Made by a program: the position numbers and the translations under genes
Shown here: piece by piece, positions 1-64,000 of the stretch
Numbering within the stretch: position 1 is the first letter of the stretch
Layout: each line of letters opens with the position of its first letter
The notes under the pieces: model-generated
Seen by the model: the letters and a program-made list of their open reading frames with translations, nothing else
Databases searched by the model: none
What the model was told of the DNA's origin: nothing
NCBI GenBank assembly: GCA_902786015.1
Contig: CADAAU010000001.1
Span: 1-64,000, forward strand
Length of the DNA: 64,000 bases
DNA from: an uncultured Coriobacteriaceae bacterium
GTDB taxonomy: Bacteria > Actinomycetota > Coriobacteriia > Coriobacteriales > Atopobiaceae
Direction of reading: 5' to 3'

Positions 1-332
1 ACCGTCTTGTTGCGCATGCTGTCGACGCGCGCGTAGGTTGAGATGGTGGCGCCCGGCAGGTACTCGCGGATGAGGTCGGCCAGCTCGAGCAGCCTGCGCG
101 TGCTCATGGAGAACGGGTCGCCGCCCGCCGCCCAGATATGATCGGTGCCGGGGCGAAAGCGCGCGATCTCGGCGAGGTCGGCGCGCACCTGCTCGAGCGG
201 GGCGGGGCGGAAGGGGTGGCCCTTGTAGTAGGTGCAGAAGGTGCACGAGTCGTGCGTGCAGCCCACCGTCACCTCCAGCATGACGCTCCCCGCCTCGTAG
301 GGCGGCCTGATCACCGGTCCCGTGTAGTGCAT
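1..332 (-). CDS. radical SAM protein, N-terminal part (runs off window)
   Basis: The start codon is ATG at 332, preceded by a good GGAGGA ribosome site, and the reading frame stays open to the window edge, so only about 110 residues are visible. Residues 25-33 read CTHDSCTFC, a cysteine triplet for a 4Fe-4S cluster binding S-adenosylmethionine, in the C-x4-C-x2-C form used by a subfamily of anaerobic radical SAM proteins that begin with a short beta strand ending in VTVGC. A second conserved stretch, AAGGDPF, matches the glycine-rich SAM-contacting segment. Substrate is unknown. It lies downstream of the ArsR-type gene on the same strand and may be controlled by it. The radical SAM assignment is firm; the function is not known. 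Confidence 0.85.
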   Translation of the reverse strand, partial: MHYTGPVIRPPYEAGSVMLEVTVGCTHDSCTFCTYYKGHPFRPAPLEQVRADLAEIARFRPGTDHIWAAGGDPFSMSTRRLLELADLIREYLPGATISTYARVDSMRNKT

Positions 333-355
333 TTTCCTGTCCTCCTCAATACTAG

Positions 356-367
356 ATATCGTGATAT
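356..367. promoter_or_regulatory. Inverted repeat ATATC-gt-GATAT, candidate ArsR operator
   Basis: A perfect 5-bp inverted repeat with a 2-bp spacer lies 24 bases upstream of the radical SAM start, between it and the ArsR gene. ArsR-family regulators typically bind short AT-rich palindromes of this size. A related CGATATGTC motif also occurs at the 5' end of the ArsR gene (about 713-721). The operator role is an inference from position. Confidence 0.4.
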
Positions 368-420
368 GTCGATGCGTTGTGGCATGCTAGGGTTCTTCAC
401 CGGTTCGCCCGGTTGCGTCG

Positions 421-678
421 TCAGAGCTCGCCTCCCACGAACCGGGCCAGCTCGGCTATGGCCTCCTCGTTGCGGCGGAAGTAGGTCCACTTGCCGTGGC
501 GCTCGGAGAGCAGCAGCCCGCAGCGCTGCAGCACGTCGAGGTACTGTGAGGCGGTCGACTGGGAGATGCCCGCCTTGTCGCGGATGGAGCCCACGCACAC
601 CCCGCCCTTCAGGTCGTCGGGCACGCCGGGGTGCCCTCCCTGCTCGGGGAAGTTGGCCTCGGGGTCCTTCAGCCACAT
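421..678 (-). CDS. ArsR-family transcriptional regulator, 5' end disturbed
   Basis: The translation contains a winged helix-turn-helix of the ArsR/SmtB type: recognition helix around AGISQSTASQYLDVL followed by the wing GKWTYFRRNEE. In the same frame, sequence upstream of the ATG at 678 reads VLSNPTRLQILM, the conserved first helix of this family, but no start codon precedes it before a stop at about 719-721. A GTG at 727 lies in another frame, one base off, so the gene probably suffered a one-base deletion near 705-718, or uses the short start at 678. No metal-binding cysteine pair of the ArsR type is seen. Likely regulates itself and the radical SAM gene downstream. Confidence 0.7.
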   Translation of the reverse strand: MWLKDPEANFPEQGGHPGVPDDLKGGVCVGSIRDKAGISQSTASQYLDVLQRCGLLLSERHGKWTYFRRNEEAIAELARFVGGEL

Positions 679-928
679 GAGGATCTGGAGCCGCGTGGGG
701 TTCGATAATACCGCGATATGTCAACACATTCTTCGCACCTGCCCCTTCTGGGCGGGCCGAGCCTGTGACGCCATAGGACGCTGTCTCCCGAGGACGAACA
801 ACGCAATCTCGGGAGGCAGTTCTTTATGGAGTCAATCATCGTGACGCATGCCACGAAGGTGGCCATGCTGGTCAGCGTGAACCTCTCCAGCTCGAAAAGT
901 GGGGCCAAGTGTGTCGGGTCACAAGACT

Positions 929-976
929 GCTCTCATAACCCGGAGGTCGTAGGTTCAAATCCTGCCCCCGCGACCA
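929..976 (+). other. 3' half of a tRNA-Met (CAT) gene, possible att site
   Basis: From the anticodon loop CTCATAA onward the sequence has the 3' anticodon strand CCCGG, variable loop, T stem GTAGG/CCTGC with loop TTCAAAT, acceptor strand CCCCGCG and a discriminator A plus encoded CCA. The 5' side (898-928) gives no proper D arm and no 5' anticodon strand next to the loop, so this is not an intact tRNA. Integrases of genomic islands often recombine in the anticodon or T loop of tRNA genes and leave exactly such a 3' copy. The following rho-independent terminator fits the native downstream end of a tRNA gene. Confidence 0.6.
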
Positions 977-985
977 AGATACCAG

Positions 986-1017
986 CGGCTTTGCTAAATG
1001 CAAGGCCGTTTTTTATT
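986..1017 (+). terminator. Rho-independent terminator after the tRNA-Met fragment
   Basis: Stem CGGCTTTGC / GCAAGGCCG (one G-T pair) with a 5-base loop, followed directly by a run of six T. It sits 9 bases after the encoded CCA of the tRNA fragment. Confidence 0.75.
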
Positions 1018-1549
1018 GTCTAAAGCCGAAAGTTGTGACAAAACCTGAGTTCCGCAGTAATTTAGCGCCGTTTGCCACATGGTGGCTGGGCAAACGGCGC
1101 TTTTGTCGTGAATGTTTTCAGACGGCACACCACCCGACAGCCGTCTCCAGCGGATCTGTGTGCGGGGCGGGCGGGAGCCTCTCAGTCCTTTCGTACCGCT
1201 CGTTGTTGTCGGGAACCTCAGAGTGTGAAGTACGGAATACTTGCGCATTCGCAAGCCGAGGCGACGCATGTGAATGCTATCTTTAATATGCCAGATTATG
1301 AAAGAGGGCAGCCCGCGTGGGCGGGACCGGACGACTTGGGGAGGGAACTTGACTACCATGCGATACGCTCGCACGCTCCTCACGGCACGGCTGCCCCTCG
1401 CGGCACAGCTCAGCTGCGTCCTTCCCCCGAGAGAAGGCTACGGCTGCAAATGCGACGGATGATCGCCGGGTTCGTCGGTTTCTTTGTTCATGGTGGATCA
1501 CGCACGGTCGCGGCGGCCGTGTGGAAGGGCGGAAAGGAAAGTAAGGCTT
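1018..1549. other. Intergenic region, no gene seen; hairpin at 1065-1100
   Basis: No open frame here has convincing protein character. A perfect 12-bp stem, GCGCCGTTTGCC with its complement, spans 1065-1100 with a 12-base loop and is followed by TTTT, so it is terminator-like on the + strand. The last 250 bases should hold the promoter of the surface protein gene starting at 1550; I see no strong -35/-10 pair. Confidence 0.5.
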
Positions 1550-3994
1550 ATGAGAAGAAGGACGGGAGGGCTCCTGGTGGTACTGCTCGGCGTCGCGCTG
1601 GCGCTGGCGGTCGGGCTGGTGCCAGGGATGGCCAAGACGGCGCGTGCGGACGCAACGCCAACGCTTACGATACCTGCAACGAATCCCGACGAAACAGTGC
1701 CACCGAACGAAAGTGTTGCCCCTTCCTACGAGGCTACGCTCCAGTCGACCGCGCAGGAGTACCCTCTCTGGGTCGGCGGCACGCAGGTGGACAGCGACAA
1801 CGCGGAGGACGTGCTGAAGGACACCGCAAACGAGGGCAAGGTGAGCTTCTCGCCTGCCAAGGACGGCACCCCCGCCACCCTGACGCTGGACGGGGCGTAC
1901 ATCACGACGGGGCACGCTGTTAAAGACGCTGGAGGCTTTGACGCCACCTGCTCTTACGGCATCTACTATACGGGGGCGGACCCGCTCACGATCGCGGTTA
2001 CGTCGGACAGCACGGTCGACGTCAGCAGCGAGGAAGCGGACGTCGTCGCAGGCATCTTCTGCGAGTGGTCGGGCCTCACCGTAACCGGAGCGGGCAAGCT
2101 CACAGCAAAGGGCGGTCCCGGCGGCGAAGGCATCAGCGGTGAGCAAAATGTGACGATCGACAAGGGCGTGGTCGACGCCACCGGCGAGAGCGCCGGCATC
2201 AATGCTAGGGTGGGAGAGCTCCTTATAACCAACGACAGTACCGTCGAGACCAACGGCGACATCCTCGGCAAAAGAGTTACGATCAACAGCGGCACCGTAA
2301 AAGCCAGCGGCGGGGAGCGTGGTATATCCGGCGATAGCGTGACAATCAGCGGCGGGAAGGTCATCGCCACCGCCAGCAATGACAATGGCAACGGCATCAA
2401 GGGCGGTTTCACAAATAATGAACCCGGCCAAGTGACGATCACCGGTGGCACCGTGATCGCCACGGGCGGCACAAATGGCAGTGGCATTTACACCGAGAAG
2501 TGTGGTGTGTCAGAACCGCCCGGTATCGTGACGATCGACAGCGGCATCGCCTCCGTCACCGCCTCCGGTGGCAAGCAGGCCATCGAGGGTATCGTCACCA
2601 ACGCCGTCGACGGCATGGGTTGGACGGACGCGACGGGCACCCAGAACAAGGCGTTAATCGCGATTAGCGCCAACCCGGGCCAGACGCTGTCTTACAAGAA
2701 GGTCCAGTTCCCCACGCCGGTGGCGAAGGTCACCACGGCACCCGAGGCGACAAACCCCACCTACGACGGCAAGGCCCAGGAGCTCGTGACCGTGGGCACC
2801 GCCGAGGGTGGCACCATGCGGTACTCGCTCGACGGCGAGACCTGGTCCGACAAGGTTCCCACGGCGACCGAGGTGGGCGCTTACACCGTGTGGTACAAGG
2901 CCGTGGGCGACGACCAGCACGCCGACGGCGAGGCCCAGGGCGTGACCTCGACCATCGCGAAGGAGGACGAGCCCGCACCCGCGCCCGAGACGAAGCCCGA
3001 GACGAAGCCAGAGACGAAGCCCGAGACGAAGCCCGAGACGAAGCCCGGCGCCAACCCCGAGCCCGGCACGGGCGCACTCAAGCTTACCGGCACCGGCCGC
3101 GTGCAGCGCGACGGCGATGAGGGCGCTACCGAGGAGACCAACGGCATCGTGATCGGCACCACCGGCGAGGCCAAGAGGCTCGAGCAGTTCTCCGTGAGCC
3201 TACCCGAGGGCGCCGACGGCTCCATCGAGTACCGCGCCCACCTGCAGAGGACCGGCTGGAACGACTGGTCAAAGGACGGTGACCCTTGCGGCGCCGCAAG
3301 CGAGCCCCGCCGCGTCGAGGCCGTGCAGTTCGAGCTCACAGGCAACGTCGCGAACGACTACTCCGTGTGGTACCGCGTGCACTCGCAGACCTACGGCTGG
3401 CTCGGCTGGGCCAGGGACGGCCAGGCGGCGGGCACCGCGGGCCAGTCCAAGCGTGCCGAGGCCGTGGAGGTGCAGGTGCTCCCCAAAGGCCAGGCGCCCG
3501 AGGGATACGTCGAGGGCGAGGCCTCCTACGTGGGCGCTGCGACCGGAGAGGCCCACGTGCGGGGCACAGGATGGGCCGACCCTGCGACCCCGCTCGAGTT
3601 CGGAACCACGGGCCAGTCCCGCCGCCTCGAGGCCATAAGGCTCAACGTGCCCAACCAGCCCGCGGCCGGCGGCATCTCCTACGAGGTCCACGCCCGGGGC
3701 GTCGGCTGGATGCCCGCGGCCGCCGACGGAGCCATGGCCGGCACCGAGGGCCAGTCCCGCCGCATCGAGGCCGTGCGCGTCTCGCTCACCGGCGACCTTG
3801 CGGCCTCCTACTCCGTGTGGTACCGCGTGCACTCCCAGACCTTCGGCTGGTTGGGGTGGGCCCACGACGGCGCTGAGGCCGGCACGACCGGACTCAGCAA
3901 GCGTGCGGAGGCCATGGAGGTGCAGGTGCTTCCGCATGGCCAGCACCCCGCGGACTACGACGTGTCACAGGCCGCGTGCGTGACGGAGCAGTAG
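1550..3994 (+). CDS. Secreted surface protein with beta-helix-like region and ChW repeats
   Basis: The start ATG at 1550 follows a GGAAAGGAAAG ribosome site and opens a classical signal peptide (MRRR, long hydrophobic core, cleavage near ARA-DA at about residue 33). Residues about 80-340 contain repeated VTI..G.V.A.G units, as in right-handed parallel beta-helix proteins. Next come a YDG-type Ig-like domain (about 365-455), a low-complexity ETKP repeat linker (about 465-490), and about six Clostridial hydrophobic W (ChW) repeats (about 500-800) with the G.GW......G..AGT.GQS.R.EA pattern. ChW repeats occur in cell-surface proteins and probably mediate attachment or ligand contact. No LPXTG anchor or C-terminal membrane helix is present. 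The protein is 814 residues. Confidence 0.85.
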   Translation: MRRRTGGLLVVLLGVALALAVGLVPGMAKTARADATPTLTIPATNPDETVPPNESVAPSYEATLQSTAQEYPLWVGGTQVDSDNAEDVLKDTANEGKVSFSPAKDGTPATLTLDGAYITTGHAVKDAGGFDATCSYGIYYTGADPLTIAVTSDSTVDVSSEEADVVAGIFCEWSGLTVTGAGKLTAKGGPGGEGISGEQNVTIDKGVVDATGESAGINARVGELLITNDSTVETNGDILGKRVTINSGTVKASGGERGISGDSVTISGGKVIATASNDNGNGIKGGFTNNEPGQVTITGGTVIATGGTNGSGIYTEKCGVSEPPGIVTIDSGIASVTASGGKQAIEGIVTNAVDGMGWTDATGTQNKALIAISANPGQTLSYKKVQFPTPVAKVTTAPEATNPTYDGKAQELVTVGTAEGGTMRYSLDGETWSDKVPTATEVGAYTVWYKAVGDDQHADGEAQGVTSTIAKEDEPAPAPETKPETKPETKPETKPETKPGANPEPGTGALKLTGTGRVQRDGDEGATEETNGIVIGTTGEAKRLEQFSVSLPEGADGSIEYRAHLQRTGWNDWSKDGDPCGAASEPRRVEAVQFELTGNVANDYSVWYRVHSQTYGWLGWARDGQAAGTAGQSKRAEAVEVQVLPKGQAPEGYVEGEASYVGAATGEAHVRGTGWADPATPLEFGTTGQSRRLEAIRLNVPNQPAAGGISYEVHARGVGWMPAAADGAMAGTEGQSRRIEAVRVSLTGDLAASYSVWYRVHSQTFGWLGWAHDGAEAGTTGLSKRAEAMEVQVLPHGQHPADYDVSQAACVTEQ

Positions 3995-4021
3995 CGCGAC
4001 ATCTCTGAAAGACTGCGTCTC

Positions 4022-4051
4022 AAGGCGTCCCTCTCTCGGGAGGGGCGCCTT
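4022..4051 (+). terminator. Terminator-like hairpin after the ChW protein gene
   Basis: AAGGCGTCCCTCT and its near complement flank a 3-base loop about 28 bases after the stop of the surface protein gene; the T run is short (TTCTT). Confidence 0.6.
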
Positions 4052-4110
4052 CTTGCGTTCCGTGGCACAACACCGCCCGCATCGGCCCCCAGCGCGGCGA
4101 ACGGACAGAA

Positions 4111-4878
4111 AATAACTGTGCGACCGGCAAGCCGACGACATTCGAGGCTGTCTTTACGTATGGAGGCCGTCGCTACAGCTATTCGTTCTCCTACGTTGCC
4201 GACCGGGTGACCGAGGAGGCCCTCAAGGCCGAGTCGCCGAAGACGGGACGGATGAACCTCGTCTTCCACCGCGGCGAGAAGAGCGTGGACTCGAAGGCGG
4301 CCAGCAGGAATGGCTTCGGCAAGGCCCTCGAGGGGAGGACAAGACCCGAAACGCTCCTCATCACGAAGGCGCGAGAGGATAACAACCCGTTCTCGGCGGC
4401 AGTATTCAACCTCGTGGAGACAACCCCCGTCATGCTCGGCCAGGGCCCTGACTTCGCCCCACAGTTCGTAGAGATGCTCAAGCGCAACGAGGATCTGAGG
4501 TCCAGGATCCTCAAGCTGCTCAAGAACTGCGACTTCGCGATCCGCGACATCGCCATCGGGGAGACAAAGCTTTCCGAGGAGATTCTCAGCTCATTCCCCT
4601 TGCCGGCCGAGTTGAAACAGGCCTTGGCGGCAAACGGCGGGACCACGTTCAGCACGCTCCATGCGATAAGCGACGACGAGCTCAGCATCGTCGGTATGGG
4701 AGCGATGGACTTCTGGACGCAGGAGTCCAACGGAACGAGGAAGTTCTTTGAGATGGCCGTACCCATTGTGAGCGCTCTGGATAATGGGCACACGCTGTAT
4801 CTCGACGAATACGGCACGTACCTGCATCCCAACCTAGCACAAGAGCAAACCAAACGGATTATGGAGCCAGCGATATAG
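4111..4878 (+). pseudogene. Truncated AAA15-family ATPase
   Basis: In one frame from about 4111 the sequence reads like the middle of an AAA15/AAA_21 ATPase (the OLD/RloA-like ATP-binding proteins): TFEAVFTYGGRRYSYSF..., a central helical insert, and the Walker B region TLYLDEYGTYLHPNL near the end. The Walker A motif and about 100 N-terminal residues are missing, and the frame ends 20 residues after Walker B, before the terminal sensor/His region. The only usable start (GTG 4207) lies inside the domain. Intact relatives act in abortive infection or in retron/phage defence-like operons, but this copy should be inactive. Confidence 0.7.
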
Positions 4879-5280
4879 GACGAGGCGCAGCAGGGCCGCC
4901 GCGACGCAACGTCATTAACTTAACGTTGGGAGCGGCTTTCGACGGCGCGAGGATGCCGGCTACATCCGTAAGCCGTCGGAGGGTGCCAGGGGTCCCGGGG
5001 CATAGGGACGGGACGATCGTCGCGTGCGATACCCTCGTCGCGCTCGACCCCTCCACCACCGCGACGAGCATCTCTGCTAGGCTTTGCGTGCGCAAGCCGC
5101 GTTACCTCCCTTTCCGGATCGTTGTTTGGCGACAAGAGATCCGTGAGCGACAAACGCTCGTGGTAGCTCGTCATGGAATTCTATGCTGGAACCATGCGGT
5201 ATTAGGTTCGCTCGGAGCGCGAATTGAGATCCCTTTTGCATCCGATCTGTAATTCCGACTTGTAATTACTCGAAAACCGC
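4879..5280. other. Intergenic region, no gene seen
   Basis: Open frames on both strands here (for example 4926-5252 +) lack a ribosome site and any family resemblance that I recognise. Probably decayed sequence between the broken ATPase and the peptide gene. Confidence 0.4.
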
Positions 5281-5309
5281 GAGACAAGAGAAAGGGCCGT
5301 CCGTATAAT
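5281..5309 (+). promoter_or_regulatory. Promoter of the first Nif11-type peptide gene
   Basis: A consensus -10 box TATAAT (5304-5309) is preceded at a 17-bp spacing by GAGACA (5281-5286), which matches four of six positions of TTGACA. It would give a leader of roughly 115 bases before the ATG at 5433. Confidence 0.6.
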
Positions 5310-5432
5310 ACATGCCAGAAGAGGAAGGCCGCGCGCGTCGTCGAGAGGCGCGCGGAAAACCCGCCGGCAGGCAACGCCGTCGGAAGCGGATAGATATAGT
5401 CAAGACGCATCCGATGACTGGAAGGAGAGGGA

Positions 5433-5633
5433 ATGAACATCAACGACTTGTCTCCCGAGCTGCGGGAGAAGGCGCGTGCGTGCGGATCAACCGAGGAGCT
5501 GTTCGAGCTCGCCAAGGAGGAGGGCATGGAGATTCCCGACGAGCACCTCGAAGGCATCTCTGGCGGTTGGTGCTCTGAGCACGAATGGGGCTGCCCTGCC
5601 GACAAATGTGGCGTCTATGGCATCGGCCGGTAG
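5433..5633 (+). CDS. Nif11-type leader peptide, RiPP precursor (66 aa)
   Basis: A strong ribosome site (GGAAGGAGAGGGA) precedes the ATG. Residues 1-45 match the Nif11-like leader family: an N-terminal helix with LSPELREKARAC, then EELFELAKEEG and the end ISGG, where the leader is normally cut. The 21-residue core starts with WCSEHEWGC and has three Cys, two Trp, one Ser, no Thr and a Gly-Arg end. With a single Ser it can form at most one lanthionine, so another modification type is possible. No modifying enzyme is adjacent; the nearest candidates are the acyltransferase at 6.3-7.6 kb and the LanM at 20.1 kb. It converges on a second such gene. Confidence 0.85.
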   Translation: MNINDLSPELREKARACGSTEELFELAKEEGMEIPDEHLEGISGGWCSEHEWGCPADKCGVYGIGR

Positions 5634-5690
5634 ACCCGTGAGCCCTGTCAGTTCTTCGAGGTCGAAGCGTGTTGTGTCAGCGTCCTTGGA

Positions 5691-5939
5691 TCAGTAGTAT
5701 TCGAAATCATATCCACAGTTGAGACATGTGCAATATGGGTTGCCGTATACGAAACTCTTGCTCCCGCATTTGGGGCATTTAAGCTCCTCGTTGGTCCAGA
5801 GGCCGCCGCCACTGATCTGGTCGAGATCTTCATCGGTCAGGGTGTAGCCCTCCTCCTTGGCCAGGGCCAAAATCTCCTCTGGTGTGCTACAAGCTTTGAC
5901 CTTAGCCCTCAGTTCGGGATCAAGGCTCTTAAGGTCCAT
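5691..5939 (-). CDS. Nif11-type leader peptide with zinc-ribbon-like core (82 aa)
   Basis: The ribosome site AAAGGAGG lies just before ATG 5939. The leader (residues 1-46) is of the Nif11 type: LDPELRAKVKAC, then EEILALAKEEG and ISGG. The core of about 36 residues contains CPKCG and, 14 residues later, CTCLNCG, so two CxxC-type knuckles as in small zinc ribbons, followed by the aromatic, acidic tail YDFEYY. This core is unlike usual lanthipeptide cores. It may be a metal-binding peptide, a fusion of a leader to a zinc-ribbon, or a precursor for an unknown modification. Convergent with the peptide gene at 5433, and downstream, on the same strand, of the acyltransferase gene. Confidence 0.8.
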   Translation of the reverse strand: MDLKSLDPELRAKVKACSTPEEILALAKEEGYTLTDEDLDQISGGGLWTNEELKCPKCGSKSFVYGNPYCTCLNCGYDFEYY

Positions 5940-6184
5940 GACAGCCTCCTTTGCATCGGTTGTTCAGCCTCACGTGATGTGGCCCATTCCTTCAGAGTCA
6001 TACTGTAGCGCTCTAGCCGGCCTCGCTCAAGGGTCACTCTTGCAAATCGCTGAACTGTTGGGAGGGATGTGCTGCGGTGGATTTTGTCATGGCACCATCT
6101 GCTTGCCGGAGAAGCCTGGCGGCATGCCTCTGGAGGCTGATCTCGCTCGTCGGGATCGCCTCGGAGTGACGTGGCCGGTGACAA

Positions 6185-6322
6185 TTATGGTGACAAGACG
6201 CAGAAAGATGAGCAGTCTGCAAGGTGAAAGGCACCGCCGACGAGACAGGTTGTGTGGACCTCGATGTACTCGCGGAAGTAGCCTTCGTAATCGAACTGCT
6301 CACGTAACCAGCGCCGGCCTGC
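6185..6322 (-). other. 45-codon open stretch after the acyltransferase stop, GG-core-like end
   Basis: Directly after the TGA stop of the acyltransferase gene (6323) the same frame stays open for 45 codons and reads ...FDYEGYFREYIEVHTTC, then LVGG, then AFHLADCSSFCVLSP before TAA. Codon choice looks coding. The double glycine followed by a short tail with two Cys and three Ser resembles a RiPP leader/core junction. There is no ATG, GTG or TTG in this frame after the stop, so it would need read-through or is a remnant of another gene. No other gene is seen in 5940-6322. Confidence 0.35.
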
Positions 6323-7573
6323 TCACACAAGCTTGACTGGCTCCATCCCGCACAGGCGAAACGGCTCCTTGCGCACAACCTCGTAGTCGATTCCGATCGA
6401 CGAGAGCTCGCCCAGGAACACGTTCAAAAACGCATCTGACGCAAAGCTCTGCGCAACAGCAAGGAAGAAGCTGTTGTTGATGCAGGTCACCTCGCAGATC
6501 ACGTCTGCGACGCTGGGCTCCGAAAGCATGTACAGGCTCTCGACGTACGGGTCCAGAGGGCCAAGTGTCCGCATTCGAGGGTAGGAAATGGATACGGACC
6601 ACCGCGAGCGCCCTGCATCTTTCGACACCAAATCGAGCTTCATTTCAAGCGGCACCTGGTTCATCTTGTCGCAAAGCGCCTTCATCTGCCGCATCGCCCA
6701 GAGGGAGTTTTCCGGCCGCGCCTGCTCGGTTAGCTGCATGCGGGCGACGGCGCACGCCCCCTTTAGGTCGTTCAGCTGCATGTCCTTGGGAAAGTCCAGC
6801 TCCACAGCGCCGGAGGCCATGCGGTAGTTGTCGTGGTTTCCCAGCATCGCCTTGTGGTCGACCGACACCGAAACGCTCACCGTCTTCTCGCTAGCCGGGT
6901 CATGGCGCCTCACCGCCCTTGCGAACATCACGGACAGGAAGGCATTCGGGCTCGCAGCGTTGTCTTTGCAACGCTCCATAAACTGCGCCTCGGGCAACCG
7001 AATGTACGTGACGCGCGGGTCGGGGTCCGCGCCCTCACCCAGACGATAGAAATCGATGGCGGGCTCCTTGGCGGACGACGGCCTTTTTGCGCCGTCTATG
7101 TCCAGGCCGGCAAACGGGTCTCCCGTCTCGGACTCCGGTATGTTGTCTCCGGGCAGGCGAAAGCCCGTGCGATCGAGGGAAAGTCCCAGCTTGTTGGACA
7201 GATAGAGAAATAGCGCGCTCTTGATGTATGGGAGCAGTCCGGCCCCGTCCGTAAGAGTGTGAGCGATCTCGAAGCAGAGAAGGCGCCCCTCGTACTTCCA
7301 TGCGGCTAGATGGAGGTTCGACTCCTGTGAGCCAAGCTTGATCGGCGCCCACGTGTTCCGCACGGTCATGGGAAGCGGGTTCTCCTCCGGCAGCAGGTCC
7401 TTGTCCCGCGGCGCCGCCTTCACGTAGAAGTACGGAAACCGAACACGCAGGCTCTCCACGACGTCACGAAGCACGTTGCCGTCAACTGCCTCTTTTAGCC
7501 CAACAACAACCCCCATCGTGTTGGGACGGTCTGGCGTAGACATATAAAGCATTGGATCATAGAACTCTGCCAT
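6323..7573 (-). CDS. Condensation/alcohol-acetyltransferase-like protein (copy 1)
   Basis: A 416-residue soluble protein of the CoA-dependent acyltransferase superfamily (chloramphenicol acetyltransferase / NRPS condensation fold). The catalytic HxxxDG motif is visible as HTLTDG at about residue 137, inside a FEIAHTLTDGAG context; the second half contains the usual C-terminal subdomain. Proteins of this type move acyl groups from CoA or carriers to amines or alcohols. Here it stands alone, without carrier proteins. Start ATG 7573 has GGGAG upstream. Two relatives are found in the window (41904-43190 and 57679-58944). Its place next to two Nif11 peptide genes makes peptide acylation a possible but unproven role. 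Confidence 0.75.
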   Translation of the reverse strand: MAEFYDPMLYMSTPDRPNTMGVVVGLKEAVDGNVLRDVVESLRVRFPYFYVKAAPRDKDLLPEENPLPMTVRNTWAPIKLGSQESNLHLAAWKYEGRLLCFEIAHTLTDGAGLLPYIKSALFLYLSNKLGLSLDRTGFRLPGDNIPESETGDPFAGLDIDGAKRPSSAKEPAIDFYRLGEGADPDPRVTYIRLPEAQFMERCKDNAASPNAFLSVMFARAVRRHDPASEKTVSVSVSVDHKAMLGNHDNYRMASGAVELDFPKDMQLNDLKGACAVARMQLTEQARPENSLWAMRQMKALCDKMNQVPLEMKLDLVSKDAGRSRWSVSISYPRMRTLGPLDPYVESLYMLSEPSVADVICEVTCINNSFFLAVAQSFASDAFLNVFLGELSSIGIDYEVVRKEPFRLCGMEPVKLV

Positions 7574-7782
7574 CTTCTACTCCCTGGCGTCGCCTGTACG
7601 ATAAGTGGCGCGCCTTAGTTTAGCATATTGGGTCTGCCGATGTTTATAGTTGGGCTGGTAGGGGAGGGGTATGAGCGCCAAGGAGTGATGTGCGGCGCTC
7701 TTATAGCTGGCGTAAGGTTCAAATCGTCTTCGGGAGCTTCCACTCTTTCCCCTTCCGAGGGGCTGAAGACCAACGTTACTCT

Positions 7783-7842
7783 CGCAATCTGCCCAACGAA
7801 TGCATTAAAATGGGCCCAACAAAAACGTCGCAATCTGCCCAA
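7783..7842 (+). promoter_or_regulatory. Direct repeat CGCAATCTGCCCAA upstream of the ATPase gene
   Basis: The 14-mer occurs at 7783-7796 and again at 7829-7842, 46 bp apart, just before the ATPase start at 7868. Two identical half-sites at this position suggest binding sites for a regulator, possibly the ATPase or a partner. No clear promoter boxes are visible. Confidence 0.4.
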
Positions 7843-7867
7843 TGCACTAAGAATGAGAGGTACGGAC

Positions 7868-9142
7868 ATGGCGTTCGAATACTACCCAAGGCTTGCGGAC
7901 GAGGAACTCGAGGCTAGGCTCAGAAGGTCAGGTGCAGTCGTCATACATGGGGCAAAGTGGTGCGGCAAGACCGAGACGGCACTTCACCAGGCGAGAAGCG
8001 CCGTCTTCCTGCAGGACCCTGACGAATACGAGAACAACCTCCTTACCATTCAGACGAAGCCGTCGCTCCTTCTTGCGGGCGACAAGCCGCGGCTCATCGA
8101 CGAGTGGCAGGACTTCCCACAGGTGTGGGATGCGGTCCGATTCGCCGTTGATCGTCGGCATGAGAGGGGCTGCTTCATTCTTACGGGGTCGGTATCTCGC
8201 GAGATGGGCAGTGGCGAGAGGCCGAGGCACTCTGGCGTGGGCAGGATATCGTCTATGACCATGCGGACCATGAGCCTGCTCGAGTCGGGAGAATCCTCTG
8301 GCGAGGTATCCCTCGGCGCGCTCTTTGGGGGCGCGGAAGACATAAGTGGGACCTCGTCGTGGGATATCGAGGATTTGGCTCGGCTGGTGTGTCGCGGAGG
8401 CTGGCCGGAAGCAGTCTCCTTGGGAGAGGACGTTGCGGGCGCCTTGGCCAGCGACTATATCGACGCGGTTGCCGAGAGGGATATAAGCCTGCCCGATGGC
8501 GTGAGGAGGGACCCTGTGCTCGTAAAGATCATCTTGGCGGCATATGCGCGGTGTATAGCCACGCAAGCGGATGGCACGACCATACGCAGCAACGTTCACA
8601 CTGCCCGCGAAGATGTTTCGCGAAACACGGTGAGTTCCTACATCGGCTCGCTGCGCAAGCTCTACGTCTTTGAGGACCTGCCTTCGTGGAGGCCGTCCCT
8701 GCGAGATAAGACGCGGGTCACCGCCACGCCCAAAAGGCACTTCGTGGACCCCTCACTGGCAGCGGCGGCGATGGGGGCGACCCCGCAAAAGCTCCTTCGA
8801 GACCTGCCTACCCTTGGCCAGCTCTTCGAGTCGCTCGTCGTGCGCGACCTTCGCGTGTACGGTCAGGCTATAGGTGCCACGGCGCATCACTACCACGATG
8901 CAGCGGGAAGGGAGGCCGATGCGGTTGTCGTCATGCCCGACGGACGATGGGCCCTCGTGGATGTCAAACTCGGCGGCGGGGGAATCGAGGAGGGATCACG
9001 CGACCTCGTCGCGCTCGCTGGCAAGATTGACCAGACCGTCATGGGGCCGCCGTCGTTTTTGGCGGTCGTCCATGCGGGCAGGTATGCTACAAGGCTCAGC
9101 AACGGGGTGTATGCCATACCCCTCGGCTGCCTGAGGCCGTGA
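7868..9142 (+). CDS. AAA_14/DUF4143 ATPase
   Basis: A 424-residue protein of the widespread bacterial AAA_14 plus DUF4143 family. Walker A is seen as GAKWCGKT (residues about 25-32), Walker B as PRLIDEWQD (about 75), and a sensor region as FILTGSVSR. The C-terminal DUF4143 part ends with DVKLGG and GVYAIPLGCL, a PD-(D/E)xK-like fold. The role of the family is poorly known; it is common in variable regions and often exists in many copies. ATG 7868 is preceded by GAGAGG; longer frames upstream lack a site. Degenerate relatives lie at 9227-9271, 35082-35130 and 36473-37025. Confidence 0.85.
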   Translation: MAFEYYPRLADEELEARLRRSGAVVIHGAKWCGKTETALHQARSAVFLQDPDEYENNLLTIQTKPSLLLAGDKPRLIDEWQDFPQVWDAVRFAVDRRHERGCFILTGSVSREMGSGERPRHSGVGRISSMTMRTMSLLESGESSGEVSLGALFGGAEDISGTSSWDIEDLARLVCRGGWPEAVSLGEDVAGALASDYIDAVAERDISLPDGVRRDPVLVKIILAAYARCIATQADGTTIRSNVHTAREDVSRNTVSSYIGSLRKLYVFEDLPSWRPSLRDKTRVTATPKRHFVDPSLAAAAMGATPQKLLRDLPTLGQLFESLVVRDLRVYGQAIGATAHHYHDAAGREADAVVVMPDGRWALVDVKLGGGGIEEGSRDLVALAGKIDQTVMGPPSFLAVVHAGRYATRLSNGVYAIPLGCLRP

Positions 9143-9226
9143 CGGATGTGTGTCATTGCCTCCGTCCCCGTGACACAGGGTTATCCTTTCTGCAGGGATT
9201 GAACGTCCTCCGTTCCACTTTTAACG

Positions 9227-9271
9227 TCAGGCTCCGAGGGTCCTGACGGGTATCACATACACGCCGTCGGG
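9227..9271 (-). pseudogene. C-terminal scrap of a DUF4143 ATPase
   Basis: The minus strand reads PDGVYVIPVRTLGA and a TGA stop, matching the last 14 residues of the intact ATPase nearby (NGVYAIPLGCLRP). Nothing more of the gene can be traced upstream, so this is a small deletion remnant. Confidence 0.55.
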
Positions 9272-9372
9272 TCTCCGAATGCGGCATATGCGTTTCATCT
9301 AGAGAACGCCTGCCGGGAGTATCGGTGACGTACAGCGTCGCCTTCTGTCATGTCGTTCTGGATTCCTCATAG

Positions 9373-9561
9373 GCAAGACTTCGTCTCTCACGACTTCAAG
9401 AGCGAGACAAGAGCTACGGGGCTTCAGGGCCGGCGGGAACGACGCCAATTATCAAAGCGCAGAACCCGCTCTTGTACTCTGGCAGCAAACTCTCAATCGA
9501 TTTAACGAGCTACGCCATCAAGCAGTACGTGGACGACGCTATTGCCACTCTGCAATCCTAG
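9373..9561 (+). pseudogene. 3' fragment of a gene, phage-structural-like
   Basis: Between an in-frame stop at 9370 and TAG at 9559 the frame reads ...GTTPIIKAQNPLLYSGSK, LSIDLTSYAIKQYVDDA, IATLQS. Codon use is coding-like but there is no start codon. The style resembles C-termini of phage tail or surface proteins; this is only an impression. A similar YVDDAIA motif precedes the ATPase remnant at 36.5 kb. Confidence 0.35.
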
Positions 9562-9702
9562 AGGAAGAGGAGTCCTGGTAGAGCGTTCTTGAAGCAAGCG
9601 GCAACGCGCCCACGCCCGGCGCCGCCGCGCAAGACGGGCGATCCCCTAGGATGGCGTAGGACGCCGTCCCTGTCGCGCCAACGACTCAGAAGACCTTATT
9701 GC

Positions 9703-9739
9703 GGCAAACGGGCCTCAGAGCGGCTCTGAGGGGTTTGCC
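9703..9739. repeat. Near-perfect long palindrome
   Basis: Arms GGCAAACGGGCCTCAGAG and CTCTGAGGGGTTTGCC are complementary except for two extra bases in the first arm, around a 3-base centre. There is no following T run, so it is more likely an inverted-repeat element than a terminator. Confidence 0.55.
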
Positions 9740-9955
9740 CAGCTAGACGGGTCGCCTTGCGGGATTTCCCGCGGGCGCGCGTCGAAGCAGGGGGTGCCGT
9801 GTCCCGCCGGTGGCAAGACGGCACCCGCAAAGCCCCAGCTAGGAGGCCCGGAAAATGGGGCGACTTTCCGCACACGGCGGATATTACGCCGAAAGGCAGT
9901 GCCCGCGACCTCGGGCTTTGCTGGTTCCGACGCGCCCGTGCGGGCGAAATTGCGC

Positions 9956-10051
9956 CCAAAAAACGTCCCGTTACGGAAGCTACGCGAGACGAAACGCGAG
10001 GAAAGACTGCTATAAGTCTGAGTATTTATGCAATTACGGGACGGATTTTGG
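9956..10051. repeat. Inverted-repeat element about 96 bp (MITE-like or structured RNA)
   Basis: Terminal arms CCAAAAAACGTCCCGTTA and its near complement at 10034-10051 (about 15 of 18 paired) enclose 60 bp that include a small hairpin AGACT-gctata-AGTCT. No coding sequence. Could be a small non-autonomous element or the gene of a folded RNA. Confidence 0.45.
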
Positions 10052-10743
10052 TCGCCGGACGCGCATGCCTGGGCGTCCCCGGGCAGTACGTCCCTCCCTC
10101 CTAGGGCGGCCTCCGCGGCCTGCCGCCGCGCCCGCATAGCCCTCGTCCCGGTAATCCGCCACAGCCCCTCCCTGACGCCCTTCCCCGGTGCCAGTGCCTC
10201 TGGCGTTCCTGCTATGCGAAGCATCTCCGTACCAACCGACGGCGCCATAATGTGGGAAGCACCTAATCTATTACTGTTTACTTAACGGATGCCGCATTAG
10301 TCATGGCTGTGGGAATCGCTTCATGGCCATGGTGATAGGCGCGGGCAACAAGCTCTCCCTCGAGCACGACGTGGGAAGGGAGGCCGCCGGACTCGACAGG
10401 CCCTCCATCGCTCGCCTCGACCGCATCGTCGAGATACCTGCCGGCTACCTGAGAGGCGCGGGCGGCATCGGCCGCCTCGCCGAAGGCAACATCACAGCTC
10501 GGCGCGCTTGGATAGGCCCTAGGTGCCGGCTTTCTCGTCGTATTGGAAAATTGCATATTACGAACTTGCCGGGCCGAAACACGAGGTGCAGACGTCGGGT
10601 GGCACACGGGAACGACAATGGAATCTGTGATTACGAGGCGCTTCTCGACCACAGGGCCGCTGACCGTGTTCGCCACCTTCACAAGGACTATCGCTGCTGC
10701 CCATGTCCACGATCATGTCGGTACCGCAATGGCGGGCAACATC

Positions 10744-11322
10744 CTACATGGCGAAATCGGCCGAGACCTCCTGAATGCCTGTGCACTCCCTCAGTAGCCT
10801 GATCAATCTATCATCCAGATCGGGGTTGTTGTCTCTGAAATCGATCTCTCCCAGTTCGCTTCTGATCGGGAAAGCCAGCATCTCCTCGTCGATGCTGAAT
10901 TCCGCATGGACGTTCTCCTTGTTGCCCCTTGCATCAAGCCGGATCCATCTATCCAGCTCCTCGACATACGCCGTGTTGAGGGCGTGGATGATGTATCCCT
11001 CGTCTGCGTTGTCGTCAGCTCGTGTGAGATATTGATAGGAGATTCCAGATGGTATCCCATTTGCCCTTAGCAATGAGGCTAGGAGGCAGGACTTCGTCCA
11101 GCATATTCCGGTTCCGTTTATCAACACTTCGCTTGCCCTGCGGGACACCACATCCGATTCGATGTCCCACGAATGCGGTATCTCATCCCTTACGAAGAGG
11201 AAGGCTCTTTCGATATACTCTATTGGAGAGCTGGATTCTTTCCTTAGCTCGCTGGCCTTATCCCGAATGAGCGGATTCCTGTAATCGATAGATTCCGTCT
11301 CATGGAGATAATCGATAAGCAC
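10744..11322 (-). CDS. Transglutaminase-like (papain-fold) protein
   Basis: The translation shows the catalytic triad of the transglutaminase-like superfamily: Cys in NGTGICWTKS, His in YIIHALNTAY and Asp in IRLDARG, in the usual order and spacing. Such proteins act as cysteine proteases or acyl transferases. I choose GTG 11322 as start: a GGGAGG site lies 6 bases upstream, and the broken copy at 36.1-36.3 kb preserves both this site and this GTG, while the ATG at 11361 has no site. The protein is then 192 residues, cytoplasmic. A candidate -10 box TAGAAT near 11362-11367 (minus strand) is also conserved in the other copy. Confidence 0.75.
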   Translation of the reverse strand: MLIDYLHETESIDYRNPLIRDKASELRKESSSPIEYIERAFLFVRDEIPHSWDIESDVVSRRASEVLINGTGICWTKSCLLASLLRANGIPSGISYQYLTRADDNADEGYIIHALNTAYVEELDRWIRLDARGNKENVHAEFSIDEEMLAFPIRSELGEIDFRDNNPDLDDRLIRLLRECTGIQEVSADFAM

Positions 11323-11568
11323 CTTCCGCCCTCCCCGCCAAATCACGATTTGCTCTCCCATATTCTAAGGCATGCGAGGTTGTGACGGGGCAGAGACCTC
11401 TTTCAGACGATTGCGAAGGCTGATGGCGCCTTTTTCATGCTCGTGCGGGAAGGGGGCGCGTGAACTTTTCGAAAAGGCTTTTGGAGACAAGCCGTACCAT
11501 GTGTGGTAAAAAGGTAAAAAACATGCGGTCCGGCAAAGCATGTTTGAGCCGACGGGGAGTGATGAGCC

Positions 11569-12243
11569 TTGTGTATTCGAAGCAAGATCGCTTCGGCGAT
11601 CTGGAAGTTCGTGTTGGTCGCGATTGCCACGTACGGGCTGCTCGACGGGTCGGGCATCCTTGCTGGTACCTACCACACGGGCTTCCCCCACATGTTCACC
11701 AACGTTTCCAACATCTTTGCGTGGGGGTATTTCCTCGTGGCTGCAATACGGCTCGTTGCGAGCAAGGATGACAACCCCAAAGTTTTCGCGCCTCAGGTCA
11801 AGTACACGGCCATGATCTCGCTTCTTGTGACCGCGCTGATAGCGCACTTCATGCTCTTTGACGCCATGTTCCAAAACGGCCAGCTCGTGTGGCACCTGGT
11901 CGCCATGCATTATGTCGTGCCGGCTATGGCCCTCCTCGACTGGTTGTTATTCGACGAGAAAGGCAAGATGGTCGCCTGGGGCCCATTCACGTGGCTGTCG
12001 CTGGCGGCGGTCTACCTCATCGTCGTGATGATCGGCGCGGGCCCTCTCGGCTTGGATTTGGGAGGGGGCACCACAGCCGGGACAACCAGGTATCCCTACA
12101 CCTTCCTCGATCCCGCCATCTCGGGTGTCGAAGGAGTCGCTCTCTTCATCGTGGTGATGCTCGTCGCCTTCGTTTTGCTCGGATACCTGATCTTCGCGAT
12201 CGATAGACTACTCGGCCGTATGTCGAACCGAAGGCCAGCCTAA
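11569..12243 (+). CDS. Pr6Pr-type six-helix membrane protein
   Basis: A 224-residue integral membrane protein with six predicted helices, ending in a short positively charged tail. Features include TYHTGFPHMFTNVSN in the first loop, HFMLFDAMFQNGQLVWHLVAMHYVVP in the middle and RYPYTFLDP before the last helix, as in the Pr6Pr family of actinobacterial and lactobacterial membrane proteins, whose function is unknown. TTG 11569 is used as start, with GGGGAG 9 bases upstream; the only frame-compatible upstream codon is a stop. Single gene, between a divergent transglutaminase gene and a decayed WYL gene. Confidence 0.8.
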   Translation: MCIRSKIASAIWKFVLVAIATYGLLDGSGILAGTYHTGFPHMFTNVSNIFAWGYFLVAAIRLVASKDDNPKVFAPQVKYTAMISLLVTALIAHFMLFDAMFQNGQLVWHLVAMHYVVPAMALLDWLLFDEKGKMVAWGPFTWLSLAAVYLIVVMIGAGPLGLDLGGGTTAGTTRYPYTFLDPAISGVEGVALFIVVMLVAFVLLGYLIFAIDRLLGRMSNRRPA

Positions 12244-12337
12244 AGACTCCTCGTCAGGGTCGGCGTCCGGTGAGCGTGGTCGGCTCGTTTGCGCGTCTGT
12301 TGGATGGCGCCGTTCATGATCGTCGGTAAATAACGCC

Positions 12338-12628
12338 GTGCAAATTGCATACGTCAACCTTCGCGGGGAAGAAAGCCGACGTGTCGTGGAACCGCATCAA
12401 ATCATCTTCAAGAACGGTGCCCCCTACGTCTATGGCTGGTGTAGGAAACGGCAGGCGTTTCGCCTGTTTAAGTTCTCGCGTATCTTGGATTTGCGGATGT
12501 TAGACGAAACCTTCGATTTCCGGGAGATGCCCGCAGCCGAACTCGACGGCACCCCTTACGCACGTGAGCTGCAGGAGACGATAACCTTGCGCATCAAGCG
12601 GTCTCTTGCCGAACGCGTGCTGGACTAA
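12338..12628 (+). pseudogene. WYL-domain regulator, fragment
   Basis: The 96-residue frame is a WYL ligand-binding domain: QIAYVNLRGEESRRVVEP, then the strand IIFKNGAPYVYGWC and FRLFKFSRILDLRMLDETF. Normal WYL regulators of this kind have about 300 residues with an N-terminal helix-turn-helix, which is absent here, as is the C-terminal WCX extension. The GTG at 12338 lacks a ribosome site. I take it as a 5'- and 3'-truncated remnant of a DNA-damage-type or metabolic transcription factor. Confidence 0.65.
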
Positions 12629-12718
12629 GCACTTGATGATACACCAGGTCGACTGCATGCTGGCAAACTTTTCTGCGTTGATCACACGCTAAGGGAAGAG
12701 TCCGCTCGCACGGGTCGG

Positions 12719-12979
12719 ATGAACAAGGTGTTCGAGCGCGCGGAGGAGGGGCTCAACCCTTATGCGCGGCAGTTTGGCTTCGGTAAGAGGCTACTTGATC
12801 GCACGTTGGACGCGCTGAACGAGACAAAGGATGCCACGCCAAGGGAGATTATCATGCACATGCAGTGAGCGATGGGTGAGTTCGTGCAAGATGGAGGGCG
12901 GTTCGATGATCTGGCCATGCCCTGTCTGGAGTATTCTGGTCCTAAGAAAGAGGGGAACACAGATGCTGAAGTTGCATAA
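12719..12979 (+). pseudogene. SpoIIE-type PP2C phosphatase, C-terminal fragment with in-frame stop
   Basis: The frame reads FGKRLLDRTLDALNETKDA, TPREIIMHM, a TGA stop at 12866, then AMGEFVQDGGRFDDLAM, PCLEYSG. This is the C-terminus of a SpoIIE/RsbU-like serine phosphatase, in which a G..L...L......sP.EII motif is followed by V....gg..FDDlTMl.L.Y. The catalytic N-terminal part is gone and the stop splits the rest. Phosphatases of this class switch anti-anti-sigma factors; the next remnant is such a protein. Confidence 0.6.
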
Positions 12980-13073
12980 GACACAAGAGGGTAGTAAGCT
13001 GACGGTCGGCCTTGAGGGACAGCTGGACGCATTCACGATCACCGGCTTCTTGGACGTCCTCACCATCCAGTAA
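12963..13073 (+). pseudogene. STAS anti-anti-sigma factor, truncated
   Basis: Thirty-six codons reading MLKLHKTQEGSKLTVGLEG, QLDAF, then only ITGFLDVLTIQ before TAA. The beginning matches bacterial anti-sigma factor antagonists (STAS domain, about 100-110 residues), whose phosphorylatable Ser region is deleted. ATG 12963 lies inside the end of the phosphatase remnant after GAGGGG, showing that they formed an operon. Partner-switching stress control therefore once existed here but is lost. Confidence 0.6.
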
Positions 13074-13076
13074 TCC

Positions 13077-13125
13077 CTGGGACACCAGGGCTTAGCCCCT
13101 ATTGGCAATGATCCTGGTGTCCCAG
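13077..13125. repeat. Perfect 13-bp inverted repeat upstream of the peroxiredoxin gene
   Basis: Arms CTGGGACACCAGG and CCTGGTGTCCCAG are separated by 23 bp and end 18 bases before the ATG at 13144. A related hairpin follows the gene. Could be an operator, a terminator of the upstream remnant, or part of a repeat family. Confidence 0.55.
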
Positions 13126-13143
13126 AACAATAAGGAGGCAAAG

Positions 13144-13602
13144 ATGCTCGAAGTTGGAACGAAGGCGCCGGAGTTCTCGCTGCCGGATCAGGATGGCGTG
13201 ACGAGAAACCTCTCGGACTACCGTGGCCAGAAGGTCGTGCTGTACTTCTATCCCAAGGACATGACGAGCGGATGTACGAGCCAGGCCTGCTCGTTCGGCG
13301 AGATGTACCCGCAGTTTCGCGAGAAGGGCGCTGTGGTCATAGGCGTGAGCAAGGACACGGTCGCGTCTCACAAGCGCTTTCAGGAGGCACATAGCCTGCC
13401 GTTCACGCTCCTTGCCGATCCCGAGATGGGCGTGCTCGAGGCGTATGACGTCATCGTCGAGGGCACCACCAAGACGGGAAGGGTTTCACGGAGGACGATA
13501 CGCACCACCTATCTCATCAATGAGGAGGGCGTGATCGTACGCGCCTTCGGCAAGGTGAAGGCCAAGGACAACGCCCGCCAGATGCTCGACGAGCTCGGAT
13601 GA
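13144..13602 (+). CDS. bcp: Thioredoxin-dependent peroxiredoxin, BCP/PrxQ type
   Basis: A 152-residue cytoplasmic peroxidase that reduces H2O2 and organic peroxides using thioredoxin. The active site reads YPKDMTSGCTSQACSF: peroxidatic Cys, then a second Cys five residues later as resolving cysteine, the typical atypical-2-Cys PrxQ arrangement. FSLPDQDG and LADPEMGVLEAYDV are family signatures. ATG 13144 has AAGGAGG just upstream; the longer frame has none. Single gene, flanked on both sides by hairpins that share the arm GGGACAC(C/T)AGGG. Confidence 0.92.
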   Translation: MLEVGTKAPEFSLPDQDGVTRNLSDYRGQKVVLYFYPKDMTSGCTSQACSFGEMYPQFREKGAVVIGVSKDTVASHKRFQEAHSLPFTLLADPEMGVLEAYDVIVEGTTKTGRVSRRTIRTTYLINEEGVIVRAFGKVKAKDNARQMLDELG

Positions 13603-13607
13603 TGTGT

Positions 13608-13637
13608 GGGACACTAGGGGAGTATCCCTTGGTGTCC
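13608..13637 (+). terminator. Hairpin after the peroxiredoxin gene
   Basis: GGGACACTAGGG and CCCTTGGTGTCC pair around a 6-base loop, 5 bases after the stop codon. There is no T run. The stem is a variant of the inverted repeat in front of the gene, so it may be the same element family rather than a plain terminator. Confidence 0.5.
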
Positions 13638-13812
13638 TAATTCGACTATGATGAAGGTGCCGTAATTTATACCGACATGCTGGCATATGGGCGGCGTGTC
13701 TGGCCGGTGGCTCGCCGTCCGAACATCAACTTGCGAATCAGGTGGCAACATAGAGCATGTCGCGCCTCTGGGGTATATTATCTGGGCAGACTACTTCGGA
13801 AGGGATGAGAAC

Positions 13813-14589
13813 ATGGAAAAGAAGGATTTCTTTGACCTGGACGGTCGGGTGGCGCTCATTACTGGCGCTAGCTCGCATGGCATTGGCAACCAGTCGGCAA
13901 AGGTGCTTGCGCGATATGGTGCCAAGGTGTTTCTTACGGCGCGTCGCGAGGACAAGCTGCAAGAGGCGGTGGCCGAGGTCGAAGCAGCAGGAGGGACCGC
14001 AGCCTACAAGACGTGTAATGTGGCCGACCCCGACGATTGCAAGGCGGCCGTAGAGGCGTGTGTCGCCGAGTTCGGGCGACTCGATATCATGGTTCTCTCT
14101 GCGGGTATATCGGGACTCTCCCTCTCGGGCGGCACTGACGCAGCGTTCGACATCGACAACTGGAAGAACGTTCAGTCAATCAACCTAGACGGCGTGTTCT
14201 ACATGGTGAAGTACGGTTGGGAGGAGTGTGCCAAGAACGGAGTGGGCTCCATCATTCCCATCGCCTCGTTGGCTGCATGGAAGGCGGCGGGATCGGTGGC
14301 CTACACGGCAACGAAGGGCGCCATCAGGTCGATGACGCCCTGCATTGCGAAGCTGCTCGCGCCTCATGGCGTGCGGTTCAACACGTTCTATCCGGGCTTC
14401 ATCGACACGGACATGACGCATGGCGCGACCGAATACGAGCCTTTCGTAAAGTCGAAGCTTCCAACCATCCCGTTGGGAAGGTTCGGCGATGTCGACGATT
14501 GCGCTTACGGAGTGCTGTACCTGGCATCCGACGCATCGAGGTTCATGACCGGCCAACACCTCGTCGTCGACGGCGGTGAGCTTTGCTAG
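13813..14589 (+). CDS. Short-chain dehydrogenase/reductase
   Basis: A 258-residue classical SDR. The nucleotide-binding motif TGASSHGIG is near residue 16, the structural NAG-like motif is SAG (LSAGISG), and the catalytic Ser-Tyr-Lys set is visible as IASLAAWKAAGSVAYTATKGA. The C-terminal GQHLVVDGG is typical of FabG-like reductases. An NAD(P)H-dependent oxidoreductase acting on a carbonyl or alcohol; hydroxysteroid, sugar or acyl substrates cannot be separated by eye. ATG 13813 is preceded by GGAAGGGATGAG. The VOC gene follows after 45 bases and may be cotranscribed, so both could belong to one small catabolic pathway. Confidence 0.88.
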   Translation: MEKKDFFDLDGRVALITGASSHGIGNQSAKVLARYGAKVFLTARREDKLQEAVAEVEAAGGTAAYKTCNVADPDDCKAAVEACVAEFGRLDIMVLSAGISGLSLSGGTDAAFDIDNWKNVQSINLDGVFYMVKYGWEECAKNGVGSIIPIASLAAWKAAGSVAYTATKGAIRSMTPCIAKLLAPHGVRFNTFYPGFIDTDMTHGATEYEPFVKSKLPTIPLGRFGDVDDCAYGVLYLASDASRFMTGQHLVVDGGELC

Positions 14590-14634
14590 GGACTCAGACG
14601 AGAGTTATTGCAAAATAGTGGGAAGGTGCGTGGG

Positions 14635-15273
14635 ATGTTCGAGATTGCGACGAAAGACTCGGAAGGTTACTTCAAAGGCAAGGATTGGGTCCATCAGCTG
14701 GGATTCTGTGCGCCCGACTGGCGGGCTTTCGCGACCAAGCATAACCAGCTGTTTGGATCCGGCCCTTTCTTTTACACGACGAACACGTTCGGTAGGCTGC
14801 TCTATCACGACGAAGAGGTCGATTGCGCTGGACTGGAGTTCCATGCGAGCTACGGCGCCTGGGGTAGCCACTCGATTGAGGTGGTCACACAGAACGACTG
14901 GTCGATTCCAACCATGTTTACCGAGCTCAATGAGCAGGACAAGCCAGGGCTGAACCACATTCACATGTTCGTCGATAGCCTGGAAGAGGCTAGGGAGGCT
15001 TGTGACTTCTACGGTATTCCAGTGATCACGGTGGGCTATCCCGACTTGGAAAACGCACTTGAGAAGGCCCGTGCGACGGGCATCGACCAAGACGTCATCC
15101 GTGCGAATGCCGGCAAGCCGTCGTTCATAGTCGCCGACATGCGCAAACAGGTTGGGTTTGCCGTGCAGTTCATCACGCCGCGCGCCAAGAAGCTGCACGA
15201 TGCCATCTTGGGCGCAAGGGACAGGTGGGATGGCTCTGAGGACCGAATGTTCATCCCGATGGGCGGTAAGTAG
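14635..15273 (+). CDS. VOC (glyoxalase-fold) family protein
   Basis: A 212-residue protein with two betaalphabetabetabeta modules of the vicinal oxygen chelate superfamily: a first module with WVHQLGFCAPDW (metal-site His) and a second with GLNHIHMFVDSLEEA and a glutamate late in the protein. This style resembles the glyoxalase_4 group that includes methylmalonyl-CoA epimerases and ring-cleaving or epimerising enzymes. ATG 14635 follows GGAAGG; the TTG at 14608 has no site. Likely expressed with the SDR gene just upstream. Exact reaction unknown. Confidence 0.75.
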   Translation: MFEIATKDSEGYFKGKDWVHQLGFCAPDWRAFATKHNQLFGSGPFFYTTNTFGRLLYHDEEVDCAGLEFHASYGAWGSHSIEVVTQNDWSIPTMFTELNEQDKPGLNHIHMFVDSLEEAREACDFYGIPVITVGYPDLENALEKARATGIDQDVIRANAGKPSFIVADMRKQVGFAVQFITPRAKKLHDAILGARDRWDGSEDRMFIPMGGK

Positions 15274-15484
15274 CTAGCGTATGAAGACCTCTCTGAGGTG
15301 CTCGTATGGGGCCTGCGACGGAGATACTTTCTCCAAAACAGGGCATACTCTGTTCCAGCTCGTGTCCACTGAATAGTTGCCTTTTTCAATCGTTCTATGG
15401 CAAAGCGCGATGGCCCATATTTCAGTGGTAATGTAGCTTCACACCCTAACAAGATGGGCCAAAAAACAGAAAGGGGAAACGGAC

Positions 15485-15676
15485 ATGAAGTTTGACGACT
15501 TGACTGATGAGCAGAAGGCCCGGGTAAAGGCCTGCAAGACCGTCGATGAGCTGGTTGCGCTTGCCAAGGAGGAGGGCGTGGAGCTCAGCGAAGAGCAGCT
15601 TAGCAGCATTTCGGGAGGCGATAGTTGGTGGTGCCCGACTGCCACAAGCTGCCCGAATTATGAGGTCATGAGGTAA
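15485..15676 (+). CDS. Nif11-type leader peptide, RiPP precursor (63 aa)
   Basis: The ribosome site GAAAGGGGAAAC precedes ATG 15485. Leader residues 1-45 follow the Nif11 pattern (LTDEQKARVKACKT, then DELVALAKEEGVEL and SSISGG). The core is DSWWCPTATSCPNYEVMR: two Cys, two Ser, two Thr, two Trp. Ser or Thr residues before each Cys could give two (methyl)lanthionine rings if processed by the LanM at 20.1 kb. A terminator hairpin follows at 15726, so it is monocistronic, ahead of the unknown gene pair. Confidence 0.87.
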   Translation: MKFDDLTDEQKARVKACKTVDELVALAKEEGVELSEEQLSSISGGDSWWCPTATSCPNYEVMR

Positions 15677-15725
15677 GCTGCCACCTCGTCAGCGCGTAGC
15701 GCAGGACTCGGCTTTCGCGATTGGT

Positions 15726-15753
15726 GGGGACGGAGTCAGACGACTCCGTCCCC
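15726..15753 (+). terminator. Terminator after the Nif11 peptide gene
   Basis: Perfect 11-bp stem GGGGACGGAGT / ACTCCGTCCCC with a 6-base loop, followed by TTATAT. Confidence 0.75.
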
Positions 15754-15852
15754 TTATATGACCCGAACACTGTCATGATGCTCGGGTGTGGCTATGTACG
15801 GTATCCGAGCAGCGAGCGATAAGCGACGAACGAAACGACTGGATGGTGTTCT

Positions 15853-16881
15853 ATGAGCCTGGCTGGCAAGCCCTCTCAGATGACGGTGTTCGACGCGCTG
15901 TACTCGATAGCCGCAGGAGACGGCAGGGGCGAAGCGCTGTTTGGGAATAGCTTCGGCATTGCGAGGGGCGCCTACGAGCGTACGCTCATAGGCGACGGCT
16001 ATCCGGCAGCTTACATTGAGTTTCCCCTCCTCGGATCGCCGGGGTTCGATTTGCTCTCGGTTCACGACACCGTGCGACCCGGGTCTCGCTTCGCGCCGGG
16101 AGCTGGCTTCGGCTATCAGGCGATGCTCGACTGGTTTTCGAGTGTCCGCAAAAAGGGCGCCAATGTGAGCTGCGGCATCGAGCTCGACACGTCGGTTGGC
16201 GAAACCGAGCGGGCGGGCGTTTACCTGCAGTACCGCAGGCACACCGACCTGATCGCACCATTCTTGGAATCCATTGGCGAGGAAGCCCGCGCGGAAAGCT
16301 TTCTGGCCGTGGTCGATCGCATGCCCGAGGGCTGGCCGCCAGCCTATGTCGGCCTCTTCCCCGGACGGACGGGCACTCCGCTACGCATCGGCGGCTACCT
16401 GGGAGACGCCATGCAGAGGGCGTGCGTCGACGACCCCGCACTTCTGGCCGCCCAGTTCGACCGGATCGGCTTTTCCGCCTACGACGGCGAGATGCTCTCG
16501 CGATGTGGCGCGCTCCTGTCGCTCGCGCCGTCCGTCGACTTCCAGTTCGACATCATGCCCAACGGTACCCTGGGCGACGTGTTCGGGCTGTCGCTCTCGT
16601 TCAACGAGACGAGGCCTCGCGATGCCCGCGCCTGCATGGAGGGCGGCTACGGCGCCCAGGCGTGCGGGACCCTGCAGGAATGGGGGCTGGCAGACGAGCG
16701 CTGGAGGTTCATCGCCGGCGCAGCGTTCGCTCGCCATGTGCCGTTTGACCGGGAAGACGGATCGCAGGGCAGGTTCGCCCTCTGCTGCATGCTCAACTAC
16801 GCGAAGGTCAAGTTCGCCGGTGCCGTGGCGCAACCGGCTAAGTTCTACTTGACGATGTCTGCCGGCGAGGTGGAGGCATGA
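15853..16881 (+). CDS. Unknown protein A of a paralogous pair in the RiPP locus
   Basis: I do not recognise the family. The 342-residue product is soluble, without signal peptide or membrane helices. It shares an ordered set of motifs with the next gene: an N-terminal helix (MTVFDALYSIA), AYERTLIG..YPAAYIEFPLLGSPGFDLLSVH, MLDWF, GWPPAYVGLFPGRTGTPLRI, VDFQFDIMPNGTLGDVFGLSLSF and a C-terminal strand KVKFAG....AKFYLTM. The repeated two-strand/helix feel and the lysine/tyrosine-rich last strand recall ABBA-type aromatic prenyltransferases, but that is weak. The stop overlaps the start of the next gene (ATGA), so the two are made together. Both lie between Trp-containing Nif11 peptides, which suggests tailoring or immunity. 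Confidence 0.8.
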   Translation: MSLAGKPSQMTVFDALYSIAAGDGRGEALFGNSFGIARGAYERTLIGDGYPAAYIEFPLLGSPGFDLLSVHDTVRPGSRFAPGAGFGYQAMLDWFSSVRKKGANVSCGIELDTSVGETERAGVYLQYRRHTDLIAPFLESIGEEARAESFLAVVDRMPEGWPPAYVGLFPGRTGTPLRIGGYLGDAMQRACVDDPALLAAQFDRIGFSAYDGEMLSRCGALLSLAPSVDFQFDIMPNGTLGDVFGLSLSFNETRPRDARACMEGGYGAQACGTLQEWGLADERWRFIAGAAFARHVPFDREDGSQGRFALCCMLNYAKVKFAGAVAQPAKFYLTMSAGEVEA

Positions 16882-17876
16882 ACGCCGATGCGATGAGGCT
16901 CTACGAGACTCTGTACCGCCTTGCCTCCAAGGACGTAGGATGCGATCTGTTCGGGGCGAACGCCCCGCTTGCGCGGGAGGCGTTTCGGCGCGCTTTGGCG
17001 GGTGCGTCGATGCCCATCGTTTGGTTCGAGGTTCCGCTATCCGGCCTGCCGCGCTTCGACCTGCACGTCGCGCACGGCAACGCCGACCTCCACGGGCATG
17101 CCCCATTTGCACCGGATGCCATGGACGGGCATGGCGAGCTGCTTAACTGGTACGCGTCCGAGCCGCGTGCGGGCGGAGGGCTCGCGCTTGCCTACGACGT
17201 GGGAGATGGCCGCATCGGCGCTCCCGCCGTGCATGCCAACGTGAACGCCCTCGAAGTTTTCGATATCGAAGGATTCTTCCTCCACGTTGGAAGGCCGGAA
17301 GCAGCGGCGCTCTACCACGGCTTCGAAAAGCGGCTTCCGCGAGGTTGGCACATATGGTATTGCGGCGTGCATCCGGGCAGGCCGGGCGCTCCCGTCCGGG
17401 TTGACTGCTTCGTTGACAAGAGCTTGAAATGCGCATACGCTGCCGAACCCGCAAGGCTCGAAGAAGACCTCCAAAGAGCAGGATTTGCTGTCGAAGGCTC
17501 GGCGGCGCGACGCGTCGGGGCAGAAGTGGCCGCGTCCCCCTTTGGCGTGGAGCTCCAGTTCGACGTCCTCTCCGATGGGGCGCTCGGGCAAACTGTGGGC
17601 GTTTCTGCCCAGCTTCCCCTTGTGGCTGCGAGTGCGGCGCGTCGGCTTTGGGAACCCGCTGGTGGCGCAGCGCAGCTCATGGAGTTCGCCGTGGATTCAC
17701 GTGTCGCTGACGCCCGATGGCGATGTGTCCGAAAAACCATGTTCTCGACAGTGGCGCGAAATGGCAAGGTCTCGCAGGCACTCTACTGCATCCCTGTGTT
17801 TACGAAGTTTCGAGTGTGTGCAGACAAGCTTCTTGATGCGAAGATTTACCTTCAGGCAGGCGCGGTCTTATTATAA
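16878..17876 (+). CDS. Unknown protein B of the paralogous pair
   Basis: A 332-residue soluble protein, overlapping the previous gene by four bases. Alignment by eye to protein A: AFRRALAGASMPIVWFEVPL, RFDLHVAHG, LLNWY, GWHIWYCGVHPGRPGAPVRV, VELQFDVLSDGALGQTVGVS and the C-terminal KFRV.....DAKIYLQAG. Identity outside these blocks is low, so this is an old duplication, perhaps forming a heterodimer. The conserved GWxxxYxGxxPGRxGxPxR block is the best signature for searches. Function unknown; the hypothesis of a modifying enzyme pair for the neighbouring Nif11 peptides rests on position only. TAA at 17874 is followed by the promoter of the next peptide gene. Confidence 0.8.
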   Translation: MNADAMRLYETLYRLASKDVGCDLFGANAPLAREAFRRALAGASMPIVWFEVPLSGLPRFDLHVAHGNADLHGHAPFAPDAMDGHGELLNWYASEPRAGGGLALAYDVGDGRIGAPAVHANVNALEVFDIEGFFLHVGRPEAAALYHGFEKRLPRGWHIWYCGVHPGRPGAPVRVDCFVDKSLKCAYAAEPARLEEDLQRAGFAVEGSAARRVGAEVAASPFGVELQFDVLSDGALGQTVGVSAQLPLVAASAARRLWEPAGGAAQLMEFAVDSRVADARWRCVRKTMFSTVARNGKVSQALYCIPVFTKFRVCADKLLDAKIYLQAGAVLL

Positions 17877-17896
17877 CATTAATGCATTGTTCCGAT

Positions 17897-17927
17897 TTGA
17901 AACGATTGGGTCGCTATCGCATATTAT
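17897..17927 (+). promoter_or_regulatory. Candidate promoter of the 56-residue Nif11 peptide gene
   Basis: TTGAAA (17897-17902) and TATTAT (17922-17927) with a 19-bp spacing, about 60 bases before ATG 17992. Base composition drops to AT-rich here. Confidence 0.45.
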
Positions 17928-17991
17928 GAAATAGTGGGCACGTTGGTATGAGAGAGCCCACAAGGACCGTCAGATCGGAAGTGGGTGGGGT

Positions 17992-18162
17992 ATGGCAAAC
18001 TTTGACGAATTGACCGCTGAACAGATGGAAAAGGCGAGGGCGTGCAAGAACTCTGACGAACTGGTCGAGCTTGCTGCGTCCGAGGGCATCGAGCTCACCG
18101 ATGACCAACTCGAGGCCATCTCGGGTGGCTCGTGGTACAACTGCATGAACGAAACGTGGTAG
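17992..18162 (+). CDS. Nif11-type leader peptide, RiPP precursor (56 aa)
   Basis: A short gene of 56 codons. The leader (46 residues) has the Nif11 pattern FDELTAEQMEKARACKN, DELVELAASEGIELTD and EAISGG. The core is only SWYNCMNETW: Ser1, Cys5, Thr9 and two Trp, so at most one lanthionine ring (Ser1-Cys5). GGAAGTGGGTGGGGT precedes the ATG. It lies directly after the unknown gene pair and before the HipA-like kinase gene. A hairpin at 18191 may end its transcript. Confidence 0.85.
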   Translation: MANFDELTAEQMEKARACKNSDELVELAASEGIELTDDQLEAISGGSWYNCMNETW

Positions 18163-18190
18163 GCATTCGGCTCGAACACATTTGCCTAAC

Positions 18191-18227
18191 ATGACGCGGC
18201 GGTCGCATTATGTGACAGTCGCGTCAT
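18191..18227 (+). terminator. Hairpin after the 56-residue peptide gene
   Basis: ATGACGCG and CGCGTCAT are perfectly complementary with a 21-base loop that can pair further; no T run follows. Could be a terminator or an attenuating structure between the peptide gene and the kinase gene. Confidence 0.4.
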
Positions 18228-18319
18228 AGTGTTTCGTCAGTTGCTTTGGCAAGAAATGCTGTTGATGCTCGGTGACGAGTCTGATGTTATGCGTGCTTTT
18301 GCAGTGGGAAGAGGGAGCC

Positions 18320-19510
18320 ATGGTCAGGCGCACACTCATGCAACGCGACCGAGAGCTGGTCGACTTCGAGGTTGATCCGGTGACGGGGGAGGCTCGCATC
18401 ATCGATACGGCGAGCGACAACTTGACTGCTTCTTTGGGGCTGGTCCAGGGAAACAGGGATCAGGTTTTGACGTCACTCATGATGAGGCGCGCCCTATCGC
18501 CCATGCGCAAGGACTTGGATGACATCCTTGCCGCTTTTGGAGCAAAGTCACCTGTTGACCTTGCGCTTATGGGGCATGGACTCTCGCTTTCCGACCAGTT
18601 CTGGTATCGTGCCCCTGGATCCTCCGAACGCTGGAAGGACGTGAACTTCTTCGACAACGGATGGGATCCGGATTTTGGCGCGGCGGTCCTTTTGGGCGAT
18701 TACGCCCGTCTGGTGACCTGTTCGTCTGACGCTCCCGAAGCCACGACGCCTGGACACGCCGTCAAGGCGTGGGAGCGCAACGATGACGGCATACACCTTG
18801 TCAAGGCAGCCGAATACCCCGATGGTGGCGAGCTCGTAGGTGCCAGACTGGGATTCGATCTATGCTCCTTGCTCTTTGGCGAGGGTTGCTGCGTTTCCTT
18901 GGACGTGGTGGAGCGCTATGGCAGACTCTGCTCGATCAGCCCACTCATGTTGGGTGGCGATGAGGAGCTCGCCGACGGGAACCGGATCTTTGCAATGGCG
19001 GATATGTGGGAGAGCTCCTGCTTGAGCACGGGGGGCATCACGACGGAGGCATGCGACGCCCTCATCGATGCCTATGCAGCCATCGGAGTTGCAGATGCCT
19101 CGGCACACGTGGCCAGGCGGGCATGCTTCTCCTGCCTTTCTTTGCTTTTGGATTTCAACCCAGGCAACTTCGGCGCCATTCGCAAAACCGATTCGGATGT
19201 GTGGCGTGCGGCACCCATCTTCGATTACGACGGCGCTTTTGGCTTCCCGCTCAATGGTGTCTCGATCTCCTTCTTATGCGAGAACCCCTCTTTCGTCGAG
19301 CTGTTCTGCGCCCATCGCTTCTCTTTCCTCAAGTCATCTTGGGACTGGTCTTGGTGCGATGTGCGAGCACTCGATGGCTTTGAGGACGTCATCATGGAGA
19401 CCTACGCTTCCTGCCGGAGCCTTCCGCCAGTCTTCGCAGAGCTCATTGCCCATCTGTTTGTTGCGCAGCGCGATTACGTGAACAAGGTTGCGTCGGGAGG
19501 ACGGACGTAG
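18320..19510 (+). CDS. HipA-like kinase
   Basis: A 396-residue protein with hallmarks of HipA-like serine/threonine kinases of Firmicutes and Actinomycetota: HGLSLSDQFWYR with the W-K-D-V-N-F-F-DNGW segment at about residues 80-115, the catalytic loop LLLDFNPGNFGAIRKT and the metal-binding APIFDYDGAF. HipA proteins phosphorylate translation or signalling targets in toxin-antitoxin systems, but this family without a HipB partner has no known role. ATG 18320 follows AGAGGGAG; a longer frame from 18272 lacks a site. Inside the RiPP locus it might regulate producer physiology, or be an orphan HipA; nothing in the sequence decides. Confidence 0.7.
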   Translation: MVRRTLMQRDRELVDFEVDPVTGEARIIDTASDNLTASLGLVQGNRDQVLTSLMMRRALSPMRKDLDDILAAFGAKSPVDLALMGHGLSLSDQFWYRAPGSSERWKDVNFFDNGWDPDFGAAVLLGDYARLVTCSSDAPEATTPGHAVKAWERNDDGIHLVKAAEYPDGGELVGARLGFDLCSLLFGEGCCVSLDVVERYGRLCSISPLMLGGDEELADGNRIFAMADMWESSCLSTGGITTEACDALIDAYAAIGVADASAHVARRACFSCLSLLLDFNPGNFGAIRKTDSDVWRAAPIFDYDGAFGFPLNGVSISFLCENPSFVELFCAHRFSFLKSSWDWSWCDVRALDGFEDVIMETYASCRSLPPVFAELIAHLFVAQRDYVNKVASGGRT

Positions 19511-19690
19511 CGACGGGTCTTTAGAGCATCCAGATTCGACAACGGAACTGCAGCTGACTGTCGTCAAATGCACACGCATGAGAGCCGTAGTGCCTCCGGA
19601 ACAAACTCCCCGGGAACTCTGTTCCACTAGAGCCGTAGTGCCCCGACGCTTCTTGCGCTTGTCCAAAGGTTACAGGATTGTTCGCGAGAG
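19511..19690. other. Intergenic region before lanA with a short direct repeat
   Basis: GAGCCGTAGTGCC occurs twice, near 19581-19593 and 19630-19642, about 50 bp apart. No gene is seen. The spacing could reflect regulator sites for the lantibiotic genes or be chance. Confidence 0.35.
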
Positions 19691-19754
19691 ATAGAATCAA
19701 ATTCTATGGTGGTCTGGGAGTTCATAGCCACATATGTGCTAGGCTAACTATGAT
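19691..19754 (+). promoter_or_regulatory. Operator-like palindrome and -10 box upstream of the lanthipeptide genes
   Basis: A perfect inverted repeat ATAGAAT-caa-ATTCTAT lies at 19691-19707. A -10-like TATGAT is at 19749-19754, giving a transcript start about 25 bases before the ATG at 19787. A good -35 box is not visible, as expected for an activator-dependent promoter. No regulator gene lies next to it. Confidence 0.45.
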
Positions 19755-19786
19755 TATAGTGGTGTTGATGTAAGGAGGTTGATTGT

Positions 19787-20086
19787 ATGAAGACGATACA
19801 GGAGCTGTACGGTGAGGTCATTGCCAGCGACGAGCAGAAGAAGGCCTTCGTCGAGGCTATGAAGGCAGACAAGCTCGAAGACTTCCTGAAGGCGCACGGC
19901 TGCGAGGCAACCAGAGAGGAAGTCCAGGAGTTCATTGATGCCAAGGCGGCCGAGGACGCCCCGATCGAGCTCAGCGATGACGAGCTCAAGTATGTCGCCG
20001 GTGGCAGCTTCGTCGATAGCGTTGAATGCTCCCATAAAAGCAACACGTGCAATTGCTCGAACAGCTGCATCCGCGATTGTTGCTAG
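19787..20086 (+). CDS. Class II lanthipeptide precursor (LanA, 99 aa)
   Basis: AAGGAGG precedes the ATG by 8 bases. A long acidic leader (about 73 residues) ends in LKYVAGG, a double-glycine site cut by class II peptidase-transporters. The core of 26 residues has six Cys and seven Ser/Thr, with pairs such as SVEC, NTC, NCSNSC and a final DCC, enough for up to six rings. The leader differs from the short Nif11 leaders (extra N-terminal helix and KAAEDAPIEL before the site) and resembles long nitrile-hydratase/Nif11-like leaders. The LanM gene starts 12 bases after the stop codon, so they are one operon and this is very probably its cognate substrate. Confidence 0.9.
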   Translation: MKTIQELYGEVIASDEQKKAFVEAMKADKLEDFLKAHGCEATREEVQEFIDAKAAEDAPIELSDDELKYVAGGSFVDSVECSHKSNTCNCSNSCIRDCC

Positions 20087-20098
20087 AAATCCCTGCGG

Positions 20099-22801
20099 AT
20101 GTTCCGGTACTTCGTTGAGTATCAGGTTGCCCGTGTCAAACAGTGTCCACAGGCGAGCATGCTTGGGGACAGGGTCTACGAGAGGCTTGAAGACGCCCTG
20201 AAGCGTAAGGTTGAGCTCGTGGCCGGCAGCACGGCGACGCACATGATTTCCCAGGCGGTGGTGGACAACCCGTTCGCCACCGCTTTTCCAGACCTGATCA
20301 CCGATGCCGAGCGCACGCAGGCCTTGGATACGATACGCAGGCAGCTCGACAGCGGGGCCATGACTCTGCCGGAGCCGCTCGTTGCATGCCTTGAGCTGCA
20401 GCTTGGCAATGCGACGAGCGGCCTTCTCGAGGCGCTGGACCGCCTAGCGGAGCATCGCGATGAGATTTGCGATGTGCTCCTGGAGGGAAGGCGCTTCCAA
20501 ACGATTGACGATGTCATCCTTTCGACCGGCGATGCCCACAACTGCGGTCGAAGCGTCACGATCTTTACCACCGATGCCGGAAAGCTGGTCTACAAGCCTC
20601 ACGACCTGCGGGTAGACGAGCAGCTCTACGGATTCGTCGGGCGGTTCTTCGGCGACTTCGTTGGCATCCCGCGCGCTATCGCCTTCGGGAGCCAGTTTGG
20701 GGTGTGCGAGTTCGTCGAAAAGCGGCGCGCGGAGGGCGAGCGCGAGGCGAAGCGCTTTTGGTACCACATGGGTGGCCTGGCGGCCTTCGCTAAGCTCTTG
20801 GGTAGCACCGACCTCCACTTCCAGAACATCCTCTGCTGCCAGACGATGCCCTACATCATCGACCTCGAGACCATGCTGTCTCCCATCTCTGCCGAGCGCC
20901 TGGCCTATCTGCAGTCTGCGGACACGAGGGAGTGCCACACGCATTCGATCGCCCCCTCGTTGCTCATGCCCTCTCGAGTCGAGGATATGGAGTTAAGCGT
21001 CCTCACCAACACGGAGGAGAGTGGTATCGCCCCCGTCGTGGATGGGAAGATCGTTACCGTGGAGCCCTACGTGCCCACGTTCAAGCAGGGCTATAGCGTC
21101 ATCTACTCCCGCATCGTCGAGCACAAGCAGGCGATTCGGGAGGCCGTGTTGTCGTTTCCCTCGGACATGAAGGTCCGGATCGTCCTGCGCGCTACGAGGG
21201 GCTATTGGCTGATTCTGCAAAAGCTGTACCACCATTCGGCCCTGGCAAGCCCCGCAGATAGGCAGCGTAGCCTGGAGACATGCGAGAGGATTTTGCGTGA
21301 GAGCGACGTAACCGCAGAGCCTCCGATAATCGATAGCGAGGTCGCGCAGATGCGGCGGGGCGACGTGCCGTACTTCTACACCTACGCCGATGGTCTGTCT
21401 CTGTATGGCGAGGGAGAAGAGCTCGTACAAGGCAAATTCAGTCTGTCGGCGATCGAGCGCATAGTTGACACCCTCGACGCGATGGGCGAAGAGGACGAGG
21501 CGTTTGACCTTACCTATATCGAGCGCGCGATCATGATGTATGACTGCGAATCGGATGCGCCGAAAATGGAAGCCCCGATTCGCCGGGATGTCGCAGATGT
21601 CCCCATTTCCAGGGAGTACGCGATCGAGACAGCTAGAAGGGTGTTCCAGAGGATGCACGATTTGGGAATACGGACACCTAACGGGCGGCTGGTGTGGGGA
21701 TATGTTTCCAGCAATACCCAGGCGTTCCAGTTCAGCGACGCCGGTCTGTTCGACGGCTTTACCGGACTTGCGGTGTTTGCCTCTGCCTGCGCGGCGGTAT
21801 GGCCCGACGACCTGATTCGCGAGCGGACGGACGCGCTCCTGTGGGAGGCGGTCGACGAGATACGGGGGCTGTGCCGTTTCGTGGACAGACATATTGGCAA
21901 CCCCGATGTCAGCGTACCCGTGGGGGAAGGCGCCGGCTTTGGAGGAATCTTGACCGGCATCGCGCTCATGCGGCGCTATGCACCGAGCGAGACGTTGGAC
22001 GACCTCTGCGAGCAGGTCTTGGCGCTTCTTGAACGGACGGACTTCTCTGGCTGTTCGGTGGCTGACCGGATTGGCGGTCTGGCAGGGCTCGTTGCCGTCT
22101 TGTGCAGGTTCGAGGAATACCGGGGCAATACGACAACGATCCGCAACGCAGCCAATCGCATCCTCGAACTGAGGACATGCGCGTACAGGGATCGCGTCCT
22201 CTGGAAGACCATGTTCGATGTGCCCCGAGCACTCAGCGGTGCCGGGCACGGAATGTCGGGAATCGCCGAGGCCCTTGTCGCCGCGGCCGACGTTCTGGGT
22301 GATGACCGGTATCTCCCCGCCGCTACTGAGGCGCTGGGTTACGAAATCGATGCCTATCGACGCTATGAGAAGATATTCGGTACTTGGGCAGACCTGCGGG
22401 AGTTCCCGCCGATGAAGTACATGCACGGATATTGCGCGGGGGCGCCCGGTACGGGAATCGTGGTTAACCGCATGTTGGAAGAGGGACGCGGCGACACGAG
22501 GGCGCAGGCCATCGCTCGCATGGTTCGACAGAGCGTCGACTCGCTTCCCCTGATGCCCTTCGACCACCTGTGCTGCGGAAACTCAGCCGTCGCGGAGTAC
22601 TATCTGTCCACAGGCGACCATGAGGCCACCGGTAGGGTCCTTGGGGCCATAGCCGGACATGGCTCGCACGAGGGCAAGCATCGGGACCCCCTTTCGAACG
22701 TGAGCTGCAACTCGGCCGCCACGCTCTTCAACGGGATCGGCGGCATTGGCTACGAGCTGTTGCGCTATGCGTATCCAGATACGATACTCTCCGTCCTGTA
22801 A
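20099..22801 (+). CDS. lanM: LanM bifunctional lanthionine synthetase, CCG type
   Basis: A 900-residue class II synthetase. The dehydratase half shows STGDAHNCGRSV (about 141-152), LVYKPHDLRVD, WYHMGGLAAFAKLLGSTDLHFQNI and IDLETML, the kinase-like motifs that phosphorylate Ser/Thr of the substrate. The cyclase half has the LanC motifs GHGMSGIAE, YCAGAPGTG (Cys779) and LCCGNSA (Cys825-Cys826). The last is CCG in place of the usual CHG, giving three cysteine zinc ligands as in ProcM-like enzymes, which are known for broad substrate range. The enzyme is slightly shorter than usual at the N-terminus; ATG 20099 has a weak site, with ATG 20159 as an alternative. No peptidase-transporter follows. 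Confidence 0.93.
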   Translation: MFRYFVEYQVARVKQCPQASMLGDRVYERLEDALKRKVELVAGSTATHMISQAVVDNPFATAFPDLITDAERTQALDTIRRQLDSGAMTLPEPLVACLELQLGNATSGLLEALDRLAEHRDEICDVLLEGRRFQTIDDVILSTGDAHNCGRSVTIFTTDAGKLVYKPHDLRVDEQLYGFVGRFFGDFVGIPRAIAFGSQFGVCEFVEKRRAEGEREAKRFWYHMGGLAAFAKLLGSTDLHFQNILCCQTMPYIIDLETMLSPISAERLAYLQSADTRECHTHSIAPSLLMPSRVEDMELSVLTNTEESGIAPVVDGKIVTVEPYVPTFKQGYSVIYSRIVEHKQAIREAVLSFPSDMKVRIVLRATRGYWLILQKLYHHSALASPADRQRSLETCERILRESDVTAEPPIIDSEVAQMRRGDVPYFYTYADGLSLYGEGEELVQGKFSLSAIERIVDTLDAMGEEDEAFDLTYIERAIMMYDCESDAPKMEAPIRRDVADVPISREYAIETARRVFQRMHDLGIRTPNGRLVWGYVSSNTQAFQFSDAGLFDGFTGLAVFASACAAVWPDDLIRERTDALLWEAVDEIRGLCRFVDRHIGNPDVSVPVGEGAGFGGILTGIALMRRYAPSETLDDLCEQVLALLERTDFSGCSVADRIGGLAGLVAVLCRFEEYRGNTTTIRNAANRILELRTCAYRDRVLWKTMFDVPRALSGAGHGMSGIAEALVAAADVLGDDRYLPAATEALGYEIDAYRRYEKIFGTWADLREFPPMKYMHGYCAGAPGTGIVVNRMLEEGRGDTRAQAIARMVRQSVDSLPLMPFDHLCCGNSAVAEYYLSTGDHEATGRVLGAIAGHGSHEGKHRDPLSNVSCNSAATLFNGIGGIGYELLRYAYPDTILSVL

Positions 22802-22814
22802 CGAGGTGGAGGCG

Positions 22815-22952
22815 ATGTACTACCGCATAGCAGACCATGTGGCGTTGCGCAGATGGCCGGATATCGGCTTCGCGATCAACACGAACGGCTGGTACCAGAG
22901 AATCGTGCAAGCCTTGCACGAATGGACGAACCTGAGTGAGATTGGGTTTTAG
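22815..22952 (+). CDS. Small protein or truncated maturase N-terminus (45 aa)
   Basis: A 45-codon gene with a good GAGGTGGAGG ribosome site, 13 bases after lanM. The first residues, MYYRIADHVALRRW, resemble the start of radical SAM/SPASM peptide maturases, where a MYYRI.....LRSW strand opens a PqqD-like recognition domain. The rest (FAINTNGWYQRIVQALHEW) does not continue this pattern. It may be a decayed maturase start, or a genuine short open frame within the operon. There is no double glycine, so it is not an obvious precursor. Confidence 0.45.
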   Translation: MYYRIADHVALRRWPDIGFAINTNGWYQRIVQALHEWTNLSEIGF

Positions 22953-23001
22953 GTCGATTCCGCTCAAATTCTCCCTCGCCCTGCTCCCGTGACCATCCTC
23001 A

Positions 23002-23928
23002 CTAAGCTTTGGTTCTGCGATACAAGCAGGGTTCTCTGGAATCAATCGGTCGGAGCCCGAAGGACGATCGTAGTTGCTCGACGAACCTTTCTGCAATGGG
23101 GGTCATGAGTTGTCGTTTTCCCCACACAAGGTAGAGCGTCACGTCGACGGATGGCTCAAGCGGACGGAACACAAGGCCGCTGCTCGGCGAGGTGTCCACG
23201 AGTCGATCAAACGTGAGCAGCAGCCCTAGGCCCTCGCGTGCGAACAGCGACGCATTGTATGACAGTCTGAAGGAGCCCTCTAGGCGCAGCTCAGCAAGGT
23301 GGTTTCCCGCCCACTGGGCGATGTCGCCCTGCCATCCTTGTTCGGAGACGAAGAGCGGCTCGCCTATAAGGTCAAATACCGTGATCGTTGCGCACCGCGC
23401 AAGAGGATGGTCATCCCGCATCACGACTCCCCACAAGTCGCTTTCGGGTAGCTCGACCCAGTCGTAGCGCTGGGCGTCAGGGCGCTCGCAGAGTACCGCA
23501 AAGTCGAGCAGGCCCCGATTGAGCCTCTCGGTCACCTGCTCGGTGTCACCACTTGTCACGTGGTAGCGCAGCCCAGGGCACGATTCCTTGAGCTTTCGCA
23601 GCTCCTGTGCGACGAGGCGAATTTGGTATGACTCTGCCATGCCCAAGCGCAGCTCTCCGGCGAGCTGGCCGTCGATCGAGCGGAACTCGTCTTCTATCTT
23701 GTCGGCGAGCCCCACCAAGTCTCGCGCGCGGTCGCGTAGCAGGCGTCCCTCGTCGGTGAGCTCTATGCTAAAGCTGTGACGGACGAAAAGGCGCGCGTCC
23801 AGCTCGGCCTCGAGCGACTTGAGCGCCTTGGAGAGCGTCGGCTGGGTGAGGTGCAGCCGTGCCGCGGCGCGGGTCATGTTCTCCTCCTGTGCTACGGCCA
23901 GAAAGTAGCGCAGCGTGCGGATCTCCAT
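23002..23928 (-). CDS. LysR-family transcriptional regulator (copy 1)
   Basis: A 308-residue LTTR. The N-terminal helix-turn-helix reads RYFLAVAQEENMTRAAARLHLTQPTLSKALKSLE, followed by a ligand-binding domain with SCPGLRYHVTSGDTEQVTERL and a SEQGWQGD.. cleft region. It is divergently transcribed from the hydrolase gene and shares a 120-bp intergenic region with a palindromic operator, the classical arrangement for LysR control of the neighbour operon. Start ATG 23928 (MEIRTL) has AGAAGG at 9 bases; the ATG at 23937 does not. A rearranged copy is present at 43548-44471. Confidence 0.92.
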   Translation of the reverse strand: MEIRTLRYFLAVAQEENMTRAAARLHLTQPTLSKALKSLEAELDARLFVRHSFSIELTDEGRLLRDRARDLVGLADKIEDEFRSIDGQLAGELRLGMAESYQIRLVAQELRKLKESCPGLRYHVTSGDTEQVTERLNRGLLDFAVLCERPDAQRYDWVELPESDLWGVVMRDDHPLARCATITVFDLIGEPLFVSEQGWQGDIAQWAGNHLAELRLEGSFRLSYNASLFAREGLGLLLTFDRLVDTSPSSGLVFRPLEPSVDVTLYLVWGKRQLMTPIAERFVEQLRSSFGLRPIDSREPCLYRRTKA

Positions 23929-23955
23929 GGATGCCATCCTTCTGATAGTCGTATA

Positions 23956-23982
23956 AGTAATATCACGATATACGATATTACT
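23956..23982. promoter_or_regulatory. LysR operator: 9-bp inverted repeat with 9-bp spacer
   Basis: AGTAATATC and GATATTACT, perfectly complementary, surround ACGATATAC. It lies midway between the divergent LysR and hydrolase starts. LysR-type regulators bind T-N11-A interrupted palindromes, which this contains. The copy at 44.4 kb has lost this whole region. Confidence 0.6.
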
Positions 23983-24048
23983 ATTAGCGTGGTACGCTGC
24001 GGCATGCGACAATGTAGACAAGCAAAAGCGCGACCGAAGGAGCACGCC

Positions 24049-25059
24049 ATGATCCAGACCGAGAGCCTCACACTCGTTACCGAATGGGACAAGACCTTCC
24101 CCAAGAGCGACGTGATCGACCACCAAAAGGTGACCTTCCCCAATCGCTACGGCATCACGCTGGCAGCCGATCTGTACACCGATCTGTACATGCCCAAAGG
24201 TACCGAAGGTAAGCTCGCCGCCATCGCCGTGTGCGGGCCCTTTGGCGCGGTGAAGGAGCAGTGCTCGGGCCTCTATGCACAGACGCTTGCCGAGCGCGGG
24301 TTCGTGACGCTCGCCTTTGACCCGAGCTTCACTGGCGAGAGCGGTGGTCAGCCCCGCTACATGGCCTCGCCTGACATCAACACCGAGGACTTCATGGCGG
24401 CGGTTGACTTCCTGAGCCTGCACGAGCGCGTGGACGCCGAGCGCATCGGCATCTGCGGCATCTGCGGTTGGGGCGGCATGGCGCTCAACACCGCCGCGCT
24501 CGACACGCGCATTAAGGCGACCGTGGTCTCCACCATGTACGACATGACCCGCGTGAACGCGAACGGCTACTTCGATGCCGAGGACAGCGAGGAGGCACGT
24601 CACGCAAAGCGCGAGGCGATGTGCGCCCAGCGTCTGGCGGACCTGCAGGCTGGCGAGTACGCGCTTGGCGGCGGTGTGGTCGACCCGTTGCCTGAAGACG
24701 CCCCCGATTTCGTGGCCGACTACTACGACTACTACAAGACGCCGCGCGGCTACCATTCCCGCTCGCTCAACTCCAATGGCGGATGGAACGTAATTGGCTG
24801 CCAGTCCTTCATGAACCAGCCCATCCTGCGCTACTCCAACGAGATCCGCTCGGCCGTCCTCGTGATGCATGGCGACGCGGCCCACAGCTGCTACTTTGGA
24901 CGCGACGCGTATGCGAACATGCTTGATGGCAACGCCTACGCCGACAACAAGGAGCTGCTCATCATCCCCGGCGCTTCGCATACCGACCTCTACGATGGCG
25001 GTGAGAGCAAGGTCATTCCCTGGGACAAGCTCGATAGCTTCTATCGGCAGTACCTGTAA
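24049..25059 (+). CDS. Alpha/beta hydrolase with a cysteine nucleophile motif (copy 1)
   Basis: A 336-residue cytoplasmic hydrolase. The nucleophile elbow reads GICGWGG, so Cys replaces the usual Ser, as in dienelactone hydrolases; the acid is probably Asp in MHGDAAHS and the base His in GASHTDLYD. LAFDPSFTGESGG and the N-terminal KVTFPNRYGITLAADLY match the DltE/YcjY-like group of alpha/beta hydrolases. Substrate unknown. ATG 24049 lies in CGAAGGAGCACGCC-ATG, a good site. It is followed after 10 bases by the aldo-keto reductase gene; both should be controlled by the divergent LysR. A copy at 44470-45421 is broken by a 59-bp deletion. Confidence 0.9.
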   Translation: MIQTESLTLVTEWDKTFPKSDVIDHQKVTFPNRYGITLAADLYTDLYMPKGTEGKLAAIAVCGPFGAVKEQCSGLYAQTLAERGFVTLAFDPSFTGESGGQPRYMASPDINTEDFMAAVDFLSLHERVDAERIGICGICGWGGMALNTAALDTRIKATVVSTMYDMTRVNANGYFDAEDSEEARHAKREAMCAQRLADLQAGEYALGGGVVDPLPEDAPDFVADYYDYYKTPRGYHSRSLNSNGGWNVIGCQSFMNQPILRYSNEIRSAVLVMHGDAAHSCYFGRDAYANMLDGNAYADNKELLIIPGASHTDLYDGGESKVIPWDKLDSFYRQYL

Positions 25060-25069
25060 GGGCATCGTG

Positions 25070-26065
25070 ATGGCTACCGCGTTGAGCAGACGTTCCTTCC
25101 TGCGGCTGGGGCTGACGGCCTCGGCCGCTCTGGGGTTTTCTGGATGCGCCGGACGTGGGGATGCACCCCAAACCCGTGCTGGCGACGACGACTCTTCCGT
25201 GTCCGGCCATGCGCCTGCCACGGAACAAGGTCGTGATGCCGTGGGGGAGGGGTCGACCGCGGAGATGCCGAAGACCATCACCTTGAATAGCGGCTACGAG
25301 ATGCCGACGCAGGGGCTTGGCACGTATGCGCTCGACTACGACACCTGCGTGGGTTCCGTCCGCGCGCTCATCGAGGCTGGCGGCAGGCTCATAGACACGG
25401 CGTTCATGTATCACAACGAGGACGCCGTGGGCGAGGGCGTAAGAACCTGCAGTGTGCCGCGCGAAGAGCTGTTCGTTACTACCAAGCTCTATCCCAACCA
25501 GTTCGCAGATTCGGAAGCGGCAATAGAGCAGGCTTTGAAGAAGCTGGACGTCGGTTACATTGATCTTATGCTGCTGCATCATCCCGGGACAGGCGACGTC
25601 GAAGCCTACCGCACCATGGAGCGCGCGGTCGCTGCGGGCAAGATACGCTCGCTGGGGTTGTCCAACTGGTACATCGAGGAGCTCGAGTCGTTCCTGCCGC
25701 AAGTGGAAACCGTGCCTGCTCTCGTACAGAACGAGATTCATCCCTACTACCAGGAGCAGGATGTCGTGCCCTTCATTCAGGACTTGGGCATTGTCGTCGA
25801 GGGCTGGTACCCGCTGGGTGGGCGGGGTCACAATACTGAACTGCTCGCAGATCCCGAGCTCACTTCCATCGCCCAAGTGCATGGCGTATCGGTGCCGCAG
25901 GTGATTCTTCGCTGGAACCGGCAGCGAAATATTGTCGTCATTCCCGGTTCGTCCAATCCGGAGCACATAGCCGAGGACCTGGACATACACGGCTTTTCGC
26001 TTTCTGACGAGGAGATGATGCGTATCTCTGCGCTCGATAGGGCCGAGAAGCACGACTGGTACTAG
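25070..26065 (+). CDS. Tat-exported lipoprotein aldo/keto reductase
   Basis: Residues 1-30 have a twin-arginine signal (SRRSFLRLGL) followed by a lipobox (GFSGC), so the enzyme probably folds in the cytoplasm with its nicotinamide cofactor and is then anchored outside. A 50-residue linker leads to a complete aldo/keto reductase barrel: RLIDTAFMYHNE (Asp, Tyr), TTKLY (Lys), LMLLHHPG (His) and the NADPH-site IPGSSNPEHI. Extracytoplasmic AKRs are unusual. Operon with the hydrolase. ATG 25070 overlaps GTG 25067; ATG taken. Only about 100 bases of the second copy survive at 45.4 kb. Confidence 0.88.
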   Translation: MATALSRRSFLRLGLTASAALGFSGCAGRGDAPQTRAGDDDSSVSGHAPATEQGRDAVGEGSTAEMPKTITLNSGYEMPTQGLGTYALDYDTCVGSVRALIEAGGRLIDTAFMYHNEDAVGEGVRTCSVPREELFVTTKLYPNQFADSEAAIEQALKKLDVGYIDLMLLHHPGTGDVEAYRTMERAVAAGKIRSLGLSNWYIEELESFLPQVETVPALVQNEIHPYYQEQDVVPFIQDLGIVVEGWYPLGGRGHNTELLADPELTSIAQVHGVSVPQVILRWNRQRNIVVIPGSSNPEHIAEDLDIHGFSLSDEEMMRISALDRAEKHDWY

Positions 26066-26657
26066 CTCTGGAACCTAGTGGGCCCCGCCTACGATTGGCC
26101 CTGTCCTCGGCCTGCTGCAGTACGCGCCAGTTAGTGTTCGTGGATGGCATATTTACCTTTCTTCCTCTGTAGTCGAGTTGGGCGTTTGTATTGCGTGTAC
26201 CGTGGCTTTTCGTGAGGCGCCTTGAGCTGAGAATGCCTTTCGTGTGGCGGAGCGTTCCTCACGAAACCGGTTTTCAGCTCAAGGACCTCTGGCTTGAGCT
26301 GGGATTGCGTTTCGTGTGGCGCCTTGAGCTGAGATTGCCTTTCGTGAGGGACTTTCAGCCACACAAATCCCGATTTCGGCTCAATTACGCGTGGGGGCGT
26401 CTGGTCGTTGTCGGCCTGACCGAACTTGTTGTCGAGCCCGCAGCCGAGGGCAAGCACACCGCGTTGGGATTCGCGGGGAAGGATACGACGCGAACTCATA
26501 AACTATTTCTCGGAGAAGCTGCGCCACATGTTCAGCTCGCGTTTGGCTTACATGCTGTGAGCGCGTTTACCAAGTCCTTATTCGCCTACCAATCTTCGCC
26601 TTGTTCGTGTTGGCATTTTAAGGTACGGTGTGAAGACGGGTGGAAGTTTTGCCTTAC
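26066..26657. other. Intergenic region with a repeat array
   Basis: No gene is seen. The central part (26195-26390) is the repeat array listed next. The remainder, including 26390-26640, has open frames on both strands without start signals or recognisable family traits. Confidence 0.45.
26195..26390. repeat. Array of a 26-28 bp inverted-repeat unit (array 1)
   Basis: About six units of the form TTGAGCTGRGATTGC + TTTCGTGTGGCG occur in both orientations; the reverse unit reads GCCACACGAAA + TCGATCTCAGCTCAA-like. Neighbouring opposite units can fold into hairpins. Units are 75-95 percent alike. The same unit forms arrays at 35573-35958 and 45568-45650, always in intergenic, decaying DNA. Confidence 0.65.
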
Positions 26658-27266
26658 TCATTTTCCTTGGGTAATCAGGAAGCCCTTTATTGTTAGCAGG
26701 GCGAAGCAGACGATTCCGGCGTATGGCTGTCTGGACATGATGAATACCATGACGGCAGCGACCGATAGGACCATTCCCGCAACAAGGAGGCGCTTTCCCC
26801 AAGTCTGAGCATCGAGCTTGGAGGCGACCAGGCTGCAGGCCCCTTCTAGAACAACGGCACAGATGATCGCCACGAACGTGGCCTTCAGCCAGGAACTGAC
26901 TCCCGTTAGCTCGAGCAGGGCGACCGTGGCGGTGGAGTCCGCGCCGTTCCCGAAGGCGGGGATGAACAGTAGCACTGCAAGGAGCATGTCGAGCGCGCCG
27001 CATATGAGCGAGCGGTAACTGTTCACGAACGCCCTCTTCTCGTCCGCTGCTGCCTCGATGATCTCGTCTGGGCAGATCAGCTCGTCTATCGAGACTGAGA
27101 AGAACCGTGACAGCTCCCTCAGCGAGTCGATGCTCGGGTAGCCCCTGCCGGACTCCCACTTCGACACGGCCGTCCTCGAGACGTAGAGGGCCTCGGCGAG
27201 CTCCTCCTGCGTGAGCGACTTCTCTTTCCTCAGTTTCCGCAGCTTCTCGCTGAATTCCACCTTCAT
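26658..27266 (-). CDS. XRE-type regulator with C-terminal membrane domain
   Basis: Residues 1-60 form a Cro/CI-type helix-turn-helix (LRKLRKEKSLTQEELAEALYVS..AVSKWESGRGYPSIDSL). The C-terminal part has four hydrophobic segments (from about residue 80 to 200), so this is a membrane-tethered regulator of the type common in Firmicutes and Coriobacteriia. It overlaps the PAP2-like gene upstream by 4 bases (27263-27266), so the two are cotranscribed and perhaps functionally linked to envelope lipids or stress. Start ATG 27266 lies within the end of that gene. 202 residues. Confidence 0.85.
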   Translation of the reverse strand: MKVEFSEKLRKLRKEKSLTQEELAEALYVSRTAVSKWESGRGYPSIDSLRELSRFFSVSIDELICPDEIIEAAADEKRAFVNSYRSLICGALDMLLAVLLFIPAFGNGADSTATVALLELTGVSSWLKATFVAIICAVVLEGACSLVASKLDAQTWGKRLLVAGMVLSVAAVMVFIMSRQPYAGIVCFALLTIKGFLITQGK

Positions 27267-27949
27267 CCCTCCATCTGCGGTGTGGCCCTCGTGTAATCCG
27301 TGTATGCTACCGCCGACGTATAGAGTACGAACAACCCGGCCGCAAGCAGGACGGCCCCGACGATGTCGGTTGCCCAGTGCACGCCCGCGACCAACCTTCC
27401 TAGCACCATGAGCGCCGAGAATGTGACCACGAACGCGGTGGCGGCGCTCCTAGTGGCAGGGCCTTTCACCCTTCGGTCCACCTGGAACTTCAGCGTCGGC
27501 ATGACGCTCAGGACCAGAAGCGTCGTGGAAGAAGGATACGACGCCTCCATGATACCGTCTATGGGTATGGGACGGTAGTTGATGGGGACCATCTCGAATG
27601 CCAGATAGCAGAGGATGACAACGACGTAGTAGGCACCGAGCAGCAGAAGGTCGGAGTCCACCCGGAACAGGCTTCGACGACTGACTAGCTGCACGGCTCC
27701 CAAGACCCCGAAGCACAGGCAGACGGCAATCGGCACGAGGCCGAGCCAGTCCGTGACCGTGTATATTCCCATATGCACGCCCGTGACCCCGTGGAACCAG
27801 GTATTGAACGTCGCGAACCCCACGTCGGTGCCGCTCTGCCCGACCGGTCGTACGTCCACGAGCTGTACCAGTGCGGTCCAGAGCACGAAGGCGACGAGAA
27901 GCGCCGTCCCCGTTACGAGGTCCATTCTCGCCTTTGTTGTCCCTTTCAC
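27263..27949 (-). CDS. PAP2-family membrane phosphatase-like protein
   Basis: An integral membrane protein with about six helices and variant PAP2 motifs: NYRPIP (motif 1), SYPSSTT (motif 2, Ser instead of Gly-His) and RLVAGVHWATDIVGA (motif 3 with the catalytic His and Asp). The motif 2 change from PSGH to PSST removes one catalytic His, so activity is uncertain. I use GTG 27949 with GGGGAG upstream; ATG 27979 and ATG 27925 are alternatives. Family members remove phosphate from undecaprenyl or other lipid phosphates. Operon with the XRE-type gene. Confidence 0.75.
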   Translation of the reverse strand: MKGTTKARMDLVTGTALLVAFVLWTALVQLVDVRPVGQSGTDVGFATFNTWFHGVTGVHMGIYTVTDWLGLVPIAVCLCFGVLGAVQLVSRRSLFRVDSDLLLLGAYYVVVILCYLAFEMVPINYRPIPIDGIMEASYPSSTTLLVLSVMPTLKFQVDRRVKGPATRSAATAFVVTFSALMVLGRLVAGVHWATDIVGAVLLAAGLFVLYTSAVAYTDYTRATPQMEG

Positions 27950-28078
27950 TTCGATTCTCCCCTCATTCGGTGGCCTCATGGTAAGGCGAAGGTACCTGCC
28001 ATGGGGCCACCGGGAAAGAGCCGCGTCGTCACGTCGGCGACACGGTGCGTGTCATCGCTCTCTAGCTGGGGTTTTGCA

Positions 28079-28795
28079 CTACCTGTGCCTGAGCCTCACG
28101 GCTATGGTGTTTAGGTAGTCAAGCGCCCCGGCCTCGACGGCGGCGCGGTCGCCCTCGGCGTATTCGTTGTCGCACTCGATCCAGTCTGTCCACGCCTCGC
28201 GCGTGCAGGCCATTTCGCGCATACTCACGATCTCGACGCCTTCGGTCTGAGAGAGGTTATCGCGCCACCAGCCCATGTCGTGCATGTAGTCGAGCTGCGC
28301 GGGGGTCCAGGACGCGAGCAGACATGCGGGCAGGTCGTCGTGACAGTCGTGCACCATGCCGGGGATTGCGAAGAGCAGCTCACCGCCCCGCTTCACGAGC
28401 GGCAGCAGGTGCTCGCCGAGGTAGCCGGGATCTCGGCCGAAGTAGTTGTAGGAGTCGACGCTCACCACGGCGTCAAAGAAGTCATGCGCGAAGGGGAGCG
28501 CGGTCGCGTCTGTCTTGAGCGGGACGGCCTGCCGGTTGGTGAGGCCGCACTCCTCGAAGAAGCGCATGTTGTCGGACGGGTCGCTCCACAGGTCGGCAGC
28601 GTACACGGTGAGGCCGCATTCGCGGGCCATCAGCGCGCTCGTGAGCCCGGAGCCGCTGCCGAGGTCGAGGATAACTGAGCCTGCTGGTATGTCGGCGTAG
28701 CCGAGCAACTCCTCGCAAAGCTTGAGCGGGTTCGGTCCCATGCTGCGCTCGCGCATGGTGGAATGGGGGAAGGTGTGTGCCTTCGGAAAGTTCAT
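28079..28795 (-). CDS. SAM-dependent methyltransferase
   Basis: A 238-residue class I methyltransferase. The SAM-binding motif ILDLGSGSGLTSA is near residue 42, the acidic motif VYAADLW follows, and DFFDAVVSVDSYNYFG is motif IV. The N-terminal FPKAHTFPHSTMRERSMGPNPLKL matches a group of cytosolic methyltransferases in Firmicutes and Coriobacteriia with unknown substrates. ATG 28795 has AGGA 9 bases upstream; ATG 28801 is too close to it. A structured element lies upstream at 28841-28902. Neighbour genes give no clue to the substrate. Confidence 0.85.
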   Translation of the reverse strand: MNFPKAHTFPHSTMRERSMGPNPLKLCEELLGYADIPAGSVILDLGSGSGLTSALMARECGLTVYAADLWSDPSDNMRFFEECGLTNRQAVPLKTDATALPFAHDFFDAVVSVDSYNYFGRDPGYLGEHLLPLVKRGGELLFAIPGMVHDCHDDLPACLLASWTPAQLDYMHDMGWWRDNLSQTEGVEIVSMREMACTREAWTDWIECDNEYAEGDRAAVEAGALDYLNTIAVRLRHR

Positions 28796-28840
28796 GGTCA
28801 TGTCCTGTTCTATAAGAATCCGTTACGAGTGCAGGGATTC

Positions 28841-28902
28841 GGAACGCAACAAACCTAGGGCAACCTATGTGCCCTTCTCAAAACGTTAGGTTCTAGCGTT
28901 CC
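28841..28902 (-). ncRNA. Nested stem-loop upstream of the methyltransferase gene
   Basis: On the minus strand an outer stem GGAACGC / GCGTTCC, a second stem AACCTAA / (T)TAGGTT and an inner hairpin GGGCA-N7-TGCCC stack on each other within 62 bases, 46 bases before the ATG at 28795. The compact layout in a 5' leader suggests a cis-regulatory RNA, but a small palindromic element is equally possible. Confidence 0.35.
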
Positions 28903-29071
28903 CTACAGAACAATGACCAAAAAGACATCCCCTTGGATGGCCGTCGGCGGGACCCCTTGCCCCGCACGTTGGACGTCACAATACCACGTCTGCCCATATA
29001 TTTGTAGTCTTGATTTGCGTGGCGTTTTGCGGTATTAGGCATTGTCCGCAATTATTGAAGGGGTGGTGCGC

Positions 29072-29374
29072 ATGGATGGCACATCGTTGTTCCTCATGCT
29101 AGCCGGTGATGGCGCCTCGATGCTTTCGGCGATAAACGGGTGCTTGGCAGAGGCAGGCTTCTCGATCACGCGCGAGGACGCCCTGAAGCTTGCCGAGTCG
29201 CGAAACAAGGACCTTGCAGAGCTCGAGCGGGTAGAGTTCGGAAGGCCGACTGTGGTGGCCATAGCCGAGGCGGTCGCCGGCTCGCCACTCCTGACGCAAG
29301 ACACCGTATTCGACACGCTCTCCCAGTTACAGCGCCGGCGGTTCGTCGAGCGTGTCGGTATACGAGATGCGTGA
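29072..29374 (+). CDS. DUF6323 family protein
   Basis: A 100-residue protein with the DUF6323 features: INGCLAEAGFSITREDALKLAESRNKDLAELERVEF and IAEAVAGSPLLTQDTVFDTLSQLQ. Members occur next to DUF6179 genes in Firmicutes and Actinomycetota, and the function is unknown. ATG 29072 is preceded by GGGGTGG. The last codons overlap the next gene (ATGCGTGA), so they are translationally coupled. Confidence 0.75.
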   Translation: MDGTSLFLMLAGDGASMLSAINGCLAEAGFSITREDALKLAESRNKDLAELERVEFGRPTVVAIAEAVAGSPLLTQDTVFDTLSQLQRRRFVERVGIRDA

Positions 29375-29888
29375 GTTGGCTATGTCGGTCGCCTACACAC
29401 TTGGCATCGCGAACGCCGCGCCCGAGGAGGCTGCCCGCGCACTCGCATTCGATGACCCTGCCGCCCTATGGCACTCGCACCTCGACGCGCTCGACGCTCG
29501 GGTAGGCGATGCGCTTGTAGTATGGCACGAGGTGGTCACGACCATGCCGCCTATCCGCAACGTCGCCCTGCGCGACACGCTGGCGAGCCTGGGTGGGCTG
29601 AGACGGAGCTACGACACGCGCTTCGCCGCCCACGAAGTTCCCTGCGACATCGACTATCAGCTGAGCGAACCCGTGGATCCTGGTCTCATGGGAATCGACT
29701 ACGTGGAGGCGTACCTTGTACAGCTGCTCAATGAGGCGCGGTGGATTGCGCGCTTCGACGCTGAGAGCTGTGTCGTTGTCCTCGAACGCATCTGCCCCGA
29801 CTACCGGGGCCTGCATGTGAATCTCTACGATTTACTGCTGCCGCACGAGGATGAATTGTTATCGTCATTGTTCGAGCCGTCCTCGTGA
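29367..29888 (+). CDS. DUF6179 family protein, short form
   Basis: A 173-residue protein corresponding to the C-terminal part of DUF6179: MPPIRNVALRDTLASLGGLRRSYDTRFAAHEVPCDIDYQLSEPV and ICPDYRGLHVNLYDLLL. Family members are often about 400-500 residues, so this may be a shortened form. It starts at ATG 29367 inside the DUF6323 gene (GTG 29352 is possible). The pair is a conserved but uncharacterised module. Its 3' end overlaps a convergent small frame. Confidence 0.7.
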   Translation: MRELAMSVAYTLGIANAAPEEAARALAFDDPAALWHSHLDALDARVGDALVVWHEVVTTMPPIRNVALRDTLASLGGLRRSYDTRFAAHEVPCDIDYQLSEPVDPGLMGIDYVEAYLVQLLNEARWIARFDAESCVVVLERICPDYRGLHVNLYDLLLPHEDELLSSLFEPSS

Positions 29889-30187
29889 TGCAAGAGAAGT
29901 GTGATTTTGTCTGATGTCACGCTGTTACGAATGTCTGGTAAGTATCGGCTCCCGTCAGCCCTAGGAGCGCGCTGGCTTCTTCGCCTCGTTGCTTTTTCAT
30001 AACCACGGGTCTTGCCATAAAGACGTCGTCCTGCCAAAAATACGCATAGCCCAAAAACAGTGGAGAGCATCAGAACTGCATATCCCAAAGTTGTTATTCT
30101 TCCTGCTTCAGTTCTTAAATCGTTATTCCTACCAAAGAATTTATACACTATCCAGTCTCCAAACTCTGGTCCGAGATGTCGTACCAT
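29825..30187 (-). CDS. Small single-helix membrane protein after the ECF genes
   Basis: A 120-codon frame whose ATG overlaps the stop of the preceding ECF S-component gene (TGATG), the usual sign of coupled translation. Residues 30-55 (LGYAVLMLSTVFGLCVFLAG) form one transmembrane helix followed by RRLYGKTRGYEK. The tail is Ser/Asn-rich and lies antisense to the DUF6179 gene end. AT-rich compared with neighbours. No family recognised; it might be a decayed or lineage-specific subunit. Confidence 0.45.
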   Translation of the reverse strand: MVRHLGPEFGDWIVYKFFGRNNDLRTEAGRITTLGYAVLMLSTVFGLCVFLAGRRLYGKTRGYEKATRRRSQRAPRADGSRYLPDIRNSVTSDKITLLLHHEDGSNNDDNNSSSCGSSKS

Positions 30188-30876
30188 CAAATCTGGTAAC
30201 GCACTTTGATGCGCTTAAAAATGCGCGGCCAAGTGTTCGCGATGGGGATGAGGAACACCACGGTTCCAATCGCGCTTGCCACGTTGTTGGCGAGACCTGC
30301 TGCATAGGTAGCAAACACGCTGGTGGCGTTTGCGTTTGACACGAACCCCACGATCGTCCAAGTGTCCAGAATAAAGCCATACAAGAGCGCCATCAAAGCG
30401 CCGAACGTGGCAACCGACCAGCGTTGCGTCAGCCGCCCACGGTTTCCCAAAACACCAGCGAGGTAGCCCACGAGCCCCATCGAGAACATCTGCCATGGCG
30501 TCCAGGGACCCTGCCCAAAGAACACGTTCGAGACAAGCATAGCGAGCGCCCCGACCATAAAGCCCTCCTCGCGCCCAAAGCACAGCCCCCCCATGACGAC
30601 AATCGCAATGATGGGCTTGATGGCCGGAACGGGTGCAAAAACAAGGCGGCCCGCTACCGCCAACGCGGTCAGGACGACGATAGGCATCAGATTGCGAGCA
30701 CGTCTGCGCGATTTCTCGAAACCCACAAAGAATGGCACGAGGGCGGCGCACGCACATACGCTCGTGACCAATGCTGCGTCTGCCAGCTTGAGCCACGCCC
30801 AGAGCATCATGATAACGGGCAGCGCCACGAGCACTACTGGCTGGATGATTCGCATAACACGAGCTAGCCTACCCAT
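30187..30876 (-). CDS. ECF transporter S component
   Basis: A 229-residue membrane protein with six to seven helices and the features of an ECF substrate-binding subunit: GRLVFAPVPAIKPIIAIVVMGGLCFGREEGFMVGALAMLVSNVFFGQGPWTPWQM, with the Gly-Gln-Gly-Pro-Trp-Thr-Pro-Trp-Gln loop typical of CbrT- or thiamin/cobalamin-type S components. It ends a four-gene operon (DUF4430, T, A-A, S). Together with DUF4430 (transcobalamin-like fold), corrinoid uptake is the most plausible substrate. AAGGA precedes ATG 30876. Confidence 0.85.
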   Translation of the reverse strand: MGRLARVMRIIQPVVLVALPVIMMLWAWLKLADAALVTSVCACAALVPFFVGFEKSRRRARNLMPIVVLTALAVAGRLVFAPVPAIKPIIAIVVMGGLCFGREEGFMVGALAMLVSNVFFGQGPWTPWQMFSMGLVGYLAGVLGNRGRLTQRWSVATFGALMALLYGFILDTWTIVGFVSNANATSVFATYAAGLANNVASAIGTVVFLIPIANTWPRIFKRIKVRYQI

Positions 30877-30886
30877 CGCACGTTCC

Positions 30887-32551
30887 TTAGCCCAGTCCCA
30901 ACGAGGCCGCCAGGTCAGCCGTCGTTACGCATCCATCCAGTATGCCACGCGCTATGCGCGCCGTAGGGGTGGAGTAGAACAGGTTGTCCAAAAAGAAGCT
31001 GTGCGCGTCCTGCGTGCAGGTAATCTCGTGCCCAAAGAGCATGGAGCATGTGTGCGCGACCTCCGACACAAACTCCAGGTCGTGTGAAGTGAGCAGGACG
31101 GCCTTGTCCTCGCGTAGTGTCAAGTCGGTAAGAATGGCTCCCACCTGGGCTTTCGCGGTCGCATCGAGCCCCTTGGTGGGTTCGTCGAGAAGCAGCACGT
31201 CGGGCCCGAGCAGCAAGATTTTTGCGAGGGCAGCCTTTTGCGTCTCGCCGCCCGACAGGTCGTAAGGATGCCGCATGCGTAGCTGTTCCAGGCCAAATCG
31301 TTCGAGCATGTCGTTGGTGTTACTCAGCGAGTAGCCACCCAAATCGCTCCATTCGAGAAGATCGTCGACGAGGCGGTCGCGCGTGAACAGCGCTTTGGGG
31401 TTTTGCGTCATGAGCGCCACGTGAAGGTTGCGTGCTTTAATGATGCGGCCGCGATCGGGTCGGCGGATGCCAGCGAGCGCCAAGAGCAGCGTGGACTTTC
31501 CGCTGCCGTTACCTCCCACGAGCGCGGCGACGCGACCTGCACACAGGTCGAAGTCGACACCGCGCAGCACGAACGGCATCTTCCTGTCGTAGCGAAACCA
31601 GACGTCCTTGGCGCGCAGCACCACGTCACTTGGTGGGAGCGTGCGCTCCGCCGGATGAGGTTCAGCACCAAGCCCGCCTTGTGCGCTTATCGTGGTCAGT
31701 GCGCTGGTAAGATACGACCGACCCTCCCGGACGGTAACGGGGTACGAGGCGCGATCCCCAGTGCCCTTGCCGGCGCGCTCGAGCAGCATGCTCATGCGCG
31801 TCGCCGCCGGCAGGGCTGCATACAGCCCGTCGTCGTCCTTCTTGAGCATGCGAACGAAACCGTCGCAATTGCCGTTGTAGGCCAGTGTGCCATCCCTTCC
31901 TAAGAACAACACGCGGTCGGCGAAGGGCAGCACGTCCTCGAGCCGATGCTCGGTAATCAGCACGGTTATGCCAAGCTCCGCGTTCACGCGCTCGAGCACG
32001 TCAAAGAAGCCCTTTGCTGCAATGGGGTCGAGCTGCGAGGTTGGCTCGTCAAGCACGAGGACGGCCGGCTGCATGACTACGATTGCCGCCAGGTTGAGCA
32101 ACTGCTTCTGTCCGCCCGACAGGTCAGTGGTCTTTCGGTCGAACCAGCTGCCAATGCCAAAGAAGTGGGCGGTCTCGGCCACGCGGCGATGCATCGTCTG
32201 CGTGTCCATGCCGATGCTTTCCAGCCCAAAGGCCAGTTCGTGCCATACGGTGTCGGTGACGATTCGGTTCTCGGGGTCCTGCATCACAAATCCGATGCGC
32301 GTGGCCGACTCGACGGAGCTCAAGTGGTACGGGTCGTTGCCGAGCACGCGAACCGTTCCCCTCGACGTGCCGGCCACGGCAAGCTCGGGCTTGAGCGCAC
32401 GCAACAACGTCGACTTGCCCGATCCCGATGTGCCGCAAAGCACCGCAAACGAGCCGTTCTCCAACCCAAACGTTATATCGTGAAGCACGTCCTCGCCCGT
32501 CGACCCGTACGAGAACGCGTAGCCGCGCATCTCAACCACATATTCGGACAT
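30887..32551 (-). CDS. ECF transporter ATPase with two fused ABC domains
   Basis: A 554-residue fusion of two ATP-binding domains. Domain 1: Walker A GTSGSGKST, signature LSGGQKQ, Walker B VLVLDEPTSQLD. Domain 2: GGNGSGKST, LSGGETQK, VLLLDEPTKGLD. This is the EcfA1-EcfA2 pair in one chain, seen in dedicated (group I-like) ECF systems. Q-loop and His-switch are present in both. It energises the T and S subunits encoded on either side. ATG 32551 follows GAGGAGG; the longer frame is not needed. The EcfT gene ends 17 bases upstream. Confidence 0.93.
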   Translation of the reverse strand: MSEYVVEMRGYAFSYGSTGEDVLHDITFGLENGSFAVLCGTSGSGKSTLLRALKPELAVAGTSRGTVRVLGNDPYHLSSVESATRIGFVMQDPENRIVTDTVWHELAFGLESIGMDTQTMHRRVAETAHFFGIGSWFDRKTTDLSGGQKQLLNLAAIVVMQPAVLVLDEPTSQLDPIAAKGFFDVLERVNAELGITVLITEHRLEDVLPFADRVLFLGRDGTLAYNGNCDGFVRMLKKDDDGLYAALPAATRMSMLLERAGKGTGDRASYPVTVREGRSYLTSALTTISAQGGLGAEPHPAERTLPPSDVVLRAKDVWFRYDRKMPFVLRGVDFDLCAGRVAALVGGNGSGKSTLLLALAGIRRPDRGRIIKARNLHVALMTQNPKALFTRDRLVDDLLEWSDLGGYSLSNTNDMLERFGLEQLRMRHPYDLSGGETQKAALAKILLLGPDVLLLDEPTKGLDATAKAQVGAILTDLTLREDKAVLLTSHDLEFVSEVAHTCSMLFGHEITCTQDAHSFFLDNLFYSTPTARIARGILDGCVTTADLAASLGLG

Positions 32552-32567
32552 GTCGCGTGGCCTCCTC

Positions 32568-33482
32568 TCATTCGTATCCGTGGACGCTGGCTCGCGTAAG
32601 AGGCTGTTTGCCATGCGAGCTGCTATACCATGGTATTCTCAGCCGCTCGAGCTCAACCCAAAACGGCATACCCAGCATGAGGGCATACGTCGCATAGCCC
32701 CACGACGGCTCGACGGGAGACACAAGAGGGTAGAACGTGAACGCTCCCGCGTCGGTGGCAAGCAGCGTCGCGCTGGCAGCGATGAGCGCGCAGAACACGC
32801 CGAGCACCACACGCTCGCGAGCGTGCCACCTGAACCGCGCATAAGACGTGCGCGTCGCCGAACCGTATCCGCGTGCGCTCATGGAGTCGGCTGTCTGGAT
32901 GGCGTCCTCCATACCCAGGCCAACAAGTACCGTCGCCATGCGCACGCCTCGATGAAGCATGCCCCTTCTTGACTGGTCGTAGCCTCCGATGAGAGCCTCC
33001 TGAGAGTCGTGGATGTTGCGGCCACGACTCACCATCCGCGGAGTCCAGCGCGAGATCATGGTCACCATGAGCGAGACGGTTGGCAGCCTGCGCCCAAAAA
33101 GGTAAGTAAACTTGTCTTCGGTCATAACCTCGTTGTAGCAGGCGAACCAGAGCAACACCGCGGTTAGCATCCCGCCCATCGCCACGCCATAGCACAAGCC
33201 CTCAACACAGACGCAAAACGGGCCCCACTGCCACAAAATCGTGGCACCGGCGGCATTGAACAGCGAGTTTAGCAGGCCAACAAACACTACCAGGGGTACA
33301 CACGTGCCCATCGTGCGCAAAAACGGACGCCATCCCCGCAGGTAGACGAGGTATGCACTCGACATGACACAGGACAGCACGACGTAGACAGGATGCTGGG
33401 TGCTAAACGAGAAGCCAATCGCGGCAAGAAAGAACAGCATGCAGACCGCAGGGTGATACGTCGCGAAGAGCCCCTTTGCCAT
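32568..33482 (-). CDS. ECF transporter T component (EcfT/CbiQ-like)
   Basis: A 304-residue membrane protein with about six helices and a cytoplasmic coupling region containing the two EcfT signature segments: SADSMSARGYG (ARG motif 2) and the preceding ISRWTPRMVSRGRNIHDSQEALIGG. These helices contact the ATPase. Start ATG 33482. It is the second gene of the operon after the DUF4430 lipoprotein, 16 bases apart. Confidence 0.9.
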   Translation of the reverse strand: MAKGLFATYHPAVCMLFFLAAIGFSFSTQHPVYVVLSCVMSSAYLVYLRGWRPFLRTMGTCVPLVVFVGLLNSLFNAAGATILWQWGPFCVCVEGLCYGVAMGGMLTAVLLWFACYNEVMTEDKFTYLFGRRLPTVSLMVTMISRWTPRMVSRGRNIHDSQEALIGGYDQSRRGMLHRGVRMATVLVGLGMEDAIQTADSMSARGYGSATRTSYARFRWHARERVVLGVFCALIAASATLLATDAGAFTFYPLVSPVEPSWGYATYALMLGMPFWVELERLRIPWYSSSHGKQPLTRASVHGYE

Positions 33483-33497
33483 GGCTGGCTCGAGCTT

Positions 33498-33959
33498 CTA
33501 CTGCGTTTTGGTGTAGTCAGCGGTAAAGGTCCACGCGATCACGTCACCGTTGGCAATCTGTACCTTGCTGGCATCCGTATTGGGCGCCTCACCGTTAACG
33601 GTGAACAGCCAGCCAGCGTTGGGGGAGGTCGTGGAGGCGACCACGCCGTCGATGCCGTCTACGTACACGCCTCCGGACGAATTGTCGACTTTTAGCTTGA
33701 GGCCCGTGTCGATGAGTGCTGCGTATACTGTCGTGCCGGGTTTCGTCGAGACGACGCTATCGTAGAGCATGCCCTTGTTGGCTGCCGTGGCGTCGATCTT
33801 GAGCGTGTAGGTGATCTCTTGCGCATCCGACGTGACGGCGGTACTTGCCGCACCGGAGTCCGTTGCCGTCTGAGCGGCCTGCTGGCCGCAGCCGGAAATC
33901 GCGAGAACAAGTGAGAAGAGTGCGGCGATGATAAGGTATGACTTGGGAGTGCGGCTCAT
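33498..33959 (-). CDS. DUF4430 lipoprotein
   Basis: A 153-residue secreted lipoprotein: signal MSRTPKSYLIIAALFSLVLAISGC with lipobox ISGC, a Ser/Ala/Thr-rich linker, then a DUF4430 domain (transcobalamin-like C-terminal fold) with VYAALIDTGLKLKVDNSSGGVYVDGIDGV and GWLFTVNGEAP. DUF4430 proteins capture corrinoids or related ligands outside the cell and are found with ECF transporters. GGAG precedes ATG 33959; the long N-terminal extension upstream is not needed. First gene of the operon. Confidence 0.85.
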   Translation of the reverse strand: MSRTPKSYLIIAALFSLVLAISGCGQQAAQTATDSGAASTAVTSDAQEITYTLKIDATAANKGMLYDSVVSTKPGTTVYAALIDTGLKLKVDNSSGGVYVDGIDGVVASTTSPNAGWLFTVNGEAPNTDASKVQIANGDVIAWTFTADYTKTQ

Positions 33960-34112
33960 AATGACTCCGATGCGGGTGCGCGGCCTTTTGTGTCGATTCA
34001 CCAGTATAGCCGCCCCCGTGGTTATCCTCAATCTGTCGTTACTCGTTCACATCAGGAGGTAGGCGATAGGGCAGACCAATCGCCTGCTTGTCTGTCACCG
34101 TGTTTGAACAGA

Positions 34113-34931
34113 TTAGAGCTCGACCAGGCCGCAGCCGATTCCGTAGACGTAGAGCCTGCACGGTCCCTGCATCCAGAACTCGGCTTGAGCCTCTTGCTCG
34201 GGATAGAGCCGCTTTATGCGGATGAGGTCGTCACTGACGGCCGCGATGAAGAGTAAGTGGTCCTCCTTTGTCATGGGGTGGGATATGCTCACGCGCATGA
34301 GTCCTGCCTCCGTATCGACAGTGGCATCGATGACGCCGGTGTTCTTCGCGGGCGTAAGAGGGGAGAGCGCGTTTCCGCAGCAGTTGACCACTGTCTCGCC
34401 CGCAGACCAGACGACGTTTCCACAGGTGGGGCATACGTAGAAGCAGCCTCTTTTGAGGTTGGCGGCGACGTTGCGGTTTTCCACGGCGGACCACCGCTTG
34501 AGCGTAGGCAGCAACGCCCCCATGAACGAGACCGCCTCCTCCTCCGAGTAGTCCGTGGCCTGCACGAGGTAGGGGACGTTGCGCTCGATTATCTCGTCGA
34601 TGCCCTGGCCGGTGAACTCACCGTCCTTGTAGCACCAGATGCAGTAGTCAGGGTTCTCGGTCCCGTCGGCGTTGGTCCCAAAGGACATATTGGGTACGTC
34701 GAAGGGCGCTCCGCAGCACTGGCATGAGGGAACGTCGGGCAGATCGAGCAGGTCGGCGACCGGCACGTCGAGCACGGTGGCCAGGAGTTTGCGCATGTCG
34801 ATGCTCGGCTCGCTTTCTCCATTCTCCCAACGGCTTACGGCCTGACGCGTCACGTACACCTTCGCCGCCAGCTGTTCTTGCGTGTAGCCCGCCTGCTTGC
34901 GGGCGTTCTGGATTGCCTCGCCAACCCTCAT
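34113..34931 (-). CDS. Regulator combining XRE, zinc-ribbon and desulfoferrodoxin-like domains
   Basis: A 272-residue three-part protein. Residues 1-65: Cro/CI helix-turn-helix (ARKQAGYTQEQLAAKVYVTRQAVSRWENGE). Residues 75-130: zinc ribbon of the putative-zinc-ribbon type (CQCCGAPF and CIWCYKDGEF). Residues 165-270: CPTCGNVVW...NCCG, a rubredoxin-like knuckle, then a domain like the C-terminal part of desulfoferrodoxin (ISHPMTKEDHLLFIAAVSDDLIRIKRLYPEQEAQAEF). This suggests an oxygen/superoxide or iron sensor. The His ligands of superoxide reductases are incomplete here. GAAAGGAG precedes ATG 34931. Monocistronic. Confidence 0.75.
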   Translation of the reverse strand: MRVGEAIQNARKQAGYTQEQLAAKVYVTRQAVSRWENGESEPSIDMRKLLATVLDVPVADLLDLPDVPSCQCCGAPFDVPNMSFGTNADGTENPDYCIWCYKDGEFTGQGIDEIIERNVPYLVQATDYSEEEAVSFMGALLPTLKRWSAVENRNVAANLKRGCFYVCPTCGNVVWSAGETVVNCCGNALSPLTPAKNTGVIDATVDTEAGLMRVSISHPMTKEDHLLFIAAVSDDLIRIKRLYPEQEAQAEFWMQGPCRLYVYGIGCGLVEL

Positions 34932-35081
34932 GTTGTCTCCTTTCCCTTGCGACAGCAACATCGTACGGGTAGCGATAGGCGGTGTCACGCAATAGGGAAT
35001 TGCGCTCAGCCATCTTTGCGTGGCGAAACGTTGCCTATTCAAAGACGAACTCGCGGGAGCTCCGAGTTATGGTCAACGGAC

Positions 35082-35130
35082 GGCGTCGCGTCCCTGCTGA
35101 AGTTGGCCTTCAAGGTCAACAAGTTGGTGG
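35082..35130 (+). pseudogene. Scrap of a DUF4143 ATPase, ending at a palindrome
   Basis: The + strand reads GVASLLKLAFKVNKLV, matching the segment VPRPC*SASKVDESV-type of the larger remnant at 36.88-36.95 kb (GAASLLKLASKVDESVG at DNA level). It ends exactly where a 15-bp palindrome begins. Confidence 0.5.
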
Positions 35131-35157
35131 TTTACTCCGACATCGGAGTAAACCACC
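35126..35157. repeat. Perfect 15-bp palindrome with 2-base centre
   Basis: GGTGGTTTACTCCGA-ca-TCGGAGTAAACCACC. A second inverted repeat, GCTCTCGAC / GTCGAGAGC, follows at 35165-35200. Both lie between the ATPase scrap and the MITE-like element. Confidence 0.6.
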
Positions 35158-35213
35158 ATTCGGGGCTCTCGACTCCCGACTGGCAGAGCATGTCGAGAGC
35201 TTGCTCCTGGAAG

Positions 35214-35446
35214 GGGACGTGTTTTCCGTTCCATGTGCTCTCCCGGTTCCAACTTCGGTGCGCCCAGAACTACACACGGTTCGTCTCAACTATCCTAGAT
35301 AATTATATTTTGGGGAGAATTATAATCAGTTGGGATAAATCAGACGAACCGTGTGTAGTTCTGGGGACGCCGAGAAGGGCGGGGCGGTGGGGGTGCCTGG
35401 AACGGGGCGCGACCGTTCCTCAGGAATTGAACGAAAAACACGTCCC
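35214..35446. mobile_element. MITE-like element, copy 1 (about 233 bp)
   Basis: Terminal arms GGGACGTGTTTTCCGTTC and its near complement before 35446. Inside lies a second, 20-bp inverted repeat GAACTACACACGGTTCGTCT at 35268 with its exact complement at 35342, around an AT-rich centre with ATTATATTTTGGGGAGAAT. No coding capacity. Copy 2 at 43281-43530 shares the arms, inner repeat and centre, so these are copies of one non-autonomous element. Confidence 0.7.
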
Positions 35447-35572
35447 TCTGTTTCCCGTCTGGGATGGCGTGGGGCCCGTCGCGCCCCGCAGAGTTCGGTT
35501 CGGCGTCAGAGTGTCCAAATCGTCCCCGGATTATTGCCCGCTTTTGCACGCCGCCCGGCGAGGAGCTGAGAA

Positions 35573-35958
35573 TCGCTTTCGAGCGGCTCCCCTCGCCACA
35601 GGAAAGGCATTCTCAGCTCAAAATGCCACGCAAACGGAAAACCCGGCCCAAGTAGGCATACCTTGAGCCGGAATCGCGTTTCGTGTGGCGGGATTCGCCA
35701 AGAACGCCTTTCGTGTGGGTCCTTCCGCCACAGGAAAGTCAATTTCGGTTCAAGACCGGCCGTTTGAGCTGGAAATCACTTTCGTGTGGCTCCAATCGCC
35801 ACAGGAAAGTCAATCTCGGCTCAGGTCGCCACACGAAAGGCAAACTCAGCTCGACTGAAGGCCTTTTGAGCTGGAATCGCCTTTCGTGTGGCTCATCCAT
35901 CCTCACCAAACGCAATCTCGTCTCAAAAGGCCGCACAAAAGGAAAACCCAGCTCTGGG
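35573..35958. repeat. Array of the 26-28 bp inverted-repeat unit (array 2, about 12 units)
   Basis: Units TTGAGCTGGAAATCAC + TTTCGTGTGGC and reverse units GCCACAGGAAAGTCAATCTCGGCTCA alternate in runs of one or two, with small gaps. Some have GCCACAGG instead of GCCACACG. Stem-loops form between opposite neighbours. This is the largest of three arrays in the window. Confidence 0.7.
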
Positions 35959-36089
35959 ACGGGGACGTGTCATCCGTCCCGCAAGGATTGAACGAAAAAC
36001 ACGTCTCCCTGTTCGCCATTTCTCATGTCCAAGAAATGGGAGGCAGTTCATTCCCGCCCGGGCCTACCGGCGGGCTGGAGTTCGTATTC

Positions 36090-36344
36090 CAGACCTCACC
36101 GCCAGAAGGCATGACTTCGTCCAGCATATTCCGGTTCCGTTCGCCAACACTTCGCTCGCCCTACGGGATACCACGTCTGACTTGATGTCCCATGAGTGCG
36201 GTATCTCGTCCCTCACGAAGCGGAAGGCCGCTCGACATACTCTATCGAAGAGCCGGACTCCCTCATGAGCTCGCTGACCTTATCCCGGATGGCTGGGTTC
36301 CCGTAATCGATGGATTCCGTCTCACGGAGAAAATCGTCAAGCAC
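36090..36344 (-). pseudogene. Transglutaminase-like gene, truncated and frameshifted copy
   Basis: From GTG 36344, with GAGGAGG upstream, the frame reads VLDDFLRETESIDYGNPAIR, DKVSELMRESGSSIEYVER; then a one-base shift leads to AFRFVRDEIPHSWDI, KSDVVSRRASEVLANGTGIC, WTKSCLLA, where homology stops. It matches residues 1 to about 105 of the intact protein at 10744-11322, including the catalytic Cys but not His and Asp. The upstream 50 bp, with the TAGAAT box, is also alike in both copies. Confidence 0.75.
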
Positions 36345-36472
36345 CTTCTGCCCTCCTCGCCCAATCCTGATTTGTCCGCCACTATTCTAAGACACGCGAG
36401 GTCGTAACGAGGGGTGACACGATACTGGCCCGCGAGGCCTAAGGTCTCTCAGGCGCGGATGGCGTCTCTTGC

Positions 36473-37025
36473 ATGCACGGCGGTACGTGGACGACGCCAT
36501 CGCCGCAGTCCCATATTGCGGGTCAGTTTATTCGCATTCTGCTGGTTGTCACATGCTTTCCATGTTGCTCCACGGGTCCGGCGACTCCACCGGCGAGGTC
36601 TCCCTCTCCGGGCTGTTCGATGCCCCGCCGACATCGAGGGCATGGCTATGGGAGACATAGAGACGGTGGCCCAGCAGATCTGTCGAGGAGGTGGCCAGAG
36701 GCCGTTACGTCGGGCGCGAGTATCGCAAGTAGCATCCCGAGGGCCTACCTGAGTGCGATGGACGGCGAGCTCTACCATTATCACGACATGACTGGCTTGG
36801 ATGCCGGCGCGGTCGCCGTCGCGACGGACGGCCGCTGGGGCGCCTTCGAGGTAAAGACGAGCCCGCGCGGTTGACGATGGTGCCGCGTCCCTGCTAAAGC
36901 TAGCGTCCAAGGTCGACGAGTCGGTGGGGAGGATGGCGTTCCTCGCCGTTATCACCGCATCCGGCTACGCCTAGCGCCGAGGTGATGGTGTCTATGTGAT
37001 TCCCGTCTCGTGCCTCGCGCCGTAA
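36473..37025 (+). pseudogene. AAA_14/DUF4143 ATPase, degenerate copy
   Basis: Pieces in different frames match the intact ATPase at 7868: GSGDSTGEVSLSGLF, DIEGMAMGDIETVAQQICRG, AYLSAMDGELYHYHDMTGLD, GAVAVATDGRWGAFEVKTS, VGRMAFLAVITASGYA and RGDGVYVIPVSCLAP-TAA. Several frameshifts, one large internal deletion and the loss of the Walker A region make it non-functional. It directly follows the broken transglutaminase-like gene, as the intact pair stand near each other at 7.9-11.3 kb. Confidence 0.75.
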
Positions 37026-37191
37026 GCTTCTTGGGTCGGTCGTGTGGCTGTATCCGGTTTCCCCGAAGCTTTCGACGCCAATCCACGCCTTGTGGGCTTT
37101 CACATGACAAGGGTTCTCCTGTGCCCTTTCGGTCTCAAGAAAGAATGCGGTCCGTCAATTAAGGTCCATTTCGCTTCCCGAAACCAACAGA

Positions 37192-38016
37192 TCACGAATG
37201 GTTATCCGCAAGGACGGCCACGTTGATTGTGTTTCCGTAAAGGGGAGTGTCAGGAAAGATGACCCTTTTGGCTCGTTCGGGGGTCTCGCCAATTCCGCCC
37301 GAGAGCATGTCGACCTGTCCAGATTCCGCGTCACTCAACATTTCGTCAATACTCTCCTGACGAAATTCAACGGCATAGTTATATTTGTTCGCAAAACGCA
37401 GCGTCAGCTCGATGTCGTGACCGACAAGCTTCCCGTCTTGCTGGTATGAATTCGGTACCAGCACTCCGGATGTGCCCACAATCAGGGTGCCGAGCGGATC
37501 TTCCGGAACGGGGATATCTGGCATTTCCGTACGCTTGTCCACCATCCATCGCTGATGCATCTCATCCAGCTCGCCGGACTCCTTCATTTCCTTCAGGAAA
37601 GCGTTCAACTGGGATTGGAGTTCCGGATACTTCGTGCGCGGAGAAATCGCCATTCCCGCCATCGCTTCCCCCACAGGCTCGTCTATCATGCGTAGGCGCC
37701 CCGGGTTTTCTTCCATGGCAGAGAGTATATTGTCTTTTGCATGGACGAAAGCGTCAATCTCACCGCTTTCAAGGGCGGCGACCATTTCATTGAAGGTGTT
37801 GAACTGCTTCTCCTGTGCCTTTGGGAATACCTGCGCTATAAATGGCTCATGCACGCTGCCGGTTATTCCTCCGAGCGTGACCGAAGGATCGTTAAGATCA
37901 TCAAGAGTCGCCAGTTTCCCGACCCTTGATGCTTCGCTGCAGCCAGCCAGTGCGACTGCGACAAGAAGAATGATGCATATTGCGATTTTTCTTCGCCAAT
38001 TTGTTATATTCGTCAT
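37192..38016 (-). CDS. Amino-acid-type solute-binding lipoprotein, SBP_bac_3, probably truncated
   Basis: Signal peptide with lipobox LAGC (after IAICIILLVAVALAGC). Residues 35-175 resemble the second half of an SBP_bac_3 domain (LDDLNDPSVTLGGITGS..., ALESGEIDAFVHAKDN, MAISPRTKYPELQSQLNAFLKEMKESGEL), and residues 180-274 begin a second such domain (GTLIVGTSGVLVPNSYQQDGKLVGHDIELTLRFANKYNY...) that ends after about 100 residues. Related proteins have two complete domains, often fused to an ABC permease, so this one is probably cut at the 3' end. No permease or ATPase is beside it. ATG 38016 is the likely start; ATG 38034 is possible. Confidence 0.65.
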   Translation of the reverse strand: MTNITNWRRKIAICIILLVAVALAGCSEASRVGKLATLDDLNDPSVTLGGITGSVHEPFIAQVFPKAQEKQFNTFNEMVAALESGEIDAFVHAKDNILSAMEENPGRLRMIDEPVGEAMAGMAISPRTKYPELQSQLNAFLKEMKESGELDEMHQRWMVDKRTEMPDIPVPEDPLGTLIVGTSGVLVPNSYQQDGKLVGHDIELTLRFANKYNYAVEFRQESIDEMLSDAESGQVDMLSGGIGETPERAKRVIFPDTPLYGNTINVAVLADNHS

Positions 38017-38259
38017 CTTCCAGAACCCTTCCATTCCTTCTTGCACTGTGCCTTCGTTACACCAAGCCTCACATTCTGTGCCACCCAATAACTCTTACCA
38101 AATATAATATCGTTGTCAAGTGAAGCACTAAACTTTGAAGTGCTCAGGTTGAAAAAGCTGCTGCTATAACTAGTTTACTTTCTGAACTTTCGAGTCCTAT
38201 GGTTTATGATTCAATAATGTCCCAGAAGCGTTGAAGAGCAAGAAAGGCGGAATCGAATT

Positions 38260-38823
38260 ATGGCATTCAAAAACCTCGGAATCGCGGGCGAGCTGTTCCC
38301 GCAGTCGGTGTTCATTATCGCGAGCTACGGCGAGGACGGCACGCCCAACGCCATGAACGCGGCGTGGGCCGGCGAGTGCGGCAGGCACGAGATCTGCTTC
38401 AACATCGGAGACCACAAGACCACGGCCAACATCGTCAAGCGCGGCGCCTTTACCGTGTCGCCGGCTGACGCGGCGCACGTGGTGGAGGCCGACTACTTCG
38501 GCATCGCAACTGGCAACAAGGTGGACAAGGCGGCTGCGTCGGGCATGACCTTCACCAAGTCCGAGTTTGTGGACGCGCCGGTGATCGAGGAGTTCCCCCT
38601 CACCATGGAGTGCGAGGTCACGGCTGTTGAGGGCGACGAGCACGGCGCGCGCATCGTGGGCCGTGTGGTCAACACCCGCGTGAGCGAGTCGGTGTTGGAC
38701 GACGAGGGCCGCGTGGACTTTGGCAAGATGCGCCCGATCGTCTACGACAGCACCCGCCGCATCTACCGCGTGGTCGGCGAGGAAGTCGGCGGCGCCTGGG
38801 ACGCTGGCATGAAGCTGGTGTAA
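38260..38823 (+). CDS. Flavin reductase-like FMN-binding protein
   Basis: A 187-residue split-barrel flavoprotein of the flavin reductase family: FIIASYGEDGTPNAMNAAWAGE at the N-terminus binds FMN, followed by CFNIGDHKTTANIVKRGAFTVSPADAAHVVEADYFGIATGNKVDK, which is characteristic of the gut-bacterial flavoredoxin-like group. It transfers electrons between nicotinamide or iron-sulfur donors and FMN. AAAGGCGG precedes the ATG. Monocistronic, intact, in an otherwise decayed stretch. Confidence 0.88.
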   Translation: MAFKNLGIAGELFPQSVFIIASYGEDGTPNAMNAAWAGECGRHEICFNIGDHKTTANIVKRGAFTVSPADAAHVVEADYFGIATGNKVDKAAASGMTFTKSEFVDAPVIEEFPLTMECEVTAVEGDEHGARIVGRVVNTRVSESVLDDEGRVDFGKMRPIVYDSTRRIYRVVGEEVGGAWDAGMKLV

Positions 38824-39130
38824 GACGCCCTACCGCTCGCACTCCTTGCGGATTGTCGCGTAGGTCGGTTCGACCATCTGTGCCGTGATGGAGCCGAGCG
38901 GCTTGTCGCCTTGAATATATCCAGCGCGTGATATAGCTCTTCCTATGTTATCCCTATGCGCTCGGTCTCGGCGGTGTGCTGGTGGTGTTGGTCTCTTGGT
39001 GGCCCACGTGGCCCGCGCCTCCTGTTCCGCGTGCCCGAGATGCGGGCGGTCACGAACCTTGTGGGCAATCTCGTCGGTCGGCTGGAGCGCTGGTCTGGTC
39101 ACCGCATGAGCACTTTGTGAGCTAGCAGAG
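38824..39130. other. Intergenic region, no gene seen
   Basis: Roughly 300 bases between the flavin reductase gene and a truncated radical SAM gene. Short open frames have hydrophobic, Trp-rich pieces but no family resemblance or start signals. The missing 5' part of the radical SAM gene is not found here. Confidence 0.4.
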
Positions 39131-40018
39131 ATTTGCGTCAACGATCGGTGGTTCGGGGGAGAGCCGCTGCTCGCATCCGACGTTATCGACGAGCTTAGCG
39201 CGCGCCTCATGGACATAGCCGAGCGCTTCGGCGTGGGCTACGACGGCATAATCCACACGAACGGCTACCTGCTCGACCAGGAGATGGTCGACTTCCTAGA
39301 GGCGCGCAACGTACGCACTGCCATCGTGCCCATCGACGGCATGGGGGCCGCCCACGACGCGACGCGTCACCTGGCGGGCGGCGGACCCACGTTCGACGTC
39401 ATCATGGGCAACCTGCGCTCCATCCGCACCTCGATGTTTGTGAACGTCCGCAACAACCTGCATGCGGGAAGTCTGGAGCGGTTCGGCGAGCTGTGCGAGG
39501 CGGTAGACACCATCGCGCGGGAGAACGGCACGAACATCCGGTGCAGCCCCAGCAGGGTGAAGCGGACCGCCGCCGGCGTGGCGCGCGGGGACACCACGCC
39601 CATCATATCCGAGGCGCAGTACGAGCGGGCCCTCGCGAGGACTGACCTTCCCGCCAAGATGCGCTCCTTCACCCCGGTGATGGCGCCGTGCCCGGCCGCG
39701 CTTCCCAACGAGGTCCACATCGACGAGCTTTGCAACGTCTTCCCACACTGCAGCTTCTACTCGGATGACCCGTCGTATTCCGTGGGCAACCTGCTCGACG
39801 CGGACGGCAGTGCGGGCGCCTGGCTGAGCAAGCTTGAGGAACGGGCGAAAGAGCTCTGCTTCCCGGACGACCAGTCCCGATGCCTCGCGTGCAAGTTCCT
39901 GCCGTGTTGTTTGGGCGGCTGTCCCATTCAACGCATCGAAAGCGGCGAGCCTGAGTGTCCGTCGGCGCTCTTCGACCCGGATGCGTACGCTATCGCTCGC
40001 GTGCGCGAGGTGGGCTGA
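39131..40018 (+). pseudogene. Radical SAM/SPASM maturase lacking its N-terminus
   Basis: In frame from about 39131 the sequence reads ICVNDRWFGGEPLLASDVID, then IHTNGYLLDQEMVDFL, VPIDGMGAAHDATRHLAGGG and a C-terminal SPASM domain with cysteines at CPAALP, ELCNVFPHC, CLACKFLPCCLGGC and ECP. The first 100-130 residues, with the CxxxCxxC cluster motif, are absent and a TGA precedes the frame. It belongs to the same family as the maturase at 56094-57427 (shared GGEPLL, TNGYLL, DATRRLVGGGPTFD). ATG 39209 could start a truncated product, but it could not bind the SAM cluster. Confidence 0.75.
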
Positions 40019-40077
40019 AGTGTGGTGACGGGCTCATTCTCCGCTACCGCCTCGGCAGACATTTCCTCGAAGTCGCC

Positions 40078-40671
40078 CTACGGGCAAAGCGTGTTCGCAG
40101 ACGCCGTGGAAGCGGTGGAGGAGGTGGGGCGTCGCGTCTCGTGCCACTCCTCGAGCACCCAACCGCGCTTGCGAATTTCGGCGGCCACATCGCGGCCCAC
40201 GTAACGCAGATGCCAAGGCTCAGCGGGAACTCCCGTGATGCTTTCCTTGCCGGCGGGGTAGCGGACTATGAAACCGTGCTCCCAGCAGTGCTCGGCCATC
40301 CACGCGCAGTGACTGCCGTTGGCGGCCGAGAGGAACGGTCCCCTCCAGATTCCCACATCGAAGGCGAGGCCCGTCTGGTGCTCGCTCTGGCCCGGTTTGG
40401 CTACCATGCCGGGATTCGGGTTTGCGGCGTAAAGAGCCGCCTGGCGTTCGGGGTCGCGGTAGCCGCTCCTCACATCAAAATCGTCGAAGCCTACCGCCTC
40501 CGCTTCTGCAAACAGGGCGTTCGCCGCCTCGAAAGTCACGCGTGCGAGGAACTCGCGGCGCCCGGGCAGAAGGAAGTGTCGCTGCTGCTCCCAAAGATCC
40601 ACCAGGTCGTCGGGAACCCAGCCGTTCGGCAGGGGATGCGATGCGTTCACCAGCATGGTGGGGTCTGTCAT
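40078..40671 (-). CDS. VanY-type D,D-carboxypeptidase (M15B)
   Basis: A 197-residue zinc peptidase of the VanY/DacB family. The motif FDVRSGYRDPERQAALY opens the domain; zinc ligands are His and Asp in SEHQTGLAFDVG and His in EPWHLRYVG, with the general base Glu in the same loop. It cleaves the terminal D-Ala of peptidoglycan stems. No signal peptide or membrane helix is seen from ATG 40671, which follows GAGGAGG, so the protein may be cytoplasmic or exported otherwise, unlike typical VanY. Neighbours are broken genes; no vancomycin-resistance operon is present. Confidence 0.85.
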   Translation of the reverse strand: MTDPTMLVNASHPLPNGWVPDDLVDLWEQQRHFLLPGRREFLARVTFEAANALFAEAEAVGFDDFDVRSGYRDPERQAALYAANPNPGMVAKPGQSEHQTGLAFDVGIWRGPFLSAANGSHCAWMAEHCWEHGFIVRYPAGKESITGVPAEPWHLRYVGRDVAAEIRKRGWVLEEWHETRRPTSSTASTASANTLCP

Positions 40672-40848
40672 GTATCCTCCTCGAGCACGGCGAAGGCTGC
40701 ACGCATGTTGTGGGCCCTCGAGGTTTTGCGCAGGTACAGCACATAAACACGCGCGAATGCGCGTCCAGCAGCACGTCGGTCTTAAGCCAGTACGATAATC
40801 AGGCATCCGGTAATTTGACCAAAGAATAGCAGAAACGACCATTGAGGG

Positions 40849-41583
40849 TCACATCAACACCATCGGCTTGTTCCCCTGCGGCACCTTGGGACCAGGGTCC
40901 GGTTCGACGTCGAGCACCTCGAGCACGCCCTTCGCGTTCGCGACCTCGATCATCCGGCCCGTTCCGCAGCCGACGTCGAGGAGGTTCTCGAAGCCGTCCT
41001 TGCGTAGCTCGGCGAGGATGGGCGGGTAGTCGCCCTTGCACATCTCATAGATTCCGGCGTGTCCGCTGTCGTACTTCGCGGCAGATTCAGAAGTACTCGC
41101 ATTGAGGTCCCGGAAACGATCCATTCCTTCCAAGAAGGGGTGGTCGCAGTCGGTTATCCACCGCTGGACAAAACCGACGAGGGCCCAGGCCGAGTACGCG
41201 CAGCGCAACCTGTGCTCGAAGCTGCCGCCATGCTCACCAAATCGCAGGGCTGCCTCCACGAAGGCCTCCTCGATGCCGTCGGCGAGACACTTGACGAGAC
41301 TGCCATCATCGGAGGGGAGGAGTGCCCGCAGCACGTCCTCGTGCTTTGCGAGTGCACCGACCAAGGCTCCCTCGAAGTCGTCTCGTCCGCCCGAGCCCAT
41401 CCTCCTGTCCACCGACGCGTTACTTTCGGCTCGGATGTCGGCCATAAGCTCGTCCACCAGTGCGGCATAGAGCGCGGCTGTGCTCGCATGGTGCAGATAG
41501 AAGGCGTTACGGCTGATGCCCGCCTGGCGGCACACGGCGTTGGCGGTGACCGACGCCACCGGGACCTCCGCTACCAGTGCCAT
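40849..41583 (-). pseudogene. TetR-like regulator fused to a methyltransferase fragment
   Basis: Residues 1-170 are a TetR-type regulator with helix-turn-helix VTANAVCRQAGISRNAFYLHH; in-frame sequence upstream (RTEAAIRDAF) shows the true start is missing behind a TAG. From about residue 172 the protein becomes a methyltransferase: ESAAKYDSGHAGIYEMCKGD, YPPILAELRKDGFENLL, DVGCGTGRMIEV, which then breaks off into unrelated residues. This looks like deletions joining two neighbouring genes. Such a chimera is unlikely to work. 244 codons. Confidence 0.65.
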
Positions 41584-41903
41584 GAAGGCATCGCGTATCG
41601 CGGCCTCGGTGCGCTACCGCTCGGGCCTGCAGAACTGGCTTGTGCTCAAGCTGAACGCAACGGAGACTGGCGCGGAGTAACCAGCTTTTTCTCGGCACCC
41701 GAACCGGGCGTTTGCCTGGCGGGTGCCGATTTGGCAGGTGCCGTGAATTTGTCGTGACGCCGCTTGCCCTCAGCAACGACGTGAGCTGGGCGAACGAAGG
41801 CTATGCTGCATGCAGGACCGAGAAGCTGTGGGGGAGGATTGCGAACGTAAGCTCTTCCGTCATGCTCGCCATTCCCGCTCATCTTGGCGCGACTGGGTCC
41901 ATG
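41584..41903. other. Intergenic region with a hairpin at 41692-41729
   Basis: TCGGCACCCG and CGGGTGCCGA pair perfectly around 18 bases. A coding-like scrap (NWLVLKLNATETGAE then TAA at about 41679) precedes it on the + strand. No gene is recognised in the remainder. Confidence 0.45.
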
Positions 41904-43190
41904 TCACGATGCCCATCTGGTCGTTGGCACAGAACTTGGTTTTATCTCGGCCACGTTAACCGGCGTAGTTCCGCAGTCTACGTACGGGATGCCATTCTCT
42001 TGGAGTTCCTCCAACAGCGCGTCATAGTAGAGCCGCTCAGAGAATGGCTGGAGGATCGAGGCACAGATGTTTCCGTTCACTGCCGCAAGTTCGACCAGCG
42101 GGAATGATTGGCTTGGCGTTTCCATCCAGAACTCCCTTATGTGTTTGCCGACCTGGGGGTATTTCCATTTCCCAACATAGCTGACCATATAGGTGGCAGA
42201 ATCGTACGTGCCCTCCATTGCCTGCCGCGCGAACGCCGCCTTCGTCGAGAAGTCCGGCATGTCCAGAATCATTTGTGCCATGGATCCTGCGATCGTCATC
42301 CCCTGCACAATCGTGTCCTCGTCCGCCTGTACAAATGTTTTCCCCCTATAGACAGTACATTGTCTCTCCAAAGAGAGCTGGCGGACCCTGTCGTCAAAGT
42401 GGAAGACGACCCTGTTCGTGCAATTGTGGAAGGTGTCGTCCGCCTTCAGCATGGGACGCGCGTTGACGACGTAATTGCTGATGAGCGGCAGCTCGTGATG
42501 CGGGTGGATGCGTTCGATCGCCCGCGCGATCAGCACTGACAGCAATATGCCAGGAGTGCCGTCATGCGACTTGGTGAACCGGAGGAAGGGCTCTTCAGGG
42601 ATCATGAGCTTTAGAATCAGCCCCTTTCCGCCCGCATGCTCAAGACCGGATTCTTCCATGAGCTGCAGCGCCTTCGGCGAGGCAGGGAGGTTGAGCGTGC
42701 TGAGGTCGATCAGAGGCAGGTCATCCACCGGGTCGCGTGTTTCAGCCTCCGAGACCGGCGTGTCCAGCGTTTTTATGCCGGGGACATCATGCTCGTCATA
42801 ATAGTAGTACAGCAGTGTGGCGATTAGGGAATACACACCCGTTCCGTCGGAACGCCCATGGAAGAAGTCGATATACAGATTGTCCTCGTCGTAGCATACG
42901 GCCCAGACATGGCCGTTCGTTTTCGGGGTGCCGAGCGCTACCGTTTCCTTCGTGTGGAGCAGCGCGACCGGACTGCTGTTCACCTCGTAGTAGTACTCAC
43001 GCTCGTTGCGTTTGAGGGAGACGCAGAAATACGGGTACCTTTGTGCGGTCTTATCCAGTGCGTCTCTCATCTTTTGCTTATCGACCCTGTGATCGAGTCG
43101 CAGGTGAATTCGAATCGTATAGCTTCCGTGGCTCGTTGCATAGAGCATCGTCGCGTCTCCGCGCGTCACCTTTAAAGCATTGTCTACCAT
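41904..43190 (-). CDS. Condensation/alcohol-acetyltransferase-like protein (copy 2)
   Basis: A 428-residue relative of the protein at 6323-7573. The catalytic motif is HGRSDG in a YIDFFHGRSDGTGVYSLI context at about residue 113. It begins with the pattern TIRIHLRLDHRVDKQKMRDALDKTAQRYPYF, the same opening as copy 3 (TVRMKTRLDAPVDTALLNEAAQETIARFPYF). Sequence appears complete. No biosynthetic partner genes are adjacent; it lies between a broken TetR gene and a MITE-like element. Substrate unknown; an acyl transfer role is inferred from the fold. Confidence 0.75.
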   Translation of the reverse strand: MVDNALKVTRGDATMLYATSHGSYTIRIHLRLDHRVDKQKMRDALDKTAQRYPYFCVSLKRNEREYYYEVNSSPVALLHTKETVALGTPKTNGHVWAVCYDEDNLYIDFFHGRSDGTGVYSLIATLLYYYYDEHDVPGIKTLDTPVSEAETRDPVDDLPLIDLSTLNLPASPKALQLMEESGLEHAGGKGLILKLMIPEEPFLRFTKSHDGTPGILLSVLIARAIERIHPHHELPLISNYVVNARPMLKADDTFHNCTNRVVFHFDDRVRQLSLERQCTVYRGKTFVQADEDTIVQGMTIAGSMAQMILDMPDFSTKAAFARQAMEGTYDSATYMVSYVGKWKYPQVGKHIREFWMETPSQSFPLVELAAVNGNICASILQPFSERLYYDALLEELQENGIPYVDCGTTPVNVAEIKPSSVPTTRWAS

Positions 43191-43280
43191 TGGATTTCCT
43201 ATCTTGTTTCGTTCTTAGAGTTCACAGTGAAATCCCTCTTGTGTCAGACCCTCCAAGAAGTATAAACCTTTATAATGGCT

Positions 43281-43530
43281 GTGGAACAGGGGACGTGTTT
43301 TTCGTTCCATATGCTCTCCCGGCTCCAACTCCGGTGCGCCCCAGAACTACACACGGCTCGTCTGTTTTTTCCCAAGTGATTATAATTCTCCCCAAAATAT
43401 AATCAGCTGGGATAGTTGAGACGAACCGTGTGTAGTTCCAGGGACGCCGAGAGGGGCGGGGCACTCGGGGCGCTTGGAATGGGGAAAGACCGTTCCTCAG
43501 GGATGGAACAAAAAACACGTCCCCTGTTCC
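43281..43530. mobile_element. MITE-like element, copy 2 (about 250 bp)
   Basis: Terminal inverted repeats of 28 bp with one mismatch begin GTGGAACAGGGGACGTG and close with CACGTCCCCTGTTCCAC. The inner repeat AACTACACACGG and its complement CCGTGTGTAGTT surround an AT-rich centre. Better preserved than the copy at 35214. It inserted between the acyltransferase gene and the LysR copy. Confidence 0.75.
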
Positions 43531-43547
43531 ACGTATGAATTCATCGG

Positions 43548-44471
43548 TTAGAGTTCAAAGGATGATCGCACCTGTTCTACGAACCTTTCTGCAATGGGGT
43601 TCATGAGCTGCCGCTTGCCCCATGCGAGGTAGAGCGTCACCTCGGCAAGCGGGTCGAGTGGGCGAAACACCAGACCGCTGCCCGGCGAGGTGTCGACAAG
43701 TCGGTCGAAGGTGAGCAAAAGCCCCAAACCTTCGCGGGCAAATACCGATGCGTTGTAGGACAGCCTGAAGGAGCCCTCAAGGCGAAGTTGCGAAAAGTGG
43801 TCGCCCGCCCACTGCGCGATGTCACCCCGCCATCCTTGTTCGGAGACAAAGAGTGGCTCGTCCACAAGGTCGGATGGTGTGACAGACGTGCGTCGCGCAA
43901 GCGGATGGTCATCTCGCATCACGACGCCCCACCGATCTTGCTCGGGCAGCTCGACCCAGTCGTAGCGCTGGACGTCGGGCCGCTCGCAGAGAACCGCGAA
44001 GTCGAGCAACCCCCCCCGGTCGAGCCTCTCGGTAACCTGTTCTGTGTCGCCGCTCGTTACGTGGTAGCGCAGGCCAGGACATGACTCTTTGAGCTTGCTC
44101 AGCTCCTGTGCTATGAGGCGTATTTGGTACGACTCCGCCAGACCCAGTCGAAGCTCCCCGGCCAGCTGACCGTCAACCGAGCGGAACTCTCCCTCGATCT
44201 TGTCGGCGAGCCCCACCAGGTCACGCGCGCGGTCGCGCAGCAAGCGTCCCTCGTCGGTGAGTTCGATGCTAAAGCTGTGGCGGACAAAGAGGCGCGCATT
44301 CAGCTCGCCCTCAAGCGACTTGAGCGCCTTGGAGAGCGTCGGCTGGGTCAGGTGCAGCCGTGCTGCGGCGCGGGTCATGTTTTCCTCCTGCGCCACGGCC
44401 AGGAAGTAGCGCAACTCAAAGCGAGGCGTGAGAATGAATTCAAGTAAAACACGACCGAAGGAGCGCGCCAT
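43548..44471 (-). pseudogene. LysR-family regulator, copy 2 with lost 5' end
   Basis: From RYFLAVAQEENMTRAAARLH onward it is about 85-90 percent identical to the LysR at 23002-23928. The original start MEIRTL and the whole intergenic operator are replaced by an unrelated 30-base stretch, so translation would have to begin at ATG 44471, inside the hydrolase start region, giving MARSFGRVLLEFILT first. One extra Gly stems from an eight-C run near 44009-44016. The DNA-binding helix is intact, so a residual function is conceivable. Confidence 0.65.
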
Positions 44472-45421
44472 GATCCAGACCGAGAACCTTCAACTCGTTG
44501 CCGAATGGGACAAGACCTTCCCCAAGAGCGACGTGATCGACCACCAAAAGGTGACCTTCCCCAATCGCTACGGCATCACGCTGGCAGCCGATCTGTACAC
44601 CCTTTGGTGCGGTGAAGGAGCAGTGCTCCGGTCTCTATGCCCAGACGCTCGCCGAGCGTGGTTTCATCACCTTGGCTTTCGACCCGAGCTTCACTGGCGA
44701 GAGCGGCGGCCAGCCCCGTTACATGGCCTCGCCCGACATCAACACTGAGGACTTCATGGCCGCCGTTGACTTCCTCAGCCTACACGAGCGCGTGGACGCC
44801 AATCGCATTGGCATCTGCGGCATCTGCGGTTGGGGCGGGATGGCGCTCAACACCGCCGCGCTCGACACGCGCATTAAGGCGACCGTGGTCTCCACCATGT
44901 ACGACATGACCCGCATAAACGCAAACGGCTATTTTGACTCCGAGGACAGCGAGGAGGCACGGCACGCAAAGCGCGAGGCGCTGTGCGCCCAGCGCCTCGC
45001 GGACCTGCGGGCAGGTGAGTATGCCCTTGGTGGTGGCGTGGTCGACCCGCTGCCCGCCGATGCGCCCGACTTCGTGGCGGGCTACTATGACTACTACAAG
45101 ACGCCGCGCGGCTACCACGCCCGTTCGCTCAACTCCAACGGTGGCTGGAACGTCATCGGCTGTCAGTCCTTCATGAACCAACCCATCCTGCGCTACTCCA
45201 ACGAGATTCGTTCTGCCGTACTCGTCATGCACGGCGATGCGGCCCACAGCTGCTACTTCGGCCGCGACGCATACGCACACATGATCGAGGGCAATGCGTA
45301 CACAGACAACAAGGAGCTGCTCATCATCCCCGGCGCCACGCACACCGACCTCTACGACGGTGGTGCGAACGGTGCCATCCCCTGGGACAAGCTCGAGAGC
45401 TTCTACCAGCAGTACCTGTAG
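44470..45421 (+). pseudogene. Alpha/beta hydrolase, copy 2 with 59-bp deletion
   Basis: Begins like the hydrolase at 24049 (MIQTENLQLVAEWDKTFPKS), then lacks 59 bp after the codons for LAADLYT compared with copy 1, which shifts the frame. From 44612 the remainder continues in another frame, 95 percent like copy 1, up to ESFYQQYL and the stop. A GTG at 44612 could start the C-terminal part, which still has GICGWGG and the catalytic His, but it lacks the first strands. Confidence 0.8.
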
Positions 45422-45431
45422 GGACGATGTG

Positions 45432-45540
45432 ATGAGCCCTGCATTGAGCAGGCGTTCTCTCGTGCGGCTGGGGCTGGCGGCCTCGGCCGCGCTGGCGTTG
45501 CATGGATGCGCCGCACAAGGTGGCACATCCCAAGTTCGTC
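45432..45540 (+). pseudogene. Aldo/keto reductase lipoprotein, 5' scrap of copy 2
   Basis: MSPALSRRSLVRLGLAASAA, LALHGCAAQGGTSQVRPP corresponds to the Tat/lipobox signal of the enzyme at 25070. Homology ends after about 36 codons, directly before the third repeat array, so the rest was deleted. Confidence 0.75.
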
Positions 45541-45937
45541 CCCCTGTCACCTGCTCGGCGCTGCAGTACTTTCGTGTGGCGGACCGACCCACACGAAAGT
45601 CAATCCCAGCTCAGGCCGCCACACGAATGGAAAATCCAGCTCAGCGAAGACCGCGGGACGTCATCTTGAGCGCATGATGGCCGCTGATTGCGTGCTGCCT
45701 CTCTCTTTGACGATGATCTCAAGCTTTGGTGGGAGGGGCCTCGGGAGATTGCCGCGCTTTACCTGGCTGAGCAGGGTCTTGACGTGCCGGACGAGTGGGC
45801 GTAGGCGGTTTCCTACGTTTCGCAAGCCTTCTTGTATTCTCGTGTGCGATAAGGCGCCCAATCGATTCTCGGGCGCTATACTGGTTGTGGCACGGTTACG
45901 CATGCACGCGGATGCAATCTATCCAAGGGGGATGGCC
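45541..45937. other. Intergenic region with repeat array 3 and a gene tail
   Basis: After the repeat array (45568-45650), the + strand has a coding-like tail at about 45697-45804 (FDDDLKLWWEGPREIAALYL, AEQGLDVPDEWA, TAG), without a start. I do not recognise the family. Otherwise empty. Confidence 0.4.
45568..45650. repeat. Array of the 26-28 bp inverted-repeat unit (array 3)
   Basis: One partial forward unit (CTTTCGTGTGGCGG) and two reverse units (CCACACGAAAGTCAATCCCA + GCTCAG; GCCACACGAATGGAAAATCC + AGCTCAG). It begins at the point where the copied aldo/keto reductase gene is cut. Confidence 0.65.
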
Positions 45938-46600
45938 ATGCACTCAAAGGTACAAAAGCTCTCGGTCCTCGTTATAGCGGTGACGTTTGTGAGCGCCATG
46001 ATCGCAAGTGCGCTGCCCACGCAGGCATTCGCCGACAGCCCTCGACCGATGCAGGCGAAATCGGCCTCCTCTTCGACGAAAGCCAACTCTGGAGCACATG
46101 CCGAGTACGAGAAAATCATAAGCTCACTTGCGAAAGACTCAGACGGCAAGTACCGTGATACCGTGCGCTACTACTACGCTGACGTGTACGGCGACACCGT
46201 GGACGAAGCGCTCATAGCCGTGAAATCCAAGGAAGGCAGCGGATGGCAGCTGTTCATATACACATACGAGGGAGGCGCGGCGCGCTCCATTTTGGACATG
46301 GGCTTCTACGGCGATGACGGCTACAGCTTCTACAAGTCGACGAAATCGTTTTACGCCTCCTACTCGGGGCACGGCGGAATGCACAACGACTTCTATGCGT
46401 ACAAGGGCAAAGCGTATCACTTGGTCGCAAGGGCCATGAAGCCGGACTCCTCTAAGGGAGGGGATGACGCATGGAGTTATTCCGACGGGAAGAACACCAT
46501 ATCTAGTTCAAGCTTCGACGATCTCACGCAGGGTCTGAAGAAGGGAGACGCCGTGCGAGTGCCCTCATCCGCACAATGGGAGTCCGTCCCGGTGAAATAG
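45938..46600 (+). CDS. Secreted protein of unknown function
   Basis: A 220-residue protein with a signal peptide (LSVLVIAVTFVSAMIASALPTQAFA, cleavage near AFA-DS) and a Ser/Lys/Ala-rich linker. The mature domain has Tyr-rich repeats of a beta-strand type: YYYADVYGDTVDEALIAVKS, LFIYTYEGGAARSILDMGFYGDDGY and FYAYKGKAYHLVARA. The D-x-Y-G-D-x-x-D-E pattern looks like the calcium-binding-like strands in secreted proteins with integrin-like repeats. No anchor motif. ATG 45938 has AAGGGGG upstream; ATG 45932 is too close to it. Monocistronic, followed by a strong hairpin. Confidence 0.7.
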   Translation: MHSKVQKLSVLVIAVTFVSAMIASALPTQAFADSPRPMQAKSASSSTKANSGAHAEYEKIISSLAKDSDGKYRDTVRYYYADVYGDTVDEALIAVKSKEGSGWQLFIYTYEGGAARSILDMGFYGDDGYSFYKSTKSFYASYSGHGGMHNDFYAYKGKAYHLVARAMKPDSSKGGDDAWSYSDGKNTISSSSFDDLTQGLKKGDAVRVPSSAQWESVPVK

Positions 46601-46671
46601 CGTTCGAAGTGGGGCGCGGGGTCGCAGTCCATCAAATGGCTGGGTCGGTAATGGACCCAAACAGCTCCAAT

Positions 46672-46708
46672 ATGGCGCCCGTGGTGGATACTCCACCGCG
46701 GGCGCCAT
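46672..46708 (+). terminator. Hairpin after the secreted protein gene
   Basis: ATGGCGCCCGTGGTGGA pairs with TCCACCGCGGGCGCCAT (16 of 17) around 3 bases. No T run follows, but the position, 72 bases after the stop, suits termination. Confidence 0.5.
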
Positions 46709-46801
46709 GTGCGCAAGCGTGGGATACCATGAGATCATTAATTCAAGTGGCTTAGTTTCTCGCTTTGTAATGCAAAAGGCAGTCGGCTGTTGGAGGCCAC
46801 T

Positions 46802-48112
46802 ATGAAGGCTAGCACGCAATTGTTCCAACTTGACGAAATCGCGATTGACGAAATTATCGACGCTCTTGCGGAATTCTGCCAGCAGGTTGGTACCGAGCGA
46901 AAAGAGATGTTTCGATATCGACTTTCTGCGGAAGAATGTCTACTGTACTGGATTGATCACGGCCTTCGCGGAAGTCGGGTCAGGCTCCAGATGGGCAGGT
47001 ACATGCACATGCCCTACGCCACGCTCGAGGTTGAGGGTCCGAGCTTAAACCCTTATGCGGATGGCGACGAGGATTACGGAGGAGTATTCGCCGAGAACGT
47101 GCTCACGTCTCTGGGCCTCAGCCCTGAATACAGTTATGTTAAGGACTGCAACCGCATCAGGTTTCGCATAAAGAAGAAGCCCCCTAGCCAGATAGCGGTG
47201 CTGTGTATCGTTTTGGGCGTGGCAGCGCTCATCGGGGCGCTTGGGATGATAGTGATTCCTGAGGCCATCCGAAAAACTATACTTGACGTCGTCATTAACC
47301 CCATCTATAACACCTTTTTCAGATTGCTCGGCTGCGTTGCTGGACCGATGGTATTCCTCTCGGTTGCATGGGGCGTTTATGGCATCGGAGATGCCGCAAC
47401 ATTCAGCAAGATAGGCCGGAAACTGTTGCTGAAATTCGTGTTCGTCACGTTTGCCGCCTCCGTGTTTTGTGCGGTGTACTTCCCCTTCTTGGGGCCGACC
47501 ACATCGTCTGCCGGCAGCGGAGAGGGCCAGTTTGCCGCTATAGCCGAGATGCTCCTCGGCATCATTCCCGCAAACATCGTCGAGCCGTTCCTGAATGGCA
47601 ACACGCTCCAGATTATCTTTATGGCGGTGATCATCGGGATCGCTCTGCTCTACCTGGGTCGGCAGACTACCGCCATTGCCAAAGCCATCGATCAGGTAAA
47701 CATCCTTGTGCAGTTTCTCATGCAGTTCGTTAGCAAGATGGTGCCCTCCGTTATATTCCTTGTTGTGATTAGCGTTATATGGTCGGGCAGTCTGGAGGTG
47801 TTCTCGACATCTTGGAAGCTCTTTATCTCCCTGCTATCGGCCATGCTGCTCATTACGCTTGTGATGGTGGCCGTTACTTGCGCCAGACTAAAAGTGCGTC
47901 CGCTCGTGCTGATTCGCAAGAATGTGCCGACGTTTTTGTTATCGCTTGCCACCGCGTCGTCCGCAGCCGCATTTAACACCAGCACGAACAGCTGCGAGAA
48001 GAAACTCGGCATTGATGGGTCTGTCGTCAAGTTTGGCATCCCCTTCGGGATGGTCATACAGTTTGAAGTGATGGAGCCGCTTGACGCCCAGGAGGAACAG
48101 GCGATTCGGTAA
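46802..48112 (+). pseudogene. DAACS-type dicarboxylate/amino acid symporter, 3' truncated, with soluble N-domain
   Basis: GGAGG precedes ATG 46802. Residues 1-120 are a soluble domain with RYRLSAEECLLYWIDHGLRG, which recalls a GHKL/anti-sigma-type ATPase fold. From residue 130 come the helices of a sodium:dicarboxylate symporter (GMIVIPEAIRKTILD, GNTLQIIFMAVIIGIAL, the serine-rich hairpin loop ATASSAAAFNTSTNSCEKKLGI and VKFGIPFGMVI). The family then needs helix 7 (NMDGTA-like motif) and helix 8; instead the frame runs into QFEVMEPLDAQEEQAIR and stops. So the transport core is incomplete. Confidence 0.75.
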
Positions 48113-48655
48113 CGTGGGTACACACTTGAACGGGCGTTCTATTTTGACGTAAGCCTAGAGGACGGCTCGGTGTTGCGCGTCATGAAGCCGAGGCAATCGA
48201 TCGATCTGATCGTATTGGACGACGGAGTGCTTCCACAGACGGATTCGGAGGCAGTGCTAGAGAAATGCCGTGTGGCCGAGCGGCTTACCAACAAACCCAT
48301 AGACTATGCGACGCTGCTCGACCAGCTCGGACTCGCCGGAATCGAGAAGAAGTATCCCAGCCAGCTCTCTGGCGGACAGCAACAACGCGTAGCCATTGCA
48401 AGGGCGCTTGTCAAAAACCCACAGTTGCTGCTCTGTGACGAGCCAACGGGTGCATTGGATTCGCAAACCGCAAAGGATACGCTGATCTTGCTGGAAAAGA
48501 TCAATGCAACCTTTGGGACCACTATTCTGATGGTGACTCACAATCAGGTGATCCCACAGATGATGCAGCAAAACATTGTGATGAAGGACGGCAAAGTCAT
48601 AGAGAACAGGATGAACGAGCATCGGATTCCCGCAGAGGAGCTTAAAGATCTGTAA
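48113..48655 (+). pseudogene. MacB/LolD-type ABC ATPase, C-terminal half, joined to another gene remnant
   Basis: From about 48300 the frame has the second half of an ABC ATPase: [48 protein letters not shown] (Walker B) and ILMVTHNQ (His switch). Walker A and Q-loop are missing. The part before it (48113-48250) reads [20 protein letters not shown] and VLDDGVLPQ, apparently from a third gene that also supplied the tail of the symporter frame. Three genes are therefore fused by deletions here. Confidence 0.7.
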
Positions 48656-48741
48656 GTTGAGCGGGAGACGGATAACGAGGGAGGACGTTGTCACACAACA
48701 CCCTCGAGGCTTGGACTCACCTCTTGTTAGATAGGCTTGTC

Positions 48742-48912
48742 CTAGACCGATTCACCAAGGCTGCGAACTTGCGTACTTGTTGAGCAGACAGTGCAGACCT
48801 CATCGGTGCCATATCCCGCGTTTTGGTGTGCGGCCTCCTCGGCAAGTCTGGCCATGACGACTGGATGGCATCCCTCTTGGTAGTCCGATGCGAGCGATAC
48901 GTAAGCCACCAT
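48742..48912 (-). pseudogene. Threonine-aldolase-like lyase, N-terminal scrap
   Basis: AAGGAGG precedes ATG 48912. The 56-codon frame begins MVAYVSLASDYQEGCHPVVM, ARLAEEAAHQNAGYGTDEVC, the opening of PLP-dependent low-specificity threonine aldolase / beta-eliminating lyase proteins (about 340 residues). After Cys the sequence no longer fits and stops at TAG. The promoter side and start are intact, so it may still be expressed as a short peptide. Confidence 0.6.
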
Positions 48913-48979
48913 GGCCTCCTTGTCTGTGCTAGTTGGCGCTGAGAGTGTCTACAGGGGATGTTCTGCTTGCGTGTCGAGA

Positions 48980-49774
48980 TTACGCGACCAGCCACTTGTA
49001 CTTCTCGACGCTGTAGAGTGGGACGAGTGGGACCATGATGGGCGTCGTTGCCACGTAGTGCCGGTATTCCGGGTTGTTGCCGTACGACTTGTTCTGGCGG
49101 ATCTCCAGCCTGCGAGCGCCGCCGAACATGACGTAGATGATGCCGACGTAGCCAAGAAGAGCCGCAACCCACTGCAAAGGACCGGCGTAGGTCGTGATGC
49201 CGCCGACAAACACACCAGTCCAAAACAGCATTTCGCCAAAGTAGTTCGGGCAGCGGACGATGCGGAACAGCCCCGTGTCGACGAACCGTCTGGGGTTCAC
49301 CTTCTTTGCGGCGTTCTTTTGCAGATCGGCCACGGTCTCCACGACAAGGCCCACGGCGCTGATAAGCATGCCGACCACCAGCAAAGCGTCGGTTCCAGAG
49401 CCGTTGGCGAGCCTGAAGGTGACCGGGGAGGTCTCGCAAGCGTATAAAAGGGCTGCGCTGATCCAAATGGCGCACTTGGCGCCCACGCTCATGCCGTCGC
49501 CGCTCTTGATCTCGCCCTTCATCTTGGAGTTGTAGCTCGAGGACCGCAGCTCCCTAAACGCGAGGTAGCCCCCGAGCCTGAGGCCGTATACGACGAACAG
49601 GATGCAGGCGCACATCATGCCTGCGGTGAGTTGGCCGCGCCCCGCGATGAGCAGTGCCACGCCGATTGCCGCGACCGCGAGTCCGTAACCGATCGAGATG
49701 AACCAGACGTACTTCTTGAACCCGACGCTGCTGAACACGAGCGCGACCGCGAACATCATTAGAAACAAAGGCAT
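48980..49774 (-). CDS. DUF1295 membrane protein, steroid 5-alpha-reductase-like
   Basis: A 264-residue membrane protein with about seven helices. The C-terminal half has the DUF1295 hallmarks: DTGLFRIVRCPNYFGEMLFWTGVF and GARRLEIRQNKSYGNNPEYRHYVATTPIMVP, the NADPH-binding region of isoprenylcysteine methyltransferase / steroid 5-alpha-reductase-type proteins. It probably reduces or methylates a lipid; substrate unknown. It follows, on the same strand, the gene at 49799 by 24 bases, so they form an operon. Confidence 0.85.
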   Translation of the reverse strand: MPLFLMMFAVALVFSSVGFKKYVWFISIGYGLAVAAIGVALLIAGRGQLTAGMMCACILFVVYGLRLGGYLAFRELRSSSYNSKMKGEIKSGDGMSVGAKCAIWISAALLYACETSPVTFRLANGSGTDALLVVGMLISAVGLVVETVADLQKNAAKKVNPRRFVDTGLFRIVRCPNYFGEMLFWTGVFVGGITTYAGPLQWVAALLGYVGIIYVMFGGARRLEIRQNKSYGNNPEYRHYVATTPIMVPLVPLYSVEKYKWLVA

Positions 49775-49798
49775 TTCAAACCTCCGGATAGGGCGTCG

Positions 49799-50482
49799 TT
49801 ATTCGGATGGGCGGACTCCGTACATGTGCCGCAGGATGAGCCGCCTTGCCGTCTGCTCGCCAAAGAGCTTGGTGATTTGGTTGACCGCCGGACCACCTTC
49901 CGCGAACAGTCTTTCGGCAAAGGCCTGGACCTTCGCTGCCTTTTCCATCGGATTACAGGCCGGGGCGGCAGCGAGAAGTTCGGTGTAGACGCTTAAGTAG
50001 TCCTGTGCGGCGCATGACATGCGCTCCGTCAGCCCCCGGCCCTTCTTGTGGAGCGAGCAGGAATATAGAATATCGTCGTACCAACGGGGGTCCCCGGCGG
50101 GAGCGTCGGGCACGTCCGCGTATTGGGTGCGGGCGAACTCGAACGCCTCGAGGCACTCGTCCGGCCAAGGTACGAGCTGCGTGTCGTACAGCTCCGCAAT
50201 CTGGGTCTCGGTCCCAAACGCTTTTACCCAGTCGAGGTTGAACAGCGGGACGTCGATGCCTGTCGGGGCAATGATGGCGGTCTCCATGCGCATCAGCCCA
50301 AGGAATGCGCTCATCCGCATGACACATAGATGGCCGAAACCAGGGATTTCCCAGCTCTCGGTCTCGAACGTCATTCCCTTTGCGGATAGGTGCGCGTCTT
50401 CTCCAAGGTCTTCCTGCTGCAATTTATGGGTTCGTCCCAGCGCAGCGAGGACGCTTTCGCGAAGTGCTGTCCGTTTCGCCAT
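49799..50482 (-). CDS. Conserved protein of unknown function (227 aa)
   Basis: GGAGG precedes ATG 50482. The soluble protein contains WEIPGFGHLCVMRMSAFLGLMRMETAIIAPTGIDVPLFNLDWVKAFG and ELYDTQLVPWPDECLEAFEFART. The segment (PTG.D.PLFNLDW and LYDTQL) slightly resembles ferredoxin-dependent bilin reductases in order of motifs, but I would not assign that. Helical C-terminal half. Operon with the DUF1295 gene suggests a joint role in lipid or tetrapyrrole/steroid reduction. A strong palindrome lies upstream. Confidence 0.7.
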   Translation of the reverse strand: MAKRTALRESVLAALGRTHKLQQEDLGEDAHLSAKGMTFETESWEIPGFGHLCVMRMSAFLGLMRMETAIIAPTGIDVPLFNLDWVKAFGTETQIAELYDTQLVPWPDECLEAFEFARTQYADVPDAPAGDPRWYDDILYSCSLHKKGRGLTERMSCAAQDYLSVYTELLAAAPACNPMEKAAKVQAFAERLFAEGGPAVNQITKLFGEQTARRLILRHMYGVRPSE

Positions 50483-50561
50483 AAAAACCTCCGTTATAAT
50501 TCTCTGGACTACAAGGGCGATTGTACCTGAAACAAGGGGCAAGCAAAGGGCAGACAATCTG

Positions 50562-50605
50562 CCGCCCTCCTGTAGACAAACCGTGGGTTGTCTACAGGAG
50601 GGCGG
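50562..50605. promoter_or_regulatory. Perfect 18-bp inverted repeat between divergent genes
   Basis: CCGCCCTCCTGTAGACAA and its exact complement surround 8 bases, in the region between the divergent starts at 50482 (-) and 50698 (+). A second palindrome GGCAGA-caa-TCTGCC overlaps its left end (50549-50563). On the minus strand it is preceded by T's only, so it is not a typical terminator; regulator binding or a transcribed leader hairpin are possible. Confidence 0.5.
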
Positions 50606-50697
50606 AAAAAGACCGAGTGCGTTGACATATACTACTATCGATATAGGCAATGAAAACCTTTTGCCTGATTGCAAAACTGAAACAAGGAGGACCTGCT

Positions 50698-51069
50698 ATG
50701 AAGATCACATCGTTCAATCCGCTCATAGTATCGGCAGACCCGCAGGGCACCGTCAAACTGTTTGAGGAGCTCGGCTTCGTGCGGCGCCACAAGAAGGGTG
50801 AGCTTGACGGACGCGAGGATACGTCTAGCATACGCATGAAAGATGCGAACGGGTTCTATGTGGATATCGTTGAGGGCCCGGGTGTCGAGAGGGACATGAT
50901 AACGATTCGCATGAACGTCGACGACTTCGACGCCGCAAAGGAGTTGCTTGAGAGCCATGGCTTCACGCCTTCCCCGCAAGGAATGGCAACCGATGCGTCT
51001 TCGAAGTCCATCGGGATGTTCTCCCCGACTGGGTTTTCGTTTAGTTTGGTGGAGCACATCAAGCACTAA
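50698..51069 (+). CDS. VOC-family protein (glyoxalase fold), copy 1
   Basis: A 123-residue single-domain vicinal oxygen chelate protein: TSFNPLIVSADPQGTVKLFEELGFVRRH and NGFYVDIVEG, MNVDDFDAAKELLESHGF, MFSPTGFSFSLVEHIK. It is the short glyoxalase-like kind that works as a dimer; ligand unknown. AAGGAGG precedes ATG 50698. A paralogue lies at 63330-63701 (same TTFNP...LFEELGF, NVRDFDEAYDLL and IEHI motifs). Confidence 0.85.
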   Translation: MKITSFNPLIVSADPQGTVKLFEELGFVRRHKKGELDGREDTSSIRMKDANGFYVDIVEGPGVERDMITIRMNVDDFDAAKELLESHGFTPSPQGMATDASSKSIGMFSPTGFSFSLVEHIKH

Positions 51070-51218
51070 GTACGTGCACGAAAACACAGCCAAGCCATCT
51101 TGCGCCAAGCAGTGGGTGTAGCTATCCCCGCTGTTTGGCGCATCGCGTTATTAATCCCGCTACAATAGCGAGCGAAACATGCGATAATGCACGTAAACCG
51201 TTGCAGAAAAGGCTCGAG

Positions 51219-53771
51219 ATGCGAACAGCGAACAAGCGACATCTGATTATTCTAATAAACGTTGCCGTCATGCTCGGAATCATGGGCTTCGTTTTGATGT
51301 ACGCGCGGCGGGTGGCCGACGAGTCGATTGCCGCCGAGGTGACCCAGTTCGAGACTGCGACCGTTACCATGGAGCAGGTGACGGCAAATTACCTCGAAAG
51401 CGAGCAGGATATCTGCAACGTATGGACGCGCTACATCAACAGCAAAGCTATGACCATAGACGAGGCGGTATCGTTTATTCGGTCTTCCCATGTTTCGTCC
51501 GACGCTGCCGCGCACGTTGTCTTTACTGACGACGACTCCCTTGAGGGACTCTCGACACGTTCCAAGACGGGCACCAAAGACGACTATGCCGTGTCATATA
51601 AGGCGATTGGTCTTCCCATACGGATCGACAAGCTGGACGAGCAGGACGGTGCCATCAACGTCTCGCGGTCCTACACCAACCCTATGAACGGTATTCAGTC
51701 GCTGGCGTTTTGCACGAGAGTCTCGCTTGTGGATTCTCGCGACCGGTCGAAGCGGCGTGAGGCGGTTCTTTTGCGCGTCATACCCACGGAAAGACTTCAG
51801 GAAAAGTGGGTGTTTCCCATCGACCGATACAAAGACGCCGAGGTCTCGCTCATCGATAGCGACGGCAACTACGTCATCAAGGGCCACGACTACAAGAACA
51901 ACAATTTCATTGAGTTCTATAAGTCTTACAACCAGGTCGATGCGGCTGGGGTCAAAGAGCTGCGAACGCGCTTGTCAACGCAGAGCGGGTCGTTCTTTAT
52001 GACCAACTCGCGTGGCGAGGAGTGCCTCATAGCGTATGTGCCAATAAGCGCGAACCAAGGCTGGACTATCCTAAACTACATCCAGGCAAGTAGCTTGCAT
52101 CGGAGCACCGTCGATTGGTTCTTGGTCATTGGGGTTGCCTGCGCCTTGTTGTTCCTCCTCGCCTGCGATATGGCCTTCATGAATTGGTTCAACATGCGCC
52201 TGAACGAGGCCGCGAAGGAGGCCGAGGCGGCAAATCGTGCAAAGAGCGACTTCCTCTCGACCATGTCTCACGATATCCGCACCCCTATGAATGCGATTCT
52301 GGGGCTTACGATAATCGCGCAACGTAACGTCGACGACCCGACCGTCGTGAAGGACAGCCTGCGCAAGATCGGACTCGCGGGCAATCACCTGCTCACGCTT
52401 ATCAATGACATTCTGGATATCTCCAAGGTAGAAAGTGGCAAGCTCTCCCTCACGCCGGCCGTCTTCTCGATCGCGGAGGTGACCGAGAATCTCGTTAACA
52501 TTTCGCAGCCCATGGTTAAGGACAAGAGCATCGACTTCCACTTCCACATCAATGTCATCGAGCACGAATATCTCTATGCTGATCAGCTGCGCATCAACCA
52601 GGTATTCATCAATATCTTGTCGAACGCCCTCAAGTATACCGAGGCTTGCGGAAGCGTCGCCGTCGACTTGCAGGAGTTGACGAGCGACAAGCCCGATGCG
52701 GTGCGCCTCGTCTATCGTGTGGCCGACACGGGCATGGGCATGAGCGAAGAGTTCATGGAGCACATGTATGAGTCGTTCTCGCGCCAAACCGACAGCCGCG
52801 TAAACAAGGTGCAGGGCACGGGACTCGGACTTGCCATCACCAAGAAGATGGTTGACCTCATGGGAGGCAAGATCGAATGCCAGAGCAAGGAGGGGGAGGG
52901 AACGACGTTTACCATCACCCTCGACGTGCTCATCGCGGAGCGTGAATCCGATGACATGACGCTGGAATCTCTTGACGTGCTGCTCGTCGATGATGACGAG
53001 GCTTCCCTCCAGGCTGCCCAGCAAACGCTCAACTCGCTTGACGCGCACGTTGAGGTGGCATCTTCGGGCATGCGAGCGCTCGATATGGTGGGGGAGCGAC
53101 ACAACCAGACAGATAACTATGACGTCATTATCGTCGACTGGAAGATGCCCAACATGGACGGCATCGAGGTCGTGCGCCGCATGCGGGCCTTGGGTGGGGA
53201 TCAGGCTCCCACTATCCTCATCTCGGCATACGATTGGTCCGATATCGAGGAGAGCGCAAAGGAGGCTGGTGCCGACGGGTTCATATCCAAGCCGATGTTT
53301 AAGTCCACGTTGTACCGAACGATTAACGAACAACTACAGTTGTCGGAAACGTCGGCAACGCGAGAGGACGACCATTCCGACATTGCGGGAGCTCGTGTGC
53401 TCGTGGCCGAGGATAACGACATCAACTGGGAAATCATAGACATGCTGCTTGACATGTATGACGTAGAGGCGACGCGCGCCGAAAACGGCCAGATTGCGGT
53501 AGACTTGGTTGCGTCATCGCAGCCGGGAGACTATGACCTCGTGTTCATGGACGTGCAAATGCCCGTTATGAACGGCATTGAAGCTACGAAGGCCATCCGC
53601 GCGCTGTCCGATAAGCGAGCATCGTCAATCCCGATCATCGCGACGACGGCAGATGCGTTTTCCGAAGACGTGGCGTTGTGCTTGGATGCCGGCATGAACG
53701 GCCATCTGGCCAAGCCTCTAGACATAGAGCTCGTTCTAAAAGAGATCAGCAAAGTAAAGGAAGGCAAATGA
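51219..53771 (+). CDS. Hybrid sensor histidine kinase with two receiver domains
   Basis: An 850-residue membrane sensor. Order: helix 1 (about 12-32), extracytoplasmic sensor of the double-CACHE type (about 35-310), helix 2 (VIGVACALLFLLACDMAFMN), HisKA with phosphorylated His351 in STMSHDIRTPMN, HATPase with NILSNALKY, DTGMGMS and GTGLGLAI, receiver 1 (VDDD, phospho-Asp in VDWKMP, Lys in ISKPM), and receiver 2 (AEDN, FMDVQMPVMNG, LAKPLD). No Hpt or output domain is present. ATG 51219 has AAAGG upstream. The stop overlaps the next gene (ATGA), so kinase and solute-binding lipoprotein are coupled, suggesting the lipoprotein supplies the sensor signal. Confidence 0.92.
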   Translation: MRTANKRHLIILINVAVMLGIMGFVLMYARRVADESIAAEVTQFETATVTMEQVTANYLESEQDICNVWTRYINSKAMTIDEAVSFIRSSHVSSDAAAHVVFTDDDSLEGLSTRSKTGTKDDYAVSYKAIGLPIRIDKLDEQDGAINVSRSYTNPMNGIQSLAFCTRVSLVDSRDRSKRREAVLLRVIPTERLQEKWVFPIDRYKDAEVSLIDSDGNYVIKGHDYKNNNFIEFYKSYNQVDAAGVKELRTRLSTQSGSFFMTNSRGEECLIAYVPISANQGWTILNYIQASSLHRSTVDWFLVIGVACALLFLLACDMAFMNWFNMRLNEAAKEAEAANRAKSDFLSTMSHDIRTPMNAILGLTIIAQRNVDDPTVVKDSLRKIGLAGNHLLTLINDILDISKVESGKLSLTPAVFSIAEVTENLVNISQPMVKDKSIDFHFHINVIEHEYLYADQLRINQVFINILSNALKYTEACGSVAVDLQELTSDKPDAVRLVYRVADTGMGMSEEFMEHMYESFSRQTDSRVNKVQGTGLGLAITKKMVDLMGGKIECQSKEGEGTTFTITLDVLIAERESDDMTLESLDVLLVDDDEASLQAAQQTLNSLDAHVEVASSGMRALDMVGERHNQTDNYDVIIVDWKMPNMDGIEVVRRMRALGGDQAPTILISAYDWSDIEESAKEAGADGFISKPMFKSTLYRTINEQLQLSETSATREDDHSDIAGARVLVAEDNDINWEIIDMLLDMYDVEATRAENGQIAVDLVASSQPGDYDLVFMDVQMPVMNGIEATKAIRALSDKRASSIPIIATTADAFSEDVALCLDAGMNGHLAKPLDIELVLKEISKVKEGK

Positions 53772-55090
53772 TGAGAAAATCCGCTGTGCGTTACTTGTTT
53801 GTTTTTTCGATTGCGCTCGCCGTGGTTGCTTTGGTAGCTTGCTCCACGTCGCCAGAATCATCCGGGCAGTCGTCTGGGCAGGCGGGAGAGCAAAAGAGCT
53901 TCGTTCCCTCACTCGACGCCGCTACAAAATGCTCTCTCTCGGTGGCCGGTAACTACGATAACTTTGAGGCGCTCGAGGCCGAGTTCGATAAGTTCAATAC
54001 GTATTACCCAGACGTTGAGTTGAGCTATACCAAAATCGACGATTATAAAAACCTCGTTTCTACGGCTCTGGACTCCGATAACGCACCCGACATCTTTTTC
54101 GCATTCGACTATATGTTGGAATCCGACGCCTATGATGCGCTGTTTGCGCACGCCGAGAACCTTTCCGATCCGGCGCTCAATATCGACTTGTCATGCGTGC
54201 GCCCAAGCCTGCTATGCAAAGACGAGAAGGGGGAGTGCCTCATGGCCCCCATCTTCACCAGCGCGTCTGGGATTCTCGTGAACGAGGATATCTTTAAAAA
54301 GGAGGGAATCAGCATACCGACGACCTACGAGGAGCTGCTTGCGGCGTGTGACGCATTCAACAAGGCCGGGTATCCCACTCCCATTTTGTGCTACAACGAG
54401 CCGTCTGCATACGGCAACCTCGTCGGCGAGCCCATGTACACTGACGCTTCCAAGGATCCCGACATGGTAAAGAAACTCAACTCGCTCGACCCTTCGGCTG
54501 GCGAATACATGAGGCCCGTTCTCGAGAAGGTAAGCGACATGATGAAGCGGGGGTGCATCAACCTCAAGGTCTGCAACGAGCTCGAGGATGGTTACAATGC
54601 GCTGATTCTGAGGTTCTTTGAAGGCGACATCCCCATGGCACTGTGCTCGGCCGATACGGCATCGGGTACGGCCAAGCGCGAGAGTCAGTCCGATGCGTTC
54701 ACCGCCCGCCCGTTCTCGTACGCCCTCCATCCGCTCACTCTCACCGCTGAGGGTGCTTGCCTGCTCGACAAGCCTTCGGTGCAGTTCTCGGTCAACAAGA
54801 AGAGCAAGAACCTCGACATGGCGAACGAGTTCATGCGCTTCCTGGTAAGCACGCAGGAACTCAACGATATCGCGCGTGCAAAACGCCTGCTCACGGTCAC
54901 ACAAGACCTTGCCTACGACGGAGTGTACGCGCCGTTCAGCGCGGTAGACCCGAGCCGGATTATTGCGACCCACGAAGTCGGGCTTGCAGATGATGTCACC
55001 ATCCAATACCGCGTCGCGGCCTACCAGGTAGCAAACGGCAAAGCGTCGATCGACGAGGCTATTGCTGGATTCGGAACGTACGCCCTGTAG
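53768..55090 (+). CDS. Family 1 extracellular solute-binding lipoprotein
   Basis: A 440-residue lipoprotein: signal MMRKSAVRYLFVFSIALAVV ending in the lipobox LVAC, then the SBP_bac_1 fold (YDNFEALEAEFDKFNTYYPD, DIFFAFDYML, IFKKEGISIPTTYEELLAACDAFNKAGYPTPI, VNKKSKNLDMANEFMRFLVS). Such proteins bind sugars or related solutes for ABC importers. There is no permease or ATPase near, and the gene overlaps the sensor kinase upstream by 4 bases, so it probably acts in ligand sensing. Confidence 0.88.
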   Translation: MMRKSAVRYLFVFSIALAVVALVACSTSPESSGQSSGQAGEQKSFVPSLDAATKCSLSVAGNYDNFEALEAEFDKFNTYYPDVELSYTKIDDYKNLVSTALDSDNAPDIFFAFDYMLESDAYDALFAHAENLSDPALNIDLSCVRPSLLCKDEKGECLMAPIFTSASGILVNEDIFKKEGISIPTTYEELLAACDAFNKAGYPTPILCYNEPSAYGNLVGEPMYTDASKDPDMVKKLNSLDPSAGEYMRPVLEKVSDMMKRGCINLKVCNELEDGYNALILRFFEGDIPMALCSADTASGTAKRESQSDAFTARPFSYALHPLTLTAEGACLLDKPSVQFSVNKKSKNLDMANEFMRFLVSTQELNDIARAKRLLTVTQDLAYDGVYAPFSAVDPSRIIATHEVGLADDVTIQYRVAAYQVANGKASIDEAIAGFGTYAL

Positions 55091-55131
55091 GCTGCGTCAT
55101 AGAAGAAGCGTAACGGGGAAGATGGGCTGTT

Positions 55132-56091
55132 ATGGATATCGATATTCTGCTTGTGTTACAGGCGTTCCGCGAGGGTGTGGGCGGTTGTCTAACGGAGTTC
55201 TTTTCCAAGCTGACCTGGTTTGGCGAGATGAACGTGGTCCTAATTATTATGGGCCTGCTCTATTGGTGTGTGAGCAAACAAATCGGAACCTACCTCCTTA
55301 TGGGTTGGTCCGCAAACCGCATCGTTAACGGCCTGCTAAAGGTAGCGGCATGCACCTATCGTCCTTGGATACGCGATGCTCGGATTATTCCAGAACAGAA
55401 CGCTTTGGAGGCGGCAACCGGCTACTCGTTTCCTAGTGGGCACTCGATGAATGCGGCTTCGCTGTTTGGCGGCCTGGCTATCCGGCGCGACATGCGCCGA
55501 GGCCTTCGAGTGCTTATGTGGATTATCCTCTGCCTTATAGCGTTCAGCAGAATCTTCTTGGGCGTCCACACCCCGCAAGACATCGTGGTGGGGGCCATAG
55601 CAGGTGTACTGGTGATGTTTCTAACGGGAAAGCTCTGCCAATGGTTGGAGTCGAACCCAAGCAAGGATATGTTGGTGGCGGTCATTGGGGTTGGTATTGC
55701 GATTGCGGTTGCCATATTCTCAGCGGTCAAACCGTATCCGGCGGACTATGATGCCGACGGAAAGCTTCTTGTGGACGGTCTGAAGATGGCAAACGACACC
55801 TTCAAGGCAGTGGGATGGATGGGCGCGTTTATGGTGGGCTGGGTCCTCGAGCGTCGCTTCGTCAAGTTTACAACCGACGTTACCATGCAGGAGCGTTTCC
55901 TGCGCCTGACAGGCGGACTGTTGGGATACTACGTTATCTACCTGATAATAAACCCGCTGATCAAGGCGGCGATACCTGGCTTTGCGGGAACCATAACAAC
56001 CTGCTTCCTACAAATGTTCTACATCGTATTCCTCTTCCCGCTCGCGATGGCACGATTTGGCAGCAATTCAAAGGGTGATATTGCGGGGTAA
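55132..56091 (+). CDS. PAP2-family membrane phosphatase
   Basis: A 319-residue membrane protein with seven or more helices. PAP2 motifs are complete: KVAACTYRPW, SFPSGHSMNAASLF and SRIFLGVHTPQDIVVG. The substrate is probably a lipid pyrophosphate such as undecaprenyl-PP or a phospholipid. The C-terminal third adds three further helices. ATG 55132, 41 bases after the lipoprotein gene, with GGGGAAG upstream, probably in the same operon. It converges with the radical SAM gene, with only two bases between the stop codons. Confidence 0.9.
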   Translation: MDIDILLVLQAFREGVGGCLTEFFSKLTWFGEMNVVLIIMGLLYWCVSKQIGTYLLMGWSANRIVNGLLKVAACTYRPWIRDARIIPEQNALEAATGYSFPSGHSMNAASLFGGLAIRRDMRRGLRVLMWIILCLIAFSRIFLGVHTPQDIVVGAIAGVLVMFLTGKLCQWLESNPSKDMLVAVIGVGIAIAVAIFSAVKPYPADYDADGKLLVDGLKMANDTFKAVGWMGAFMVGWVLERRFVKFTTDVTMQERFLRLTGGLLGYYVIYLIINPLIKAAIPGFAGTITTCFLQMFYIVFLFPLAMARFGSNSKGDIAG

Positions 56092-56093
56092 AC

Positions 56094-57197
56094 CTATCTG
56101 CAGCTGATTCTTGAGTGCATAGCAAGGACAAACGCCTCGGGGTCGTCGCGGTATGCGGGGCACTCGGGCTTGCCGAACAGGCGTAGCTGCGGGCAACCTC
56201 CTCCGCACAAAGGCAGCCACACGCAGTGGTAGCACATGTCATCGGGGGAGGGAACGGCAGTGTTGAGGAACTTGCTGAGCATATCGGGGTTGCTCGCGGT
56301 TGCGAGGGGGTTGGCCGGATCCCAGTCGCGGGCAGTGCCGTAGGCGAACTCGGGTTGGCCGCAGAGCTTGCCTCCGCACTTGTAGAGCAGTCCCTCGTCG
56401 TCCATGGCGACCATCCACAGGTTTTGCCCGACGCAGGCGTGGTCCTTGCCAACTATGACGTGACGCGATTCCGGGCGCAGTGCGACTTCGATGCCGTGGA
56501 AGGCGTATTCGGCCATCGGGCTGTCTGTCTCGTCGGCGGGACTCACGTCCACAAGCGATGCGGCGTAAAAATCAAGGTCGATTTTTGCCTCTTCGGCACG
56601 CTCCAAGACGACTTTCTTTAGCTCGTCTATCTCGCCTACGTTCCCTTCATGCGTGTTTGCGCGGATGAGCGTGCGTATGGGAGATTTGAGCAAGCCTAAG
56701 TTGTCTATGATGCGGTCGAACGTTGGGCCTCCTCCCACGAGGCGGCGCGTGGCGTCATTGGTTGCCCCCACGCCGTCGAGCGGGATGTGGACGTGCTCGA
56801 CGCGGCAGCGTAACAGCAGGTCAACTACGTCCTCGCTAAGTAGGTAACCGTTCGTAAAGATCCATGCCGCGTATTCGCAGCCACGCGCCTCGGCGAGGCT
56901 TATGAGCCTTGGGGAAAGTGATTCGATTACGTCGGTTGCCATAAGCGGCTCTCCGCCGAACCAGGTTATGGTGAGCTTCTTTGCATGCGCGGCGTCGATC
57001 ATACGTGCCGCGAGCGCCACGGCGTCGTCCTGTACCTCGGGTGACATCTTGCCCCGTCCCCGGGTCGCAAAACAGTACGGGCACTCGAAGTTGCAGGCGA
57101 GCGTCGGACAAATGGTGATTGCCACCTCACCCCTGGGCGCGGTGGCGCACGAGAGCCTGCGCTGCAACCCAAATGCCTCGCGTTCGTCGTAGTTCAC
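56094..57197 (-). CDS. Radical SAM/SPASM peptide maturase, main part
   Basis: A 367-residue protein with CPTLACNFECPYCFA at residues 31-45 (SAM-cluster CxxxCxxC), ITWFGGEPLM, IFTNGYLLSEDVV, DATRRLVGGGPTFD, and a C-terminal SPASM domain for auxiliary Fe-S clusters (CGGKLCG, CYHCVWLPLCGGGC, ECPAY). It resembles RiPP maturases that install thioether or C-C crosslinks. GTG 57197 lies in TAGTG, overlapping the stop of the small gene upstream. That gene encodes the missing N-terminal domain in another frame, so the maturase appears split by a one-base deletion or made by frameshifting. No precursor peptide is seen nearby. Confidence 0.88.
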   Translation of the reverse strand: MNYDEREAFGLQRRLSCATAPRGEVAITICPTLACNFECPYCFATRGRGKMSPEVQDDAVALAARMIDAAHAKKLTITWFGGEPLMATDVIESLSPRLISLAEARGCEYAAWIFTNGYLLSEDVVDLLLRCRVEHVHIPLDGVGATNDATRRLVGGGPTFDRIIDNLGLLKSPIRTLIRANTHEGNVGEIDELKKVVLERAEEAKIDLDFYAASLVDVSPADETDSPMAEYAFHGIEVALRPESRHVIVGKDHACVGQNLWMVAMDDEGLLYKCGGKLCGQPEFAYGTARDWDPANPLATASNPDMLSKFLNTAVPSPDDMCYHCVWLPLCGGGCPQLRLFGKPECPAYRDDPEAFVLAMHSRISCR

Positions 57198-57427
57198 TAT
57201 GACTTTTCTCCTTGAAAGCGCTCGATTAGGGGGTGATCTTCCGGAACCTCGTGAAGAGAGTTCATGATAAAGAGCTCGATGGGTGTGTACTCGCCGCAGG
57301 TTTGCGTATAGGTGTTGAAGATGGCAATCATCTTTGAGTCGGGAATGCGAGCCGCGATGTTGTAGCGTGAGACGTGCCAGCCCGCCTCGGCTGCGGTACG
57401 TGTCTTTTGTGTGGCATTCGAATCCAT
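57197..57427 (-). CDS. N-terminal recognition domain of the maturase, separate frame (76 aa)
   Basis: GGAGG precedes ATG 57427. The product has GWHVSRYNIAARIPDSKMIA, IFNTYTQTCGEYTPIELFIM, NSLHEVPEDHPLIERFQGEK. Intact maturases of this family begin with such a SRYN...A.N.Y.GTC..YTP.E domain and continue ...F..(K)VIVNYDE. Here the frame stops at TAG, but adding one A to the GAAAAG near 57205-57210, or slipping back one base there, continues into KVIVNYDEREAF of the next frame. It may thus be a split gene or a -1 frameshift site; as an independent product it would act like a RiPP recognition partner. Confidence 0.75.
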   Translation of the reverse strand: MDSNATQKTRTAAEAGWHVSRYNIAARIPDSKMIAIFNTYTQTCGEYTPIELFIMNSLHEVPEDHPLIERFQGEKS

Positions 57428-57599
57428 GGTGTCCTCCAAAGCCTTATGCATTCCCAACAAATCGAAAATACTCTGGTTACATCTTAGACCGTATCTGTGC
57501 TGCACTGTCGTGGCCTTAGGGATGACTCGCGACTATAACGGTCCGGACAATGCTCGATTTGCTGCCATGGCGCCTGCTCTTTCCAACGAGCCGCCGACC

Positions 57600-57645
57600 A
57601 AAAATGAAGATCGGCACAGCTCACATTGGAACCGTGCCGATCTTC
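57600..57645 (-). terminator. Rho-independent terminator of the acyltransferase gene (copy 3)
   Basis: On the minus strand GAAGATCGGCAC pairs perfectly with GTGCCGATCTTC around 16 bases and is followed by A and five T. It lies 34 bases after the stop codon at 57679. Confidence 0.85.
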
Positions 57646-57678
57646 GTTTCCCTGCATCTGCAGGTGGGCGAGTGCGGG

Positions 57679-58944
57679 TTAGGGCAGCTGGATCTTGGGC
57701 AGGTACCTCGTGAGCCGTTCCGACACGGTGTAGGGGATGCCCTCCTCGTCGAGCACCTCGCAGAACAGATTGAGGGGTCGCTCGTCCTTGTTGAACACCT
57801 GGAACGCAATGTCAAAGTGATCCTTGAGGGCGTTAACCTCCAGCATGAGGTCGCCGTCCGAGATGGTGTAGACGTCCCTCATGTGCTGCTCCATGCCGCC
57901 CCAGTCGACCTTGCCCACGTAGCTTACGGTCCAAGGGTCACGGGGATCGCTCCTAAAGGTGCTGTTGGACAGCGCGAACCGCTTCTTCTTCTTGAGGGTG
58001 AGCTGCTCATCGATGCCCCGGTGAACCTTGTTGATCTTGAAGAACCGCTCGCGACCCAGTTCGGGCTGTTTCTGCTCCGCAATCGCTCGTCGTCCGATTT
58101 TGCTGAGCTCCTCGATGGAATCGTCCTTCATGCTCCACTCGTAGCGTACGTGGATGAAGCGGACGAAGTCGCGGTAGGAGGCGCTGGCACCGAGGTCGGC
58201 GCGATAGTCGGCAGCGATTCGACCCGAAAGATGCGTGTCCTTCTTCTCCTTGAAGTAACGCGATGCCATCTTGAACATCATGGCCGTAAGGACAGTGTTG
58301 GGGGTGCCGTCCACCTTTTTTACGTAGTCCATGAACGGCTTTGTGGGAATCTCGAACTGGTAGTAGTAGTTGTCGTCCTTTACGAAGGGGTTGAAGAGAT
58401 ACTTGAGGCTTCGCGGCATCGCGAGGTTGCAGTCGCCCTCGTAGTGCGAAGTCGGCTCATCGTGTGGCAGCGTAGACTCGTCGGGATACGCAAGCTCCTC
58501 GCTTGGAATGTCGGTTCCCGGTAGGCGGATGTCTTCCGGCGCATCCAGAGGCCCATAGACCTTGCAAAGATACAGGTAGAGCGTTGCCTTAATCCAAAAG
58601 AGCGCGCCGTAGGCACCGCACAGGGCGTGGGCGAAGTTGAACCAGATACAATCGTTGCGGTAGGTAATTGCGAACAGGCGCCCGTTGACCTCGTCGCTTC
58701 CCAGCACGAGGCGCTCGTCCCTTTCGGGCAGCACCGCTAAGGGCTTGTCGTTGTGGTCGAGGGTGTAGCTCTGGTTCACGTCAAGGCCTACGCGCACACT
58801 GAAGTAGGGGAAGCGGGCAATCGTTTCCTGTGCGGCCTCGTTTAGCAGCGCCGTGTCCACGGGCGCATCGAGACGGGTCTTCATCCTCACGGTATAGGGG
58901 AGCTTGTTCATGTATTCGTACAGCAGGTGGGTGTCTGGGTTCAT
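57679..58944 (-). CDS. Condensation/acetyltransferase-like protein (copy 3) with altered motif
   Basis: A 421-residue protein of the same family as copies 1 and 2: opening YTVRMKTRLDAPVDTALLNEAAQETIARFPYF, then IWFNFAHALCGAYGALFWIKATLYLYL at about residue 100. Here the catalytic HxxxDG reads HALCGA: His is kept but the Asp-Gly pair is replaced. In condensation-type enzymes the His is catalytic and the Asp structural, so activity may be altered. The rest of the fold appears complete. It ends at a strong terminator, and the maturase operon follows on the same strand. AGGA precedes ATG 58944. Confidence 0.75.
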   Translation of the reverse strand: MNPDTHLLYEYMNKLPYTVRMKTRLDAPVDTALLNEAAQETIARFPYFSVRVGLDVNQSYTLDHNDKPLAVLPERDERLVLGSDEVNGRLFAITYRNDCIWFNFAHALCGAYGALFWIKATLYLYLCKVYGPLDAPEDIRLPGTDIPSEELAYPDESTLPHDEPTSHYEGDCNLAMPRSLKYLFNPFVKDDNYYYQFEIPTKPFMDYVKKVDGTPNTVLTAMMFKMASRYFKEKKDTHLSGRIAADYRADLGASASYRDFVRFIHVRYEWSMKDDSIEELSKIGRRAIAEQKQPELGRERFFKINKVHRGIDEQLTLKKKKRFALSNSTFRSDPRDPWTVSYVGKVDWGGMEQHMRDVYTISDGDLMLEVNALKDHFDIAFQVFNKDERPLNLFCEVLDEEGIPYTVSERLTRYLPKIQLP

Positions 58945-59140
58945 GTTTGTCCTAACGTCGGGTTGCCGTTATGCGGCACGGTATGCCTTTAGAGCCATAT
59001 GCATATAACAATATAATTCAGAGTGAATGTATGACGCATCGACAGTCGTTTGAGCTCGCGAGATTACATGCCGTGCCTCTCTTCGCTACGCGCTTTGCTA
59101 TGATTGCAGATGGCTTAGGTTAGGGTGTTTGGGGTGAACC

Positions 59141-62100
59141 ATGGAGCACAAGAATACGCACGGAAAAAGCACGGTGTTCGTGGCTGTGGTTGGTAGCATA
59201 GTCACGCTGGTACTTTTTCTTTTGGGTACCGTTTGGACGGTAAATACTGCAACCAAGGAAACCAACGACGCCGTTCGTTCGGTGAGTCTGCTCTACCTAG
59301 ACGAGCTTGCCGGCCGTCGCGAGCAGGTTGTTGCTTCGAACCTCCAGCGCAGCATCGATGATGTTGGCGCGGCAATCGAGCTCATGGACAAAGAGGATTT
59401 CGCGAGCGTCGAGAATCTCGCAGCATACCAAGCGCGAATGAGGCGGCTATATAAACTCGAGAAGTTTGCGTTTGTCGATGCCAACGGTACGATCTACACG
59501 GCCTCCGGTATCCAGCACAACATCGAGGACTACGCGTTCGACCATGTAAACCTTACCAAACCCCAGATTTCGATTCTGGAATCCGGAGATTCGGACAAAA
59601 AGGTCGTCATAGCCGTGCCCGTAGACATTCCTTTTGCGGATTCGACGCTCAAAGTATGCTTCATGGAAAAGAGCATAAAGGAGATGCTCGCTGGCGTGTC
59701 CATGGAGGTCAACGATACCGGTACCACGTTCTGTAACATCTACACGAGCTCGGGCACTGCGCTCACCGACACGGTGCTCGGCGGCCTTGCGGAGGAAGAC
59801 AATCTTGTGGAGGCGATGGAACACGCCGAGTTTGACGACGCAAATGGCTATGACGAGTTCATAAACACCTTCACCAAAGGCCAGCGGGGTGTTGTTTCGT
59901 TTACCTACGATGGTATCAAGGAGACGCTGAGTTACGTTCCGATTGAGGGGACTGACTGGTTGCTTACCTACCTCATCCGCGAGAGTGTCATCAGCGAGAG
60001 CATAGGCACGGTTACAGAAGGCATCGTCTTTAGGAGCGTGACACAGGGCGTTCTTACCGTAATCGCGCTCGTGGTCATGTTTGGCCTTATCATTGCGCAG
60101 ACGCGCAAGAACGCGCAGCTTGTTTTGGAGAGCGAGACTGCCGAAGCAGAGAATCGTGCTCGCAACCAAGAGCTCGAGGAGCGCCTGAAACTGCAGGACG
60201 AGTTGCTTGCAGAGCGAAAGAGCGCGGAGCAGCAGACCAAGCTTATTACCGCGCTGGCATCTGACTATTGGAGCGTGTACTACATCGAGCTCGACCAAAA
60301 CGAAGGCGTGTGCTACCAATCGCACCCCGACATCGAGAGTGGGTTTGCCGTAGGGCAGCACTTCCCCTACCTTGAGTCCTTTACCGCCTATGCAAACGAT
60401 TACATAACGGAGTCGTATCGCGAGGGTTTCTTGGCGTTCGTGCAACCCGAGGCCATTCGCGAAGGGCTAAAGAGAGACCGTGTGATTTCGTATCGTTACA
60501 CCGTAAACCGACACGGGCGTGAGACTTACGAGATGGTTCGCTTTGCGGGTGTACGCCACCCCGAGGATCGTGACGACAACATCGTACATAGCGTTGGTGC
60601 GAGCTTTACCGACGTCGATGCCCAGACGCGCGCTTCACTGGAACAGAACCAAGCACTCAGCGACGCACTTGCCGTGGCAGAGGAGGCGAGCAAGGCGAAG
60701 ACCACGTTCCTCTCGAACATGAGTCACGAGATCCGCACGCCCATGAACGCGATAATCGGACTCGACAGCATCGCGCTCCATGATCCCCAGACACCTGAGG
60801 TCACAAAGGACTACCTCAGAAAGATAGGTAACTCTGCCGAGCATCTCCTCAACCTTATCAATGACATTCTGGATATGAGTCGCATAGAGAGCGGCCGCAT
60901 GGTGATGCGTCACGAGGAGTTCTCGTTCTCTGAGCTTCTTGAGGCACTCAACACCATGTTTGGAGCACAATGCCAAGAAAAGGGCTTGGACTATTCCTGC
61001 AACGTAATAGGAACGGTTGATAGATACTATCTTGGTGACGGCATGAAGCTTCGCCAGGTTCTTATCAACATACTGGGCAATGCCGTGAAGTTTACGCCCG
61101 AGGGCGGTAGCGTGAGTTTATCGGTTGAAAGGACCGCCCACTTCGACAGTCAAACGACCTTGTGTTTCTCCATTGCAGATACCGGCATAGGTATAAGCGA
61201 GGAATTTTTGCCTCGCCTGTTCGAGACCTTCGCTCAGGAGGACGATTCCGCCGCGAATCGCTACGGAAGTTCGGGGCTTGGGCTTGCCATAACAAAGAGC
61301 ATCGTGGAAATGATGAATGGCAACATCCAGGTCCAGAGCACCAAGGGAGAGGGAACAACGTTCTACGTAACGGTAACCTTGGGCGATTCGGAGCGCGCGG
61401 CGGATGACATCATGGCAGAGATCCGTCCACAGGATATGAGCGTCCTCGTGGTAGACGACGAAGAACTGGCTCGAGAGCACGCTAAGCTCGTGCTGGAAGG
61501 CTTGGGAGCTGGCTGTGACTTTGCAGAGGACGGAAACCAAGCAGTGGAGATGGTGCGCATGCGTCATGCGCGTCGCGAGCCGTACGACCTCATATTGATT
61601 GACTGGAAGATGCCTGGCATGGATGGCATCGAAACGACACGCGAGATTCGTTCCATTGTGGGAAACGAATCTGCTGTCGTAATCCTTACAGCCTATCGCT
61701 GGGACGATGCGATGGAAGCGGCCGAGAAAGCCGGCGTGGACAGCTTTGTATCCAAGCCACTGTTCCCTGAGGTGGTAGTTGACGAGTATCGTGCGGTTAT
61801 GCTCAGGAAGGGGCTCCTAGAGAAGCGCGCGAAGCACAAGGCCGACCTAACGGGTAGGAGAGTGCTTTTGGCCGAGGACGTGGAGGTCAACGCCGAGATC
61901 ATGGTGATGGTGTTGCAGATGCGCGAGGTGGAGACCGAGGTTGCCGAGAACGGCAGGATAGCTGTCGAGAAGTTCGCCGAAAGCCCTGTTGGCTACTACG
62001 ACGCGGTGCTCATGGACATGCGTATGCCCGAAATGGGAGGTCTGGAGGCGACGACGGTAATACGTGCCATGGATCGTGAGGACGCTCGTAGCATGCCCAT

Positions 62101-62233
62101 TATTGCGCTTACGGCTAACGCCTTTGACGAGGACGTTCAGCGAAGCCTGCAGGCGGGTTTGGATGCGCATCTGAGCAAGCCCGTCGAACCAGACATGTTG
62201 TTCCAGACTCTTGAGGAACTCATCAAAGACTAG
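59141..62233 (+). CDS. Hybrid sensor histidine kinase with PAS and two receivers
   Basis: A 1030-residue membrane sensor. Helix 1 (about 11-32), extracytoplasmic CACHE-like sensor (35-300), helix 2 (TVIALVVMFGLIIAQ), coiled coil (330-365), PAS-like region (370-515), HisKA with His529 in SNMSHEIRTPMN, HATPase (NILGNAVKF, DTGIGIS, GLGLAI), receiver 1 (VDDE, LIDWKMPGMDG, SKPLF) and receiver 2 (AEDVEVN, MDMRMPEMGG, LSKPVEP). No DNA-binding output, so it probably passes phosphate to a separate protein. Closely related in design to the kinase at 51219, but with PAS. GGGGTG precedes ATG 59141. Monocistronic. Confidence 0.92.
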   Translation: MEHKNTHGKSTVFVAVVGSIVTLVLFLLGTVWTVNTATKETNDAVRSVSLLYLDELAGRREQVVASNLQRSIDDVGAAIELMDKEDFASVENLAAYQARMRRLYKLEKFAFVDANGTIYTASGIQHNIEDYAFDHVNLTKPQISILESGDSDKKVVIAVPVDIPFADSTLKVCFMEKSIKEMLAGVSMEVNDTGTTFCNIYTSSGTALTDTVLGGLAEEDNLVEAMEHAEFDDANGYDEFINTFTKGQRGVVSFTYDGIKETLSYVPIEGTDWLLTYLIRESVISESIGTVTEGIVFRSVTQGVLTVIALVVMFGLIIAQTRKNAQLVLESETAEAENRARNQELEERLKLQDELLAERKSAEQQTKLITALASDYWSVYYIELDQNEGVCYQSHPDIESGFAVGQHFPYLESFTAYANDYITESYREGFLAFVQPEAIREGLKRDRVISYRYTVNRHGRETYEMVRFAGVRHPEDRDDNIVHSVGASFTDVDAQTRASLEQNQALSDALAVAEEASKAKTTFLSNMSHEIRTPMNAIIGLDSIALHDPQTPEVTKDYLRKIGNSAEHLLNLINDILDMSRIESGRMVMRHEEFSFSELLEALNTMFGAQCQEKGLDYSCNVIGTVDRYYLGDGMKLRQVLINILGNAVKFTPEGGSVSLSVERTAHFDSQTTLCFSIADTGIGISEEFLPRLFETFAQEDDSAANRYGSSGLGLAITKSIVEMMNGNIQVQSTKGEGTTFYVTVTLGDSERAADDIMAEIRPQDMSVLVVDDEELAREHAKLVLEGLGAGCDFAEDGNQAVEMVRMRHARREPYDLILIDWKMPGMDGIETTREIRSIVGNESAVVILTAYRWDDAMEAAEKAGVDSFVSKPLFPEVVVDEYRAVMLRKGLLEKRAKHKADLTGRRVLLAEDVEVNAEIMVMVLQMREVETEVAENGRIAVEKFAESPVGYYDAVLMDMRMPEMGGLEATTVIRAMDREDARSMPIIALTANAFDEDVQRSLQAGLDAHLSKPVEPDMLFQTLEELIKD

Positions 62234-62341
62234 TGGAGCGTTTGTAACAATTTGTTGGCATCACCGACTCGAAGAACGCTGGAGTATAGTTTGGGGCAAA
62301 AGACGCGCAGTATGCTAGTGTGCAGATAAGGGAGGAACCGC

Positions 62342-63232
62342 ATGAACCCCATACTCAAGTGGTTGGGAACAAAGGGCAAGGACAGGATGGCCGAGATCAT
62401 CTCGACCGAGGCCGCCAATCATCCCGTGCCGGATGACATCGAGATTCTTGCTGACCTCACCTACGCGGGTGCGGATGGAACATCGCTTGCCGCCGATGTT
62501 TACCGCCCGAAGGATGCGATGTCATTTCCCCTGCCGATTGCGGTGTTCGTACATGGGGGAGGGCTATTCGTGGGTGACCGAAAGTCGTACCGTGCCTACG
62601 CTGAAGTTCTTGCCCAACGCGGGTACGTGGTGCTTGTCCCTGACTATCGCCTCATTAGCGAGGCCGATGGCCTTTGCGAAATTGGGGACGTATGTGCCAG
62701 CCTCGCATACCTAAAGGCTCACGCCTCGGAGTTTGGCGGCGATGAATCTCGCGTGCTGATGATTGGGGAGAGTGCCGGTGCCTTCTTGGCGCTCTATGCC
62801 ACCGCTCTCTGTGATTCGCCACAGTTGCGTACGGCGCTTGGTATTGAGGCGCCAGAACTGCGTGTGCGTGGCTTCGCATGCTTTGGGGGTATGTTCTACA
62901 CGACGCGTAACGACGCCATCGGGCTCACGTATCGCCGCGACTTGTACGGCGAGCGCTTGCAGGACAAGGCTTTTATGGAACTCATGAACCCCGAAGACCC
63001 CAGAGTCGAGTCGTGTCTGCCGCCAGTGTTGAACGTAACAAGTGGAGCGGACTTCCTGAAGTCTTATACACTGCGCTACAACCAGGCCCTCACGATGGCG
63101 GGACACGACCATCGCCTCATCTACTATCCGAACGGCAAGAACCTCACGCACGCGTTTCCTTCCCTTCAGCCTGGGTTATCGCAGAGCAGGGAGGTGCTCG
63201 AAGAGCTGGATACCTGGTTCAAGCGGCTGTAG
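62342..63232 (+). CDS. Alpha/beta hydrolase, esterase/lipase family
   Basis: A 296-residue cytoplasmic esterase of the hormone-sensitive-lipase/BD-FAE type. The oxyanion motif is FVHGGGLFVG, the nucleophile elbow MIGESAGAF, the acid Asp in TSGADFLKS and the base His in NLTHAFPS. LAADVYRPKDA precedes the first strands. Substrate probably a short-chain or aromatic ester. GGGAGGAA precedes ATG 62342. Converges with the VOC gene, sharing a long bidirectional terminator. Confidence 0.92.
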   Translation: MNPILKWLGTKGKDRMAEIISTEAANHPVPDDIEILADLTYAGADGTSLAADVYRPKDAMSFPLPIAVFVHGGGLFVGDRKSYRAYAEVLAQRGYVVLVPDYRLISEADGLCEIGDVCASLAYLKAHASEFGGDESRVLMIGESAGAFLALYATALCDSPQLRTALGIEAPELRVRGFACFGGMFYTTRNDAIGLTYRRDLYGERLQDKAFMELMNPEDPRVESCLPPVLNVTSGADFLKSYTLRYNQALTMAGHDHRLIYYPNGKNLTHAFPSLQPGLSQSREVLEELDTWFKRL

Positions 63233-63252
63233 CCATCGGTTGGGAAAACTGG

Positions 63253-63309
63253 CGCCAATGAAGAGCGGCCCGTCGCGATTTCGACGCGACGGGCCGCTCT
63301 TCATTGGCG
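63253..63309. terminator. Bidirectional terminator: perfect 25-bp stem
   Basis: Arms 63253-63277 and 63285-63309 are exactly complementary (beginning CGCCAATGAAGAGCGG) with a 7-base loop. It lies between the convergent esterase and VOC genes. An unusually long, perfect stem. Confidence 0.8.
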
Positions 63310-63329
63310 ATATGGCGCCCTGTGAGTTA

Positions 63330-63701
63330 TTACCGAATGTGCTCGATAAGGTTGATGCCAAAACCGGAGGGAGCAATCAAGAACGCGGACTTCGAGGACT
63401 TCGTCTTTACCGTATCGTCACCGTACACGTTCTTGAACCCGCGCGAAATCAATAGATCATAGGCTTCATCGAAGTCACGTACGTTGATGCGGATGCCTAC
63501 CGCGTCCGGATGGTCGTAGCCGGCAGGTTGCGAGATGTCGAGATAAAACCCGCCGTTGTCTTTCATGCGGATGTCGCGAACGCCAAATTCGCCGATACCC
63601 TTTTGGTCGTGGCGCTTCTCGAAACCGAGCTCCTCAAAGAGTGCGGCAACGGATTCGGCATCCTTGGTAATGATTTGCGGATTGAAAGTGGTGATTTCCA
63701 T
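63330..63701 (-). CDS. VOC-family protein (glyoxalase fold), copy 2
   Basis: A 123-residue single-domain VOC protein: MEITTFNPQIITKDAESVAA, LFEELGFEKRH, NGGFYLDISQPAG, INVRDFDEAYDLLISRGF and APSGFGINLIEHIR. It is paralogous to the gene at 50698-51069. AAGGAGAAAC precedes ATG 63701. No metal-ligand set is obvious, so it may bind rather than convert its ligand. Confidence 0.85.
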   Translation of the reverse strand: MEITTFNPQIITKDAESVAALFEELGFEKRHDQKGIGEFGVRDIRMKDNGGFYLDISQPAGYDHPDAVGIRINVRDFDEAYDLLISRGFKNVYGDDTVKTKSSKSAFLIAPSGFGINLIEHIR

Positions 63702-63798
63702 ACTGTTTCTCCTTGTAGTTTCTTGCGTACCACCAACATTGCCTGCCTATGAATGCGCGGGGGACCCGCATATAGACCAAAATCTGTAACTCCGGCAC

Positions 63799-64000
63799 TT
63801 AGAACTCGAGTGTGTCCAGTTTTCTCGTAAGATTGTCGATCCTCTGGAGGCAGCGATCGATTATGCTTCGAGCCGATGAGGACGTTGCTCCGCTCCTGCG
63901 TACCTTGCGGATCATGCGCGTGCAGCACAGGAGCAATGCCTTGTCCTTCACCTCGTTGAGCCTGTCCTCGTCGTCGGTCTCCAGATAGCTCCGGAGGAAG
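63799..64000 (-). CDS. C-terminal part of an unidentified protein (runs off window)
   Basis: The last 66 codons of a minus-strand gene read FLRSYLETDDEDRLNEVKDKAL and continue with helical, basic sequence (LLCCTRMIRKVRRS, SARSIIDRCLQRIDNLTRKLDTLEF) to TAA at 63799. Codon use is coding-like. The all-helical tail gives no family. Neighbours do not help. Confidence 0.6.
   Translation of the reverse strand, partial: FLRSYLETDDEDRLNEVKDKALLLCCTRMIRKVRRSGATSSSARSIIDRCLQRIDNLTRKLDTLEF

Follow-up and report, generated by a model that had tools for sequence, protein, structure and literature searches.

A predicted prenyltransferase family, rather than the adjacent lanthionine synthetase, as the candidate modifier of Nif11-leader peptides in ruminant-gut Coriobacteriia

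Which enzyme serves the Nif11-leader peptides encoded in and around a lanthipeptide locus of an uncultured Coriobacteriaceae bacterium? The window analyzed here is a 64,000-nucleotide stretch of its DNA, in which the preliminary description saw a CCG-type LanM and inferred that it modifies many substrates. The same interval holds two genes of prenyltransferase fold (15853-17876) and a HipA-like kinase gene, all of them overlooked in that description. We favor, with a probability of about 0.7, neighbouring RiPP modules: one in which many Nif11 peptides are prenylated at Trp under guidance of the leader, a separate LanA-LanM pair, and a kinase probably acting on N4.

Results

Gene content of the locus

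The features considered are as follows.

5433-5633, plus strand: N1, unlinked Nif11-leader peptide, core WCSEHEWGCPADKCGVYGIGR; orthologs with matching core
5691-5939, minus strand: N2, unlinked Nif11-leader gene with GG-GLW and a zinc-ribbon-like C-terminus; PF07862 47.6 bits
15485-15676, plus strand: N3, Nif11-leader peptide, core DSWWCPTATSCPNYEVMR after GG; PF07862 25.3 bits
15853-16881, plus strand: PT-A, predicted PT-barrel (ABBA/DMATS-like) prenyltransferase, 342 aa; AlphaFold2, Foldseek, VIA
16878-17876, plus strand: PT-B, PT-A paralog and predicted prenyltransferase, 332 aa; full-length homology to PT-A
17992-18162, plus strand: N4, Nif11-leader peptide, core SWYNCMNETW; eight orthologs
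~18320-19510, plus strand: HipA-like kinase, ~396 aa, likely start ATG 18320 (ORF finder: GTG 18272); conserved residues, HipA_C-matching relatives
19787-20086, plus strand: LanA, class II lanthipeptide precursor, core SFVDSVECSHKSNTCNCSNSCIRDCC; AAGGAGG ribosome site, 12-nt gap to lanM
20099-22801, plus strand: LanM, class II, CCG zinc motif; TIGR03897 above cut-off, motif, tree

The four Nif11-leader genes of the preliminary description are real. N2 and N3 score above the PF07862 cut-off, N1 (21.1 bits) and N4 (14.3 bits) below it, and only N2 passes that of TIGR03798; the leaders of N1 and N4 have 18-25 of 45 residues in common with those of N2 and N3. The zinc-ribbon matches of N2 are weak. 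Orthologs of all four are conserved in other species, so they are not chance ORFs. The N3 core is kept in five species and its gene adjoins PT-A in L065, L066, L068, and L069. Both core Trp residues, Cys51, and NETW are invariant among the eight N4 orthologs. The N1 core is identical in G072, G073, and G074 and nearly identical in L071, where an N1-type peptide is encoded ~0.7 kb from PT-A. In G073, a 99%-complete relative without LanM, N3 and N1 are both present with cores nearly unchanged.

PT-A and, by homology, PT-B are predicted to have a prenyltransferase fold

The PT-A and PT-B ORFs lie between N3 and N4 and overlap by 4 nt. The proteins are 27% identical over their full length and share the invariant residues of their family, in which E56, R172, K330, and Y332 are invariant and R178 and K318 nearly so; these are candidates for the catalytic Glu and the diphosphate-binding Arg, Lys, and Tyr of ABBA enzymes. 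Neither protein matched a Pfam or NCBIfam family; PF11991 (Trp_DMAT) and related Pfam models gave no match in 26 family members at E ≤ 1, and PF11991 none anywhere in the source genome. A sequence search of the family against the PDB returned no meaningful match, and the fold was therefore needed for assignment. An hhalign link to Trp_DMAT (Prob 29) was weak, with a shifted register, and was discarded.

The AlphaFold2 model of PT-A (pLDDT 95.5) has the PT-barrel expected of ABBA aromatic prenyltransferases. All 28 Foldseek matches at E ≤ 0.001 were aromatic prenyltransferases (best E 1.7e-6), headed by actinobacterial Trp enzymes, and VIA gave Z-scores up to 15.8 against Trp prenyltransferases with residues 5-340 aligned. 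The best fold matches were the PF11991 enzymes SCO 5-DMATS, CymD, PriB, and IptA (Z 15-16, nearly full length), although identity to these is only ~11% and PT-A lacks the PF11991 match; their substrates are free Trp or other small compounds, whereas the neighbours of PT-A and PT-B are peptide precursors. The cyanobactin prenyltransferases PatF, KgpF, and LimF share the barrel and a RiPP context (Z 13.5-13.8) but are 5-8% identical to PT-A and differ in gene context. From the model, PT-A is predicted to be a tryptophan-type prenyltransferase, and PT-B likewise by its homology to PT-A.

PT genes and Nif11 peptides occur together

PT genes were sought across the collection with an alignment of the PT-A subset, that of the full family being too diverse. 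Among 140 genomes of the bacterial family, Nif11 peptides were found in all 37 PT-bearing genomes as against 5 of the 103 PT-free ones; counted by genus, the figures are 9/9 and 1/26 (p 1.4e-7). LanM, in contrast, is missing from 20 of the 37 genomes bearing both PT genes and Nif11 peptides, G073 among them. The enzyme family that tracks the Nif11 peptides is the prenyltransferase and not LanM. A PT gene stands beside a Nif11-leader gene at 23 of 56 loci, including one in Clostridia with a 4-nt overlap (L101).

A search for Trp enrichment limited to the vicinity of PT genes found none (23/30 cores near, 51/59 far, p 0.25), in a sample biased by a search model that contained the core Trp; the comparison was therefore rerun with a leader-only model, between PT-bearing and PT-free genomes. 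Trp then fell within six residues after Gly-Gly in 51 of 66 cores from PT genomes and in 3 of 16 from PT-free genomes, the latter set comprising only those 16 peptides from four genomes; with repeats removed, the counts were 38/51 and 3/14. Some PT genes, at L059 and L060, stand with LanM/LanA whose core lacks an early Trp; this counts against the prenylation reading, as do the many PT loci with no Nif11 gene close by.

These data bear on an alternative that we consider unlikely, namely that the substrate of the PT-barrel proteins is a small molecule, or that these proteins are no longer active, and that GG-Trp serves another enzyme, such as a radical-SAM cross-linker, or recognition by an exporter. 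A radical-SAM protein is encoded within the window, no Nif11 gene could be recognised within 2.5 kb at 33 of the 56 PT loci, and PT copies often lie amid housekeeping genes. Against this, the co-occurrence of PT genes with Nif11 peptides and the Trp mark is near-perfect, C39 exporters are found also in genomes whose peptides have no such mark, and the barrel strands carry acidic, basic, and aromatic positions that are invariant, which argues for retained catalysis.

A HipA-like kinase adjoins N4

The kinase gene adjoins N4. Its product gives no match to PF07804 (HipA_C) and a weak one to CtkA, and its AlphaFold2 model was discarded (pLDDT 45.9), so the relation to HipA is argued from its relatives: these match HipA_C, one of them, the distant L202, above cut-off (31.6 versus 30.5 bits). 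K162, D278, N283, and D302 are intact and invariant in 18 aligned relatives; by the HipA/CtkA pattern they would be the ATP-binding Lys, catalytic Asp, Asn, and metal-binding Asp, respectively.

LanM is probably paired with its own LanA

LanM is a class II enzyme, with DUF4135 dehydratase (E 1.1e-61) and LANC_like cyclase (3.7e-22) domains and 396.8 bits against TIGR03897 (cut-off 304). Its zinc site has three Cys residues, C779, C825, and C826, with CCGNSA at residue 825 within LCCGNSA, and all in-family LanMs with a readable motif are CCG. The assignment as a CCG-type enzyme is borne out by the cyclase-domain tree, where in-family LanMs form one clade separate from CHG references; with few, long-branched outside references and ProcM not included, the tree informs this clade and its separation from CHG enzymes, not the sister group. 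LanMs of the clade have their own adjacent LanA, in agreement with the partner proposed for this one: LanA ends 12 nt ahead of lanM, and its core is conserved in LanM neighbours. The LanA leader has 73 residues as compared to 45 for the Nif11 peptides, and its core (NTCNCSN-CIRDCC) is conserved between species and contains neither Trp nor Tyr. LanA and LanM are most likely a dedicated class II lanthipeptide pair, a neighbour separate from the prenylation module.

A joint pathway, in which PT-A/PT-B and LanM share their peptide substrates and so give prenylated lanthipeptides, as with MppM and MppC, appears slightly less probable than the small-molecule alternative. The genes from 15485 to 22801 lie on one strand with tight spacing and no strong terminator-like site between them, in an interval where promoter and terminator signals were little above shuffles. 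Other PT paralogs overlap or flank lanM at L059, L060, and L117, and MppC prefers a macrocycle (PMC12715784). However, G073 has N3-PT-A, and G132 (on contig C9) has PT-A/PT-B/N4/kinase, without this LanM, the modules are apart in G074, and Trp and Tyr are missing from the LanA core.

Least probable is the preliminary proposal of a ProcM-like promiscuous LanM dehydrating and cyclising N1-N4 as well as LanA: LanM carries the CCG motif, Nif11-type leaders are linked to CCG LanMs in the literature (PMC10027976), N3 contains Ser/Thr and Cys, and every LanM-bearing genome among the 140 has Nif11 peptides, but gene distribution and leader differences speak against LanM as their common enzyme. The leaders of N1-N4 align poorly to that of LanA, the LanA core is not hypervariable as precursors sharing the leader type of a ProcM-like enzyme would be, N1 contains a single Ser and lacks Thr, and two species have Ala in place of Ser47 in N4.

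Discussion

PT-A and PT-B are better candidates than LanM for lipid-tagging many scattered Nif11 peptides. In the prenylation reading, N3, PT-A, PT-B, and N4 would form one module, in which the Nif11 leader docks on the DMATS-like PT-barrel enzyme and an isoprenyl group is moved from its donor onto the Trp 1-4 residues past the Gly-Gly site. Removal of the leader would then fall to a C39 ABC exporter that cuts after GG and whose gene lies elsewhere. Unlinked Nif11 peptides would probably be served in trans by the same enzymes, and Ser/Thr of N4 is probably phosphorylated by the adjoining kinase. The broadest form of the proposal is tentative, at somewhat less than an even chance: that in ruminant-gut Coriobacteriia about 3 to more than 20 scattered GG-Trp Nif11 peptides per genome are modified in trans by a new leader-guided Trp prenyltransferase family and not by a lanthionine synthetase, the paired enzymes perhaps for two Trp positions, with the HipA-like kinase adding a phosphate.

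The closest known system is that of MppC/MppE/MppM. MppC from Moorena producens, which has the PT-barrel fold, geranylates Trp and depends on a Nif11-like leader (PMC12715784). Both combine genes for a PT-barrel enzyme and a Nif11-like leader peptide (here N3-PT-A-PT-B-N4) with a LanM nearby, and both involve Trp, the acceptor for MppC and the mark of the cores here. The systems differ in that MppC prefers a lanthionine macrocycle (PMC12715784), while here more than half of the PT genomes lack the LanM that would make one and candidate substrates are many and unlinked. By the published description of MppC, the PT family here is also separate, Pfam-invisible, often paired, and found in gut Coriobacteriia and Clostridia. 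Cyanobactin prenyltransferases are leader-independent and late-acting (PMC12715784). Trp-prenylated ribosomal peptides outside cyanobacteria are made by PalQ/ComQ in Bacilli, PalX having an NHLP leader, but these enzymes belong to the isoprenoid-synthase superfamily and not the PT-barrel (PMC10853753). With prochlorosin (ProcM/ProcA) the locus shares a CCG LanM in the genome and numerous Nif11-leader peptides, scattered and varied in their cores; here, however, the prenyltransferase tracks the peptides, single cores are conserved across species, and LanM is often absent.

Of the multi-substrate system outside cyanobacteria first suggested, a many-substrate system may exist, probably without LanM as its enzyme. 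The non-cyanobacterial setting is not new in itself, since a CCG LanM lies beside a Nif11 precursor in Mycetohabitans (L179) and archaeal CCG LanMs have been reported (PMC10027976). The present system was not found to have been reported before in a literature search whose reach extended to few subscription papers.

Known cases of RiPP prenylation come mainly from cyanobacteria. If the proposal is true, gut bacteria would have a Pfam-invisible family of peptide prenyltransferases with many natural substrates, bearing a simple sequence mark of GG, 0-3 residues, and Trp. Such a family would be a means of lipidating Trp at a specific site under guidance of a leader, and a class of gut lipopeptides not yet seen would be expected. 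Orphan Nif11 peptides, which genome mining by gene cluster would overlook or give to LanM, would also be explained.

Lanthipeptide and Nif11-type genes of the window

The LanM, its LanA and the four Nif11-type genes (N1 to N4) named in the preliminary description were all found, while two predicted prenyltransferase genes (PT-A and PT-B) and the ORF between N4 and LanA had been overlooked.

Nif11-type, lanthipeptide and neighboring genes
5433: N1, Nif11-type gene
5691-5939 (-): N2, Nif11-type gene
15485: N3, Nif11-type gene
15853-16881 (+): PT-A, predicted prenyltransferase
16878-17876 (+): PT-B, predicted prenyltransferase
17992: N4, Nif11-type gene
~18320-19510 (+): HipA-like kinase ORF; start most likely ATG 18320, preceded by GAGGGAG
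19787-20086: LanA; AAGGAGG ribosome site, end 12 nt upstream of lanM
20099-22801: LanM; DUF4135 and LANC_like domains, above the TIGR03897 cut-off

Alignment with relatives placed the zinc-site residues of LanM at Cys779 (within GYCAGAPG) and Cys825-Cys826 (within HLCCGNSA), in agreement with the CCG motif and three cysteines first described. Every in-family LanM with a readable motif was of the CCG type, and the cyclase domains of the in-family enzymes formed a single clade in the tree, apart from the CHG references. CCG LanMs with Nif11 precursors were also found in Nostoc (L175) and Mycetohabitans (L179). Given the latter, and the CCG LanMs described from archaea (PMC10027976), the type is not new outside cyanobacteria.

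The earlier proposal that LanM is a multi-substrate enzyme for the Nif11 peptides was rejected. Of 140 genomes from the bacterial family, 15 contain DUF4135 and two others have partial LanM genes; all 17 LanM-bearing genomes carry PT genes, and 20 PT genomes are without LanM. In G073 (99% complete), where no LanM was found, N3 still adjoins PT-A, with the core DSFWCPTATSCPNYEVMR, and the N1 core is identical. Contig C9 of G132 holds the PT-A/PT-B/N4/kinase block without the window-type LanM, and in G074 PT-A and the PT-B/N4/kinase block lie on separate contigs. The 73-aa LanA leader aligns poorly to those of N1-N4, and the LanA cores beside orthologous LanMs are conserved, unlike the prochlorosins. 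The CCG LanM with its one LanA is ordinary.

N2, L047 9835-10125 and L048 9706-9969 consist of a Nif11 leader followed by a CxxC...CxxC zinc-ribbon-like C-terminus, with no short core. Several such genes occur per genome, most retaining Trp directly after GG.

The kinase ORF and other genes

The Pfam scan of the kinase ORF itself was empty; its relatives match HipA_C, one over the cut-off. Lys162, Asp278, Asn283, and Asp302 are invariant across the 18 aligned rows, and a profile search gave a weak match to CtkA at the same loop. Family members adjoin Nif11 genes in G073, G075, and G005 (L193, L194, and L197), with no PT in the fetched stretches. The likeliest role is a putative phosphorylation of the N4-type peptide. 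In G064, a decayed N4-like copy with changed leader end and core (L198 507-707) lies beside an intact kinase gene. One relative (L190 309-1655 (-)) has an N-terminal HTH_17 DNA-binding domain, which suggests that other family members are regulators.

Elsewhere in the window, near-identical cassettes of a LysR-type regulator and an alpha/beta-hydrolase-like gene lie ~20 kb apart (23002-25059 and 43548-45421). A radical-SAM protein gene was recognized by Pfam at 56094-57197 (-), and the ORF at 39209-40018 (+) has a Cys-rich C-terminus similar to that protein. Three ORFs of ~420 aa (6323-7573, 41904-43190, and 57679-58944, all -) look alike by eye, each beginning in a way that resembles acyltransferase/condensation proteins; a Pfam scan of one of them, 6323-7573, gave no match.

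Predicted fold of PT-A

PT-A and PT-B (342 and 332 aa, 27% identity) lie between N3 and N4 with a 4-nt overlap, and gave no match in Pfam or NCBIfam scans. Eleven residues are invariant among 75 family members, and the AlphaFold2 model of PT-A built on this alignment (pLDDT 95.5, pTM 0.92) has an alpha-beta-beta-alpha order of helices and strands. At E <= 0.001 Foldseek gave 28 matches, every one an aromatic prenyltransferase, with Streptomyces 5-dimethylallyltryptophan synthase at the top (1.7e-6). VIA-align 2 aligned the model to 6zry (Z 15.8, 270 residues, rmsd 4.4), CymD (Z 15.7, 285 residues, rmsd 4.2), and the cyanobactin enzymes PatF, LimF, and KgpF (Z 13.5-13.8). The model thus shows an aromatic-prenyltransferase fold for PT-A. 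The conserved E56, R178, Q231/D233, K318, and K330/Y332 fall on predicted strands in a pattern reminiscent of DMATS active sites. We infer that PT-A and PT-B would be active prenyltransferases.

Association of the PT family with Trp-marked Nif11 peptides

The PT family was present in 37 of the 140 genomes, frequently in multiple copies and tandem pairs; named relatives are chiefly from ruminant-gut Coriobacteriia MAGs and a few Clostridia. Nif11-type peptides were found in 37/37 PT genomes versus 5/103 PT-free genomes, or, more fairly since the genomes are related, in 9/9 genera with PT versus 1/26 without (p 1.4e-7). Of the 56 PT loci fetched, 23 have a Nif11 gene no more than 2.5 kb from PT, against a chance expectation of ~2-3% (our own estimate, from about ten Nif11 genes per 3.5 Mb; 0.03 was used). 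The clostridial locus L101 shows a 4-nt overlap between its peptide and PT genes, and at L093 the neighbor of PT is a Nif11 gene carrying GG-SW.

Nif11 peptides of nine PT-bearing and five PT-free genomes were listed with a leader-only model (A8), which avoids core bias. Trp occurred within six residues after the GG site in 51/66 cores of PT genomes versus 3/16 of PT-free genomes (p 2.4e-5), and in 38/51 versus 3/14 after removal of repeated cores (p 4.7e-4). In PT genomes it was almost always at positions 1-4. The mark was equally frequent near to and far from PT genes, which is consistent with trans-acting enzymes that serve a scattered set of peptides, though also compatible with shared ancestry.

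C39 peptidase domains of known exporters cleave after GG. Such domains were found in 12/12 PT genomes tested and also in several PT-free genomes; C39-mediated export of the Nif11 peptides is therefore plausible, not specific.

PT-family genes also overlap, abut or flank different lanM genes with their own LanA.

PT-family genes beside other lanM genes
L059 1639-5501
L060 8754-14358
L117 1639-5498

In the L059, L060, and L116 set, a PT gene overlaps or abuts such a lanM in G132 and G133, and in G075 PT genes lie on both sides of one. The loci L059, L060, and L117 point to prenylated lanthipeptides in relatives. Most LanA cores at the L059, L060, and L116 loci have no early Trp. Some PT members may thus act on lanthipeptides, perhaps at other residues.

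By analogy, the PT family probably works like MppC, the leader-dependent PT-barrel enzyme of Moorena producens that geranylates Trp. The constant leader-to-Trp distance would fit a register fixed by the leader, an idea already put forward for MppC (PMC12715784). The family is not classed in the MppC system because, in contrast to that system, LanM is absent from over half of the PT genomes. What is new here is a prenyltransferase family that escapes Pfam and is linked, outside cyanobacteria, to Nif11 peptides bearing the Trp mark.

Follow-up and report, generated by a model that had tools for sequence, protein, structure and literature searches.

The locus is part of a window of 64,000 nucleotides, by which we mean the whole stretch of DNA analysed here, from contig CADAAU010000001.1 of an uncultured Coriobacteriaceae bacterium. 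Two overlapping genes, termed A and B in this study, are framed by two RiPP precursor genes and followed by a kinase-like gene and a lanthipeptide module. The features are as follows.

15485..15676, plus strand: precursor peptide 1, with a 45-aa Nif11-like leader ending in ISGG and the core DSWWCPTATSCPNYEVMR (Pfam Nif11 and leader profile)
15853..16881, plus strand: protein A (A1-type, 342 aa), a predicted ABBA/PT-barrel prenyltransferase (AlphaFold2, Foldseek, and VIA-align; no sequence family)
16878..17876, plus strand: protein B (B1-type, 332 aa), inferred to be a paralogous ABBA prenyltransferase or subunit (paralogy to A, invariant residues kept)
17992..18162, plus strand: precursor peptide 2, with a Nif11-like leader ending in ISGG and the core SWYNCMNETW (leader profile)
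18320..19510, plus strand: HipA-fold kinase-like protein, partner of precursor 2 and possibly a peptide kinase (AlphaFold2 and Foldseek; role inferred)
19787..20086, plus strand: putative separate lanthipeptide precursor without Trp, core SFVDSVECSHKSNTCNCSNSCIRDCC (weak leader_Nif11 match, E 2e-4, below the cut-off)
20099..22801, plus strand: LanM class II lanthionine synthetase of a neighbouring module (TIGR03897, 396.8 bits; cut-off, 304)

Gene A runs from the ATG at 15853 to the stop at 16881, and gene B from the ATG at 16878 to the stop at 17876, with a 4-base overlap (ATGA). The two proteins are paralogues, sharing 30% identity over 336 positions in BLASTP (E = 8e-35). A GWxxxYxGxxPGRxGxPxR block is present in both (GWPPAYVGLFPGRTGTPLR in A and GWHIWYCGVHPGRPGAPVR in B), as is a C-terminal strand, AKFYL in A and AKIYL in B. 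No strongly hydrophobic segment was found in either protein. Neither A nor B matched any family in Pfam or NCBIfam, and a PDB sequence search with A, B, and the 55-row family profile returned no match. For the 55 family members, NCBIfam gave chance matches only, and no cyanobactin-type prenyltransferase model was matched. A preliminary description, made from sequence alone, had reported overlapping paralogues of 342 and 332 residues with this common block and an A-K-[FI]-Y-L strand, and could not place them in a known family. The coordinates, overlap, and BLASTP result confirmed the first claim, and the shared motifs were found in both proteins. The absence of a known family held for sequence (Pfam, NCBIfam, and PDB sequences), the fold being identifiable by structure. 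A confident match to a housekeeping family would have refuted the proposal of a new tailoring system; no housekeeping family was matched.

Precursor 1 exceeded the Pfam Nif11 cut-off of 23.8 bits (25.3 bits; leader-profile E 2.5e-23). Precursor 2 was below it (14.3 bits) and was recognized by the leader profile (E 3.4e-22). Both fit RiPP precursors with a Nif11-like leader, having a Gly-Gly leader end and a short Cys/Trp core, precursor 2 by way of the leader profile. The core of precursor 1 recurs upstream of A-type genes in several relatives, and precursor 2 is conserved downstream of B1-type genes. The claim that A and B are framed by Trp-containing Nif11 precursors with these two cores was upheld, with precursor 2 joining only through its relatives.

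The structure of A was predicted by AlphaFold2 from the 55-row alignment (pLDDT 95.2, pTM 0.92). The order of strands and helices in the model, as assigned by DSSP, corresponds to five alpha-beta-beta-alpha repeats and a predicted ten-stranded antiparallel barrel. In a Foldseek search against the PDB, ranks 1-49 were all ABBA prenyltransferase chains, and rank 50 was an unrelated pilus complex (probability 0.02). The best match was the 5-dimethylallyltryptophan synthase 6zs0 (E 3.1e-7), followed by IptA, CymD, and PriB. All 50 rows returned by VIA-align were prenyltransferases (Z 13.2-16.1), and the matches of both programs covered almost the whole model. PatF was found at a VIA Z of 13.4, and KgpF was lower-ranked (Foldseek E 5e-3). 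Since TM-scores were only about 0.5 and identities 11-14%, the relation of A to known ABBA enzymes is distant. Sequence-level membership in PF11991 (DMATS/Trp_DMAT) was considered and rejected. PF11991 was absent from the 55 family members in a Pfam search, and hhalign of the family profile with six bacterial DMATS proteins, found through PF11991, did not reach significance (29% probability, with the register wrong). The window's own genome gave no PF11991 match, and only 5/296 genomes of the phylum did. The relationship to DMATS therefore rests on the predicted fold, which is well supported, whereas placement in the DMATS sequence family lacks support. We consider it very likely, on the strength of the model, that A has the ABBA/PT-barrel prenyltransferase fold. 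A model was made for A only; for B, the assignment as an ABBA prenyltransferase or subunit is inferred from paralogy and kept residues. The suggestion of an ABBA-type aromatic prenyltransferase, with the checks proposed for it, fared as follows. The HMM-HMM search was not significant against the six DMATS proteins, structure prediction gave an ABBA/PT-barrel for A (pLDDT 95), and the comparison with PatF/KgpF or DMATS placed Trp/indole enzymes closest. The suggestion is strongly supported by the predicted structure, and catalysis itself is only inferred.

Fourteen columns were invariant in an alignment of 55 sequences that covers the A and B types down to 24% identity to A: L29, E56, P58, L59, D66, W94, D112, G206, Q231, D281, R283, K318, K330, and Y332. 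R172 and R178 were nearly invariant (R178 in 53/55), and B retains all invariant family residues. Invariance of this extent over 55 relatives is far beyond chance. Strand 1 of A carries E56, and its last strand K330 and Y332; two further invariant acids, D66 and D112, are located on strand 2 and at the end of strand 3, respectively. E56, R178, Q231, K318, K330, and Y332 are all on strands of the model, and their spatial placement was not superposed. TleC uses Glu106 for catalysis; its Arg119, Lys187, Arg248, and Arg378 hold the diphosphate, and Tyr252, Tyr317, and Tyr382 shield it (PMC4786772). R178-x3-Y182 on strand 6 of A has the spacing of TleC Arg248-x3-Tyr252, position 182 being Y in 29/55 and F in 9/55 sequences. 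Because these mappings to TleC-type sites rest on strand order without coordinate superposition, the placement of the active site is inferred. NphB has an Asp where EpzP has an Arg, and the Mg2+ ligand of NphB is cited, second-hand, as the Asp D51 (PMC3485228). By analogy with Mg-dependent ABBA enzymes, a Mg2+ site at D66/D112 is inferred.

The window's genome carries five copies of the family at three places. The family was present in 16/16 genomes of the genus, at 2 to 8 hits per genome including fragments, and in 6/199 Coriobacteriia genomes, representing 4 genera. The leader family (E below 1e-6) occurred in exactly the same 6/199 genomes. Co-occurrence with precursors, set beforehand as a test, was complete in the class sample (6/6 of 199 genomes), and the other genera showed the same leader/enzyme pattern. 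The six genomes are not independent, as a single genus accounts for three of them, and the profile was built on 15 leaders that mostly came from loci around enzyme genes. As a profile control, the exporter model TIGR03796 was over its cut-off in 13/199 genomes; as 8 of these were without the enzyme and G191 was not among the 13, the leader family is the more specific of the two. In a sample of 396 genomes of the phylum, the family was matched in the window's own genome alone. A phage search gave no match to the family, and a plasmid search gave a single match, in Butyrivibrio. The database loci are mainly metagenome bins, several with names that refer to the ileum or duodenum of sheep or goats, or to red deer; some carry RUG numbers, which we take to denote the rumen. 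One family locus (OMYM01000299.1), with the order rSAM gene, A-type gene, precursor (GG-WAWDCIQDGC...), and B-type gene, is in a contig binned as Erysipelotrichaceae. Either the locus has moved between phyla or the contig was wrongly binned.

In the genus, a leader-family precursor was found within 2.5 kb at 17/48 family loci (0.83 expected), and two thirds of the family loci had no recognisable precursor within this distance. A permissive search for other precursors at loci without a leader-profile match found none that was convincing, except for a Nif11-like 92-aa peptide without Trp near a locus of G210. In 55 dereplicated cores, Trp was present in the first five residues after Gly-Gly in 75% of cores vs 6% expected (binomial p about 1e-37, without correction for shared ancestry), and Tyr and Phe were not enriched there. 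Cys was present in 91% of cores vs 36% expected, and in the first five residues in 36%. Trp occurred in 15/15 distinct cores adjoining an enzyme gene. The idea that Trp is special to precursors beside enzyme genes was rejected, as 56/58 cores of precursors distant from enzyme genes also contained Trp. The model was therefore shifted from purely local to partly trans-acting. Precursors in the other genera (G130, G136, and G191) mostly start with Trp, for example WSCDSFGERSDCHLNQWYE and WGDPCPDYSGLACGDLC. The earlier proposal that the enzyme acts on Trp has gained indirect support only, from the Trp-first cores and from the Trp/indole enzymes as closest structures.

Further peptides were observed. 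Two more Nif11-like precursors lie face to face in the window at 5433-5630 (core WCSEHEWGCPADKCGVYGIGR) and 5694-5939 (core GLWTNEELKCPKCGSKSFVYGNPYCTCLNCGYDFEYY); several species, as well as G136, a genome of another family, have an almost identical version of the former core. Some GG-leader peptides (L113, L119, L146, L182, and similar) have long cores with two CxxC pairs, resembling zinc ribbons (e.g., CPKCGSK...CLNCGYDF), which is unusual among RiPP cores.

In a maximum-likelihood tree, the A-type proteins were monophyletic with 100/100 support. Each intact tandem pair, in 18/18 distinct loci, consisted of one A-type and one B-type gene; none was AA or BB. Two matched lineages were recognized: A1 with B1, ordered A-B in nearly all cases including the window, and A2 with B2, ordered B-A. 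Both A2 and B2 were present in 15 genomes, normally with one copy each, and in 7/15 (G195, G199, G201, G202, G209, G210, and G211) they were on different contigs. The copy number of A1 varies, and G209 has a lone A1 beside a DSFWCPTATSC precursor. The mixed pairs could be explained by inheritance of one ancient tandem duplication without any complex. Since A2 and B2 are both retained after separation, joint function is the better explanation. Given prenyltransferase activity, heteromeric function of A and B is inferred, and we would put the odds no higher for it than against it.

The operons of relatives add further RiPP genes. A radical-SAM/SPASM maturase gene is immediately upstream of B2-A2 in G130 and G204. 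In G136, this place is taken by a two-gene exporter, the first gene of which is over the cut-off of TIGR03796 (NHLP-type peptidase/exporter), and a radical-SAM gene is divergent. No rSAM gene adjoins A1/B1 in the window. Elsewhere in the window, two radical-SAM/SPASM maturase-like genes were seen, at 39209-40015 and 56097-57197, with their best NCBIfam matches, TIGR04463 and Clo7bot, under the cut-off; compared with relatives of ~450 aa, each looks shortened or split. The relative in Butyrivibrio fibrisolvens is a plasmid protein annotated as hypothetical, with 24% identity to A over 95% of its length and a profile E of 1.1e-24. It retains 23/25 checked conserved positions, including all charged ones. 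Its cluster encodes a paeninodin-like lasso precursor that narrowly misses its cut-off, PqqD proteins of the lasso type, an HprK-related protein, and an asparagine-synthase-like protein whose best match is to lasso cyclases. On the B. fibrisolvens plasmid pNP243, the lasso-type cluster was seen to hold two PqqD proteins, two annotated nucleotidyltransferases, the HprK-related protein, and a 57-aa peptide that is rich in Cys and ends in GRIW.

The protein encoded at 18320-19510 is an orphan by sequence, without a Pfam HipA_C match. Its AlphaFold2 model (pLDDT 90) matched HipA in Foldseek (E 1.5e-9), and distant relatives scored 17.5-27.3 bits against HipA_C, under the cut-off of 30.5. Across 25 relatives, K149, K162, N283, and D302 were invariant and D278 was conserved in at least 90%; these are candidates for ATP/Mg binding. 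The gene is located 3' of precursor 2 in the window and in six more loci, and in G130 a relative comes after exporter genes. The protein is like the HipA/CtkA kinases in fold, and differs from them in its RiPP gene context and its HipA_C score below cut-off. That it is a kinase of precursor 2 is a possibility, inferred from fold and context. The orphan family has a relative, mostly distant, in 79/298 Coriobacteriia, and it travels with the SWYNCMNETW precursor (window 18320-19510; L272:5066-9226; L275:7177-8673), in G130 with RiPP exporter genes. The lanthipeptide precursor at 19787-20086 is directly 5' of LanM and, at related loci, shows linkage to the B1 module; the LanM/LanA module adjoins the prenyltransferase module on differing sides among relatives. 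The short gene after LanM (22815-22949) encodes 45 aa vs 105 aa in a relative (L027:2898-3212), and the SPASM-domain gene present near LanM in relatives was not seen in the window. The LanM module therefore looks partly decayed in this genome.

Several known systems resemble A and B. MppC of Moorena is an ABBA enzyme that geranylates one Trp of a lanthipeptide with a Nif11 leader; it requires the whole leader, acts after lanthionine formation, and does not turn over free Trp (PMC12715784). MppC/MppE of Moorena producens and A/B are alike in ABBA fold, Nif11-type precursor, Trp-containing core, and RiPP gene cluster. However, MppC is a single cyanobacterial enzyme acting on a LanM-cyclised core, whereas A and B are two paralogous actinobacterial genes whose loci are mostly without an adjoining LanM (one is nearby in the window). 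As MppC already prenylates Trp with a Nif11-class leader, ABBA-type prenylation of peptide Trp with such leaders is already known. The novelty lies in the sequence family itself, its setting in actinobacteria, the pairing of the genes, and the dispersal of the Trp-first peptides; the open-licence literature searched yielded no account of a system of this kind in Coriobacteriia. The best structural matches of A are the bacterial DMATS/CymD enzymes (PF11991: 5-DMATS of S. coelicolor, IptA, PriB, CymD, and TleC/MpnD), with which it shares a Glu on strand 1, R-x3-Y on strand 6, and Lys and Tyr on the last strand. A and B differ from them in lacking a sequence match, in an invariant Asp replacing the basic residue on strand 2, in RiPP context, and in gene pairing. 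The cyanobactin enzymes PatF/PagF/KgpF/PirF share the ABBA fold and peptide substrates (inferred for A/B). They differ in a weaker structural match, A being closer in fold to bacterial DMATS, in the absence of a family-model match to A/B, and in being leader-independent. ComX of Bacillus is likewise a short exported Trp peptide and is prenylated, whereas for the Coriobacteriia Trp peptides prenylation is only possible; ComQ is of the isoprenyl-diphosphate-synthase type and unrelated to ABBA enzymes (PMC5331326, PMC13290415).

We propose that A and B constitute an ABBA Trp prenyltransferase system for Gly-Gly-Trp peptides, acting partly in trans, with a probability of approximately 0.74. The genes, paralogy, predicted fold, invariant residues, context, A/B pairing, co-occurrence, and Trp-first cores are shown; the activity, donor, Trp site, leader binding, and A/B complex are inferred. 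Enzymatic prenyl transfer to a RiPP is the probable activity, without assay data, and Trp is inferred as its likely site. A and B would add an isoprenoid (C5-C15) to a Trp near the N-terminus of Nif11-leader, Gly-Gly-processed peptides. The leader would hold the precursor while the core enters the barrel. The donor diphosphate would be bound by R178, K318, K330, and Y332, probably with Mg2+ on D66/D112. The indole would attack the allyl cation, with E56 on strand 1 accepting the indole proton as in DMATS enzymes. A C39-peptidase ABC transporter would then cut after Gly-Gly and export the product. A1/B1 would mainly serve the two adjoining precursors, and the near single-copy A2/B2 set the genome-scattered ones. 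The HipA-fold kinase may phosphorylate precursor 2.

Three rival explanations were weighed. The first is that A and B prenylate RiPP precursors at another residue or atom (Tyr, Cys, Ser/Thr, His, Arg, or the N-terminus), Trp being a radical-SAM crosslink target or a recognition element. In its favour, Cys is also enriched in the cores (91% vs 36% expected), and radical-SAM/SPASM maturases are in or beside the same operons (G130, G136, and G204), so that the conserved Trp and Cys could be maturase targets in some operons. In addition, cyanobactin ABBA enzymes prenylate many residue types (PMC12715784), and the Butyrivibrio relative lies among lasso-type genes. However, the closest structures of A are Trp/indole enzymes, A1/B1 in the window has no adjoining rSAM gene, and Trp is more strongly concentrated than Cys just behind the cleavage site (75% vs 36% in the first five residues). 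This rival is considered unlikely. The second rival, that A and B modify a free small aromatic molecule such as tryptophan or indole and that the peptides are unrelated, is supported by the best structural matches (6zs0, 7w8v, and 5inj), which act on free L-Trp. It is opposed by the complete co-occurrence with the leader family, by precursors, exporters, and maturases as neighbours, and by the RiPP context in another phylum, and we regard it as very improbable. The third, a non-catalytic immunity or peptide-binding pair reusing the barrel, as raised in the preliminary description, has little in its favour beyond two similar genes per locus adjoining precursor genes, and is judged very unlikely in view of the soluble enzyme fold without a strongly hydrophobic segment, the charged residues invariant over 55 sequences and kept in another phylum, and the A2/B2 sets retained genome-wide away from precursors.

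A bolder form of the Trp prenyltransferase reading is that A and B are an obligate two-protein ABBA enzyme, with the core A2/B2 form modifying, in trans, a library of Gly-Gly-Trp peptides encoded throughout the genome. We lean slightly against this form. To our knowledge, A/B would be the first heteromeric ABBA prenyltransferase, and none was seen among the titles found in the open-licence literature. The strict A/B pairing raises a directly testable new question, namely whether a PT-barrel enzyme works as a heteromer. If the bolder form is true, Coriobacteriia of the rumen and gut would secrete peptides prenylated on an N-terminal Trp, and these would make up a large class that has gone unrecognised.

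A family unrecognised by the libraries thereby gains a predicted fold and an activity that can be tested; the bacteria that carry it are host-associated, and their peptide products are unknown. Lipidation of Trp can turn peptides into signals or make them membrane-active. If the Trp prenyltransferase reading is true, A and B would be small leader-guided tools for peptide lipidation and would represent an unrecognised bacterial route to lipid-tagged peptides.
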